Below, in pieces: positions 1-64,000 of a stretch of 64,000 nt of DNA. Source of the stretch: Imbricaverruca yamaguchii (Eukaryota; Arthropoda; Thecostraca; Neoverrucidae); NCBI GenBank assembly GCA_034440575.1, contig JAOTOL010001635.1, forward strand, positions 2,711,001-2,775,000, written 5' to 3'. The position numbers and the translations under genes are program-made. Under the pieces are notes generated by a model that saw only the letters and a program-made list of their open reading frames with translations, was not told the DNA's origin and did not search any database. The stretch's first letter is position 1; each line of letters starts with the position of its first letter.

Positions 1-52
1 ATATATATATATATATATACATATATGTATATATATATACATAGATATATGC
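1..52. repeat. TA dinucleotide microsatellite
   Basis: Alternating AT with occasional C/G interruptions at the window edge. It probably continues outside the window. Confidence 0.8.
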
Positions 53-248
53 ATGTATCTATATACCTACACTTGATTGTCATGTGCGAAACATTATTCT
101 ACAGCAAAACAAATAAGAAAGATGCAACTCTGGGCAACATTCCAGGACGCCTCTAGAACTAGCCGCGCCCTCGGTCGTCCTTACGGGATCCATACATTCT
201 GATATATTTCCAAGCCTGACAACCCCGGGCTAGCACCAGAAACTTCTG

Positions 249-288
249 GTATTTGGACACATCGACTGCGTTGGTATTGCAGCGGCAC
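249..288 (+). repeat. Relic of the 55-bp mini-element (copy F)
   Basis: Shares CATCGACTGCGTTGGT and GCAGCG, in the same order, with the better copies at 46997-47083 and 47221-47296. The 5' part is degraded and I see no convincing flanking duplication. The match is long enough to call homology but not a recent insertion. Confidence 0.45.
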
Positions 289-301
289 CGGGAGCTGGCA
301 G

Positions 302-1200
302 ATCGCTTCACCGGTGTGATGCCACGCCGATATGTCGTCACCACAAGCGCGTCTATGCATCACCGCACGGCTGAGCAGAACCTCAGTAGCCTCGACGTGG
401 GCGGGACTGCCGATGAGGCGGCCTGGTCGACAATGGCACGGCCTACCCACAATGCATCACCAGCGTGGCCGCTCGAGGCCGCGCGAGGTGAGGGGAGCGA
501 CTGCAGTGCTGGCATGAACCGTAACCGGCCACCCCGTATCAGGACAGACCGGATACGGCGCGGGGTGTCACGGTACGGCTCGACACCAGTCACGACTCGT
601 GGATTCGGCTGTACGGTGTGTTGCTAGCTATTCCAGCCGTCCTTTGCACGCACAAGTAGCCACACGACACCAAGTTACTTATTGTATAAGGCTGTAATGA
701 CATTTTGTCATACGCACTTCCCAAATACTAGATATCAACCTAAAATGAGCAAAAACCGAATATTTTACCACGTAGACATGTGCTGTTTCCCTAGGGCAAG
801 GAATGTTAGTTGAATTTCAGGTATCACCTATCTAGCTAACATCATATTCATGAAAAAGATCATTTTGGAGGAACAAACTAGATAGTGGCTTTTGTATTAA
901 GTCCAATGTGTAAGACACATGCCGTACATTGTTTTAGTGAGATGCAGCAAGCGCCGTGAAAAATCCAAGACCCCAGCACACGAAAAGTTCTGTAGAGTTT
1001 CTGCACTCCCTCAGCGTCCCTGAGTAGTCCAGAGGTGCCGACCTCAGCCCAGCTGCATCTCGCTACACCATGTCACCGTTCAGTGGGTCCGGTCCTCGTC
1101 ACGCGCGTGGCCGGCGGCCAGCGGCCGTCAAAGGGGCCGTTGTCGGGCGGCCACCACTTTCTACGGCGGCAAGGTGCAGCTGTCGCAACAGCGGCCGCGA
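302..1200. other. No gene seen
   Basis: Mixed-composition DNA. The short ORFs here lack codon bias, domains and credible splice sites. Confidence 0.5.
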
Positions 1201-1204
1201 CACG

Positions 1205-1790
1205 AGCTGACCGCCAGTACCGGCAGCGTCGGTCGTCCCGCCGTCTGACCGGCAGTACCGGCAGTGTCGGTCATCTCGCCGTCTGACCGGCAGTACCGGC
1301 AGTGTCGGTCGTCCCGCCGTCTGACCGGCAGTACCGGCAGCGTCGGTCGTCCCGCCATCTGACCGGCAGTACCGGCAGCGTCGGTTGTCCCGCCGTCTGA
1401 CCGCCAGTACCGGCAGTGTCGGTTGTCCCGCCGTCTGACCGGCAGTACCGGCAGTGTCGGTCGTCCCGCCGTCTGACCGGCAGTACCGGCAGCGTCGGTC
1501 GTCCCGCCGTCTGACCGCCAGTACCGGCAGCGTCGGTTGTCCCGCCGTCTGACCGCCAGTACCGGCAGCGTCGGTTGTCCCGCCGTCTGACCGGCAGTAC
1601 CGGCAGCGTCGGTCGTCCCGCCGTCTGACCGGCAGTACCGGCAGCGTCGGTCGTCCCGCCGTCTGACCGGCAGTACCGGCAGTGTCGGTCGTCCCGCCGT
1701 CTGACCGGCAGTACCGGCAGTGTCGGTCGTCCCGCCATCTGACCGGCAGTACCGGCAGCGTCGGTTGTCCCGCCGTCTGACCGGCAGCGG
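1205..1790. repeat. 38-bp GC-rich minisatellite
   Basis: About 15 tandem copies of a 38-bp unit containing CGTCTGACCGGCAGTACC. Spacing between successive units is exactly 38 bp, with T/C and G/C variants shared between neighbours. Because 38 is not a multiple of 3, the long minus-strand ORF across it cycles through all frames and is a repeat artefact. Confidence 0.92.
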
Positions 1791-1846
1791 TGACCTTGGG
1801 TCAGGCCGGGGCGCGGGTCCGGCGCTGCTCGGCCGGCCGGGCCTAG

Positions 1847-2005
1847 GGCACCCGCTCATCTGATGAGTCCCAACGTTCAAGGCACCCGCTCATCTGATGA
1901 GTCCCAACGTTCAAGGCTCCCGCTCATCTGATGAGACCAAAGTCCAAGGTGCTCGCTCATCTGATGACTTCCTAGACCCAAGGTCCCCCGCTCATCTGAT
2001 CAGTT
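1847..2005. repeat. 34-bp minisatellite with palindromic core
   Basis: Five copies starting near 1853, 1887, 1921, 1954 and 1989 (periods 34, 34, 33, 35). Each carries CGCTCATCTGATGAG or a variant. CTCATC and GATGAG are inverted repeats around a single T, so each unit can fold into a small hairpin. The last copies are more diverged. Confidence 0.85.
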
Positions 2006-2610
2006 CCCGCTCGGCGTGCGGCGCTACCGGCAACGACCGTCGACCGATAGGCGGCGATGGACTGATAGAGCGACCGCACTACATATGGCGACGAAAACAC
2101 AGCGCGACACAAGTCCAGACAGACAGGCAGTTCATAGACATGGCAGACAAAGAGAACGCGAGAAGCTGTGGTGATCGTAAGATGCATTAATGAACGGACG
2201 ACAGTTGATGCTCAGTCATCGTGCTCTTTTGACATTTGGATGGATATTGAAAATGGTTTTGGCACATTTAGTTAGGCTTACAACATCTTGCAACGAAATG
2301 CAATTATGTTGCAGTGGTTCAGATGCTGTAGGAGTAATGCCTTCCATTTTATCGCTCGATTCAATAATGTATTCCATTGTATTCCACCGGCCTCTGTCAC
2401 AGGCGAAGAATTAACAATTAAACATCACCTGCAACGTTTATTCATCGCTGCAGATATGAAGATCTCAACAGCTACACCAGACGGCGGCAAGCTAACGTGC
2501 TCTAACTTTACGTGGTTGTGAAGAAAAAATCCTTAGAGGGACAGATGAAATAGATCAGAGTCCTTCACGGGAGAGGGTTTTAATACCCGGCTCCAACGCA
2601 TAGTTGGTCC

Positions 2611-2714
2611 GGTTTTAATATTCTTAAAACGTATACATAGAAAGGACGTTTAGCTTAAAGAAGGTTTCAATATTCTTAAAACGTATACATAGAAAGGACG
2701 TTTAGCTTAAAGAA
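2611..2714. repeat. 52-bp direct duplication
   Basis: Two adjacent, nearly identical copies, the first from 2611 and the second from 2663. The duplication is AT-rich, unlike the surrounding GC-rich minisatellites. Confidence 0.85.
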
Positions 2715-2983
2715 CTTATTCGGTATTTGGGTTCCACGGTCATTCGGATAGGGTTTATTATAATTTGGCGTAGAATGGAAAAAAAACTCGGAATGTGTTT
2801 CTGTATATGAGAAGTTGTGCCCTCAAAGCAGTAAACCTGCCTACACCGGGTTATTTTTAAGTGATACCAAAGGACATCGCTGAAGGTCGCCCATAATCAG
2901 GCAGAGGAATTCAAACTGTTCGCACTGTGGACACCTAAAGGCTGCTTCGTTAGCAAAACTTCAGCCTGGATGCACCACGGGCA

Positions 2984-3052
2984 AAGGTTTCCTGAGAAGC
3001 TGGGTGATGAAGGTTTCCTGAGAAGTTGGGTGATGAAGGTTTCCTGAGACGC
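2984..3052. repeat. 26-bp tandem repeat, about 2.5 copies
   Basis: AGGTTTCCTGAGAAG is repeated with the same following GGGTGATGA. The third copy is partial. Confidence 0.8.
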
Positions 3053-3397
3053 AAGCCACCTAGGATGGCTTGCCAGCAGACCTGACTGTCGGGGCAAGTA
3101 ATCACAGGTGGCTTGCGCAGCACACTGACAGGACGCGGACCGATCATTTGTCGGCGACAGCGTCCTTTCTCTCGGGGCAGCGCGCCTCAGCACAACGGCC
3201 GGATTTCCCTCGGCAGCTCGCCAATGCACCGCAGCTGGCGCGCCAGCACGCGGTGAGCGGCCCAACGTTCGATGACGTCACTGCATGCAGCGACGTGCCG
3301 GAGACCGGTTTGGTGCTGAAATGGGGGTCGAGTGGGCGACGTCTGGCGCCGACTCCGAGCCGGCGGCGCCGTCCGCCACCGGGACGGCGTGCAGCCC

Positions 3398-3830
3398 GAG
3401 CTGTGCATGGCTGACACGACACCATCATGGCAGCCGGGGGTCGGCACTGTCGGCCACGGTGTACAGCCCGAGCTGTGTATGGCTGACACGACACCATCAT
3501 GGCAGCCGGGGGTCGGCGCTGTCGGCCACGGTGTGCAGCCCGAGCTGTGTATGGCTGACACGACACCATCATGGCAGCCGGGGGTCGGCGCTGTCGGCCA
3601 CGGTGTACAGCCCGAGCTGTGTATGGCGACACGACACCATCATGGCAGCCGGGGGTCGGCGCTGTCGGCCACGGTGTGCAGCCCGAGCTGTGTATGGCTG
3701 ACACGACACCATCATGGCAGCCGGGGGTCGGCGCCGTCGGCCACGGTGTACAGCCGGAGCTGTGTATGGCTGATACGACACCATCATGGCAGCCGGTGGT
3801 CGGCGCCGCTAGACGCTGTGATGCCACGCT
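3398..3830. repeat. 72-bp GC-rich minisatellite
   Basis: About five and a half copies. The marker GTGTATGGC starts at 3475, 3547, 3619, 3690 and 3762, so the period is 72 with one single-base deletion. Since 72 is a multiple of 3, open frames run through it on both strands. They are repeat artefacts. Confidence 0.92.
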
Positions 3831-4378
3831 GTAGGCTCGGACAACGCCGGGAATCTAGCTCGCCCAGAGCGGACGCAGAGACAGCCATGTTTCAAGACAA
3901 AACTTCAAATCAAGGTACGTTCAATCAACTACTGACAAGCCTGTATCGATGACCTTGAGAAAATGAAAAAGTGCAGAATGCAACATCAAACCATGCACAA
4001 ACCTAGAGCTCGCAGCCAGTAAGACGACCACGTAGGAATGTGACGCAATCCCCATGAGGAAATCTCCCATTTTCTCATTGAAAACTGTTTTGCGCTAGCA
4101 GGTCGGTCTCCTTTATCAATGATTTATATTTCGTTGCATTGAATGCGAGGAGAAATTTGAGGTAGGTTCCCTGGCTATCTGAATTGTACAATACTTGCAA
4201 ATTCACTGTAGTATTACATTCCTTTGTGTGCCATAGTTGGTGTGATGCCGTGGCACATTCGGCCACCGTGTGACTCAAGTGCACTTTGGTGCCACAAAAG
4301 CGCAGTGCTGATGCATGTGCGGTCAGGTCAGTCTGTCACTGGCCATCGGCCCTGACACCCCACTTCAGCGACAGGAAA

Positions 4379-4660
4379 TCATGGTAAGCCAGGTTATTAT
4401 GAAGCCATGGTCACCCATGGTCAGCCATAGCCAGCAATGGTCAGCCAGGTCAGCCATGGTCAGCTATGGTCAGCTATGGTCAGCCATAGTCAGCCATGGT
4501 CAGCTATGGTCAGCTATGGTCAGCCATGGTCAGCTATGGTCAGCTATGGTCAGCTATGGTCAGCCATAGTCAGCCATGGTCAGCTATGGTCAGCCATAGT
4601 CAGCCATGGTCAGCTATGGTCAGCCAGGTCAGCCATGGTCAGCCAGGTCAGTCGGAAACC
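4379..4660. repeat. 10-bp satellite (ATGGTCAGCT/C)
   Basis: About 28 copies of a decamer alternating between CTATGGTCAG and CCATGGTCAG. CCATGG variants create many NcoI-type palindromes. Confidence 0.92.
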
Positions 4661-4664
4661 ATGG

Positions 4665-5370
4665 TCAGTCATGAAGTGCTGCAAGCACTGTTCATTGGTT
4701 GGTTAAGTTGGCTGTGATGACGTTGCATCGATGAGCGCAATATGACATCATCATGGTGAAAATATAAAGTAGTTCCGGACGCGTGGATAAGATTTCCGAG
4801 TTTGGAAACTTGTTTGAGATGCAAAAACAATCAGGGGAGACGGTAACCTTGGCACGCTTGAAAAAATTATACAAATGCTCTTGGTGATCATATTTTTCGT
4901 TATTTTCTCTTGCATTATGAAGTGATGTTTACAGCAGGACAAACAAGTGAACAGATATCTTAGCCACATTCTGAAATCTGAGTTGGTCAGGTCGTGCTGG
5001 CCTGCCGTTGTGCCTGAGTGCGTCCCTAATTTCTATCCCATTTCCAGGATCTGTTTACGCTTTGCGAAAAGGCCTGCTGACAGCAGTCTGCTCAACCGCA
5101 TGTCGCAGGTCGGCAAACTCGCGGACATGTACGTATGGAAACACCGTTAATGCCGCCAACCGCTATCCAAGAGCTGTCAGTCAGGTTGTATCAACTCGTC
5201 AGGTCCGAGGTGGATAAAGTTTTGTGAGCCGAGGTGCATTAGCAGGCGGGACTGGTAACAGCATGCCAAACACCGCGCAGGCCGGACCGGTTTCTGAGAC
5301 CAATTATCTCCACGAGGAGACGGACGGCTATCTTCTCAGCAGCCTGAATCCGTCATGGCTTATCTTGGTG
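4665..5370. other. No gene seen
   Basis: Unique-looking intergenic sequence. Short ORFs only, none with a recognisable domain. Confidence 0.45.
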
Positions 5371-5379
5371 TGTTACGCC

Positions 5380-6370
5380 TCGTCTCTGCGCGTCTCTACG
5401 AACAACGGGAGGGGTGGTGACTACAGGCACTGTCCTCGCACGTCCCGTCTCTACGCACAAGGGGAGAGGAGGTGATTACAGGCATTCCCACGTACTCTAC
5501 CCACATGAGAGTGAGAAAGGTGACCACAGATACTATTCTCCCCCATCCCGTCCATTCTCCAGTAAAGCTAGCTTCTGGCGGTAGCCTTGGAGTCAAGTCA
5601 GACAGTCAAGCCACAGCTACGTGTGTTCGAACTTACCGACCACTGTCCGTCGCATCTCAGTACCTGGTACGACACGCTAAGCTGCTGAGCCGGCGTCTAC
5701 GTGCCGTTGGTAGGTCGACGGCCCTTCGTGACTGAGATGTCGGGAGTGGTGGGTCATGTGGTCCGACCATCGGTCGGCGAAATGCCGGCTCCTAGTTGGA
5801 GCCCACCTTATCTACATGTCATACATGGGAACGAGGTTACTTCAGACATTATATTTTTCCGTCTCAACCCACACGGGAGTGGGGAGGTGGTTATAGGCAT
5901 TATGCATGATGTATATTGTATATGTGTGTATGTGTGTGCGCGTGGGCATATATTGACATTTGTGTGTGCATGTATCTATGTAGACATGTGTTATATTACA
6001 TGAATATATCTTCACTTTTCCCTCATAACACATTTAAGTTAATTCACTAAGTTTCCCAGGAGTTTCTTAGTGTTACTAGCTTGCTACCTAGGTGAATGGC
6101 TTCTGGAGCTACTCCATTGGGAACATTGGGAAAACAAAATTATTCGATCCAGTCATGTCTCTACACACAGGGAAAGCAGGGATTATCATGGGAATTTCCT
6201 GGACTACAGGAACTATCCTGACCGTCCCACCGGTATGCTCAAGAGAGCGAAGGGGTGGTTGCTGGCATTGCGCTGTTCCGTTTCTACACACAAGGAAGCG
6301 AGGGGGGGGCTACTGGCATTATCATGTTCCGTTTGTGCACGCAAGTGAGTGAGGGGTAACTGCAGGCATT
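5380..6370. repeat. Degenerate minisatellite, left part (interrupted by a retrotransposon)
   Basis: Recurring block of roughly 55-60 bp: GTTCCGT or GTCCCGT, then TCTACAC or GCACGCA, then a G-rich stretch, then TGACTACAGGCATT or variants (for example near 5420-5490, 5880-5905 and 6240-6370). The same block resumes at 10260 after the retrotransposon, which shows that the array was split by that insertion. Confidence 0.6.
6358..6370. repeat. Target-site duplication, left
   Basis: AACTGCAGGCATT, identical to 10260-10272. Marks the 3' end of the minus-strand retrotransposon. Confidence 0.8.
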
Positions 6371-6662
6371 TATTTATTTATTTAACAATACATGTCCTCC
6401 ACGTGCAGTGGCTGTTACGGACAGTCTGGGCTGAACTCACAGATATTTACAAAGAAAGGATAGATGTGTGGTCAATAGTGGGAGCAGATGTGCAACAAAC
6501 ATTCGTACAACATAATACAATATCCATATCACTTTTCGCACTGCATACACCGTACTTGCGACACGAGCTATACACGAGTGGCTTGTATAAGTGATAGGAA
6601 AGCGATGGCCTAAAGGTGACTTCGTAGTGTACACATATCCATGTTGTAAGTTTTTTGTGGGA

Positions 6663-8411
6663 CTAGTGTTGTTCGTGGAGATACGCTAGTGCATCTTTCT
6701 TGAAGTTAGACAGCCTCGATGTTTTAGTTTCAGTAGGAAGTTTGTTGTAGTGGAAGACAGACGAGTAGAGAAATCTCCTGCGGCCAGCCTCTCTGTGTAT
6801 GGCTGGCAGGCGCAGATGGTCGTCTGCACGTGTGTGACGGCTTCGCAGGGTAGAGTTTGAAGTGATTTCACCGGCAATGTGCGTAGGCTCACCCGTCAGA
6901 ATGATCTTGTGGAGCAAAGTGAGACTGTGAAATAGGTACAGATCAGCTGCAGTGAGGAGACCCAACTCGTTTCGGACATCAGTAATATGATCAAATTTTC
7001 GGAGACCTGACACGACTCTAGTGGCGAAGTTAATGATCTTGTCTAGTCTGTGGATATTTGCTGACGACCCGTTCCCGTAAACAGATATGCAGTATCGGAT
7101 ATTGGATATAACTAGGCTATTGACTATAGTGAAGAGGGTGCTGGTCGGCAGATGGTGACGCAGATGGTTCAGGGCCAGAAGGAACCCAGTACACTTCTGG
7201 ACAACAACAGCTACATGGGAATCCCAAGACATGTGGCGATCAAATGTTACCCCAAGGTTCTTACACGAATGTTTCTCATCTTTCACGGCGTCCCTAAAGC
7301 ACACTCGTATCGGGGTAATATTGCGCAGATTTTGACGCGATCCGAGAGTAAGAAGCTGGGTTTTGGTCGGGTTCACCTTCAAGCCGTTATCCAGGAAGTA
7401 GTCATAGAGTTGGCTCAGGCATGTTTCCATCTGACTTATCAAATTTGGGAGATCAGATGTCCGACCGGAGATGAGGACCTGTGTGTCGTCTGCGAACTTG
7501 GTGACATGTGCTACCGGGACGTGCAGACTGAGGTCGTTCGAAAAGATGCAATAGAGAAGTGGACCTAATGATGAGCCTTGAAAGACACCTATGTTGTTTG
7601 GGAGAAAGGAGGAGAGATGCCTGTTTCCGTGTTGATCTGAGATCCTAACAGCCTGCGTATGACCTCCCAGATATGCTTTAAACCAGTCGGTATCGATTCC
7701 ATGGAGTTGAAGTTTAGTGAGCAGTTTGGTGTGGTCTATTACATCGAAACATTTACTGAGATCCAGAATGCAAAGGAGAGCTACTTCCGAACGGTCCATT
7801 GCTGCTAGTATTTCGTCCGTGACTGAGATAAGGGCGGTTTCCGTAGAGTGGCGTGGTCTGAAGCCGTGCTGAGTTTGGGCCAGTAGGTGGTTTGAGTTTA
7901 GGTAGTGATAGAGTTGTTTCTGCACCACTCTCTCAGTGATCTTGGCGATAACCGGAACCAGTGAGATGGGTCTAAAATTAGAGGGATCCGAAGGATCTCC
8001 TGATTTGTGAATGGGAGTCACTATTGACTGTTTCCAAGTGGAGGGTATATCAGCTGTAGTCAGGCATGTGTTTATAATGTCAAGCAGCACTTCGCCGATA
8101 AAAAAGAACAAAAATTTGATGACCTTAATACAGATCCCGTCGGGTCCGCACGCACTTGTGCTTCTCATGTTTATGACGATATTGGCTAGCTGTTCAAGAG
8201 ATATGGGTGATACTTTATAGGAGCTGGTAGAGACGCGCGATAGCCGACAACTGGGAGATGTGTGTTCAGGAATGTTTGCCTGCAGTTTGACTTCTGCTGA
8301 TATTTTTGGTCCGACACTAACAAAATAATGATTTAGCTGCTCAGGTAGAACCTGAGGTTGTACTCTGTGAGATCCTTTTTTGTATCGATAATAGGCTTGA
8401 TAGCACGCCAC
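6663..8411 (-). CDS. Retrotransposon reverse transcriptase (RT part of pol)
   Basis: This 582-codon frame encodes the reverse transcriptase that copies the element's RNA into DNA at the target site. Visible RT motifs in order: CGPDGICIKVIK, FRPISLVPVIAKITERVV, QHGFRPRHSTETAL, LCILDLSKCFDVIDH (catalytic Asp in the LDLSKCF block), FQGSSLGPLLYCIFSNDL, and FADD (the catalytic pair). A thumb region NLGVTFDRHMSWDSHV and a C-terminal tail follow. No internal stops. The true upstream join is to the endonuclease frame one base away, near 8375-8381, so the nominal start at 8411 is probably not a real initiation site. The copy looks young, because the frames are intact and the duplications are perfect. 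Confidence 0.85.
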   Translation of the reverse strand: MACYQAYYRYKKGSHRVQPQVLPEQLNHYFVSVGPKISAEVKLQANIPEHTSPSCRLSRVSTSSYKVSPISLEQLANIVINMRSTSACGPDGICIKVIKFLFFFIGEVLLDIINTCLTTADIPSTWKQSIVTPIHKSGDPSDPSNFRPISLVPVIAKITERVVQKQLYHYLNSNHLLAQTQHGFRPRHSTETALISVTDEILAAMDRSEVALLCILDLSKCFDVIDHTKLLTKLQLHGIDTDWFKAYLGGHTQAVRISDQHGNRHLSSFLPNNIGVFQGSSLGPLLYCIFSNDLSLHVPVAHVTKFADDTQVLISGRTSDLPNLISQMETCLSQLYDYFLDNGLKVNPTKTQLLTLGSRQNLRNITPIRVCFRDAVKDEKHSCKNLGVTFDRHMSWDSHVAVVVQKCTGFLLALNHLRHHLPTSTLFTIVNSLVISNIRYCISVYGNGSSANIHRLDKIINFATRVVSGLRKFDHITDVRNELGLLTAADLYLFHSLTLLHKIILTGEPTHIAGEITSNSTLRSRHTRADDHLRLPAIHREAGRRRFLYSSVFHYNKLPTETKTSRLSNFKKDALAYLHEQH

Positions 8412-9889
8412 GCAGCTGATGGGCCTTTTTGAGCTATCTTTCCGCTAATCTCTTCCCTACAGTCAGCTCTAATAGCTGATCGAACTTGTCGGTTAAGTAT
8501 TTTGTAAGTGTTTCTATCTTGTAAGCGCAAGGCTACATTTCGCCGATGCATGAGTTGTTTGGTAGCTTCGCTAACATGTGGTGCTGTTGGGTTCCGAATT
8601 TTGATGTTTCTGAGTGGCAGGTGCTCGTCGAGGATAGGTGTCAGCAATCTCAGCAGTGTGTCCCATTTATCGGTTACTGAGATGCGACCAGTGACCTGGA
8701 CCCAGTCGATCTCACCAAGGTCAAGGGTCAGTTCGGAGGTGTCCACTCGTCCGAAAGAACGTGATTTTATCACGGTGTTAATTGAGGCAGGCCTGTTTAC
8801 TTTAATTGAACATGTGATAAATTTGTGGGGACTGTAGTGGCAGAAACTCACTTTGGGTCTGTCGACAGAGGTGGGTGAATTTGTTATGATGACATCCAAT
8901 AAAGAGCCTGTGGAGAATGTAGGGCGCTTCACTATCACGGTAAGTGAATAGTTTCTGACGAACTCAAGCAGGTGTGTTTTGCTGGGGCAATTTGCCGTGT
9001 CGAGAAGATTGCAATTTAGATCACCTGCGAGGTAGAAAGTGCCGGTAAAGTTCAGTGTCGCCAATTGAACCTGTCTTTCGAGCTCAGCGAAGTCAACATT
9101 TAAGGCAGGTAGACTGTTACGAGGAGGTCGATAGATTGCCGCCAGAATGAAATACCTTCCGCTTTTACCTTTGACTTTGGTCCAGAGTGATTCTAATTTG
9201 GAGCTCGAGTTTGGAAGCGTAGAAATTTTCAAAACGGTAATAGTAAGCGCTGACTTGGCGATAATCGCCACCCCACCGTAGCCACTAGAGTCAGGCCGGT
9301 CCGCACGTTTTAACTGGTAACCAGGGAAGTTAATGAGACGCGTGGGGGTGCTAGGTCGCAGCCAGGTCTCAGTCACCACAGCTAGGTCTAGAGAGTAAGA
9401 AAGAAAGTCGTGTTGTAGCTCAAGTAGCTTAGGTTTCATAGATTGGGCATTTATGAGTCCCAGGTGCAGCTGCCCGTTGCGCTCCTGAACCGTCGCTTTG
9501 CTTGTTCCGCCCCGTGATCCCCGTCGTCTGCTACCCCTGGCGCCGCGCGTGCCCCGTCGTGTTTTCTTTGGCGTTGTCAGGGTAACGCCGACGGTCTGGT
9601 TTCTCGTTCTGCAGATGCGAGGGTGGTGACTGGCGGGAGTCAAGGTCGCGTAGTTGATGGCGTCGCGTACGGGGCGGCTGCGTGCGCGTTGCTGACCGGG
9701 GGACGTGATGGCGTTGAACATTTGGACCAGGGCGATGGTTAGCAGAAACCTGATGATGTCTGTATGCATGGTAGAGCTGAAAATGGAAGACCGGTAGAGC
9801 TGAAGATGGAAGACTGGTAGAGCTGAAGATAGACGATAGGAGGTAGACGTCACTGTTGTTAGAGTCACAAGAATTCCGAGCGGCACCAA
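8333..9889 (-). CDS. Retrotransposon endonuclease (N-terminal part of pol)
   Basis: This 518-codon frame starts with about 140 residues rich in Arg/Gly/Ser (GTRGARGSRRRGSRGG, probably nucleic-acid binding), followed by an APE-like endonuclease: GLINAQSMKPK, VVTETWLRP (metal-binding Glu), AAIYRPP, LAGDLNCNLLD. The usual terminal SDH motif reads SPH here (CHYSPHKFITCS), so the Asp is replaced by Pro; this could be a family variant or an inactivating change. After the endonuclease comes the linker that normally leads into RT (WRAIKPIID). The frame then ends at 8333, about 40 bases after a run of six A. RT continues in the -1 frame. Confidence 0.82.
   Translation of the reverse strand: MVPLGILVTLTTVTSTSYRLSSALPVFHLQLYRSSIFSSTMHTDIIRFLLTIALVQMFNAITSPGQQRARSRPVRDAINYATLTPASHHPRICRTRNQTVGVTLTTPKKTRRGTRGARGSRRRGSRGGTSKATVQERNGQLHLGLINAQSMKPKLLELQHDFLSYSLDLAVVTETWLRPSTPTRLINFPGYQLKRADRPDSSGYGGVAIIAKSALTITVLKISTLPNSSSKLESLWTKVKGKSGRYFILAAIYRPPRNSLPALNVDFAELERQVQLATLNFTGTFYLAGDLNCNLLDTANCPSKTHLLEFVRNYSLTVIVKRPTFSTGSLLDVIITNSPTSVDRPKVSFCHYSPHKFITCSIKVNRPASINTVIKSRSFGRVDTSELTLDLGEIDWVQVTGRISVTDKWDTLLRLLTPILDEHLPLRNIKIRNPTAPHVSEATKQLMHRRNVALRLQDRNTYKILNRQVRSAIRADCREEISGKIAQKGPSAAWRAIKPIIDTKKDLTEYNLRFYLSS
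8375..8381 (-). promoter_or_regulatory. Candidate -1 frameshift site A AAA AAG
   Basis: On the minus strand the endonuclease frame reads ACA AAA AAG, which puts the slippery heptamer A AAA AAG exactly in the zero frame. A -1 slip continues with GGA TCT CAC, which is the RT frame. A lost A in the homopolymer explains the same break equally well. Confidence 0.35.
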
Positions 9890-10259
9890 GTCGTCAGTCC
9901 AATCAATTTCATCTCAGCTGCAGTGCAGGAAAGAAGACTGGGCACGGGCAGTAGCTGATGCTTGAACTATGGAGAAGGGCGCTGTTACTTCAGCACACAC
10001 TCAGTTTGTAGGAGTCCAATCACTGTTGTGTAAACTAACACTGTTGTGGCATGGGGGGGAGAGTGTTTTTTTAAGCGTGCCGGACCATAAAGGTCATTTG
10101 CGCCGCCTTTATAGGAACACGTTGCATATCTATTTATGAAAGCGTGTGTTGCGATCAAGGTACAGGGAAGTGGACATTTACGTTAAGGGAATTTTACGTT
10201 ATACTTTGTGCGAAGTGTTTGGGTGCTGAAGGCGGGGGCTGGGTTGGGGACGTCTCCTG

Positions 10260-10330
10260 AACTGCAGGCATTGCCCTATTCCGTGTATATACACGAGGGA
10301 ACGAAGTGAGTGATGACAGGCTTCCGTCCC
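10260..10330. repeat. Target-site duplication, right, and resumed minisatellite
   Basis: Starts with AACTGCAGGCATT (10260-10272), the second copy of the duplication. It then resumes the block seen at 6300-6370 (CCGTGTATATACACGAGGGA, then GTGAGTGATGACAGGC). Confidence 0.75.
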
Positions 10331-10544
10331 ATCCAGACTCTGCACGCAGGCCAGACAATGAGGTGGCTGCAGGAATTGGGGCAGTACGGACATGCGGTTG
10401 GAGATGTGCGAATCCGTGGCGAAATGACACCGCGATCCACGACAGGAGGTAGTTTGCATGGGTGTAAGCGTCGAGCGGTTCCAACGATCGCAAACAACCG
10501 ACTCGTTCGTGGGAACCGGGGCCGACAGCACCCGCAGCGTACCG

Positions 10545-11060
10545 CAATGGTGATTCCGCACGGCGCCCGGCCGCGGCCGGCGCACCCCCTGCGGGCGGAG
10601 CGGGGCGTCTCGCGCTGCGCCGCCGCCGCCGCCGCCGCCCATCGCGCCCGGTCGGTCAGCAGATCGCGCGTGGGCGGCCGGTCCGATGGCGGCTCGACGA
10701 TGACCCCGACACGAGGGTGTGTGCTGGCCGCGGCAGGCGCGGGGTCGGCGGTGCCGGCACGACCTCGCAGGCCGGTCGGCGTTTTTGCAGCGGCGGGCAG
10801 TGGTGTTGGCGGCCCGGCGGCCGGCGCGCTGGCCGGCCGGCGGGTCGCGGGACGGCCGGGGTCCGGAGGAAGTGGCCGCGGCCGATAAAAACGGCCATGT
10901 GTGCCACCTGCAGGGCGCCGGCGGGCGCCGAGCGTCACCGATCGGCGCCGGGCATGTGGCACGGCGCGTGCCAGCCGCAAAAACGCCGCCATTGTTCGCC
11001 CCGCCTCAGCGGCCGGTCCGCAGGGTGCGGCACTGTGGACTGTTCCGGTCAGAGCGGAAT
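10545..11060. promoter_or_regulatory. CpG-rich island
   Basis: Very GC- and CpG-rich stretch with GCCGCC runs near 10620. Such islands in this window otherwise coincide with exons or promoters. Long ORFs on both strands follow from the composition. No splice-consistent exon was identified, so the promoter role is an inference. Confidence 0.35.
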
Positions 11061-11544
11061 TGATGCAGATGTCAGTAGAGAGGGCGCTGACTGCGGGTCT
11101 GGGGGACTGCTTCAAACAGCCCGGGTCGCGACTGACGTGGATGGGAATAACCTTCCCTCAGTTCGAATGAATGAGTACCATATAGATATCGAACGGCCGC
11201 CACAACATAAACCAAAATGTGTAGCAAAATATTGGAAGACAAAGATTGACAGACGTGTTGCACGGTCTCTCATCGATCTCTCTTTTGTTTAATCAAGTAC
11301 AATAAAATGCAATAGGTGGATCCGCCAAAAGCAGGAAAACATCACATTTATCCTCATGCAAACATCACACCCATGGAAACTATGCTCCTGGAAACTATGA
11401 CAATATCAATGGAGATACGGCTTACGCAATGGAGAATATCATCATAGGGCTTACGCTGAATAACTATTCATGGTTTCCTCGTCTTGACCTTACGTTGTAG
11501 AGGTCTCCACCTGGGGGCTTCGTCTTTCCTTGTCCAGTGATGGC

Positions 11545-12374
11545 TTAACCCGTGCCGTCTTTCCTGTCAAATCTTCACACCCCGTCTCGGGGGGGGCGGT
11601 TGGAGACCCCCCTCTAAAATCCAAACTAAGCTTCGCACGAAAACGAAAAAGGTGTCATCGGAAAGCGCTCGACGAGTAGGGTCCAGGTCCACCCTCCAAA
11701 ACAATTTCCCTCCAAAAGTGACGTCATCAGGGGGCTACATTTTCACGACTTTTAACGACTTACACTACGTTTTTGACTCTGGGGAGTTCATTTTGGGGGA
11801 TATATGAAAAACAACATTTATTTTGGAATGAGAAAAGGACAGCGAAATCGACCACTGATGTAATTTTGCTTGCCCCCCCCACATTTTTGTGAAATTTCAA
11901 CATTTTGAGTTTTCAAGTTTTCCTTAATTTTCATTTTATAATGGGTAGATCAGACCGAGAAACGTTGTTGGAAGTCAACTTACCCCAATAAAAATGCTTA
12001 CTTTAGCCAGAATCCTCTATTTGAACCGCATTTTGGCAAACACGCAAAATTTATATGTAGTTAAAAAAGAAAAATGAAAAATTCAACTCGTACGTTTTGT
12101 TACATCCGTAAAGATAAGCAAACGCTGAAAGCTTCATTAAAATATCTGTATCCGTTAAAGTGTGACGACTGGTTGAACTTTTTTGGAGGTGACCTCATTT
12201 GACCTTGACTAACTCGTTGACCCTAGATGACCTGACCTAAAAACTTTGAATCAGCAAGTCAAATTGATATGGGAAAAGGTATGCCAAATTTGGGCGCGCT
12301 GCCGCGCGCCATTCGTCCGCTATCCGCGAAAAACCTGAGGGGGCGGTTGAAGACCCCGATACGGGACCGGTTAA
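11545..12374 (+). mobile_element. piggyBac-like MITE, copy 1
   Basis: An 830-bp element bounded by TTAA at 11545-11548 and 12371-12374. The left end reads TTAACCCGTGCCGTCT and the right end, read inward, TTAACCGGTCCCGT. TTAA targets plus CCC-initial inverted ends are the piggyBac signature. It has no transposase frame, so it is non-autonomous. GC-rich subterminal blocks (GGGGGCGGTTGAAGACCCC near the right end and a mirrored version near the left) flank an AT-rich middle. Homologous along its length to 20009-20846, 62512-63367 and 63507-64000. Confidence 0.8.
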
Positions 12375-13449
12375 TTGCTAGCTCAGTGCATTTGCAGCTA
12401 ACCAGGTGCGAAAACCTGACTTTGGAGACCGATAAAACGCATGAAGCTCGTGGAAACTGGAGACACCGGAACAGCAACGGTCGTGGGGCCCGCCTGAATG
12501 TAATTGTGCGATTTTCCCAGCCGTTGTGTCCTCGTTGGCAGTACGTTCCATTAAAGTGAAGGTCGCGCTTTGAAGCCAGTTTTCGAACAGGAAATCACAG
12601 GCGGCCATTAACGATTTGCATCAGGATGCGGGCCATTTTAGGCTATTTTAACAAGCTGTGGTGCGTTCTGATCAGGAAAACGACGTCGGTGACGACCTGA
12701 AAGCTGTGAGCCGGCCATAATCTGAGAGACATGGTCCGGTTCTGATCTGGAAGTCGCTGTCGATGCCCATCTGTAAGTTGTGACTTGGTTCTCATCTTGA
12801 AGCTGTGGTAACGTCTCGAACGGTAAGCATCTTTTCGTATGGTGACGATGGCGTCGCCACCTTCAGTTTCCAGGTGGGGTCAATTCCAGAATCACAGAAA
12901 CGATTTTATGTTAGGCGAGAAAGGTCGTGGCTCTCTTCTGTTCCAATTCCAGTTTTCCTCCGTCAACGATCAAAATCCAAGTACTGAACTTAGATTTCGG
13001 CAATTTTAGACACGACGTCAACAATTCTTTGTCTTTTTCGTCGCAGTCAAAAATCTCCAGTTCAGCTGCTCGAACGCTCGGCCTCTACTCCTCCTCCCAT
13101 ATTCCTACGTTCCTATCTATTCCAGATACCAACAGCCGACCCCCTCACCTACCCGTCGTAGAAACAAACAATGCCTTTCCGCGGTTATCAAATGGTAGGT
13201 AATTACGTGGGTCCCAAGCTTTGCACCTTCACGAGTTGGCGTCCATATCGTGTAAATGGAGATTGCTATTGCTGGCTATGCAGAAAGCATTTTATTCAGC
13301 AGCTGGCAACCAAGGCCGCAATGGAGCTGACCGTCTCAGCACAAGCATACAAGCATGGCGGAAGTGAAAAGTCACGCTTGCTGGTCTGCAATGCACAATG
13401 CTGTACGATAGTCGCAAGTCGCAGAACCCTTTCAATGGTAGCACATCCT

Positions 13450-13586
13450 TAAGGACAGGTGTGACGAGCAGGCGAGTCCACTCGTTGGGCTCGCCGCGGG
13501 CCAGCGTGGCATTGTCCGCGGCGGAGGACCGCCCGGCGGATCCAAGGCGCCGTCGGGCGAGTCCATCCACCCGATTCAGATGTCGT
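13450..13586 (-). CDS. Possible internal exon, unidentified
   Basis: Just after a plausible acceptor (TTTCTATATCAG, AG at 13587-13588) the minus strand opens a frame with high GC at third codon positions, including DNATLARGEPNEWTRLL. Neighbouring sequence is AT-richer and non-coding in appearance. No good donor was found on the far side (GTCACA is the nearest weak candidate), so the 3' limit is a guess. It could belong to the same minus-strand gene as the signal-peptide exon at 18324-18384, but there is no direct evidence. Confidence 0.22.
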
Positions 13587-14429
13587 CTGATATAGAAACT
13601 GGGAAACTTCGGAAAGATGCCTGTTTTTTCAGAAGTTTGCCAGTTTCCCAGGTGGGGTCAGATCCCACTGAAAAATATCAGGCGTGGTCCGAGTCCCAGA
13701 GGTTGCAGCGGTGGCGACACCCATGCATCGTTCCTCCTTCACCTCATGTACCCAGGGGATACCTGGTGTGCCGTAGCCCTACTAGCACCATTTGGGGATA
13801 TCACGAAAAATGTACGTGGCAAAAGATAGGACGTAGCGTTGCCACGGCCAATTCAAAGTGGTTCAATCGCATCGCAATGTTTGTTTGAATCCGCCGTGCA
13901 TTGGGGAACATTGGAGCACGCTGGTCAAAGTCCGCATGCACAACATGAAAGTGGAAACATTCGTTCCCAGCTTGTCTCCGAATACCGTTATTCATTTCCG
14001 TGGGTGCCTCTACAACACGTCGGACACACACGTGTGCCGGGAACTGACAAACGTGCTACACATGGGCACCGTTCAATGCCTGCTGCACGCTTTGTCAGCG
14101 CCAATGAGAGTTTGCACCGTCAGGGGAACTGCCGCGACAAGTCGCATCACGACATCCTCACCCTACGCTGTTGAGAATCACTCCATCGACAAAGCAGGCA
14201 CGGCGGCTCCCTGAGAGCGGTGTGAAGCCACTGCTGATGCGTCATCGCTTCACACATGTCGTTCGACCACCTTCAGTGAAAACCGTTTGTCGAATTGTAA
14301 TGAATGCAATTCGCGCGTCATCAATGCCTCATGGCAGTTTTTGCATCACCAGAGGAAGTCCTTCACCGAGCAGCGAACGGTGTCCTGGCTGCGACACATC
14401 GTGATGATGAAACCGGCATGAAGATGACT

Positions 14430-14990
14430 GGGCTGCAGTTCGCCACCGGTCGTGACCAGTCCACGTATGACGTAGCTGCAGTTCGCCACCGGTCGTGACC
14501 AGTTGACGTATGACGTGGCTGCAGTTCGCCACCGGTCTTGACCAGCTCACATATGACACGGCTGCAGTTCGCCAGCGGTCGTGACCAGTTTACGCATGAC
14601 GTGGCTGCAGTTCGCCACCGGTCGTGACCAGTTCACGTATGATCTGGCTGCAGTTCGTCACCGGTCTTGACCAGCTCACATATGACACGGCTGCAGTTCG
14701 CCATCGGTCGTGACCAGTTCACGTATGACGTGGCCGCAGTTCGCCGTCGGTCGTGACCAGTTCACGCATGACTTGGCTGCAGTTCGACACCGGTCGTGAC
14801 CAGTTCACGTATGACGTGGCTGCAGTTCGCCATCGGTCGTGACCAGTTCACGTATGAGGTGGCTGCAATTCGCCACCGGCCGTGACCAGTTCACGTATGA
14901 CGTGACTGCAGTTCGCCATCGGTCGTGACCAGTTCACGTATGACGTAGCTGCAGTTCGCCACCGGTCGTGACCAGTTCGCGTAGTAGATG
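14430..14990. repeat. 43-bp minisatellite
   Basis: About 13 copies of a 43-bp unit (TGCAGTTCGCCACCGGTCGT followed by GACCAGTTCACGTATGACG). Variants such as CCATCGG recur in neighbouring units. Confidence 0.92.
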
Positions 14991-15154
14991 ACCTCGGCGT
15001 GCCAACCAGCAGGACGATAAACGGCACGTACCGAGGTGACACTGGCTCAGCAAGGTAGGTTAGCAGGCCCGACTAGCTCTGGTTTGGTGACACTGATTTT
15101 CAGCTGTTTGGTAGGGCTGTTCGTATGAACAGCCCGACACAGCCACCCGAGCCA

Positions 15155-15420
15155 TGACCCCACACACCGCTAGCCCGACACACTGTCAACCTGACACACC
15201 GCCAACCCGACACACAGACAACCCGACACACCGCCAACCCGTCACACCCCCAGCCCGACACACCGCCAACCCGTCACACCCCCAACCCGACACACAGAGA
15301 ACCCGACACACCGCCAACCCGACACACTGCCAACCCGACACACCGCCCACCCGACACACCGCCCACCCGACACACCGCCAACCCAACACACAGCCAGCCT
15401 GATACACCGCCAGCAAGACG
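15155..15420. repeat. 16-bp minisatellite
   Basis: About 16 copies of ACACACCGCCAACCCG with small variants. The ORFs on both strands are repeat artefacts. Confidence 0.9.
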
Positions 15421-15429
15421 TACCACCAG

Positions 15430-18120
15430 CCAGACGGCCGAAACACCGCAGCGGAGCGGTGTGTGCGCCATTTCGCGGTTCGATATTCTGCCATGCTTCA
15501 CTCCCGTGCGGAGAATCGTCACAGGCCTGCAGTCGCTGCTATATCCGCGTTGTTGACGTACACGCTTGGGTGTCGCTTTCGGAAGTGTTTTAACGGGTGA
15601 GTAAAATTACCTTTTTCATGATAATAGCTTCCTCGAAAACTATTTGTTTAGTGTACGCACATAGAGTGCGGTAGGGGCTGCTATGTTGGAACACTGACGA
15701 CACACTTAAATATGTAGCTAACCTGGAGTTACACTGCCGGATGTTAATTTCCGTGCCTACGAATCTTGCAGACGCCAAAACAAACAAAAAAATTGGTTGC
15801 TATTTCTAGGCCTAATGATAAAGCATCGGTTGATTTGGTGGGATAAGCAATTCAAATAATGGGCAGTGTCTCACCCCTAGCGTGTGCAGAGGGACACCCC
15901 AGCGTACAAGCATGGACCAAGGTCCTTCAACTATATATCTCAGGGAACTAACGTTGGTCAGAAATGTCGGCGGAAACTGAAAGCCAATACGCTCATGTGA
16001 CTAACTTGGGTGGAGCCGTAGCTGTTCAGTTATTATTACAGAGTCGCTGAAAGTTGTCTTGTTTGGCAGCGGATGTACAGGTACAGAAGGGCGGAAGGTT
16101 TGGTGTGCGTGGGTCGATAGCGAGGCGATGCCGATAGTTGAAATTGGATAGTTTACGTCATGGCTTTCGTTCAAACGGTATGACTTATCCATAGAGTATC
16201 GACTGGTCGGTGCACACAAGACATCAAACTAACATTACGCAAAGACCAGCAAAGCACCGTCCTTGAGCACAAAAAGATTGCAAACTACGTCAAAGGCAAG
16301 GCAGTACCCACGTTGCACATCAGGACAAAGGCTTTTTATTGGCAAGCTGATCAATGCAAATATTATCTTCAAGCGCATGGCTGTTAAACCCTGGACGTGC
16401 CTTTCCGCTGTCGCCACCTGGCCCCTTAAATTAGGCACAATAGATGCAATCCTACGGGTATCAGACTCCATTACGGGTAATGGATCGGTGAGGACAGATA
16501 CGTGCATGAGACTTCAGTGGCACGACTACGTCCTGGCAAACTGAATATTGCCTGTGTTTCTCCAATTTATGACTATGATGGCTTCCTCCATAGGCTAGCT
16601 CGTGGCGACGAAAGATGAGATTTTGAGCGGGTCTTCGGGATTCGAAAGCGCGAAGGTCTGATCGGGAAATTCATGTGAACGTCTTTCGCATACAAATGAG
16701 AGTAGAATGGTTCAGGCTTCGCTCTCGCCAGCAGTGATCGTGCCGTAAACTCACGATCGCGACGTAGCGACGCGAGATCGATTTCTGTTTCAGTTTCGAG
16801 ACAGACAGGTGGGCTGAACCGAGTAGGATAGCGAGGAACCTTGGTGGTAAATGCTGGGTACAGCTTGAAATTGAATTGCACCTTAAGGATTGTTTGTTTG
16901 ACCTAACGACATCGATGACCTTCGCACTCAAGATTGACGCCTAAGCTTGCTCTGGAAGCCGCGTCATATTTGTTGGGCAGCCAGGCAGCAAAGCAAACAG
17001 ACAAAACAAGCCTACAAATTATGCATAAAGTGTCCTTGCAATGTCCATGGCAAACCCATTCCGCCCACCCATTACTTCTTAACTTCCTAACTACCACTAT
17101 TTCTAGATGTACAACTTTACTTGACCCCACAGCTCTTTCAATGTCTGCAAACGTCCCTGTCGGCTTCTACCAACTGCTTCCAGCCTCCAATTCTCTATCA
17201 TTAAGTCTTAAGCTTCACTGTCAACATCAAAAACTTTACCAAAATAAAGAGCTTCATATATTTAATTAACAGCTTCACATATTTCAGGGAAACATGCTCT
17301 AATACACCGAACACACATCCTCACAGACTGTTCGGTCATCATCTGCAGACCACATTTCTATCCCGGACACAGCGGACATCACCAGCTGGCCGCAGGCTGG
17401 GAAACCGCCCAACCCACCCGGGGGAGACTGGCACCCCGACTGCAGCCGAGCAAACTACACCAGCATAATAGCAGACTGGGAAACCGCCCAAGCCACCCGG
17501 GAAGACTGGCACCCCGACTGCAGCCGAGCCAGCGACACCAACAGAATAGCAGTCTCGCCGGCAATGATCAGATTTTTAACCATACATGTGCTGATGTTCT
17601 CGGAATTCAGGGATGATAAACGCAGACGTTCGAGAGGTGACATTCCGGTTGTTCCTCGTCAATCGGAGATGGTGGGCTAGTTGGTGTTGTGGTTGTATAG
17701 TGGTGGGCTGGTTTGTACCTGTTGGTGTCGATTACCTCCGCAGTATTCTAGTTATCATTATTGCCTTGTTCTTCAGCATCATAAAAACATGCTTGGATGA
17801 CTTGAACGATCAGATCTTTGATCACTCACTGAGGATAAAGCTAAAGTTGGTACAAAATTGTGTCCTCAGCTCAGTCGGGCACTGGCAAACTTGGCTTCAG
17901 CAGCCGCACTTGCAAGGCGGTTTTCTATCTGCGTACCAACAGCGTGGACGGTCAGAATAATTGTTCTGCATCGCTTCTCGTTGCACATGCATGTGGCCGG
18001 CTACACAATCGTGAATGCCCTTAGGAGGGGGGGGGAGCAGCAACGGGCTGGATGTACGAGGCATACAGTGGAAGCCGATCGGGTGTCAATCATATTCTGT
18101 TCGGCAATCTGCAACAATGG
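15430..18120. other. No gene seen
   Basis: Mostly unique, moderately AT-rich DNA. A short duplicated, proline-rich-looking stretch lies at 17390-17530 (CCCAACCCACCCGG / CCCAAGCCACCCGG blocks about 80 bp apart). No exon could be supported. Confidence 0.4.
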
Positions 18121-18129
18121 CCATGTGCG

Positions 18130-18880
18130 CGGCCGGTGTCGGATGCGGCTCTTTGTGGCGCAGTCATGAGCGCCGCCGGCAGCGCTGGCCCGGCAGGTTC
18201 AGGGCCAGACCCGCATGCACTCGACCACGCTGCAGCGTGTATCGCGTGCAGGACGGTCTGTGCAGCGAGAGGTCGCACGAGGTGAAAGTGCGACAGGTGT
18301 GCTGGCCGCTCAGTGGCACCCACCTTTGCCATGCGCTGTGGCGACGAACAGCGCGAAGAACGGCAGCAGGACGGCAGGCGACATGGTGACAGCGGCTGCT
18401 GTGTGGCACGGCCGGCACTGGAGCGGTCACAGCGTCGCTGCTCACAGCCGCGCGCGCATGGTGCCCGCCGCGACGCCGCGAGCCGACTGGCCGCGCAGCT
18501 GACCGCAGCAGAACGCCGCAGCACGGCGCATGCGCGCCGCCGGCAGCCGCTGCCGCCGCGCACCCCGCCGGGTCGGGCGCTGCGACCAGGTTTTGTGGGT
18601 GGGACAGCGTGCCCGGCTGAGAGTGGCTCTGAGCAGCAGCAGCTGGCTGGCGTGGTGTCGCTGCTGGGAGCGTTACAGTTGCGCGGTCGCACCCAGATAC
18701 GGTGCAATAGAGCGGGAATGCGCGGTCCGTCCACCAGCGGCGGGCGGGCAGCGGCGCCTCGCCGCAACCACCGGCCAGTGGTCATCAGTGCCGCACTTCA
18801 CACCGGTGTGCTGCTGACGCTGCTCCCTGCTGACGTCCGGCCCCGGCGGCTCGGCGCCTTCGCCCGTGTCGTCGCGTCTC
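18130..18880. promoter_or_regulatory. CpG island over a signal-peptide exon
   Basis: GC- and CpG-rich throughout, flanked by AT-richer DNA and bordered at 18885 by an 18-bp satellite. It contains the candidate first coding exon at 18324-18384 (minus strand), which fits a promoter/5'-UTR island. Confidence 0.4.
18324..18384 (-). CDS. Candidate first coding exon of a secreted protein
   Basis: On the minus strand, ATG at 18384-18382 sits in a good initiation context (GTCACCATGT) and opens a textbook signal peptide, MSPAVLLPFFALFVATAHGK, with a hydrophobic core and small residues before the likely cleavage. After 61 bases a strong donor follows (AAAG|GTGGGT, GT at 18323-18322), and the frame hits a stop soon after it, as expected of an intron. 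The rest of the gene would lie to the left (lower coordinates). In the shifted frame immediately downstream (18310-18164) there is a Cys-containing stretch ending in CRRRS; if the donor is not used, a small secreted peptide with an indel is the alternative. Product unknown. Confidence 0.4.
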
Positions 18881-18884
18881 CACC

Positions 18885-19100
18885 GTGGTCACCACAATAG
18901 CCGTGGTCACCACAATAGCCGTGGTCACCACAATAGCCGTGGTCACCACAATAGCCGTGGTCACCACAATGGCCGTGGTCACCACAATACCTGTGATCAC
19001 CACAATAGCCGTGATCACCACAATAGCCGTGGTCACCACAATAACCGTGATCACCACAATAACAGTGGTCACCACAATAGCCGCGAGTACCACAATAGTC
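18885..19100. repeat. 18-bp minisatellite with inverted-repeat core
   Basis: About 12 copies of GTGGTCACCACAATAGCC. GTGGT and ACCAC are inverted around a single C, so each unit is a small odd palindrome. Later copies show GTGATCACCAC variants, which restore symmetry around GATC. Confidence 0.92.
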
Positions 19101-19104
19101 GTGC

Positions 19105-20008
19105 ATATCCAGTACACTGACTTCCTGGCCAGGCATATAACCAATCGTTCGCTCAGTCCCGATGTAGAAAGGTTACGCGCTGCAGAGGGTGGTATTTTGC
19201 AGAGGTAATTTGGTGGGTCCAGCAATGCTAAGCGTGATGAATTCGAAGCGCATTCGGATGAACTAGTTCGCATGGCACCATGTTAAAGTATGTTATTGTG
19301 AGAGAACCTCCACTGAACAGGTCGAGTTATTCTAAATAGATGGGAAGCTCTACCTGATACGAATAGTGAAAATGAAGTTACAGTATGCAGGCTTAAGTGT
19401 CAGCTTAAGGGTAGGTCGCTGAGTCATATGTGATCACTGCAATGCAACTAAGTCCGATACAACCGTGATCTATCAGCACAGGGCACTGAAATGAGATAAA
19501 TATCGACTTCTTCTACAATTCACACAAAAATGTCAGGCCATGACATTTCAACCCTATGACTAATGATGGATTCGGCTTTACAAAAAGTGTTACGTCATCA
19601 GGTAGACAATTGATTGGGCACCCATCCTATAGAAATATATAAGAATTGGAGTTTGAAAATAAAATACCACCAAGTGGATGAAAAGTAACGGGGTCACGAG
19701 GTCAGATGTTGAATTCAGAAGACCACACCCATTTGTGTTGCATTGGGCAGATTATCCCCTTCTAAATGATAGGCTTCATAAGCTAATCCCTGCCAATAAA
19801 AATATGCTCTTTTCTCTATGAACTTTTCCATTGACCCACAAATTTCCATAAACTGTATCTCGTGACCATTGTGACCTAGAAAGTAAAATTATCCCAGAAT
19901 CCTTAGCTGTGCCGTAGATCACACTGTGCATCCGTTTTATCCAAATCTGAGGGAATGTGGTGAAAACTTTTTGGTCGATCTTGGTGATTTGTCCTGGAAT
20001 CGTCCTTT
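19105..20008. other. No gene seen
   Basis: AT-rich intergenic DNA with no supported exon or repeat array. Confidence 0.45.
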
Positions 20009-20846
20009 TTAACCCGCGCCGTCTCTCCGGTCAGATCCTCACACCCAGTCTCGTGGGGGACGGATAGTAACCCCCATCTAAAATCTAAACTAAGCGTCGC
20101 CAGAAAATGAAACAGGTGTCATCAGAACGAGCTCGACGAGTAGGGTTCGGATCCACCGGAAACAAAATTCCCCAAAAGTGGCATCACCAGGGGGCTAGAT
20201 TTTCACGATTTGTCACGACATACATTATGTTTTTGGCTCTGGGGGGGTTCACTTTCGGGGATATTTTTTAAAACTTATTTTGTAATCAGAAAAGGACTGC
20301 GAAATCGACCAGGGCCATAACATTTTTTGGCCCCCTAAGATACAATTGTTTTCATTGAAAAATTTTGAGTTTTCAAGTTTTCTTTAATTTTCCTTTTCTA
20401 ATGGGTAGAGCAGGCCGATAAACGTTGTTGGAAGTCAACTTTCCCTAATACAAAATGCTCAATTTAGCCAGAATCTTCGATTTGAACTGCAATAGGCAAA
20501 TATGCAACAATTATATGTAGTCAAAAACGGAAGAAAAAAAATCCTCTCATATGTTTTGTTTCACCACTAAAGATAAACAAACGCTGAAAGTTTCTTTAAA
20601 ATATCTGTTACCGTTGAAGCGTGAAGACTGGCTGAACTTTCTTGGAGGTGACCTCACTAGACCTTGACTAACTCGTTGTCCCTAGATGACCTGACTTCAA
20701 AATTTTGAAAAAAGCATGTCAAATTGATGTGGGAAAAGGTATGCCAAATTTTGGCGCGCTCCTCCGTGCCGTTCGTTCACCATCCACGAAAAACCTGAGG
20801 GGGGCGGTTGAAGACCCACCCTCCCCCCCGAAACGGGACGGGTTAA
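20009..20846 (+). mobile_element. piggyBac-like MITE, copy 2
   Basis: An 838-bp element bounded by TTAA at 20009-20012 and 20843-20846. The ends are TTAACCCGCGCCGTCT and, inward from the right, TTAACCCGTCCCGTTTC, a better match to each other than in copy 1. Same orientation as copy 1 and alignable throughout (shared GTCATC, GCTCGACGAGTAGGGT and ACCTTGACTAACTCGTTG). No transposase is encoded. Confidence 0.82.
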
Positions 20847-22424
20847 CTGCTTCGTTGCTATTTTCACGTAGCGCGGTTTTTACGATAAAGTCAGCAATGA
20901 TGATCAATCGCGAAGTACCAATCACACTGAATATGGAACGGTGCTAATATCATGTAGTATGCAATCAGTGAGTTTGTCTATGATCTAATGACTTTGTCAG
21001 TACAGCCGCATACCCAGCCTGAGCTCCAACGTGGAGGCAGCCACGGGCCGCAGAATTCCACAAATTGCATGACCTCCAAGTGATCGGCAAGGCACCGGCC
21101 TTGCCGATATTTGCCTGTCCGAGGCACCCTCACCGCAGTCTCAACAACAGACTCGCCCACAACAGACTGGCGGCCGTGACGTCACTGCCCGCCAGCGTCC
21201 GGGTACCCAGCCGATCCCAGCGCCGCGGGCGTTAGCCACGGCAGTCGAGCGAACGATGGTAGTCATTTGTGGTCGCTCCGGCGCACACCGACGCCACCCA
21301 CTAACACAGAAACCGTGCAAACGCACTCGGGAAGTTAACGGAACGGCCGCAGGCGAACGCCGGCCACGCCGGCAGGTTCCGCTCCAGACACGCTCTGCTT
21401 GGTGCCTCGAACACGTAACACGGCTAGTTGAAACGCATGAGCTACCACTTTAAAACACGCGTTCGCAGTGACTCCGAGCATTGTCAACAGTTACGTGGCG
21501 TGGCGAACATTGGTATCAAACAGTCTCCGGTTACGTGGCGAACATTGGTGGTCACCAATCGGCGCTAAAGTACAATATAACTTATCCTTAGAAGTATTCA
21601 CTTTTGTTTGGCTTAGCCTCAAGGACGATGGGTGTTCACCTGAAGACACCAACATCCGTGTTTCCCCTCAAATCATGACCTAGGTTTGCTTCAGCACTTT
21701 TTGTTCTCGTTGTTTCGGTTCAATTAACTTCACATTTGAGTAGCTTCAGTAGCTGATGCCAATTAGGCCCGGCCCGTGCACGATATTACAAACATGTCAC
21801 CTTTCTCGTCCTGACACTTTTCTAGTCCATGTCTTGTTGTGAACCTAGTATTTCCGAACCGAATGTGTCAGCGAAACGAAGTCCATGCGTATGCATTGGT
21901 TACAAATGGATCTCCAAATAAATATCCTATTTTTGTATTTAACTTCTGACTATAAGTTGACCTTCAAAGCCGGGTCCGATTATTGATCCTTTTCAACTCA
22001 AGTTGAAGCTGGCAGTCTTGATACGATGAAATCATTTGATATCACATTCTGGTGCGTTTCTCATCACATGAATGTGGCCGTCTGCGACGAATCCCGGGCC
22101 TGACCAGAATTAACACGGGACATCTTGATCTGCCCGGCGTTATCCCGAGCATACCGACGTTGAAGGATCGAAACAGATCCGAGCCGACCTTCACAACACC
22201 GGGCGTCGATATGAATCTGGTTCACCTCCAGATAAATACCTCGGTCCAATTTGTTTGGCAGCGCTCTGCAGGGTGCCGGGCCATCACAATGAGAGCCGTA
22301 CAGTTCCATTGTTGTCTGTTGGCGCCGGCCTTTGTGTGGCTGGTAGGCCCGGTGCAGGTGTGAGCTCCGGACTCAAGGCACAAGGGCATGGCATTCACCT
22401 GTATAACACTGGGACAAACTGAAT
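20847..22424. other. No gene firmly supported
   Basis: Contains a GC-rich stretch at 21120-21400 and a moderately open plus-strand frame at 22052-22363 without recognised domains. Two near-identical 20-bp pieces at 21510-21550 (TTACGTGGCG...GAACATTGGT) form a short local duplication. Confidence 0.35.
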
Positions 22425-23040
22425 CGCCCGGATACTGTAGTCATCAGTCCGGTACCGGGCACACGGGCGTCACATTTACAGGTATCGCACTGCGACGGCC
22501 TCAGTCGCCCGGACACCGGCAGTCATCAGTCCGGTACCGGGCACACGGGTGTCACATTTACAGGGGTCAAACAGCGACCCCCCCACTCCCCCCCAAAAAA
22601 GGAAAAAAAAAAACGGCAAGGGGGGGGGGGGGGGGGAAAAAAAAAAAGTCACATTTACAGGTCACTGCGACGGCCTTAGGCCCCAGTATCAGTCGGTACC
22701 GGGCACACGGGCGTCACATTTACAGGTATCGCACTGCGACGGCCTCAGTCGCCCGGACACCGGCAGTCATTAGTCCGGCACCGGGCACGCGGGTGTCGCA
22801 ACTACAGGTATCACATCTACAGGTATCACACTGCGACGGCCTTAGTCGCCCGGACACAGGCAGTCATTAGTCCGGCACCGGGCATGACGGGGTCACGTTT
22901 ACCCGTGTCACACTGCGACGGCCTGGTAGCCCGGACATCGGCAGTCACTAGTCCGGCACCGCGCACGCGGGCGTCACAACTACAGGTATCGTACTGGGAC
23001 GGCCTTAGTCGCCCGGACAATGGCAGTCATCAGTCGGACA
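22425..23040. repeat. 82-bp minisatellite with homopolymer interruption
   Basis: About seven copies of an 82-bp unit containing GTCACATTTACAGGTATCGC, then ACTGCGACGGCCT, then AGTCCGGTACCGGGCAC. Between 22575 and 22650 one unit is interrupted by runs of C, A and a long G run followed by A, unlike anything else in the array. Confidence 0.88.
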
Positions 23041-23102
23041 AGTAGCCAGCGGCGGCGCGGAGGCGGCTGCGGACCGGGGACGTCATTTGTTAATGTACTC
23101 AC

Positions 23103-23262
23103 AGGGGGTTGAGAAGACAGAATCGATTCCGGGTCAAGAGGTGGCATCATCGAAGGACAATCGTTGGCGATGTTGACGATGTTGAGGAAAGCATTTGGTC
23201 CAGGCAGTGACGGATCGAGCAGACCTGTAGCAGCCGCGCGAATGAACTGTTTGCATTGCTGG
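23103..23262 (-). CDS. Unidentified internal exon
   Basis: Minus-strand open frame of about 52 codons ending at a strong donor (CCCCCT|GTGAGTACA; GT at 23102-23101), with a candidate acceptor ATGCACAG just before it (AG at 23264-23263, or alternatively one four bases further in). The peptide includes QQCKQFIRAAATGLL and NIANDCPSMMPPLDPESIL, with ordinary protein composition and no low complexity. The upstream polypyrimidine tract is poor, so the 5' limit is less certain than the 3' limit. An upstream in-frame stop lies a few codons beyond. I do not recognise the family. The 82-bp minisatellite begins about 60 bases into the following intron. Confidence 0.4.
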
Positions 23263-23734
23263 CTGTGCATATCATGCGATGACGCGCGTCGTCATCAATG
23301 AGCCAGTCGTCACGCCCACCCACAGACTTGATTTGCTTCGCTTAATTCGATCTCATCACCATTCGTAGTGACAATTTAAAATCTGCTGTAACCATTTTGT
23401 TGACGGGCGGAACATTCCCATGTGCAAGAAGATGCATCAATAGCCTATGTTCGTGTGAATAACTGAAATCTGTATTCGTTTTCACGGCCATTGCGGGTGT
23501 ATTTTCGTTACCAATCCCGCGGTCCACCGGTGAAACAGTGTGGGCGGCCCCATTAGCCGTAAATCTGCATAAAGTGCGTCGTGAACCACCCAATAAACAA
23601 CAGGTGTATTTTCGTTGGGTTGCTTACTGGATACATATGTTTTGGTCTGGCTCTGGCAATTTCATGATTGTGGGATGCAACCAGAAACTGAAAAAAATCG
23701 CGCAGAGCAAAATAGCAACGATAGCGTGTGCGGG

Positions 23735-24255
23735 GCGAGTCAGGATGTGTGGATGTGGTCCGCACCGCTGCAGTCAGCTCGGAGGTCTGTACGTCCACCG
23801 CGCGTTTATCTCCGCCACGGGGCCAATGCGATTCAGCGCGCCAGTCGCGGGCGTGGGTGCCGTCGGCCAGCTCAGGGACAATCACACCTGGTCACGTCAG
23901 CCGACGGTGGCCCTGTGGCGCGCCGGCTCGAGCCGGAGCTGGGGCCACCCGCCGGTTCACCTTGACTGACACTCTCCTGGGGCTGCCGGTCGGCGGGCCG
24001 GCACCGCCGCCACCGACTGCAGCGCCGCCGAGCGGCGGAACCCGCAGCTCCGAGCGGCTACTTTCACCACAGAAGGCCTGCTGCGCCGGCCACAGCCAGC
24101 ATCCACAGCAATATGGCGACGCCCTGTCGTCAGGCTTCGCTGTGAACGTGGCCATCGTGTGTGTGCGTGTACCGAGAACGGGTGTGCACCTGCCGCCCCG
24201 CCGTGACCCGAGCCAGGTGAGGGTCGACAATTCTGGCCGGAGGGCCTTGGTTGGC
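23735..24255 (+). promoter_or_regulatory. CpG island, possible chaoptin promoter and 5'-UTR exon
   Basis: GC/CpG-rich block about 1.3 kb upstream of the chaoptin-like start codon. The coding exon of that gene is preceded by a splice acceptor (CCTTGCCCTGCAG, AG at 25555-25556), so an upstream non-coding exon must exist. A good donor (GAGCCAG|GTGAGG, GT at 24217-24218) at the 3' edge of this island is the best candidate seen. This is an inference. Confidence 0.35.
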
Positions 24256-25556
24256 GCTCGGACAGGATGTGCGGATTGACCTTGAGTTCAGCTCTCTAGA
24301 TCCAGACGGGACGGATGGTGTACTGTGCACATTGGCGTTCACCGTGATAATTTTATCTGTTGATTCACACGAAGGCAGCCTGTACTTGTGTAAGACTGAT
24401 ATAGCTTCCGTTGTGAAACTTGCTCTGCTGTGCCTTTTAGCGTAATATCTCTTTCATGAATGCACTTCCGGTATCTCTCGATATGAAGCCGTTCGCTTCC
24501 TTTACTGTATTCATCCCCACAATTCAAGTATGTTTGTCGTATCTACTTCATCACAATAAAGCTTAGAAGAAGCAGTGGGCGTAAAGTTGTCTTTCACGTC
24601 GTCGAATTGCATCAGGGGTTCAGCTTGGAATTATGCATCTAAAGGTGAAAATCGGATACTTTCAAAGAAAGTTTAATGGTGCAGACCGTATTTCGGTTTC
24701 TGCTTACCGCGGCTGACGTCCTTTATGAGTAACAGAGAGCTTTGCATTCTGGATATCGGACTCTAGTGAATATTTAGGCATTACACCTTCTTCAAGAGCA
24801 ACTAGGCGAATCTTAGTAGCAAACAGGCGCCTAAACTGGTTCGCCTACTAGCCTTTAGTAAGGTATAGTGTTTACTTTGGTCAAACTTGGGGATTGTACG
24901 TTGGGCATTGTTGTTGCTATCAAGTTATGTTCTTACCTTAATATTAAAATCAACATGCTCGATGGCCGTCCTACGTTAAATTGAACTATCTACCATTGAG
25001 CACTATCGCCCAATATTCGACTTGCAAGCTATTCTGCTATATAGTAGCATTTTCCTCCATGATCGAAGTGTAAGACTTTTAGCGAATATTTAGGCTTTGT
25101 TGCATAAACTTGACGACAATCCTCTTTCAAACCTAAACAAATAGATGACGGAATTAGTGAATCATGAATTCAGTAATTTTTACCTACGAAGCTGTCACAC
25201 CTACCTTCGTCTTTGCGTCCATGCTTTTCCCCGCCAATTGTTTTACTCATTAGCAGTAACTTTTGCGAACTCCGGTGATTCATATGTTTCAGGAATCCTA
25301 CAATTTTGCATGCTTCCCAGGGGATAGATAATAACATTGTATTGTTGTTAGGGCTGAGGAACATGAACATCAGGACGATTGATGGGGGGTTTGCTTGCAT
25401 AATGCAAGCTGTTTCCGCGAGCGAAACATATGTTGCCTTGCGATATCAAGAATTATTTACCATCCGAAATTAACTTGTTGTAAGTAGATCCGAATGCAAA
25501 GCAAAATATTGTGTATCCTGCCAGTATATAATCGTGCATGCATCCTTGCCCTGCAG
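24256..25556 (+). other. Likely 5'-UTR intron of the chaoptin-like gene
   Basis: AT-rich, with no open frames of note. It ends in the acceptor CCTTGCCCTGCAG at 25556. Confidence 0.35.
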
Positions 25557-25581
25557 GTGAGCAGCAGAGGCTCCAGTCGAC

Positions 25582-27650
25582 ATGCACGCCTGCTGGGTGG
25601 TTCTGCTGGCCGTGGTGGCGGCAGCAGTGCCGGCCGCCTCCAAATGGGCGCCGCCGCCGCCGCGCTTCACGTGCCCCCAGCGCAGCATCCTGCACTACCC
25701 GTGCCGCTGCGTGGCCGGCGGCGACCTCGGCATCCACATGGTGTGCGAGAACACCAACCTGGCGCAGATCGCCGTGGCGCTGCGCAACGTGCGCGTGCCG
25801 ATGGACTCGCTGCTGCTGAGCCAGTGCAGCATCTCGCGGCTGCACGGCAACGTGTTCCACGCGGTGTCGGCGCGCTCCCTGCGCATCGAGGACACGCCCA
25901 TCGCCAGCATCGGCGCCGACGCGTTCGTCGGCATCAACAACACGCTGCAGAACCTGACGCTGTCCAACACGATGCTCACGGAGTTGCCCGTCGAGGCGTT
26001 CTCGGTGCTGACCAATACGTCCGTGCTGGAAATTATCGGCAGCGACATCACCTATATTCCCCGAGAACGCCTTTCTTGGATTGGTAAAAATGTCCGACCT
26101 GGTCATCCGGAAGTCCAACATTGGTTCAGTGCATGCCAAGGCCTTTGTTGGGCTGAGGAATTTAAGAAAGCTATCCTTGGCGTACAACAATCTGAGCACA
26201 CTGCCGTCTAATATGCTCATGTTTAACAGAAAGTTGAACAATCTCGACCTGGCGTACAACAACTTCACCAAACTCAGTTCGAAATTCTACAAGAATTCCA
26301 GAGGTTTGATATGGTGCAACATGTCAAACAACGCAATCACAGACCTGGGAAGAGGCACATTTGGGCGGAACAGTGAGTTGGGCTACCTCGATATGGGTCA
26401 TAATCTAATAACGACAATCGGATCAAACGAGTTCCGAGCTGTGCGCTCAATGCGGCGACTGTTCTTCAACGACAACAACATCACTAGAATCGGCAGAGGC
26501 ACATTCAAAGCCATCAGGAAAGTGGGCACGCTTGATTTTGCGAGGAACAAAATCAAAGTAATTGACTTCCAGATGTTCTACGAGCTGGACTACCTGGAGA
26601 TAATTAAATTTCAGGAAAATGAAATAACAGAAATTCAAAAAAATGCTTTTAAGGATTTGTACTTGACAGCAATTAATATGAGCCACAATCAGATAGCTGC
26701 GATCGATAAGGATGCATTCATTAATTGCAACAACATGACATTCCTGGACTTCAGCTATAATAACCTCACGGAGCTTAACGCAGACTCATTCGATAATTCG
26801 GACTTGACTGAGTTGCGAATACAGCACAATCATCTGACGAGCATGTCCCAGGTCCCCTTCGACAAGTTCACTCTAATCCGCATTCTTAATATGTCGCACA
26901 ACCAAGTTCAAGAGATTCCCCGAGGGACATTTCCAGACTTGTATGAACTACACACTATCGACGTCAGCCACAACCAGATCAACAAAATTAAAAGCACTGT
27001 CTTCAACTCGCTGTTCTCCCTGCGCCACCTAGATCTAAGCCACAACCTGATGGAGGAGCTGAAGGCTTCCACCATCGGCACGCTTCCCTCCCTCTTGGAT
27101 ATCGATATCAGCCACAATCGTCTGAAAAAGCTCAGCTCTGGCTCTTTCCGCCAGTTAAGCTCACTCAGGAAACTCCACATCGGGCATAACATGCTGGACA
27201 AGGTGGTCAACATACCGCAGTCGCTCTCGCGACTCTTCATGTCTCACAACCTGATCGCCAGCATCCGGCCGGGTCGCACCTGGCCGACCATGAACTCGCT
27301 GATCGAGCTCGACCTCGACCACAACCTGCTGGCCGATAACCTCGAGTCGCGCTCCTTCGAGAACCTGCGCACCGTGCGCTTCCTGCACATGCGCAACAAC
27401 TCAATCACCATGCCGCCGTGGGGAGCGCTGGCCGACATGACCACCCTGCAGCACCTCTACCTGGACGACAACCACATCACCACGCTGGGACGCGGCGCCT
27501 TCGGCAAGATCATCGTGCTGTTCGAGCTGTCGCTGCGTCGCAACGGGCTCCGAGAAGTGGCGCAGCGCGCGTTCGAACAGAACCAGCAGCTCATCAACCT
27601 GACGCTGGCTGAGAATGAGATCGAGCACATCCCAAACGAGGCCTTCAAAG
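25582..27650 (+). CDS. chp: Chaoptin-like, coding exon 1
   Basis: Encodes residues 1-690: signal peptide MHACWVVLLAVVAAAVPAAS, N-terminal cap and about 26 LRRs. The first 170 codons are very GC-rich and the remainder is not. The frame changes at the A run 26086-26090: upstream it reads ITYIPRERLSWIG, downstream MSDLVIRKSNIGSVHAKAF. With four A the two halves join as one LRR (WIGKMSDLVIRK). With five, as here, translation would stop after about 40 foreign residues. No intron can be fitted at this point. The exon ends AAAG|GTCAGC in phase 1. Confidence 0.85.
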
Positions 27651-30600
27651 GTCAGCAGCACTACATAAGATGTGGACCGGCTGTTACGCTGACCATGTGT
27701 GCTTAGATTGTATTTTGGTGCCAAGGTTTAACCGATTCTGATCTTGTTCAGCTACCATGCAAAGCAGATGATCTACTGAAATCTACTTGTAACATTTGGT
27801 GATGCAATGCATGCGCCATCTGTGACCTAGGAAGTATCGGGATGGGGGGGGGGGAAGCGCCATGTGAATGTCGTAAATTTCCCATAGCGATCTAGGTTTC
27901 GAATTATAATTAATTGAGTTGGTGGTAGAAGCCATTCTGTGGAGATGGGGAGGGATAGTCAGTGGGAAGGCCACGTGCTGTGCCACCAAGGCAACCATAT
28001 TCAGGGAATAGTGCAGGCTGCTGCAATTTTCTACAGTTCCACATATTCTGCTGAATTTTAGTGAAGGTATAACGTTAACTTTATCCTTCAAAAGTTCCAA
28101 ACTTCAGAAGCTTCTCGGAATTGGTTACAGTTCTGTGCTCGAATCGTGAACCACGTCGCTCTCACAGTACGGTTCGTCCCCAATACTGTTTGCCTGATAC
28201 GCCCACGCCATTTTTCAAATGCTCCTGTGCCACTGAGAAACACCGACAGGATTGGCGTAAAATGACACTCACGAGCACATTAAGCAATGGTAGCAGTTGC
28301 CGGCGACAGCGGGTTCAGGGGGACGGGCCAGAGGAGCTCTCTTTATGGCGAAAAAGTGTGCGTGCTGTCCTGTAAAAACAGCTGGCGCTAATACTGACAC
28401 TCTTCAGCTGTAGCCTCCCTTTCATTACTTCAAATCCTGGATCGATTGCTGGTTCGCCGCCGTCAACAAGATTGTATGACTAAAGTGCGCTTTTCTCGCA
28501 AGTGCGCTTTTCCCTTTGTATTGTATGACTAAAGTGCGCTTGCTGAACAAATGTCGGGTCAAGTCCCTGGCATCTATCAGGACTCCTCATATCCAAGGGT
28601 GCAGCCAAGGATGGACCGTGGGTCCGCCCCTCCCATCACCCTAGCAACCAAAAATACACTTACAATACAATTTAAAAAAAAAAATTCACCATGTAAAAAG
28701 CCATACATTTTCGGCGCACTTCGCACACCGACAGCGACCTCTGCTTCATGGACATTTTTTTCCTCGGCTCCCATTAAGAAAAGCCTACCTCGCCTCTGTT
28801 CATATCAAAGCATCACATGACCAAATATTTCTCCGCATTCGAACCTGCAAAGGCCTGAGAATAGAGGAGATCCCATTGGCAGACATTTTGGATCCAGAAG
28901 CGTTGAAGTAAAACGGAAATGAGCATGTGTAAAAGTCAATCACATCTAAGTCCATGCACAGCTCCAATTGCGTAGAAGCTCTGTGACATCTTATGACGCT
29001 TCTCTTTTCAAGATATCGGCACATTTGACAACTCCTCTCTAATGTTTGGAATTCTGGATGTGTTTTTGACATATGTTGTCCATCTCAGGTCTCGTTGCAC
29101 TGAACAAGCTCGACCTGTCCCACAACAAGCTTATGGTCATGAGCAACAAAACACATGGACTGTTCGATGACTGCTTGTCGCTAAGAAAGGTAAGGCCGAC
29201 ATGCAGGTGCAGCCACGACACTGGCACATTTATGCACTCCGGCACTTTGAGTTTGAACACGTTTTTATCGGGCTGAATAAAACTATGGCGCCACGCAGTG
29301 GCTTCGCTGTAGGTAGCCTTAGGTAAAACAGGTTTTCAATGCAAATTGGGTTCCGGAAAATGCTACTCATGATTCATAGACATGACAATGTAGGCAATGC
29401 TATGTTTTTTTATTCAGTTTATTCAATGCCTAGTTAGGAGCGAAGCCGAGAAAGGATCGATCGTCTTCGTTCTACTATAAGGAAAAAGTCAGCGACTAAC
29501 TGTGTTTTACATTTTTAATGACGTCAAAACAGCACGAGGTGTTAAAAGGCCTATTGTAGGGTTCATAAATGATAATTGGAAACGTTCTGCTTTTCCAATT
29601 ATTATTTATCGCATAACTCGCAAAACCCCCGCTCGGCATCTTCCTGTGAGGCGCATCAGTTGTGTTTAATTACCCTTCGACCTGATTTATCGCGACATTC
29701 TATTTATATCTTCCACGATTTCAAAGGTAAGAGTCATAGGCTCGTGCTGTGCAACCTTGAGTCCGTTATGTATTCCATTCATTAAAGTTAACCAAATGAC
29801 GGTCAGAAACATACCCTACTAAGCATGCGCCCGAGGAGATTTGCCATCTTGTCTTAAAAAAATTGCGCTTGACCTTGGTCTCGTGCAAAATGTCTTTTAC
29901 AGTATCCGACTTCAAATTTTCTTCCGAGCGCCTTTCAGTAATATATGTGCAATAGGTCCTACATCTACTTTTCCCATTGCATTATTCTGCATGTGGTTAG
30001 AGTTTACATTTCACCGCTCGTACGGACTCACGAACGAATCGAGGAAAACAAAATCAGTAATAAAATGCACACGACACAAATTCTCGAGTTTAGCTGTTCT
30101 GGAAATAAATATATCAAAGGACTTAAGTACCGTTGTGAAGAGTTGCATCTCATTAAGGACACAACATTTATATGCCACGCTCCCATATTCAAACTGTCGG
30201 CACGAATATCCGCACCACTCCATATGCCCAGTTTACTTCCTTAACACCCTCTCGGATGGTGGTTAAATCCCCCCGGAAAATACAGAACAAATCACTGCAC
30301 ACAGCAGCGGCAAAATCACCGTGGTTGTAGATAATCGAGCAGAGGGTCATTCGCGAAAATTTCACTTATAATGTGAACGGTCACCGAGCTAGCCTTGAAC
30401 AAAGTAGGTTCATCACTTTTGAAAAATGCCATTTTGGGAAAACATTTTTTTTTTAACGGGAAAACTCCAGCGCTGAAGATAGACCTTATACATTTGTTCC
30501 AGCATAAGTTCAGTTGGAGCATCACCTATTAAGTACTACACAAATAAAATAATAAATTTGTGACCTGAGGTCAGAGGTGAAAAAACGGCCTACTCGGCCA

Positions 30601-33600
30601 CGAGCGTGGGTGAGAGATATATGAAAAATATATCCGGTTGTGGTGACAACCTACGGTACCGTATTATCATTGCGTATGGATTGCATTTATCATCAGGCCG
30701 CTTTTCCTCTTAACATACCCAGTCAATTTGTATTTTCTAACCATACAGACATATACGTACTCATTTTGTTTCAGTGCATGTATCAGAAGCGTACAGAAAC
30801 AATTTAGTAGCTATGATGGAGGGGCAGGGGGTGGGGGCTGAAAAAAAAAAACTATACCACTCGTGGTAAAATCCATAGGTTTTAACATTGCCGTGGTAAG
30901 CCTGTCACCTACGAACTGTCCCATCGCCGTACAGAGATTGAGCCCGACGCAACAGTTCCGTTTTCCAGCGCAGTTTGTGGCGTGTGGCACGGCTCACATC
31001 ACAGGTAACGATATATGGCTGACATCACGTGAAAGCTCCAAATGTTGGCTATCCGTCTGGTACAATTTCGTTGCGGTCGGGTCAACGTGTTGCGCGTGCA
31101 CGTCACCGAGATCTTGAGAGAACGGGTGCCCGGTGAATGACTGGTCGCCCATAGGAATAGCATGTAAAACTGGGATTTTGCGTTCGGAAAATCACCAATT
31201 TTAGCGCTCCCCATCGACCCGATTCAAACCGAAATATCTCGACAACCAATGGACCGATTGACACCAAACCAACACCTCAGTATTGCCACGACAATTGTCA
31301 ACATCGTCGTGGCAACGGTTTCCGAGTCACGCGCCACGCGCACGCGAGTGGGGTGTGAAAATCGGAAGCGACGTTTTTGGGCGTTTTTCACTATTTGGTC
31401 TGGTTCTCGGAAACGGCTAAACTTAGCGACTTGCCGTCACCTTCACATCATGGCCCCATTTATCGACTATAATTTTCAAATTGACGATCAGTGGCTGCAG
31501 AGTGTGCGGGCGCAGTCATCGTGACAAGGGCTGCACGTGTTTCAGTCAGTGAAAAAGGCTCCGCTTTCCACCGTCTCCACACCACTGTCGAATGACAATT
31601 CGTGGAGAAAGTTGAACGTGCGGATAGCCCCACTCTTTGTGATGCTCACAGGTCCTTCCGGATTTTATCCATCACCAATACTTTTGTTGCAATCGTCGAT
31701 GCCCGCAACCGTTACCAAGGAGTCACTTTCGGCAATCTCAATCGGCGGACGGGCGGAACAGTATCCTGTCACTTTCCAGAGACTGAATCCGACGCAACAG
31801 TTCCGTTTTCCGGCGCAGGTTGTTTTCAAAGCTGGTTTCAGTGTGCAAGTATCTACCTAATAAGTACCAAGGCGCTGTTGAAGCTGAACTTGTGTATGTT
31901 TGCGTAGGTGCTGTTTCGTCTCTGAGAGACGGGAGTCATGAAAGTATTGCAAACATGGTCTTGTCTTTGATGTTGGCCGCGAAAAAAAAATATTATTTTA
32001 TCTCCAGGAGGTCTTCCACCCCATTTGTCCAAAAGAGCAATCGAGTCTGACAATGACTGCAATCTCCTTGATGTTTGGTCATGATCATGGGAGCATTAAA
32101 CACGGAGCATGACCGTGAGAAGTGCGAAAATAGTTTTTTTTTATGACAGAAACAAATCACATCATTCTCCAACTTCGGATGCAACACAGTTTTCCTCTCA
32201 TAATCCAGGATTCAGATTAGAAGAAAAGTGTTCAAAGTCCTCTGTTCTATGCCAACCTGTAATGCCACATAATTTTCCTCCCCAATTCCAGAATTCCAAA
32301 ACATAAACTCTAACCCAAACATATTATTTCAGCCATTTTCCCACACTGCAGACTTCTGTAATCCTTATCATAAAGACATAAAATATTAGTGCAACTATGA
32401 GCCACAAGGGCCCTTCTTGGTTGCACTCTGTACACTGAACCAGTTCCCCAACAAATCTGTCAATCAGCCCTCCCTGTAATACTGAAAAGCAAGCCCTCTA
32501 TTCTTATAATGATTGTCTATGCTGTTTTTAAAGATGTTCAATGTGCTGCTACTGACAATGTTCTCTGACAGCTGATTCCAGTGTTCTACTACCCTGTTGG
32601 TGAAGACAGTCTGCCTTAACCTTGTTCTGCTGTGGTTAACTTTAATTTAGAATTTATTACCTCTAATTGCATCATTTATGTTCAATTCAAGCATTTCCCC
32701 AAGATATCCCCTTTCCAGACCATGGACAAATTTAAAGACCTCGATGAGATCTCCTCTCAGCCTTCTATATCTAAGTGAAAGCATATTCAATTTCTTAAAC
32801 CTTTCCTCTATGCCGGTTGCTTATGCATTACCCATTTTGTAGCCTCTTTGTACTCTCTCTAAAAGCCAACAATCTTTTCATAGCTAGGAGACCAAGCTTT
32901 ATGCATATTCCAAATGTGGCCTGACGTATGCACAGTAAAGCTTCCTGATCACTTCCACTTCTGTGTGATACATTCCTATTTATTGCCCCGAGCATTCTCA
33001 GTGCCTTCTTCCTGGCTTCCTTGGTTTGTTCTGATGCCCACAGTTTTGTGTTTAGAATAACACCTAAATCCTTCTCCTGTTGAGTCACTGATAGCACTTG
33101 ATCACCTATCAATTATGGAGCCTTCATATGCTGCTTACCTACATGCATGATTTTGCACTTATCAAAATTAAATTTCATTTGCCATTCTTCGGACCACTTC
33201 ACAGTTCGTCTAAGCCTTTTTGCAGCGAGATATGCCCATCTTGACCTGTTATTGCCCTAAAGACCTTCAAATCATCCGCAAATTTCAAAACTTTACTGCT
33301 TAAGCCACTTTCAATGTTATTTACAAATATAATGAACAGTAGTGGCCCCAGTACTGACCCCTTGGGGACTCCACTAAGAACATTTTGCCATGATGACTGT
33401 ACAATTTAGCATCACTCTTTGCTGTCTATCTGAAAGCCACAACTCTATCCATTTTAAGATGCTACCTGCAGTACCATGGGACTAAAGCTGCATCATTAAC
33501 CGTTTATGGGGTACCTTGTCAAAGGCCTTACCAAAGTCAAGATATGCTACAGCAACCTGATTTCCCTGATCAAATTGTTCTGTGGCGAAGTTCAAAAAGT

Positions 33601-36600
33601 CCAAGAGGTTTGTGAGGCACTGTCACTTATCATGACAGCAAATGTTTTGGTTCTTCCAATATGAGTCTTTATTTGAATAATTTAATCTGGTCACTTCCAC
33701 GGGTTTTATTTATTTGTGTCAGGGCCCATGTTTTGCCATAAACAGAACTTCCTGCATTGACCAAGAGGTTTAAAACATAAATTACTTGAAACTAACGCAA
33801 AATATGACCTATGACATTCTGCCCTTAATATTGGTGCTATATTGACTACCTTATTGTACAAGGGAATTCAATTTGTATTGGTGAATTTCATTTTCAACGA
33901 GTCATTCGATCTGGAGAACAGCATGTTGTAATACCATGTGCATTCGCATGATTAGGATGGTGTGACCATCGATTCCCCTCAGAAATGCTTATTTTTAGTT
34001 AGAAAGCAAAATAACATACTATTATTGTTTAATAACTAAAATAGTCTGGCCTGGTTTACCATACCTCCTTTTAAATTGTTTCTTCAATATGGGCACAAAT
34101 TGTGTGTTCAGTAATAAAAATGTTAAAATATCTAACCTGGTCTGATCTTTTTTTTTAAATATTTTTGTCTGACATACATGAGCATATTTTCACAATAAAA
34201 GCTAGCTTAACCTGTGGTTTTACTTTGCCAAGTAAAATGTCTGCACAACATATTGTGAGCACATTAAACCGCAATAATAACGCACCATAGATGGATATTG
34301 ATGGATACGCGCCATAGAAGCAAGATTAGCTTATAGTGTGTGCTGTAATTTGACATATTAATTAATAATTGAAGGTCGTATATAATTGAACAAATTGGAG
34401 ATCATATATGGACTAAAGCGTTCTTCTTTGTTAGATTTCAGCGGCATTGTCGATATTTCGCGCTCACACACATGCATACGGGTCTTAAGGTGAAATATCA
34501 ACATGTGACAGCCTGGTGGTGTTCGATATTCTGTAGGTGACAGGCTGGACACTTTTTTCACCTCAGGCTGAGGTCATATCATGAGCCCAGGTCAATGTCA
34601 AAATTACAACTTTACATTTGTGTTTAACAATTCTCTACTTATCATCCCAGCTCCAAACCGGAATATATGGCATACTATAACGTCCTCTATTAGTTTCAGG
34701 TGAACGTAGGATCAAGTCATTACGATATTGTCCAAAAGGCGTGGTGAAATACCTATACTTCGCAGAGGTCAAGGCGATATATGGATGACTATTTAGTTTA
34801 TGAACGCATACATTCGGCCCCAAATGACACCGAATAATGCTTCTATACAGAGGAGCAATCAAGAGGCCGTCAATTGTCAATTGTCAATAGTCCGTATAAA
34901 CAAGCCAAAATGCACTGAGTTACGCACCCCACAAAACGTTTTGGTACAAACTGGGCTTCTCGCCAATACATTTCGCGTAGGAAGAAAACAATGAGCGAAA
35001 TCAGCGAGCATGTTCGCTAGTTATGCATCGTAAAATCGCACATTCATTGCAACTCGTTTTGAACCAATGACGTAGGAACTTGGAATTTGCACAGGTGAGA
35101 AAAGCCCTAAAGCACCACATATCCTATTAATTTCGTTGTGTTAGCTCTATTAATTTCCGATATCTCATGGGGTCAAATAAATCCCCACCTGAATACGTAA
35201 GGATCAGTCATACATCCGAATGAGTATTGAATTATACATAATATTGAGATTAGTCGAAATATGGCAATTCCAACTCTTTGTTTCCTGTATTTCTTTCCTG
35301 ATGACTTCGACAAGAACAATCCTAAGTCTACTCTGCACCAATTGTGATGAACCTGCTGCCTTGCATTTAGGTGAATATTTAAGGCTTTCTCAGAGGTGAA
35401 TAAGTAAACATATATTTGTTATCTTTTGAGATCTTTCGAGAAAACAGATTTAAGAGCTATTATGGTTGTTTTCCTGGGCAAAAGGAACAGTTCCCGGCTA
35501 ATCAAAATGAATATCGTAAGTTGTGCATTCACAATGGAAAGATCTTGACTTGTCACTTTGAGTATTCATCAAGTTGTACCCATTTTAGTCATTCTTATTC
35601 TGGAAGAATATCTTTTTTAAATGTAGCTGTCTTTCCACATTATCGTGAAGTTTCAGGTACTTTCAGGTCTAAACATAGCCACAAATTAGTCAACTAGCTA
35701 CTTCATTTTTAGTAGGTCAGCTCGTCAGTTCGATTGATCGTGGTATTGTCAGTTGCTGTATTACAGGAAATTGCGCCTTATGTGGGTAGAGTTCCAACGG
35801 GAAGCACTAACGGGTGTAGGTACCCCGAGTACTATCGTTCGTTACCAAACACTACTAGGGCATCAAGTAATACAGAATAGCGACCGAACTAGCTAGAGAC
35901 ACCATCTTCGCAAACATTATTGTTTCATTACTGCATTCATGGCAGTTCGAAGCTAAAGCTATTCCGCATTTGTGCTTTCCTCTCAAGTGTCATTACAAAT
36001 GCATGTTTGGCACATCATGCCGTTTGCTATCACTGGTCCGTGCGTGTGTTACTGTTCATGAATCAACATGCATCTATGGTAGTCAGTGCCAACTTTTTTT
36101 TGCTAATCACTGTCTTGGATGCAGTAATATTTCCTATATTCGTCTGCACACGCTATTACAAATATTGTTCATGCTGGTCCTTCCTATGGCCTGCTGTCCA
36201 AGATTCAGGACATCTCAGGAATGTATCAGGATGCAGATGGAAATGTCATCAGTCGCCGTAAGTCTGGTTTACTCGAATAACATGTGCATTCTTTTGAACC
36301 GTTTCACTGGTTCAACTTCTATTAAAATAAAATTGGACGATCTCAATGAACAATTTGTAACCCACATGAATAACAGATGCAAAGAAACCTTGCAAAAGGT
36401 AGAATATTTAACCCACGGTTCTACTTGACGTAGTAAAACCTATGAATAAAACCCACGGACGCAGGAACATGTGTGTAAGAAACAACATACTTTTTTTTAG
36501 AGAGACTCATAACCATTGGTGGCATCGGTGCTTCAAGACAAGAACTGATCCCAAAAGCGCATACTTACAACCTTGATCGGAGTCGATTGGAAGTTACTCC

Positions 36601-39600
36601 CAAGCCGCCCAACTACATTGCAAATGGCCGCAGATATATACGATGACTTATTTTTCACATGTTGCAGGTAAACCTGTCGCATAACCAGGTATCACAGATC
36701 CACAAGAAGACGTTTCCGTATAGCCGGTGGGTGCCGTACCGCCTGGAGGAGTTGGACCTGTCGTCCAACAAGCTGGCCGTCATCGGGCGCGACTTTATCA
36801 CCGGCCTCAAGGACCTGAAGAAGCTCAGTCTGGCCAACAACTCGTTGATCGAGACCAGAAAATGTGAGTGATGAAGTGGATAAATTCCGTGCTAAAAGAA
36901 CAACGCGTCACTGGAAAAGCTGGTAACATTCGATGCCAGTATGCATCCCCCTCCGAGTTATAAAATAGCCTCGTGGATTGCTAATCAGACTTCAGGGAAT
37001 GAGCTGCACTGGTTGATTAATTGGACCAGAAGGCGGAGCGACCACGTGGGCTGCGCGGTGCCTCAATTTGCTTTTCATAGATTGCCGCACATTACATTGA
37101 AAATTTTTTTAATTCCCCCCCCCGGGCTGCGCGGTGCCTCAATTGGTATACCAAGAGGTTCACGCCACCCATGCCCTGCTGGTAGGCATGTGATGCACAA
37201 GGCGGAAGCACCGATTCTCATCGGCTCATCTCCTCTTGACCACGCGAGCTCACGATTGCGGTCCGGGTGTTCTAGAGCGAATGGCGCGTACGAGACCCAT
37301 GCCACCGCTTCTAATTGGATAGCTATTATTCCACTACAACCACCGTCACGACTATCTTATAATAAATATACCATATCATATCTTATCCATTTCCAACTCA
37401 GAGATCAACCTGACCTCCCTGAAGGAAGCTCTGCGGTATGTCTGGCTTCACCCAAATACCTGTTACGTTCTGGATAGGTAGATGTGTAAGGTGGGCTGGA
37501 CCAGTGCGCTGAGCGACTTGCTGAGATTGTTTTACAAGCACATAATTTTTCAGATGTTATCGGAAACCTGACAAAGCTGGAGGAATTGGACTTGTCCCAT
37601 AACCAGCTGGTTCACTTTCCTGAAAACTCCATCGGACCCAACGTAAGTATTACAAGGAAGGCATCTGAGCATGGTGTTTCATGTCTGAACGTGACCAAGC
37701 CAACACGTCAGTGCTGCTATCGCAATAGGTTCGGTTAAAGCCAATTGCGATAACACCCCTTTTAAGGCTATGTTTTTAAGGTTACTGCGATATATTTTTA
37801 GCGTTTCAAGAAATGGGGGCAAAGGCAATCAAGTTGTCACTTCGCATGCGCCCGTCATCATATGCATCAAGGAAGTGATCGAGTACTGCCAGCAGTCATC
37901 ACTTGATGTCATCACACGACAATCGTACCGTCACATGAAACGCATGTGAATGATCGTGTTGTTCGCCACGTCTAGCCATCCATGAAGATCCTGAAGCTGA
38001 ACAACAACTTCCTGCTGTCGCTGCCCATCGAGCCGCTGATGAAGATGAAAAACCTGTCTGTGCTCGACGTCTCCAGCAATCGAATCAGACGCTTCTACGA
38101 CCAGCTCATGCCTTGGATCGAAAATGGCACTCGTATCCTGTACAGAGGTGAGACGCTTTTATGCGGGCATTATATACTTCGTGCAGCTTGCTGAAAGTAG
38201 ATTGTGGTGCACCTTACCAGAAACTCACCGCGTATATCACATGGCTTTATTCACGTCTGTTGACCAGTTATATCATTTTGTCGCGGCATTATTGCTAGTA
38301 AGATAACCAAGGAAGATGAAACCTTCGTGATGCCAAGCAACCCTTGCCTCCAGTGTTAGCGTTGCACGTCAAGCAACTGTTAAAAGAACATAATCATGTT
38401 GGTGGTGGCATAAGCTTAGATGGTACATCAGGGCGGGCCGTTTACTTAGCTCATTTTCCATTCATTCCGCATGTTACCTTCGGTTTTTTTTTGGTGGGTG
38501 GGTGGCTCCATGACAGTGAGATTGTGGGATGAAGGCTCCGACAGACTATTCATGTTGCGAAAGGCAATTATCAGCACCTTAGTCAAGAAAACGGGGTCAA
38601 GAAAAAAGTTAGCTGAAGGATACAGCGAGCCCTACTCTATTACTGCTGACCTATTACACCATTAAGACACCCGTTATATTGCAAGATGATTTGTGTCAAT
38701 GCTTAGCCTTGTAGTCTCCATTGACCACACAAGGTCACGTGGCTATGGGTTACGGCTCCAGGGGAGGATGAAACACGAAATTACACATTACATGTTTTTA
38801 GTGATTTCGCTTAGACGCCGGAGAAATTGGTAAATGCCTGGAGACAATGTCGAGCGAGAGCTTCACGCTTTTATCCAACCTAATGACGCGCGTGGTAACT
38901 CGCCCGTCTTTCGTGGTGGGTCAGACAACCAGCTGCGCTGCGACTGTGGCCTACGCCGGCTGCGCTACTGGATGGACGACCGCATAGCGGACCCGACGTC
39001 GCCGTGGCACGACGTGGCTTGCGACTCGCCGCCGGAGATGCGAGGTCAGGTCACCACCGCGCTCGACGTCAAGGCGCTGACGTGCGTCGGCCCCGACCAG
39101 GAGGGACAGCTGTACCAGCAGAAGGCCGACCTCGTCTTCAGGAGGCTCGACAGGTGAGGCGGCCAACAGGACGGATCAGGTGGGACTACAGAATATGGAC
39201 GGGGTCCTCAGCAGGTCAGACGGCCAGGAGCGGGAAGCAGCTGTGCTAGCTGAAGGTCAACGTCATCTTCGGGAGGCTCGACAGGTGAGGCGGCCGCCAG
39301 GACGGATCAGGTGGGACGGCAGAATATGGACGGGGTCTTCAGCAGGTCAGACGACCAGAAGGAGCGGGAAGCAGTTGTGCTAGCTGAAGGTCAACGTCAT
39401 CTTCGGGAGGCTCGACAGGTGAGGCGGTCGCCAGGACGGATCAGGTGGGACGGCAGAATATGGACGGGATCCTCAGCAGGTCAGACGGCCAGAGGGAAGT
39501 AGCCATACCAGCAGAGGGTCAACGTCGTCTTCAGGAGCTTCGACAGGCGAGATAACCATGACACAACCGGCACACTCTCGGACGGCTGTGCCAGAAGACC

Positions 39601-40600
39601 GACGGCTTCTTCGGGAGTTTCGAAGGGCGAGACAAGAAGTTGCATGTACCTACAGAACATGGATGTAGTCTTCAGGAACATCTGCAAGTCAGACAAGGTG
39701 TAGCTGTGCTTAAAATATATGGATCATGTCCTCTCCAGCTTCGACAATGTATACAAAGCTGGAGGCATAGCGCAGGCCACATACAAACGTCATTAGATGA
39801 TTGACAATTAAGTCCCAAGGGGCTAAAACACCGTCCCTTACCAACACCCATGCTTTCAACCTCTGCAGTGTGTGTGCCTTCACGTGTCATGTTAGCTCAG
39901 CACACGCCACTGATAGGCTGCGAAGAACTGTCGTCTCTGTGCATGCGTGCCCGCATAGGAAATACAATCCCAGTTTTGGCGCGCTGGCATTAGGGTTAGC
40001 AGTTAGCACCACCGACACTACAAGCCAGATCTCAAAATGTTATTCTGACCGTCCTCAAGACCGGGTCTATTTGCAACAGAAAGGAGGACGATTCCCTTAG
40101 CCTACACTCTTAGCAAGATGGGAAGATATATGCCTCAGTCTTTCGTCTCCGGTTGAGAGCTAGTTCGATGTATCCCATCAGACTGGAGGAAGGTCCCGTC
40201 AGCCTACTCTCTCAGTCAATTTGGAGGATATACCTCTGTGTTTCGTCTCCGGTTAACAGCTAACTCGCTGCGTTCCGCCAGGCGGGAGGACGGCTCGCTG
40301 TACCTGTCGTGGTACGTCAACACGCGGGACGACATCGGCGACTTCATCGTGCTGGCGCGCGCGCTCAACGAGACGCGTCCCAGCTTCACCGAGGCGGTGC
40401 CGTACTGGCTGCGCAGCGCGCACGTGTCGCGGCTCAACGCCGGCCAGCGCTACCTGCTGTGCGTGCGCGCGCTGACGTCGAGCGGCGGTCTGCGGCCACA
40501 CGTGGACGGCCAGTGCCGCACAGTGTCGCCGGCTCCGCCCCTCGCCGCCCCACTGGCGATCCTGGCGGCGGCGCTGCTCGGTCTGAGATTCGTGACGTAG
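25582..40600 (+). CDS. chp: Chaoptin-like leucine-rich-repeat surface protein (whole gene)
   Basis: Seven coding exons: 25582-27650, 29089-29189, 36668-36863, 37554-37642, 37976-38147, 38925-39153 and 40282-40600. All introns are GT-AG and all phases agree once one surplus A in the run 26086-26090 is ignored, giving about 1057 residues. Order: signal peptide (residues 1-20), Cys-containing N-cap (PCRCVAG, VCENTNL), roughly 30 LRRs of 23-25 residues rich in LSHN/MSHN, LRR C-terminal cap (CDCGLRRLRYW ... VACDSPP ... LTC), a fibronectin-III-like segment (LYLSWYVNTRDD ... YLLCVRAL), and a hydrophobic C-terminus that could signal a GPI anchor. Known family: Drosophila chaoptin is a GPI-linked photoreceptor adhesion protein with about 41 LRRs. 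Other LRR proteins (Artichoke-like) are the alternative. Confidence 0.82.
26086..26090 (+). other. Frameshifting homopolymer in the chaoptin-like gene
   Basis: Five A where four keep the reading frame. Either a sequencing/assembly error, a polymorphic null, or a recent inactivating mutation. Confidence 0.7.
29089..29189 (+). CDS. chp: Chaoptin-like, coding exon 2
   Basis: Acceptor CATCTCAG and donor AAAG|GTAAGG. The 101 bases continue phase 1 to phase 0 and encode an LRR (LNKLDLSHNKLMVMS ... CLSLRK). Confidence 0.8.
30925..30985. repeat. Dispersed repeat fragment, copy 1 (pair with 31775-31830)
   Basis: Shares CGACGCAACAGTTCCGTTTTCC and its flanks with 31775-31830, both in the long second intron of the chaoptin-like gene. 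The family is unrecognised. Confidence 0.65.
31775..31830. repeat. Dispersed repeat fragment, copy 2
   Basis: Direct-orientation partner of 30925-30985, about 850 bases apart. Confidence 0.65.
32400..33640 (-). pseudogene. Dead CR1-like reverse transcriptase inside chaoptin intron 2
   Basis: Read on the minus strand from 33640 downward, RT blocks appear in family order but with stops and shifts between them: LTNLLDFLNF, VAYLDFGKAFDKVPHKRLM, SGVPKGSVLGPLLFIIFVNNI, LKFADDLKVF, WQMKFNFDKCKIMHVG, then QQEKDLGVILNTKLWAS and KKALRMLGAINRN. These are typical CR1-superfamily motifs, and the catalytic FADD is still readable. It is a different, older lineage from the element at 6371-10259. It lies antisense to the host gene. 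Confidence 0.82.
34300..36660 (+). other. Rest of chaoptin intron 2, nothing further seen
   Basis: AT-rich intronic DNA with no supported exon. LRR spacing across exons 2 and 3 does not require an extra exon. Confidence 0.5.
36668..36863 (+). CDS. chp: Chaoptin-like, coding exon 3
   Basis: Acceptor CACATGTTGCAG, donor AAAT|GTGAGT. Encodes VNLSHNQVSQIHKKTFPYS, then LEELDLSSNKLAVIG and LKKLSLANNSL. Phase 0 to phase 1. Confidence 0.85.
37048..37144. repeat. 21-bp direct repeats bracketing 55 bases
   Basis: GGGCTGCGCGGTGCCTCAATT occurs at 37048-37068 and 37124-37144 with 55 bases between them, ending in an A/T run and poly-C. It resembles an insertion with target duplication, but the insert is unrelated to the mini-element family. 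Confidence 0.6.
37554..37642 (+). CDS. chp: Chaoptin-like, coding exon 4
   Basis: Acceptor TAATTTTTCAG, donor CAAC|GTAAGT. Encodes VIGNLTKLEELDLSHNQL, giving exactly 24-residue LRR spacing with exon 3. Phase 1 to phase 0. Confidence 0.85.
37976..38147 (+). CDS. chp: Chaoptin-like, coding exon 5
   Basis: Acceptor GCCACGTCTAG, donor AGAG|GTGAGA. Encodes the last LRRs (MKILKLNNNFLLSLP, LSVLDVSSNRIRRF). Phase 0 to phase 1. Confidence 0.85.
38925..39153 (+). CDS. chp: Chaoptin-like, coding exon 6 (LRR C-terminal cap)
   Basis: Acceptor GGTGGGTCAG, donor GACAG|GTGAGG. Encodes DNQLRCDCGLRRLRYWMDD and the remaining cap cysteines, ending LYQQKADLVFRRLD. Phase 1 to phase 2. Its last 57 bases and donor are copied repeatedly downstream. 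Confidence 0.87.
39097..39680 (+). repeat. 131-bp minisatellite seeded by the exon 6 end and splice donor
   Basis: The unit GGAGGCTCGACAGGTGAG starts at 39141 (the real exon/donor) and recurs at 39272 and 39406, then as diverged copies at 39534 and 39614. The preceding coding bases (CAGCTGT, AAGG, GTCTTC equivalents) recur with it, so each unit contains a copy of the last codons of exon 6, a 5' splice-site copy and intron sequence. Periods are 131, 134, 128 and about 80 (internal deletion). Confidence 0.88.
40282..40600 (+). CDS. chp: Chaoptin-like, last coding exon
   Basis: The acceptor TTCCGCCAG gives the phase required by exon 6 (AG|G, Arg). The nearer alternative TTAACAG at 40259 would create an immediate stop. 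Encodes the FN3-like region and the hydrophobic tail APLAILAAALLGLRFVT before TAG. Strong GC bias, like the first half of exon 1. Confidence 0.82.
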
Positions 40601-41255
40601 CGGCGAGGTGGCAGCGACGCCGATGCGCTCGTCGGGAACCACGCAGTTGTGTACGAATGGCCGCGTACACAGTTGGCCATTTGTGTCTCCGTCGTCAGCT
40701 CTGCTATCACTGCCCTCGATCCGACAGAGTACACAGTGGAACGCAGACTGAGAGTTCAAGCTAGTCAAGACGCCTGGAGGAGGTGAGATCACAGCTTCTC
40801 AAGCATCTCTCACCGATAGCAAGCTCTGATCTGGTCAAAATTACTTGGTCCGCCAATGCACATGGGCACACCTACGTCGACTAATTCAATATCGCAAGGA
40901 TTTGGTTGCTGGAGGCATCTGTGAATAAGACGTAATTCACGTTTGGTGATGTAATCCCAATACCGCATGTATTGCTACAGTTTGCCATTCATCAAAATGG
41001 CTTCTCCAGACACCTTTTTCCGAATCACGGTGCATAACGCCCCACCACTTCGTGAAGAGCTTTGGGCGAATGTGATACACGAACGGTGGCCCGCTCAACG
41101 TACCAAAAAAAGACAAGCTGCTGTATACCGGCTGAGTATCTTCAGGACTAGTCACGACTTCTGGCCTTGGTTCGTGCCTCGGAGCTATTTCATGGCTCGC
41201 TGCCAGGTAGTGGTGGGATGAAATATGGCCGTCTCACCAAATTAGTTAAGCGTGC

Positions 41256-41261
41256 AATAAA
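41256..41261 (+). terminator. Candidate polyadenylation signal of the chaoptin-like gene
   Basis: AATAAA 656 bases after the stop codon, in AT-richer sequence. Confidence 0.35.
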
Positions 41262-41764
41262 CGTCAACATGATCAGTATTGCGTGGCCCTGCCGACTACA
41301 TTCATACACCATAGGCTGACTTGGTTGTAAACATGTCCTCAAAATTCCATTGCTTGGCATTCATGCATATCTAGGTTCATAATACGAAAAACCCAATATA
41401 GCCTAGGGGCGAACACTAGAACTGACAGTGTGCAACCACTTCGCCGACGCTCATCCGTCGATTATTTTTGTGTACTAGATTTAGTTACATCACGATACAT
41501 ATGCTATAAGAGCTCACTGTGTTGTTCGCTAAGTGATGCGTGATACACATACTTGTTTTAATTAGCGACAAACGCGCATCACTGGAGACAATGCGAATTC
41601 GGAGCTCTGACACGATGAGCTTCACACAGCCACGTCCGATATATTTAGTTCAACCGATGTGCGCTGTGCATGTAAACATGTGCAGAGCGAGTGTGAGGTC
41701 ATAAATACATCTTGGTCAGGCAGGGCTAGAACCGTGTTCAGTTCCCCGACATGGACTTGAGTGC
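41262..41764. other. No gene seen
   Basis: Unique intergenic sequence between the chaoptin-like 3' end and the 24-bp satellite. Confidence 0.5.
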
Positions 41765-42950
41765 AGCCTTTCCCACGCGACCGTGGCCAGATATACCCGT
41801 CAAGCAGTGGTATGATACGCCCATGAAGCCGTGGTCAGATACACTAGTAAAACCACGATCAGATCTACCTGTGGAACAATAATCGGACACACCTGTGGCG
41901 CCGTGGTCAGACCCACCCGTGGCGCCGTGGTCAGACCCACCCGTGGAGCCGTGGTCAGACCCACCCGTGGCGCCGTGGTCAGACCCACCCGTGGCGCCGT
42001 GGTCAGACCCACCCGTGGAGCCGTGGTCAGACCCACTCGTGGAGCCGTGGTCAGACCCACCCGTGGAGCCGTGGTCAGACCCACCCGTGGGGCCGTGGTC
42101 AGACCTACCCGTGGAGCAGACCCGCCCTGGGTTTGGTCAGACCCACCCGTGGCGCCGTGGTCAGACCCATCCGTGGGGCCGTGGTCAGACCTACCCGTGG
42201 AGCCGTGGTCAGACCCACCCGTGGCGCCGTGGTCAGACCCACCCGTGGCGCCGTGGTCAGACCCACCCGTGGAGCCGTGGTCAGACCCACCCGTGGCGCC
42301 GTGGTCAGACCCACCCGTGGCGCCGTGGTCAGACCCACCCGTGGCGCCGTGGTCAGACCCACCCGTGGCGCCGTGGTCAGACCCACCCGTGGAGCCGTGG
42401 TCAGACCCACTCGTGGCGCCGTGGTCAGACCCACCCGTGGCGCCGTGGTCAGACCCACCCGTGGAGCCGTGGTCAGACCCACCCGTGGCGCCGTGGTCAG
42501 ACCCACCCGTGGGGCCGTGGTCAGACCCACCCGTGGAGCCGTGGTCAGACCCACCTGTGGAGCCGTGGTCAAACCCACCCGTGGAGCCGTGGTCAGACCT
42601 ACCCGTGGAGCCGTGGTCAGACCCACCCGTGGCGCCCTGGTCAGACCCACCCGTGGGGCCGTGGTCAGACCTACCCGTGGAGCAGACCCGCCCTGGGTTT
42701 GGTCAGACCCACCCGTGGTGCCCTGGTCAGACCCACCCGTGGTGCCGTGGTCAGACCCACCCGTGGCGCCGTGGTCAGACCCACCCGTGGCGCCGTGGTC
42801 AGACCCACCCGTGGAGCCGTGGTCAGACCCACCCGTGGCGCCGTGGTCAGACCCACCCGTGGCGCCGTGGTCAGACCCACCCGTGGCGCCGTGGTCAGAC
42901 CCACCCGTGGCGCCGTGGTCAGACCCACCCGTGGCCTACGCATATGCGGT
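41765..42950. repeat. 24-bp satellite, about 49 copies
   Basis: Unit ACCCACCCGTGGCGCCGTGGTCAG, period 24 throughout, with GCG/GAG/GGG variants and two imperfect breaks containing GACCCGCCCTGGGTTTG at about 42118 and 42684 that are themselves a higher-order repeat about 566 bases apart. Because 24 is a multiple of 3 and no frame contains a stop, five long ORFs overlap here on both strands. None is a credible gene. Confidence 0.95.
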
Positions 42951-43439
42951 GCTCGTGCCGAACAACCGACAACCGAATCTGTGTACAGACGGTCCGCTAG
43001 TGGTTCCGGTAGCTTGAAACTTCTGCCGTAAAACAGTCCGGGCGTAAACGTATGGCAAAGCTCCACACCCGGCAATCGACGTGCCCCCAGAACCGACCAT
43101 TCCAAGAAGGGCGCACTAGTCATTTGCCTGGTCTTCGTGTCACTTTACAAACGACGATATTTCTCCAACAATGTAATTGATGCAATTTAATTGCGAGCCA
43201 AAAGCCACGTAACCACAGTTAGCGATTCACAGAGCAGCCGGCATCGGCGATGGGGACACGGCAGAATAGTTCAGGGCATGCTGTCAACATGTAGATGGGC
43301 AAACTGTACAGCACACCTGTCACGTTGACCGACCCAGTTTAAAAACATGTGAACACTTTTACGCTCATACATGTTGAAATGTTGACATGATCTCGTGGAC
43401 ATTTGGACGGATATAATTAAGAAACAACAGTTAACACCT

Positions 43440-43690
43440 GAACAGGATGAACAGGGTTAACAAGCACTTCTCAATACTTGGACGGATTGAATTAACAAAC
43501 ACATGTCAGCATCTAGAACAAGTGAGAATGACAAGCACCTGTCAACATTGGACGGATGTAATTCAGTATCATATTTCGACACCTGGACAGATATGGTCGA
43601 CAAGCATCAGTCAACGTTTGCACGGTATGAAGGAAGATCACCGGTCCATGTTCAGACAGACGCTGGCAGACAGCTGTCAACACTTGGACT
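43440..43690. repeat. Degenerate tandem repeat
   Basis: Loosely repeated ACAAGCACNTGTCAACA and TTGGACGGAT blocks about 50-57 bases apart, with many substitutions. Confidence 0.5.
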
Positions 43691-44204
43691 GACAGCCGCA
43701 GACAGATGCCAAGTACTGATGCACACATACAACGCGCCATCCGCGAACGTCAACATCAACGGGTGACGTAGCATGCTTATACACCCAGAAATAGTCTGAA
43801 TGGGAGAGATTATCGATCACACTCTAACACAATCTTAGGAGGCGTCGCAGCACAACGTTGCGAAGCGGAACCGTTTGCTGTGGCCGCCGAACAGCATCAA
43901 ATGTGAACAGGTCAAATGCCACCGCTCAAAGCCGGCGTAGATACGAGCTTCACAGCGAACAATGACGCACCAGCATAGAGTACGACACAGCACATGGCAG
44001 CCTTGTCATTAGTATGTGGCTCGTGCAAGCGTTCGGGCAAGCATTTGAGGTCACATCAACTCGACAAGGGTGGACTTCCATTACATCCGATTGAATATTG
44101 ACACCGATGAAACAAACTACAACAACCAAGAGACAACGTATTATGATTGGGCAAATTGGGTACAGTCATATAGCTTGAACACATCAAACGGTTGACTAGA
44201 AGAA

Positions 44205-44405
44205 ATGCAGAACGAGATCGAATCGCAGGTACAACATAATGCGACTGGCATCGGTAGGCCGTTGAACAAACATGACGAGATTGTAACTCAGGTACAATAT
44301 AATGTGGTTGTTAGCGGTACGCCGTGGAATACACATAGCAAGATCATAGCAGGTACAACATAATGAGACTGACGTCAGCACGCCGTGGAATACACATACC
44401 AGAGC
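44205..44405. repeat. 62-bp tandem repeat, three copies
   Basis: CAGGTACAACATAATG or a variant starts at 44226, 44289 and 44350. GCCGTGGAATACACATA follows in the last two copies. Confidence 0.75.
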
Positions 44406-44409
44406 GAGT

Positions 44410-46990
44410 GTTCGTCACCGCCAATGCACTGCTTTGCACACATTAATTTTGATCAGCACAAACATGTCATTCCGAAGTGCGTCAAAGCCAAACTACTATG
44501 GTTACACTGTTAGATCAGAATGTTTGCACACATCGTTAGAACTTCCCACAAAAGCGAGTGTTTCGTGCTTACACAAATATTTCGCTGGAAGTTGACAAAC
44601 AGCTTCCCTGAATATTTGGGGTCACGGTCCATTCCCACTGATAGAACAGCGCAGACTGGAAAATTTGCAATGGGCGTTCTTATTTTCTTCAAGGTGAACA
44701 TGTTCTACATATTTGCACGAAATCACTGAGTTATTTTGCAAAAAGATCGGTGAAGATGTAAGCACAACAAAATTAAAGGGAGGTAGCCCCCTTAGCTCCG
44801 TAGAAACGACAAACCTGTTCCAGGCTGCAATATCTACCCAAATTTTTCAAAAGCTGCAAAAACCGTCAACATCGCACCTATGCGTCGCGTAAAGTAAGTC
44901 CAATATTTTAATCAAGCCAGTAACTATTTTGTCACCACAAACCACGATTGGTTAGATGTATTACAATGGTTGGATCTGTTAGCCATCTGAGGATGACTAA
45001 ATAAAACTATGTGCATCGAAATCAAGTTTTATCGGGTATTTCGTATGTTGACCTGTTCTGCCGGTTCAAGCAAACCAAAGTCGGCATAGCAAGGTGTAAA
45101 CTAATGGATATCACCAAAACATGACATTGTTTCAACGAAAATAGACGAACTTCAGACTGACTAAGGCCAGAAAATATTCCTCTAAGATTGTTCGCACTCA
45201 CATCATTGTAAGTGCTTGGTTTTTAGCTTCGAAGTAAGTTCGCATCGAAGAACTTCGAGAAAAAAATGATGAATACTTTCAACAAATGTAACTTATCAGC
45301 TTAACAATTTCAACATTTAAGATTAGTTGGAAAACAAACAAGGCGCGGTGTTGGCACGTTTCAGCACAGACCGAGGGTGGACACCGCCCAAGTATCAACC
45401 GCTGCTAATTCGTAAGATATGAGCAACACCTGATTCAAGTCGGTTAATCATCTGACCTCGTTCTGTATTTAAGTGGGTTAAGTAGTGACTTCCAAGCCAT
45501 GTCTTGGAAGTCAGATCTCTCAACATGATACAAATTTATATTCTCAGAATATGCACGAAGTGGCAGATCTTCGGTGTGAACAAAATTATTTTTTCATTAA
45601 AATATTCGAACAATGCAAGGACCTGCAAGGAAATCAACTGGTGGAAAACTCCTTATTCTCATTTCTGTGCAAATTCAGGAATGGCGCAGGCTGGCGCGAA
45701 CGTCTATTCTGGTGTATGGTTGAACTACCAACCAATGTCAAATACTGGCTGTTTATATTTCCGTAAAAGGCTACGCAGACTACGTAAGCTCACTCGCCAG
45801 GACTAAACAAAGCCATGCAATATGCGTGTTTGTCTTGCATGTAACTGAAGCTGCTCTTCAATATAACGAGCGATGTACCCGATGTAACGAGCAAATCCTC
45901 AACATTCAGCGATTGTGACGCCACTAAAGTGTTGCTCGCGGTTGCTAGGCAACATAATTATATAAATAAATTGTGAAGCATGAACAGGAGAGGACATTTT
46001 CATTATACATTTCTTTCCTAAAAATGTTAAACGTTTAGGCAAAAAATAGCTCAATAAGTACCACAAATTGTAAGGAAAGTACCACAATTTCGTTTCATGT
46101 TGAGATGTAGGGCTTCCGAGCTTTTCACTCACTAAAATCAGCTGTAGCAATATTTTGTTATTTTGGGAGGACCACATAGCGATGAGTTTGACAGTCTCCA
46201 TACTTTTTGAATGGGAAAACCCTACCCAATATCTATATAGCCTGGCTCAAACCTATTGTGTAATCGGCGTTGCTGAAAAAAAAATGTCCGAACATGTTTT
46301 TCTTGCTGAATACTTCTTCAGTCTTATCGCGTAAGGCAGCGGCGAATCAGGTGGAAGAAAGCAGTCCTCAAGGCGACGGAAAGCGGATTTCTGATTGCTT
46401 GATTGTATATACCGCATAACTAAATATTTTGAATTCCGTAATCCTCAAAATAAATCTGCAATCCTGAGGAAATTGTACAATCATAATGGCATATCGGTTA
46501 GGCGATATTCAGTTCGATGTTTCACTGATCTTTTGCACTGGACATTGGTAGATAATTCCACATATCCCCAGTTTTTCATTCATTGCGACTGGCCCTCACA
46601 AATTCCAGTGGTGAACTCCGCAGGGCTTTACGTTAAACCTCAGGGGTGTTCGGCATGATTGAGGGGTGCACATGCACAACTATACGATGATCCACCGATG
46701 GCACCAGGCCAAATGGCGGATCTTATGACTGGCGCAGCATCGGCACCAGTTAATTGTATAAAAAATCCCGTGATTCACTGGCCTTCCAAAACTGCTTCTG
46801 GTGAGGTTCATCAACAAAATGTCGGAGATCGAAATACTTGTACGGATATTCAGTCACAAAGAAATCAAAAGTGGCATGGCCCGGGTAAACATATCATTGA
46901 CAATGAACCTCACAAACGGTAAACGCGACGCTTTTTGGCAATTAAAACTGGGAGACATCAAAAGTTCATCAAACATAAACGGATGTCTTC
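44410..46990. other. No gene seen
   Basis: AT-rich intergenic DNA with scattered short ORFs and no recognised motif. Confidence 0.45.
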
Positions 46991-46996
46991 AAAGAG

Positions 46997-47083
46997 AATT
47001 TCAGTGAATGGTTGATTGGTTATTTGGGCTTTCGGGCGCATCGACTGCGTTGGTCATACAGCGCCCATAATTTCAGTGAATGG
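46997..47083 (+). mobile_element. 55-bp mini-element, copy A, with target duplications
   Basis: AATTTCAGTGAATGG occurs at 46997-47011 and again at 47069-47083, extendable to 22 bases with one mismatch. Between them lie 57 bases ending GGGCGCATCGACTGCGTTGG then TCATACAGCGCCCAT. GGGCGC and GCGCCC can pair. Its 5' half is the most diverged of the good copies. Confidence 0.75.
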
Positions 47084-47219
47084 GTGATTGTTTAAAGTTT
47101 GCATATTACGATGAAATGGATCATACTCACCGTAAAAGATCGCGTATTAGTTCCCTTAATTCAAAAGAATGCAATTACAAGACTACCAAAACAAGTCTTC
47201 TTGGTAGTATTCAAGCCGT

Positions 47220-47296
47220 GTTTGACTACCTTGGTTGGCTATTTCAGCTCAGGACGCATCGACTGCGCCGGTCATACAGCGCCCAGTTCGACTAGC
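47220..47296 (+). mobile_element. 55-bp mini-element, copy B
   Basis: GGTTGGCTATTT at the left, then CGCATCGACTGCGCCGGTCA and TACAGCGCCCA. The flanks GTTTGACTACC and GTTCGACTAGC match at 9 of 11 positions, a decayed duplication. It lies about 150 bases from copy A. Confidence 0.65.
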
Positions 47297-47299
47297 TTA

Positions 47300-48480
47300 C
47301 TACATCCAACAATCAACTGCAATGCCATGGCCGACATTAAGAGAAGCAATAGTCTCACTACGCCCAATTGATCACAAGCATGTCTGCACTAGCTAATTAC
47401 GCCGACTTTCCAGCAAACTGACTGGAACCGATTACAAAGTGTCGATACTGATTGATGAAGTAAGATCACGTATGGGGACATTGGGAACTCCATGATGTAG
47501 AATATTGTTTGATGTGGTAATGCATACTAAAATATATAATGTGGGGCATCAATCATATTGTTTTGTGGAAAACAAGTCAGTCTGTAATGTGACATGTGAG
47601 TAGAATTAGTTGCTTTATTTTAAGGCAATCTATTCCATTTGCTGCCGCCCAGCACAGACCAGTTATAACCATCGGCATGAATAATTACCCTCAACAGGCT
47701 GCTGGAAACCATGATAATACTGACATTTGGGATCAAAGAAAGCAACCTCCTGATCATATGCACCAAATAGGCGATATTTCAAATTTGAAAGGACGTTTCG
47801 GCAAGCACACCTGCAACGTCGTGAAGTATGCCAACATAGTTTAGCTTAATGACTGAAAGCCATCATGGGTATCACGCGTGTCTTCACTACGTTCACTACG
47901 TGAGAGCCGAGCCCTGCTGTCGCCACCCCGCTTACTGTTTCAACGTCTACAGTGAGCTGCAACAGATCACGGTGAGAGTACTGTCACTGCACTAACGATG
48001 ACTAGAGTCGTCAAATACTGGCTGATTGAAGACTAGCATAACACAGCCGGGGCTCAGCAGTGAGGCCGAACATCACGCACGACACAGCTGCGTGTGACGC
48101 ACACGGCTGAGGGTGAGTGGAGAGACCGCTCGGCACCGATCATAGCACAGCCAGAGCCTTTCGGCGGAGCTACGTGTGCCGCATAAGGCAGACTAGTTAC
48201 TGGAGACTGTTCGACACCGATCACTCCACCGGAGACTTTACGGCCGAGCTAAGTGTGGCGCACACGGCTGATTAGTTACTGAAGAGATGCCTCGACACCG
48301 ATCACGCCACAGGAGACCTTACGGCCGCGTGCACCATCCGCATACCACATACAACGCACACCACCGATCAGCGCTGCTCACATGTGTAAGTGGGGCAGGG
48401 GGACGGCTGCCGCACAGAACACCCACCCGTCCACCGGGACGTGTCACCTCGCCACACGACGCCGCTCAGCTGCTGCGAGA
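47300..48480. other. OSCP1 3' flank, no further gene
   Basis: Probably contains the 3' UTR of the minus-strand OSCP1 gene. The nearest AATAAA on the minus strand is at 47619-47614, rather distant. Short CACCGATCA-type repeats occur at 48130-48310. Confidence 0.35.
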
Positions 48481-48482
48481 CG

Positions 48483-48642
48483 TCACTCGGCGATGGCATC
48501 CATCATGTGCAGCAGGTCGGGCTGGTCGCCGGCCGCCTCGTCCAGCGTCATGTCCTGCAGCACACGCTCCAGGTGCTGGCTGAGGCCGCGTGTCGCCACC
48601 ACGGCCACGCCCGCCGGCTCCTCCTCGTCCGCGGACACGTCA
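48483..48642 (-). CDS. OSCP1: OSCP1, last coding exon
   Basis: Acceptor GTCTGTGCAG (AG at 48644-48643). Encodes DVSADEEEPAG (acidic), LSQHLERVLQDM and the conserved end DLLHMMDAIAE, then TGA at 48485-48483. Confidence 0.9.
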
Positions 48643-50694
48643 CTGCACAGACAGTCGTCCGGTCACAACTGGTGCCACCGACCACGGCGCGGCTACACGT
48701 CCCCGCCGCAGTCCGGCTTGGAGGTCGGCTAGGCACAGCTGGAGTTCAAGGGCGCATCGACTGTCGGCTAGGTACAACACTCCACCCCAGTCACTACTGT
48801 GGAGGTCGGTCCAGAACACCAAGGCACTCCGCTCTGCTGTGGGGACCGGCCCGATACACACCTCACCCTGCGCCTGCTGTCGGGTCGGTCCGGTACGCCC
48901 TGCCCTTGTTGTGGAGATCTGCTCAGCACATCCCGCCGGTACACCACCCACCCCACCCCTGCTGTGGGGTCGGCCCGGTACACCCCGCCCCTGTTGTGGT
49001 AGGGCCGTCACACCCCACCTTTACACCGGCAGGGCCGGCACACCACCTTTACTTGCGTAGGGCCGGCCACCCCCGTGCTGCGGTAGGGTCCGGTACACCC
49101 ACCCCCGCTGCGGAAGGGCCGGCACACCCCACCCCTGCTGCGGTAGGGCCGGCACACCACACCCCTGCTGCGGTAGGGCCGGCACACCCCACCCCCGCTG
49201 CGGTAGGGCCGGCACACCCTACCCGCCTCTGCGGTAGGGCCGGCACACCACACCCCTGCTGCGGGTCGGCCCAGTACACCTCGCCCATACACCGCTTACC
49301 CCGCCCCGGCTGTGGAGGTCGTGCCGGGCAGAGTGAGCCGGAACTCGCATTTCTGGGTGGTCTGGCCAATCAGCTGGGCCAGCAGTTGGAGCGCTTCCGC
49401 GGCGTCCGGCGCGGGTGCCGGCGCTGGCTCGACGCCCGGGACGGACTTGGAGGGCTGGGCGGTTGGTCGGGGGGCGACCGACACAACCTCGCCCTCTCTG
49501 CTCTGGTATCTGGCACACAGATCATCAAATGAGCGAGAGATCACCAATACACCTGCGCCAAACACAGTGTAATATTCCATAAAATGGTTCAAACTGAAGT
49601 GAGCGTTACTCCGAAGGTGCAGGGGCTATATGCAAGTCCAGGTGAGTAAGGCATATACAAGGGTGCTTCGCCGTTGGACACGGAGTGGCGACAAACTGGC
49701 GATGAACAGGCAACTGCCCCATAGCCCCTTCTACAAACGTATTTCGCGAGAGGACATCTTGGACTCGTGAAGATATCGCAACAAAAAAAGGACTTTGTTT
49801 GTAGTGGGACGATTCTTAGTAGCTTCAGTTGTTCACTTACACTACATACTCAGTCATGTCTATGACAGCGAGAGGTCAGCAGTATGGCAATGACACGAGA
49901 GGTCAGCAGCATGGCAATGACAACACAAGTCTTAACAGAGCCATTCAAACACTTGGCGTGCTCCAGTATTGGCAATTTATGTATAAACGAATTTGAAGGT
50001 ATTTACACATTGTTAGTGTTGGTAATTGTGTTTGAGAGGAGGTCGAGGCAACTCACATGTTAGTGCCGAGATGTGTGGCTCGGTAGCCGTCCCGCGCCAG
50101 TGAAGCAGGCTTCAGCGGTTCGCTCAGTGGCTCCATACACGGGTAGCTCGAGGAGCCATTGATTTCTCCGTGCTCGTCAAAGCTGACGATGTTTCCAGGC
50201 TTGGCGACGCCTAAGGCACGCGAACGCATAGGTAACGCCATGCGTTCCGGTCACAGCTGAGGTCTTATAATAGGCCACAACCTGTGCTATGCCCATTACC
50301 AAGAGGCCGACACGGAAGTCACTGCTAGAGAGCTTTCGAACAAGCACGCATAGCGTGTTGCAAGGGCGTCATCGCAATAGTAATAACTCCAGTGTGGATG
50401 TGTGCACCTAAGAAAGCTCTCGTGTGCAATTCTGAACGAATACGCAAAAAAAACAGTCGCACTTGGAATGCACTACACTCCTCAAAAGGAATGTACACCT
50501 ATTTCAAACAAAAGGCAGACATATTTTACAGATATTTCCCAGACGCCTCCACTTTCATTACACCATTAACGATGAACAGAAGATGCACAGTAGCACACAT
50601 CACTAAACTGCCAGCGACTTTATTGTGATACATATATCAGATCAATATGTGAGATCTCAAGGACCTGCATTTAAAACCACATTTGGAAATTGCA

Positions 50695-50776
<82 letters not shown>

Positions 50777-53700
50777 CATATACACATAAACATATACAAA
50801 CATACATCTCTGTGTGTGTGCGCACGTGTGTGTGTGTGTTTATAGAGCATGTGAATGTGCATAGTTTCCTCTTGGAGACGTGTAATCCACGAAGATCAGG
50901 CATTTGTGCGGATCGTCGCGCAGTGACTACTGTACTATTTGTTGGAAGGGCATCAAGTCCTCTGCTCTGGCATGGAGGTTAGAAGGGCAGTGCAAGGTGA
51001 CCACACTTTAAAACATATGGCAACTGAGATACTATAACCCGGTGATAAATGCTATGTGGGAATATAAAAACAGCGAACAATTGAACACACTACTTTCTCA
51101 ACATAGGCGAGTGACCTGCTTGATTGCGGATCAGCTAGTAAAACATCAAATTTTGCGTGCAAAAAAACGTGCATCTTGAGCACTCCTTACCTTCAGGCAA
51201 TGGCCCCGAAATGTCGATAACGAAAAGGCCGTTGGCATTCTGCAGCTTCTCCTTCAGGAAGATGGAGACCTTGACGCGATAGTCGAGGAAGAAGTTTAAC
51301 ATTTCGTACCGGATGTCCTGCATCTCGCCAGCAGAAACGCCACCAAACGACTGCGCAACATGCGACGGTTCCATTAGACGACGCAACTTGTGTTCACACA
51401 TGGAAGACGATCAATGCATGGATGTACCTCACCGCCAACATAGATATGATTTTGGGATGAAAGGAGAATCTGTTAAATGAGTAGCGACTGAGAATTTTGC
51501 AAACAGCGACGGCTTGGAGGACGAAGGGCTGCAACCCCCTCTCCCAGGATTGCCGTAACATACTTCATGATGCAAATAGGACGTAGTTATATGCAAATAT
51601 GCTAAGATACCGGACATACATTTAGGATACACATTGGAATCGGTTGTCGAAGCTTTGATGGGAAAGTATGGTCATTTTGTGTTTTGTAGCTGATCACATT
51701 AAAAGACACGCCTTGTCGAGGAAAAGCGGCACAAGGAACTTTAAAAGTCCCTGAAAGGTGAATATTGTGTCGCCAAAAAAGGAACAAAAATATAATGCAT
51801 GTATCTTTTAAACATGCACAAATCATTGCCAAACATGGTGGAACAAAATTAGCATGCCATCGAAGATGGCCTTGGATGAGGCCATCATTGAGAAAATTGT
51901 AGACATCGAAATCTTCCGCATAAAAATGAACGTACGCTGGAGGTGCAGCGGGACGTTTCATACAAAGGCTACACAAATATTTTTCAATGGCAGGTGTGTT
52001 CCTATATATTCATGGATGAGTGTAAACTACCCATATTTTGCCATAACATACCAATCATACCAGATAGGACCGATGCATAGCCCAGTGGATCCAGCCGAGA
52101 AAGAAAGCTGGAGCCAACGAACAGTGACACTAGTCACTAGCAATTGAAATCAACACTCCAAAATCTCTACCCGAGGGAAGCCGCCCACATCGCAAAACAT
52201 CATACTACCAAAACCAATGGAAAGAGAGACATGTAAAACCACAGATACTTGCCCTCCTCCCATGTCGATCAGTACCGCGAGTGCATAATAATGCAGCAAA
52301 CCAACCAGGCCATACCACGAATAGTAACACCCTTTTTGCAACACAGGTTGCAGTCGTTAGAGTTAGCGACGTGAAATTCCAATGCAGCGCCCCGGCAGTG
52401 CCATAGTGACGTCATGTTGAACGGAGCTTTTAGCCCACCGACTCCACCCCTACGCCGGCCGACAGTTGAGAGCGGAAAGCATAGTCTCGGTTGTTGGTGC
52501 CCGGGGAGGAAGCCAAAACGGAGGTTTCAACGCTGATATATTGTAGTCCATCGGTGCAAAGCGGGCGCGTGAAATGGGTCAAATGGTCGCTCGCGAACCG
52601 ATCCTCGCAAAATGTCGAAGGGCTAACACTTCGCTGGCAACAAACACGCCGCCAAGAGCCGAAACTGATGACGGTGTGTTGATGGAAGCTGGTACCGAAA
52701 TACGCCACTCCCCAGGACTGGTTAAATTCCCCAACCACCGGTCACCAGCGCGCGTGAACTGGCGCGGCAATGTCTGCTTTAGCCGCAAATTAAACGTTCC
52801 TGCATAGCATGCATTCATAGCATGGCTGGGAGTTTTGCCATCAACCTCGGTTTTACTGGATTTTTATACTGATAAAAGCAGACATGCTAAAAGCTGTCCT
52901 CACCAGTTTTTACTGGTAAGTGTCCTGCAAATATTTTACTTAATATATTTTCTACTCAAATGTATATGACATGCTATTTGTATGCCTAGCAGTGTATCAC
53001 GTACCACAACTATTTTTTTTTATTTTAAAAATTTAATTGGGGGTGACTTGAAACCAGGGTTCATTACAGAGCTGTTGCGTGAACCCTGGCCCCACCCCCC
53101 AACCAAAAAACCCCACAACGGCGAAGAAAGTTTAACGGCCGCCAATGACCGACCGGCTACGGCCTCAACTGCTAATGCGCCGAGCTCACCCTGTTTGCCG
53201 TACAGGGAGACCGGCGTCTCACTGAGCTACCAAGTTTGATATGTATATGTATATAATGCATATACATATCAAACTTGGAGCTGAAACACACAGGAAGCAT
53301 AAACATGGCACAACTATTTCTTTCTGTTCTTATAAGTCCTTTACCAATTCATGCCCGTTTGTACCGGTAGGGGCTGATTATCACGACTAAAACTAGGTTT
53401 TCTCGGTAAAACCCCGACCATGGTCGATACCCGTTTCCCCGTTACCCGGCGACGGTTCCCATCGGTATGCCCGCCTACTGGCCCCGAGCCGTTGGTGCAG
53501 CTGCAGGACACCGGTCGCCACCCACCTGAACGAACAGGTCGCACGTGGAGTCAACCTGGCGCTTGACGCGCGGCGCCGTCGCGTAGCGTGCCATCTGGTC
53601 CAGGTGGTTAAGCGTGATCATCACCAGTTGCTGAGGATGGGCGCACTGCTCCAGCTGGTACTTGAAAACCATCACCATCAGGTCGTACAACTGCCGGTAC

Positions 53701-55648
53701 GATTACCGCCAGCGCGGTCAGGTCACGTCTACGTGACACAGTCGGTGCGCGGGTCACACAAGTGGACCGCTCAGATCGGGGTAGTAGTGAAAACGCATAT
53801 GATCAGAGAAAAATGAGGGAAACCAAGGCGGCCTGCCCTGTTCGTCTGTTTGACCCGTCTAGCCGGCAGTGAGAATGCAGAGTCGCACCTCATCCAGTGC
53901 TTGATGAACGAATGGGATATATCTAGTCGAAATTATAATGAATTTGTGGGTTGGCTGGCTATTTTGGCTTAGAGGCGCACCGACTGCTTCGGTTATACAG
54001 CGCCCAAATGAATTTGTGGGACCCAACCTTGTCTATTATATGCTATACTCAATATATCCGTCAGTCACAGTCACACAGTCCGTGCCGGACTTGGGACTTG
54101 TTCACTCATGCATTGCTATGGTATGCTTGTGGGAACACGCACCGTTCATGTTGGGAAATTATAGCGCGCGACGGCACAATAGCCACCAAAAATAGGCGCG
54201 GTATTTGTGGACATGTTCGAAAATGCCACAACTCCGCCTGCGAAGCCGCACCTTGTCCATGCTGGGCTTGTTGAGTCGCATGATGGAGCTGTGCGCCAGT
54301 CGGTAGAATATGGTGCGCAGACCGTGCGCCGAGTACAGAGGCTGCGGTCGGAACAGCTCCTCGATGAAGCGACCCGTACACATCAGCCCGATTATGTCGT
54401 CCAGAACTGCGGCAGGCGCAGGGTTTGACGCGCGACGTGCCGACTGCTGCCCGATTGGGGGTGTGTGGTGACCGTCTGTCAGAACGTCGACGCTGCTTCC
54501 CCCCCCACAGATCACCAACGGCGCAACGACCACGACGCCGAAAACCCCATGTAAGGGTGGATTCAAAATACGGGAATGCAAACCAGCGATCACCAGAAAC
54601 TGGCTCCCTTTTTGACGTGCTGCTGCTAGCTATCCAGCACGGACAAAAAATAAGCAGGAATACTGCACGGGGACCACAGGGGCATGCACCCTTCGTGATT
54701 CCGGCCTGGATTCGTTCCTGCCAGGTATGTAAACCGAACCCAGATTCAACAATTGTAGCCTTAAACAGGGCATAACACTAATGATACCTGGCCTGTAGAT
54801 AATGGCTTTTCACCTTACCAGGCATGGAGGTTAGCCTCACCTCCGTGATGCATTGTTGCACACAAGTGCATGCACATGCGCACACTCACGCGCATCAGTG
54901 TAAAATAGTTGACCATGTGGCCTGGAATGTCACAGTTAATGGAATTGTACTATTTCATCCTTGTCTTAGGTTTTTACCATTTTGCCACACGTGTGGGGAG
55001 TCATTATACACACGACTGCTAACTAATGTAAAATGCATGTGACTGAAGTGAAAGGCATTCCGCTTTTTAATCCTTAAGTGGCGATCCTTTATTTTCTTCC
55101 AATTCCAATCTTTCACTATCCCCAAGCAACTTCTTTCTTCATCCACACAGTTAATGGTGAAGTAATTTTAGGACACTGACGCGCATACACAAATGATGCC
55201 TGATATGCCCCAATTCTTGCAATGGAGTAGTTTAAGCTCTAAGACCTTATGGCAAGCACTTCAAGATGATCAGTACAGCGATCGGCCGTGCCACATTACT
55301 ATTCATGAGAACAATAGTCTGATACTGACAGGGCTGTAGATTGATCCCCTCCAATGGATGATGGCTGTTTTTATGACACGTCGTCCACTGAGTCATGTAG
55401 CGTCGCCAATCTCTCACGCCGATTTGCCGCGGGCGAAGAGTGGCGACAGGTGAGACTTAAACTCACACTCTTTCAATTGTGAGTCAGGCAGCTTACCCAT
55501 AGACTAATTGCCCCACCCCAATGGATGAAAACCCACCTCTTTCTGACTTTCCTGTCTCAATTTCTTGAGCTCTGAGCCGCTGGTCCAGAATGTAGAGCAT
55601 CTCTCCTCCCATGTTCAGGAACAGCAGAGGCATTGCCTTCAGCGACAT
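48483..55648 (-). CDS. OSCP1: OSCP1, organic solute carrier partner 1 (whole gene)
   Basis: Seven coding exons on the minus strand, in transcript order: 55648-55537, 54406-54252, 53690-53526, 51350-51191, 50210-50057, 49509-49300 and 48642-48483. All introns are GT-AG, every phase fits, and the sum is 1116 bases (371 residues plus stop), close to the usual length of about 375-380. Diagnostic family blocks are all present: PLLFLNMGGEMLYILDQRL near the start, FIEELFRPQPLYS, RLAHSSIMRLN, YDLMVMVFKYQ, GGVSAGEMQ, LLHMMDAIAE at the end. Known role: a cytosolic/ciliary protein linked in mammals to organic solute transport. No transmembrane segment is visible. It runs convergent to the chaoptin-like gene. 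Confidence 0.93.
48721..48779 (+). repeat. Possible truncated mini-element (copy E) in OSCP1 intron 6
   Basis: GTCGGCTAGGCACA (48725) and GTCGGCTAGGTACA bracket about 25 bases that end GGGCGCATCGACT, the central block of the family. Only this short block matches, so chance or partial conversion remains possible. Confidence 0.3.
49010..49290. repeat. 30-bp minisatellite in OSCP1 intron 6
   Basis: About nine copies of CCCCTGCTGCGGTAGGGCCG followed by GCACACCCCA, with related CTGTGGGGTCGG variants extending back to about 48830. Confidence 0.9.
49300..49509 (-). CDS. OSCP1: OSCP1, coding exon 6
   Basis: Acceptor ATCTGTGTGCCAG, donor GGCGGG|GTAAGC. Encodes YQSREGEVVSVAPRP, a Pro/Ala linker, then LLAQLIGQTTQ and FRLTLPG. 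Phase 2 to phase 2. Confidence 0.88.
50057..50210 (-). CDS. OSCP1: OSCP1, coding exon 5
   Basis: Acceptor CGTGCCTTAG, donor AACAT|GTGAGT. Encodes VAKPGNIVSFDEHGEI and ends in the family block LGTN. Phase 1 to phase 2. Confidence 0.88.
50699..50774. repeat. TA dinucleotide microsatellite in OSCP1 intron 4
   Basis: 38 uninterrupted AT/TA units, followed by imperfect TG repeats at 50805-50845. Confidence 0.95.
51191..51350 (-). CDS. OSCP1: OSCP1, coding exon 4
   Basis: Acceptor TGTTGCGCAG, donor GAAG|GTAAGG. Encodes SFGGVSAGEMQDIRYEML, VKVSIFLKEKLQNANG and ISGPLPE. Phase 0 to phase 1. Confidence 0.92.
51400..53020 (-). other. OSCP1 intron 3, left part, nothing seen
   Basis: Intronic DNA without recognised repeats or exons. 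Confidence 0.5.
53030..53280 (-). mobile_element. tRNA-related SINE candidate with palindromic end
   Basis: On the minus strand TTGGTAGCTCAGTGAGAC (about 53233-53216) is a near-perfect pol III A-box region of tRNA type. Small hairpins follow (GAGAC/GTCTC, CCCTGT/ACAGGG), then further left a 10-bp stem at 53054-53063 / 53080-53089. Immediately next to the A box is a perfect 20-bp inverted repeat, 53230-53249 with 53259-53278, around a 9-base loop. A clear B box was not found. It lies in OSCP1 intron 3. The calling as a SINE is an inference. Confidence 0.4.
53526..53690 (-). CDS. OSCP1: OSCP1, coding exon 3
   Basis: Acceptor CGTACCGGCAG, donor TTCAG|GTGGGT. Encodes exactly 55 codons, LYDLMVMVFKYQLEQC through VDSTCDLFVQ, phase 0 to phase 0. 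Confidence 0.93.
53937..54020 (+). mobile_element. 55-bp mini-element, copy C, perfect target duplications
   Basis: AATGAATTTGTGGG occurs at 53937-53950 and 54007-54020, a perfect 14-bp duplication. The 56-base insert starts TTGGCTGGCTATTTTGGC, contains TTAGAGGCGCACCGACTGC and ends TTCGGTTATACAGCGCCCA. TGGCTTAGAGG fits the pol III A-box pattern, but there is no B box. It lies in OSCP1 intron 2, opposite in orientation to the gene. Confidence 0.85.
54252..54406 (-). CDS. OSCP1: OSCP1, coding exon 2
   Basis: Acceptor GCGCCTGCCGCAG, donor GACAAG|GTGCGG. Encodes VLDDIIGLMCTGRFIEELF, then LYSAHGLRTIFYRLAHSS and NKPSMDK. Phase 1 to phase 0. Confidence 0.93.
55440..55515 (-). mobile_element. tRNA-derived pol III SINE head
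   Basis: On the minus strand an A box TAGTCTATGGG (55506-55496) matches TRGYNNANNNG exactly, and 33 bases later a B box GTTTAAGTC (55462-55454) differs from GWTCRANNC at one position, with a T-arm stem GTGAG/CTCAC around it. The acceptor and anticodon stems do not pair properly, so this is not a functional tRNA. It sits in OSCP1 intron 1, only about 20 bases from the exon 1 donor. Confidence 0.5.
55537..55648 (-). CDS. OSCP1: OSCP1, first coding exon
   Basis: Start ATG at 55648-55646 (MSLKAMPLLFLNMGGEM). A splice acceptor, GTTATCCAG (AG at 55654-55653), lies just upstream, so a non-coding 5' exon is expected to the right. Donor AGAG|GTGGGT; phase 1 out. Confidence 0.92.
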
Positions 55649-55659
55649 TGTGCTGGATA

Positions 55660-57740
55660 ACAATACATCGGGTAAATACGATAAAATTAGTAGAATAGTA
55701 CTAAATATGCTGCAACAAAGTACCATGCATCACTTTATTGGAACCAAACGCAAGCAACATGAAGGCCAATAGAAAACATAAGGACATGGGCCATCCCTTG
55801 CCAGCCTGCATGGTACAACTAGGGGAAGAGGAGAACAAAGGAGAAAGCAGAAGGAGATGCTATATGAGAGGAGGAATCATAGCAGTGTCCTGAAATTGAT
55901 CTTCATGTAGGGTGAAGGGTAATTTCAAAGAAGTTAACTGATGTAAAAAGGTGTTAATGTGTATGCATAATGCATCTTGATGACTTACTTTCCATGGCCT
56001 TTGTTCATTGTTTGGTAATGGTGGTGATGTCAGTAGTGTATCTGTTGCCTTCACCAGTTGGAAATGCTGCTGCAAGAATCAATCACACTTTTGAAGATGC
56101 ATATATCACTCATAGCCTGTAGCAAAAATGTAAAATGGCATCTAATGTGAAAAAGAAATAGGGGTGGCAAAAATAGCTGTCATAAATAACTAGTGTGAGT
56201 ACCACAAATTTTAGAATGTGAGGGCACTGAAAACACACATTTACCAAAGTTCATCTGACGTACCCTATGGCAAGAATGCATGCATGTTCAAGGAAATCCA
56301 ATGGAATTGATACTATCTCATACCAACACATACTAAAACAAGATGTTCTGCACAGTTGAAATTTGTCCTGCCAATAGCAGCATCACTGCCCTAACATAGG
56401 TGCCTTGGTGGAGAAACAAGCTCTCAACAGTCTCTTCCAATGTGGGGGATGGTGTCTGCCATCTGGTTGATTGATTGTGTGCAGGAAGTGCTGTGAACAA
56501 ATAATTCAAAGTACTGGCCAAACACATAATTATCTGGTTACACCACTCCTACACAGCATCTACAAGTTGGCAGTCATCATCCCCCAAATCAGAGGCAACA
56601 CTGTTGAGGGGTTTTTCTCCACCTAGGCACCTATGCTATGACTCTATTAACACAACCAATCTCAACTTTGCAGGACATCTTGTTTTACATGTTGGTTTGA
56701 GTGTACCTATTCATTTTGATTTCCTCAAACAGGCATTCAAGTCCATTTCAAGACACTGATGGGTGTTCATGTCATCTCAATCACATTCATATAGGTTGCA
56801 TTGGAACAAACAATTCCAACAATTGACAGAACCCATGAAAGCACAAAAATTCCCTTTTTGTGCACTTTCCAGTAATTTGTTGTGGAGGACAGCAAGTACC
56901 TGCATTGGTTAAACAAAAATTATTGGTGTTATTTAATTGCATATGATATGAATGATGTTAATGTTCTTCGCTTGGAGAAGTAACTGTTGAGATATAAGTA
57001 GTTGAACTTAAAAAGATAGGCTTGACCCAGATGCATCCCTGTGGCTCATATTAAGCTCAGACACTGTATGAATATATAATTTTGATGCATATATTTCAAA
57101 AACTTTTCAATTATGGAAGACATGAATATCAATATCATTCAAACTGTACCAGGAAACTTCAGAAAACCAATTATTGACCAAAAATTGGCCTTGGGCTTCT
57201 AGAGATTTACCTGAATTGCTTGTATACAAATCAGTTTTCATACTGCCAACAATAATGCATAAAAATGTATGCATCTAAATGAGAGTAGACAACATTGGAA
57301 AAACATTTTATACCACCAATTGGGCTATTCCATATATTTGTTCATTCTTGGCATATATTTCCAACAAGCTGACAAGCACTCACTTGCATCAGGAATCAGT
57401 CATCACATCATTTTAATAACATTAAGAAATGAGCTCTTACAATATTTTTATATAAATGCCATATCACAACTAAAATAAAAATTTACCAAAACACAACCTT
57501 ACACCCTCTACCCTAATTTATCCACCCTCTCCTTTTGCTCCAGCATTAATCTGGTGACGAAACACATGTTGCAAATGCTCTAGCCTGCAATATCAACATG
57601 ATTTCATTTCACTATGCCACAGATAATAGCAAGGACCACAAAAGCTAAACTTCAGTTCCTTTTGTACCTAAGCAGACAATTATCATCAGTCTGTGGTAAA
57701 GTAAGCACAATAATATTTGAAACCACTGAAGAATGTGCTA
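55660..57740. other. AT-rich region upstream of OSCP1, no gene supported
   Basis: Notably AT-rich compared with the left half of the window. Scattered coding-like minus-strand fragments (for example 56333-56527) have no recognised motif and are separated by stops. They may be an old transposon. Confidence 0.35.
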
Positions 57741-57843
57741 TGGAAGGCGTCATGTTGCAATATTTGGCACTGATTCCCAAAGAGGTAGAAAACAGATACA
57801 GAAAATAAAGCCTGGTAAAGCCACTGGACCAAACAATATATCT

Positions 57844-58668
57844 GTTAGGATCAGGGATGCGGAGACAGGAAATTTTTAGACGGCTCCGGCTCCGACTCCG
57901 GCTCCGGGGAAGTATCCCGGATCCGGCTCCGGCTCCGGGAAAAATGTGCCGGCTCCGGCGGCTCCGGCTCCGTACATCCCAAACGTGATCGATCCATTAA
58001 GTAAGAGCTAGGGTGGGAGTAAAAAAAAAAGTTAGCCGCGACCACTTAGAGGCACAAACTTCAGACAATCATAAGCAACTTTCCCACACAAACCCTGTAT
58101 ATATCTTTAAATAAACACCCTCCCCTCCCAAATCACTTTTCGGAGTTATGCCCTCGTAAACTGACGCTCGTTTCGTGCCGTATTGGAGCAATCAGAAGAG
58201 GGGAGACTGGAACAACACTCCCCATCCTGTGAACGGTCCAAGGAACATCATTGTTGTAAATTGGAATGTTTGACCTCATCTCTAATAAGGTACAACAACC
58301 CATCGATGATGGAAACAATGAACTTAACTAAACTAAGCATGGAACTATTACATTGACTTCTGAGGGTAGAATACATTTATTGGTTATTCTACCATTATTT
58401 GATGATATTTCTACATGTTACTCGTATTTAAACATGTTTTATTTTAATGTGTTTTCATACCATACCACACCATACTAGGTATAATGTGTTCATTTGACAT
58501 TTGCAAATGTTGTTTAATTTACAAATCTTTCAGAGTCGGAGCCACCCTGCTTTCGACAGCTCCAGCTCTGACTCCAGCTCTGAGTAAAATGTCCCTGTGG
58601 CTCCGGCTCTGGCTCCGGGCAAAATGTGCTGGCTCTGGCGGCTCCGGCTCTGCATCCCTGGTTAGGAT
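57844..58668. mobile_element. hAT-like non-autonomous element with 8-bp target duplication
   Basis: GTTAGGAT at 57844-57851 and 58661-58668 flank an 809-bp insert (57852-58660) whose ends are CAGGGATGCGGAG and, inward from the right, CAGGGATGCAGAG. An 8-bp duplication and CAGGG-initial ends are typical of hAT elements. Both ends carry runs of the hexamer GGCTCC/GGAGCC. No transposase is seen. The interrupted RT frame is restored exactly at the duplication, which confirms a real insertion. The left 130 bases are themselves bounded by inverted ends, so it may be compound. Confidence 0.78.
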
Positions 58669-58933
58669 CTTAAAAGTTTTGTAATATTTTGCAGTTTCTC
58701 TAGTTATAATTTTCAGGTGGTCTTTTGAGTACCTGAAGGTTGGCTAAATGCAAATGCAGTACCAATTTTGAAATCAGGAAGTTAAAAGGGTGTAGTAAAC
58801 CACAGTCTGATGCATAACTTCACCAATTTGCAAGGTAGGAGAAAGTTGGTCAAGGAGAATGTTCAGACTCATCGTATAGGCACAATGTTTTAAGGGAATG
58901 GTTCTGGATCTAGGAAGCCTTGCTTAATGAACC

Positions 58934-59008
58934 TGCTGGAGTTGGTTGGCTATTTTGGCTTAGAGGAGCATCAACTGTGATGGTCATACAGTGCCCATTG
59001 CTGGAGTT
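58934..59008 (+). mobile_element. 55-bp mini-element, copy D, inside an RT relic
   Basis: TGCTGGAGTT at 58934-58943 and 58999-59008 flank a 55-base insert starting GGTTGGCTATTTTGGCTT, then AGAGGAGCATCAACTGTG and ATGGTCATACAGTGCCCAT. Removing insert and one duplication restores the RT block NLLEFMEYE, so the pre-insertion site is known. Its GGAGC...GTGCCC ends show base changes relative to copies A-C. Confidence 0.85.
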
Positions 59009-59209
59009 CATGGAGTATGAAACAAGAGAAGTAAATAATCAGAACAGGACAGATGAATATTTAGACTTTACCAAAGCTTTTGATATGGTTCCATAGATGC
59101 ATATAGGTAGTTCACCAATTGGAGCAGCATGGGATTGATGGATAGGTTCTTGAATGGACTGAAACATGGCTAAGGGGATGCAAATAAATGATAGTGCTTG
59201 TTTTGTCCA

Positions 59210-62200
59210 CACATGTCCCTCTTCAGTTGGCAAAGAACAACTACTCTATCATAACATTTACTGTGAAAACATAGCCAGTGTATTACACTTATCCATACCT
59301 CATGCTTCAGAGTTTATGCATGCATCAACTACATCTGGCATGCAGCTACCTGGTGCTTCACATACCAGGTGGCTGCAGGTTTGTTTGGGGTGACTGATTG
59401 TTCTGGTTAGGTTATATTATGTTATGCTATATTATAATTATTATGGTACACTATCTTACTTTTGGGTAAGCTAGGCTGGACCAGGTAGGTACATAGTTTG
59501 TCTGAGAACACCACAGCAGAAGAAAACATGACAAACCTGACCATCTAATTAAGGTATGTGAAATGATTACAGCATTAACTCATAAAATAGAGTGAGTATT
59601 GCAGCAGTTACCCAGTGCCCTACTTATCATGTTATCATCCAGTGTAGGATTTCCATATTTTTTTCTTGGTAGTGGAGCACAAAATTTTTTAGCTAGAGTA
59701 TGAATTTTTTTGCTGGATTCCAAAAATAGCTATGCACTTGCTGACAATTAACCTTGTTTTAGTGGGACTGAAAACCAATGTTAGCATTTTTGTATGCATA
59801 AACATCTTGGCAAACTAAGCCATGTAAAAAACTTTGCTGCACTAAAAAAATGAGTTGTCCATAACCAGATAGTATTGCTTTAATGGGATTAAAAATAAAT
59901 GTTAGCATTTCATGCTGTATGTACCATACAAACATATATGTACATATAGCCAACTGCTAAGTCAGCAATATGTCAGCAAGCTAAGTCATGAATAGGTGCA
60001 ATTGTGCCAAGGAATGCAACCTAGTGGGAAATGCCCTCAGTAGCCAAAGTACTCAAAAAAATATACCCATGATATCTACAAAGTGTACAGATATTGCCTG
60101 AGTGTAGGTGGGTGATGTATTCCCAAAGTTCACAAACAAATATTTATGATAAATAGGCATGATGTGATGTGAATACACCAATAACATTTGTCCTGGCAGA
60201 GCTCAGGATGAATCATACACACTCATCTTGGGCGGACCACACCACCGGGAATGTTGTTCTTTGTTTTCCCTTCTGGAGTACAAAATATTTCATTTAGTCT
60301 AGTCACAATCCTGGAGTACATAATGTATTGGTATCCATGACACCAACAAATGTCAGTTTTTCCACCACTGATTTATCATCACAGTTTGAGGTAACCATGA
60401 AACAAGTTTTCCATACATTTCATCTTCATGAAGCATGTGAAGGGGCTAAGTTGGTTAAGTTAGGATAGGCTAAGCTTTTGTTACAAGTTAGAAAAATGTT
60501 CACAATTTTGTGGAATATTTGTTATCTATTAGTTCTTCAAGAACCATCCAAAAAATTTTGTTCTTCAAGAATTACATTAGGTTTGTTAGGCTATGTCAGG
60601 TTTTTCAAGCTGAAAATTTTTGAGACAATAGTTGTTGGGAAACTTCCTATTCAACGAAATCTTTTTTGTTTATTTTGAACATTACTTTTTACACTATATT
60701 GCCCAACTACAAACCACTTTTTTTGGTATTACTTTGGCTCAAAAACTGAAAAGCATCCACTTGCAGAGGAATGAATAGTCACATCACTTTTGGCACATTT
60801 ATAAACATTGCATTAAAATAAAAATATTAAGCTGCAAAATTATCATTGTAAACAAATAAATGGCTATGACTGTATTCATCATCAACCATATCAATTGCAT
60901 GCACTGCTGCCAACTGAAAATTAAGTACTTGTGGAGATTATAATGGTGGCATGGTCATGCCTAATCGTGTTCTTAAAAATAATAACAAAAGGGGAATACG
61001 AATAAAACATTACTTGCTAGTGCAAAGTTAGACAAGCTTGAGAACGACATAAAACTTGTTGTTCACACCAGTGATCCTCCATTATTTTTGGGGGCTAAAG
61101 CTTGAGTTGGGTTGACCAAGGACAAATGTCTTTGAAGTAAGCGAAGTGGAAGGCTGGTGTCTGCAGGTGAGACATTCAGATAGACAATGGGAGGCAGGAA
61201 ACTGGATGTCATTGAAGAGGGAATAAACTTAGGTGTCAAGTCATAACATAATCCATGAAAGAACGGTATGTACCTATCCAGTATGAGCAATGCTCCAGAA
61301 AGCAGCGTATCGCACCGCTTCAAGGTTCAATCTTGCGCGCAAATGTAACAGGTTGCTATAAGACTAGGGATACGTCATCAAAACTCATGAAAAAGTCGCG
61401 AACTTTTAGATATTCTACATTTTCTATATTTGCCATGAACAATATTATCATTGACTATTATTGGAGACAACCTTCTTTTTTTCAGGAACATTATCGAATC
61501 TTCCCTGCACCGGTTCAACCTGTCCCTTAGTATTTTCTCAATATTCCTTCCCCCGCCCAATTCAACCACCCATCCTATGTCCTCTGCCTTCCTGTCCTCT
61601 GTCACCTGCCTCCATGTGACCAACCTCCTGTTCCCTTCACATTTTCCCATCTTCCATGTCTCTGCCCTCTTTCTTCTAAACTATAGCCTAACCAGAAATA
61701 AAAATAAAAAGCAACAAACAAATAAGACGTGCACCGCTTCCTTGTTCGCTCCTATGAAGGATAGAGCGACACAATTCGCAGGGTGGATCGGCACGATAGT
61801 GAACTCTATTGTGTGCAAAGTTCACGCCCTTAGTACATCTTCGAGGTCCAATGAGATCAAAATAGCACAATTTTCGGGTTTTGCCTGGCTTGGCTTGTCA
61901 TTGTTATGGGTCGCTGTCATTGTATTTAAATGCTCCAAAATTTGCATTAATGATGTTTTGGACGTTACTAATGATGCAACATAGATGGCAGATCCGCCAT
62001 TTAACCTCAGGTCACCTATATAGGAACACTTTATTAGGTCATTACCTGCTCCAGTTACCGGAATCGGGCTCGCAACCCGACTTCTCCGTTCGGCGGTTCG
62101 GCACAATCGGCTTCGCAAAGAAAGCAGTGAAATGCATGAATGAAGTATTGAAACGCTTAGGCACACAATGGTAAACAGTAGAGTTCGGGATGTGTTGGGA

Positions 62201-62511
62201 GTAACATGTAAAGTGGCATCAAATGCATGACAGTCATTTGCATTTATGACACATTCCAGTTGACCAAGTTTGGTTCCATTAGCCTGTCATGAACTTGACC
62301 TGACTTGACCTCGGGGCCAATCATGACTTTTAAATTATTTAGCATAACAATATGCATGAAACAAGTCGCTAGTGTTGTCAAGAACACTTCCCTTTGCCAA
62401 TATACGGGAAGCGCATCGGCGCTGATTTTTGTGGTCTGGCGCTGCGAATTGTTTCTTGCTTTAACAGCGCCTAACTTTAAAAATTTTCGCCCGATTTCCA
62501 TTTTTGTTCCT
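59210..62511. other. AT-rich intergenic DNA, no gene supported
   Basis: Short ORFs without motifs; a pyrimidine-rich stretch at 61540-61680. Nothing further seen. Confidence 0.4.
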
Positions 62512-63367
62512 TTAACCCGTCCCGTCTCAGGGTGGGGGGTCTTCAACCGCCCCGCCCCCTCAGGTTTTTCGCGGATAGCGGACTAACGGCGTGAGGCAGC
62601 GCGCCTAAATTTGACATGCCTATTCCCATATCAATTTGACACGCTGATTCTAAATTTTTAGGTTAGGTCATATAGAGTCAACGTGTTAGTCAAGGTCAAG
62701 TGAGGTCACATCCAAAAAACTCTAACGACTGGTTGAAAACCAGTCGTCACGCTTTAGCGGATACAAATATTGTAATGAAACTTTAAGCGTTTGCTTATCC
62801 TTACGGATGCAACAAAACGCACGAGTGGAATTTTTCATTTTTTTCGTCTTTGGCTACATGTAAATTTTGCGTCTTTGCCAGATTGTAGTTCAAATACAGG
62901 ATTCTGGCTAAAGTAAACATTTTTTATTAGGGCAAGTTGACTTCCAACAACGTTTCTCGGTCTACTCTACCCATTGGAAGAGGAAAATTAAAGACAATTT
63001 GAAAACTCAAAATTTAGACATTAAAAAAAAAATTTTGGGGGCAAAAAAAATGTAGCCCCGGTGGATTTCGCTGTCCTTTTCTCATTCCAAATAAATTTTG
63101 TTTTTATGTATCCCAAAAATGAACTCCCCAGAGTCAAAAACATAAATTCGTGTCAAAAACATAAGTCGTGAAAATTCGTGAAAATCGAGCCCCTGGTGAC
63201 GTCATTTTTGGGGATTTTTTTTTTGGAGGGTGGACCCGGACCCTACTCGTCGAGCGCTTTCCGATGACACCTCTTTCGTTTTCGTGCGATGCTTGGTTTT
63301 GATTTTAGAGGGGGTCTACAACCGCGACGGGGTGGGAGGATTTGACCGGAAAGACGGCGCGGGTTAA
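62512..63367 (-). mobile_element. piggyBac-like MITE, copy 3 (inverted)
   Basis: An 856-bp element with TTAA at 62512-62515 and 63364-63367. Reverse orientation to copies 1 and 2: its right-end block (GGGTCTTCAACCGCCCC) lies at the left. Alignable along its whole length. Confidence 0.8.
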
Positions 63368-63506
63368 ACAACGCGCCGGCCATTTATTAGCAGGTACACA
63401 AACAACGGCGTAAATCGGCAGGTAAAATCTGGAGGTATCTACGAAAAACCGGAGGGGTGAGCGGATTTGTCCCCCCCCCCCACCCCCCAGCCCTCCAGGG
63501 CGCGTG

Positions 63507-64000
63507 TTAACCCTGTTATCTCTCCTGTCAGATCCTCACACCCCGTCCTGGGGGATAGATGTAGACCCCCCTCTAATCTCCAAACTGAGCGTCGCACGAA
63601 AACGAAATAGGCGTCATCGGATAGCGCTCGAAGATTAGGGCCAGAGACCACCCCCAATTTTACCCCGAGAAGTGATGTCACTAGGGGCCCTAGAGTTTCA
63701 CGACTTACATAATGCTTGTGGCTCTGGGGGTTCACTTTGAGTGAGATTTGAAGAAGAAAAATTGAAACAGAAAAGGAAAACGAGATCGACCAGAAACATA
63801 CAATTTTGTTGATTTTTTTTTACAAGCTTAAGTTTTCAAGTTTTCTTTAATTTTACATTTCCAATGGATAGAGCTGATTGAAGAAAACAATATTGTTCGG
63901 AGTCAACTTGCTCCAATACAAAATGCTTGCTTTAGCTAGAATATTTGATTTTAACTCTAATGGGCAAAATGTGAAACTGATTAGTAATCAAAAACGGAAA
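63507..64000 (+). mobile_element. piggyBac-like MITE, copy 4, cut by the window end
   Basis: Starts TTAACCCTGTTATCTC and follows the family through CAGATCCTCACACCCCGTC and GCGTCGCACGAAAACGAAA. Its left end faces the left end of copy 3, 140 bases away. Between them (about 63440-63500) is a decayed right-end fragment (CGAAAAACCGGAGGGG). Confidence 0.75.

Follow-up and report, generated by a model that had tools for sequence, protein, structure and literature searches.

Hairpin-only copies of a LINE 3'-terminal module with their own target-site duplications in Imbricaverruca yamaguchii

Results

The window analysed is a stretch of 64,000 nucleotides of the Imbricaverruca yamaguchii assembly (contig JAOTOL010001635.1, positions 2,711,001 to 2,775,000), and it carries four copies, A to D, of one unit of 55-57 bp at the positions given by an earlier note made from the letters alone. 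Each copy was recovered at E < 1e-17 by a profile built from, and so fitted to, these four sequences, and was matched at E 8e-12 or better by a covariance model with 28 training rows, B and D among them. The copies, their flanking target-site duplications (TSDs) and one weak candidate are as follows.

249..288, minus strand: candidate module relic, weak (nhmmer E 1e-3; absent from covariance-model matches at E <= 1)
46997..47011: copy A TSD, tail side (15 bp, perfect)
47012..47068, minus strand: copy A, hairpin-only LINE 3' module (5' end at 47067/47068, tail toward 47012; profile and covariance model)
47069..47083: copy A TSD on the element's 5' side, pairing with 46997..47011
47220..47230: copy B TSD, tail side (decayed; under the score limit of the genome-wide TSD test)
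47231..47285, minus strand: copy B, hairpin-only LINE 3' module (profile and covariance model)
47286..47296: copy B TSD, 5' side (decayed)
53937..53950: copy C TSD, tail side (14 bp, perfect)
53951..54006, minus strand: copy C, hairpin-only LINE 3' module (query of the genome search; covariance model)
54007..54020: copy C TSD, 5' side, pairing with 53937..53950
58934..58941: copy D TSD, tail side (8 bp; 58934-58943 with the TT shared with the insert end)
58942..58997, minus strand: copy D, hairpin-only LINE 3' module (profile and covariance model)
58999..59006: copy D TSD, 5' side (extends to 59008 with TT counted)

The duplications of A, B and C are thus as previously described, two perfect and one decayed, but that of D is 8 bp long and reaches the 10 bp claimed for it only when the TT shared with the insert is counted. 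Relics had also been proposed at 249-288 and 48721-48779. The first gave the weak nhmmer match listed above and the second a weaker one (48744-48764, E 0.03), and neither is counted because the covariance model misses both at E <= 1. The folding energies of the window copies on the plus strand are ordinary, which counts against the interpretation preferred below.

The units are genuine, dispersed, retroposed copies with TSDs of their own. A whole-assembly search with copy C, which the earlier note had suggested together with a tabulation of the duplications, returned at least 41 matches (40 of 527 first-look candidates were scored), and TSDs, mostly of 10-17 bp, flank 47 of 58 full-length genome matches, against a mean of 1.0 and a maximum of 3 with shuffled flanks; the proposal of a dispersed unit, some 56 bp long, that has fixed ends and site-specific duplications is thereby borne out. 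The exact 33-base hairpin of type I occurs 715 times in the genome and another exact hairpin, of 34 bases, 325 times, with no occurrence of the reversed-pattern control in either case; in arbitrary genome stretches, 9 of 27 modules fit no class. TSD length varies among the short copies, and the duplications of 43 of them begin with CC in 15 and with CA in 7. One copy (L026) lies inside the RNase H region of a LINE, between two copies of a 14-mer that differ by one mismatch. The same 14-mer is present once in the related LINE copies L047 (3941-3954) and L049 (518-531), and insertion is therefore shown by an empty site.

The short units are the 3'-terminal modules of this genome's own LINEs, and more than one lineage is involved. 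All 12 LINE#1 3'UTR loci examined terminate in the module, which is also terminal in three further lineages: LINE#2 (L045, L043), L040, and L042, the last called a LINE on a C-terminal match at E 8e-4. The earlier suggestion of an undescribed parasite without a tie to known elements is not supported in the light of these termini. L047 encodes an endonuclease (6104-6982), an RT (4625-5356) and, weakly, an RNase H (3615-4427), and L049, which continues the L014 copy, encodes an RNase H (E 2.2e-9). The order of AP-type endonuclease, RT and RNase H is that of I-group LINEs (I, Nimb, LOA and related groups). The L014 LINE module is matched in every letter by several short type I copies, and certain short copies have variants in common with a given LINE (short copy L013 with L040, 0.95; L048 with L042, 0.85), few LINE copies having been compared. 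Hairpin-only copies are more numerous than the LINE-attached form, with at least 51 of the 715 exact type I hairpins joined to LINE#1. The window's own LINE (6663-9889) was rejected as a partner, as its 3'UTR is followed by a TAAA repeat and the hairpin is absent there. The earlier note had set its reading against the copies being fragments of a longer element. This is what they are by origin, namely a LINE 3' end, but not in the sense meant, as the short copies went in separately, have TSDs of their own and begin sharply at the 5' end.

The minus strand of the window is the sense strand, because LINE coding sequence sets the orientation, and on it the unit reads TGGGCGC-hairpin-CTAAGCCCAAATAACC(AACC)n with the simple-repeat tail last. 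Both ends had accordingly been read in reverse: CAGCGCCCA, taken for a fixed 3' end, is the 5' end, and the supposed 5' end GGTTGG is the variable simple-repeat 3' tail. The region in which GGCGC and GCGCC had been expected to pair is indeed a stem, part of a stem-loop of about 33 nt with an outer helix (GGGCGC/GCGCCC) and an inner helix (UGAC/GUCG), after which come a CTAAGCCCAAATAAC-like leader and a tail of short-unit repeats. A covariation test found 15 cells altered on both sides against 3.7 after shuffling, a value reached in 0 of 500 shuffles, and a companion test gave a weaker signal. The stem-loop is conserved with compensatory changes ahead of the repeat tail, as in stringent-type LINEs. 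G-U pairs carry no signal of orientation beyond one pair (6 sense against 9 antisense cells). Among 43 short copies whose TSD is clear, the T that precedes the stem lies 0 nt from the TSD in 28, 1 nt in 11, 2 nt in 3 and 3 nt in 1, in a search that allowed up to 6 nt and with selection for full-length matches favouring a uniform start. The only copies seen with another start were longer LINE copies or decayed pieces.

A tRNA-derived 5' half, suggested previously, was ruled out once LINE coding sequence had placed the sense strand on the minus strand. The A-box-like TGGCTTAGAGG on which it was founded is the complement of the tail leader CCTCTAAGCCA, and ARAGORN detects no tRNA in the window. 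By eye, the sense strand has neither an A nor a B box, and the absence of a B box and of terminal inverted repeats is as first described. Rfam gives no family at the gathering score in the window and, with a relaxed threshold over 46900-47400, four matches that are all at chance level. Two words of the element sequence had no match among viral contigs. An LRR (chaoptin-like) protein points to an arthropod host, and among five relatives of another host protein the one that bears a name comes from a barnacle (46% over 23% of the query). The units share their 3' tail with LINEs and have TSDs of variable length, as SINEs do, but a Pol III promoter (A/B box of tRNA, 7SL or 5S origin) is absent according to ARAGORN, Rfam and inspection of the sense strand.

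Discussion

The short units are probably the RT-recognition module of LINEs on its own, inserted as target-primed retrocopies with a 5' end set at the border of the hairpin. A LINE protein would bind the stem-loop, priming would take place at a nick ending ..GG-3' through pairing with CC of the tail, and copying would halt on reaching the outer (5') edge of the stem-loop, such that the structure recruiting the RT would also fix the 5' end. The halt could arise in either of two ways: LINE RNA may be shortened, by trimming or cleavage, to the hairpin covered by the protein before it serves as template; alternatively, the RT, or a nascent cDNA able to refold, may abort at the hairpin. In this manner several LINE lineages would yield the same kind of copy, promoterless and about 56-60 bp long.

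A self-transcribed minimal SINE, in which short RNA genes consisting of the LINE tail only borrow the LINE machinery, would account for the excess of hairpin-only over LINE#1-attached copies and for the sharp 5' end, which is usual for a gene. Type IV moreover resembles a very young burst, in that the 40 scored matches (from 1927 first-look candidates) consist of the query itself and 39 others that are 97-100% identical over 66-74 bp. This origin is nevertheless improbable, given that neither A/B boxes nor a tRNA were found in the searches above, that the start point coincides with the stem border, and that matching short forms with an equal start occur in several LINE lineages, which is unexpected from one SINE lineage.

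That the short copies are the low end of a broad length range of truncated LINEs is quite unlikely. Truncation of the 5' end at differing positions is normal in LINEs (100-1,000 bp according to the part of PMC3747384 considered), and ordinary truncated LINE#1 copies with a TSD (L067, L069, L070) begin about 290-310 nt before the hairpin. The LINE 3' end and the TSDs of the short copies agree with such an origin; however, a variable 5' end was not found, an outcome that full-length selection favours, and the starts of all 43 short copies whose TSD is clear lie 0-3 nt from a single point where up to 6 nt was allowed, at the same structural position across several lineages. The short class could still be one end of a broader length distribution, of which 60-290 nt lay outside the survey. 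A miniature DNA transposon (MITE) would likewise be short and numerous with duplications on both flanks, but can be dismissed with near certainty, as TSD length varies rather than being fixed, inspection by eye shows no terminal inverted repeats, a variable simple-repeat tail forms one of the ends, and the module is the terminus of coding LINEs.

Target-primed copies of the hairpin module may form a class of their own, minimal retroposons that lack a promoter and consist of a LINE stem-loop and tail only. In this class the stem-loop would choose both the RNA and the stop point, several lineages would shed tens of thousands of copies, and the smallest natural TPRT unit would be about 56 nt; we lean slightly towards this wider proposal. 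The finding suggests a natural lower size limit of LINE-driven retroposition, and the product, being sharply defined, can be used to ask what sets LINE 5' ends, RNA decay halted at a bound hairpin or RT stopping. Thousands of unannotated short repeats that end in a simple-repeat tail would also share one origin. Repeat libraries probably miss such repeats, as units this short are seldom retained.

The closest counterparts are the stringent-type LINEs (UnaL2, ZfL2-1, ZfL2-2), whose RT reads a 3' stem-loop, while R2 and SART1 require their 3'UTR, according to the portions of PMC4176376 and PMC3747384 considered; binding of the tail stem-loop by ORF2 has been published for zebrafish LINEs (PMC4176376, in part). 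Like the module here, their 3' end is a stem-loop followed by short repeats, with compensatory changes and a stem-loop common to LINE and SINE. Binding of the stem-loop by ORF2 protein and its need in retrotransposition, both published for other LINEs (PMC4176376), would by analogy extend to the module of this genome. Unlike here, the stem-loop of stringent-type LINEs terminates a longer LINE or SINE RNA, and the excerpts of the same two papers do not mention hairpin-only genomic copies. No precedent for such copies was found in the partial texts of the literature searched, a scope that left out most subscription journals. The short units resemble 5'-truncated LINE copies in having a LINE 3' end with TSDs, but their truncation is uniform within 0-3 nt and lies at the stem border. 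A conventional tRNA-derived SINE of this genome bears a related version of the 3' hairpin and a CCAATAACC-type tail, yet its tRNA-like body includes stretches resembling A and B boxes, whereas the short unit is bodiless. Tailless retropseudogenes of tRNAs and tRNA-related SINEs, as portrayed in excerpts of PMC3747384, likewise derive from RNA fragments by retrocopying, are very short, and were probably mobilised by LINE RT; these lack a 3' tail, whereas the short units described here keep only the 3' tail module.

Anatomy of the module

Four units of 55-57 bp (copies A to D) had been reported in the window, and all four were located where described and were also recovered by profile search. 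The window represents 64 kb of a genome of 767 Mb in 1430 contigs, and a search of this genome with copy C gave at least 41 matches (40 of 527 first-look candidates scored). The locus set comprised all 41 copy C matches (40 loci) and 20 further stretches of 10 kb each, which are arbitrary rather than random because they were picked at round coordinates in large contigs.

The TTGG side of the module varies among copies in the number and kind of its simple repeats (AACC, CCA, AATC and AACT in the minus-strand reading), and the opposite end is fixed. There, several copies lack a repeat and continue into a longer sequence common to several loci, which on the minus strand codes for the C-terminal part of LINE proteins; the minus strand is therefore the sense strand. 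In this orientation, the module consists of a TGGGCGC-stem-loop, then the leader CTAAGCCCAAATAAC or similar, and then a repeat tail. At locus L046 (9830-10000), the tail has expanded to a AACTAACC array of more than 100 bp.

A covariation alignment of 28 rows was made without structure and combined short, LINE-attached and tRNA-SINE modules. Ten stem pairs are intact in 93.6% of its cells, and pairing falls to 31-53% when partner columns are slid by 1-3. Both sides have changed in 15 cells versus 3.7 after shuffling, with 0 of 500 shuffles reaching 15, a score that is inflated by kinship among the rows. Two of the outer pairs carry four double changes each, matching the four tRNA-SINE rows, and covariation in 29 rows without tRNA-SINEs is weaker (7 cells versus 2.6 shuffled, with 2 of 500 shuffles reaching 7). 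On the plus strand, the window copies have ordinary folding energies.

Elements carrying the module

The 3'UTR of LINE#1 possesses the module in 12 of 12 loci cut out (40 of 733 first-look candidates scored); among these, L063 and L014 are one and the same locus, L069 is internally deleted and the first strand of L065 is damaged. The module comes after ..ATTGTTA or a close variant, and the downstream sequence differs between loci. Endonuclease and RT are present in L047, and L049, which continues the L014 copy, possesses RNase H (E 2.2e-9); RNase H in L047 and L045 is weak and under the curated cut-off. Putative zinc knuckles in L047 ORF1 were seen by reading the sequence, and a Pfam search gave no support. 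The same module forms the end of LINE#2 (L045, L043), L040 and L042, the last counted as a LINE on one protein match (E 8e-4). A related hairpin terminates a tRNA-derived SINE that has stretches resembling A and B boxes.

This SINE lies at L048 3080, L043 1680, L032 2794, L048 5223 and L041 6369, and further in L063, L067, L069 and L074. In the LINE#1 copy of locus L068, which may be a non-autonomous deletion form, a large internal deletion has fused the 5' part to the 3' part. The window also contains a chaoptin-like LRR gene, with insect proteins as its best named relatives, and the following repeats:

6663-9889, minus strand: LINE with RT and endonuclease ORFs that look intact, unrelated to the module-bearing LINEs; beyond its 3'UTR lies a TAAA repeat near 6382, and the element is not of the hairpin type
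11545-12356, 20008-20846, 62512-63368 and 63507-63999: dispersed repeat of ~0.8 kb, several copies, 72-83% identity
41777-42935: long minisatellite array, open in several frames

Elsewhere, a COI frame at 270910-272247 of contig C996 (G000; 405 kb) requires the invertebrate mitochondrial code and is either a nuclear copy or an assembly join.

Insertion and abundance of short copies

Counting window copy C once, the loci yielded 77 matches to the profile, of which 58 are full length, and this set favours young copies because best hits to copy C dominate. A direct repeat is present at both ends of 47 of the 58; when the flanks were reshuffled 20 times, the mean was 1.0 and the maximum 3. Of the remaining 11, four are LINE-attached (L014, L042_5052, L047_2807, L056), another four have a weak repeat under the limit (L003, L016, L019, copy B), and the last three are L022, L032_7592 and L046. 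Among 43 short copies in which the repeat is good, the target-site duplications (TSDs) measure 10-17 bp, with two more at 21 bp, the upper limit of the search; these two are most likely both copies of L057, whose flanks are duplicated. Locus L057 holds two type I copies 226 bp apart with identical flanks, and the pair is a local duplication subsequent to insertion. The copy in L026 splits a LINE RNase H region that is uninterrupted in its relatives L047 and L049.

In the arbitrary stretches (200 kb, 2,500 bases N), a covariance model trained on 28 sequences found 27 modules at E < 0.01, 14 of which are training rows. The 27 comprise 8 hairpin-only copies whose TSD is clear, 5 LINE-attached modules, 5 tRNA-SINE modules and 9 assigned to no class. 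The TSD control for the 22 modules outside the LINE-attached class was 0.65 (maximum 3, 100 shuffles). An earlier profile list of 23 modules held 9 short, 5 attached and 9 assigned to no class (control 0.56, maximum 2, 50 shuffles). Taken at face value, extrapolation from 9 copies gives ~35,000 short copies genome-wide (interval 12,000-58,000). Exact hairpin words occur 715 times for type I and 325 times for type IV, which looks like a very young burst, and controls occur 0 times. The LINE#1 bases TGTTA precede the hairpin in 51 of the 715 type I words, a lower bound on attachment because mutated or other LINE upstream bases escape the count.

Source and 5' ends of short copies

LINE-attached modules fall among the short ones in sequence comparison. 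The L014 LINE#1 module is identical to short copies in L004, L012, L017 and others over 56 matched bases, the L040 module exhibits 0.95 identity with short L013, and the nearest short copy to the L042 module is L048 (0.85). Among the few LINE copies compared, repeated shedding by several LINEs would fit these relationships better than one self-copying SINE.

The distance from the TSD to the T before the stem, searched up to 6 nt, is 0 nt in 28 of 43 short copies, 1 in 11, 2 in 3 and 3 in 1. The start point is common to short type I, CCA-tailed (L013, L047_4208), type IV (L048) and ACTAC-type (L035) copies. Three LINE#1 copies with TSDs (L067, L069, L070) are cut off ~290-310 nt upstream of the hairpin, and therefore ordinary LINE#1 truncation also occurs; the lengths compared are those of the short class and of these truncations.

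Proposed mechanism and comparison with known elements

The CC of the tail may pair with a primer ending in ..GG. Of 43 copies, 15 have a TSD starting with CC and 7 have one starting with CA, as expected under such pairing, and part of this may reflect ambiguity of the tail/TSD boundary. In ZfL2 elements, ORF2 protein is reported to bind the tail stem-loop (PMC4176376), and by analogy ORF2 protein would bind the stem-loop here. Copies may then stop at the outer stem border where RNA decay halts at the protein-bound hairpin; alternatively, RT or a cDNA hairpin may end synthesis there, and the present data are compatible with both. Single-sequence folds without controls revealed no common stable structure immediately upstream of the module in five LINE 3'UTRs, arguing mildly against a separate roadblock. 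An abundant class built solely from the tail stem-loop, whose border forms the 5' end, was not found in the open-access literature, so far as its texts were accessible; LINE tails read by RT, LINE-tailed SINEs and truncated LINEs are already known.
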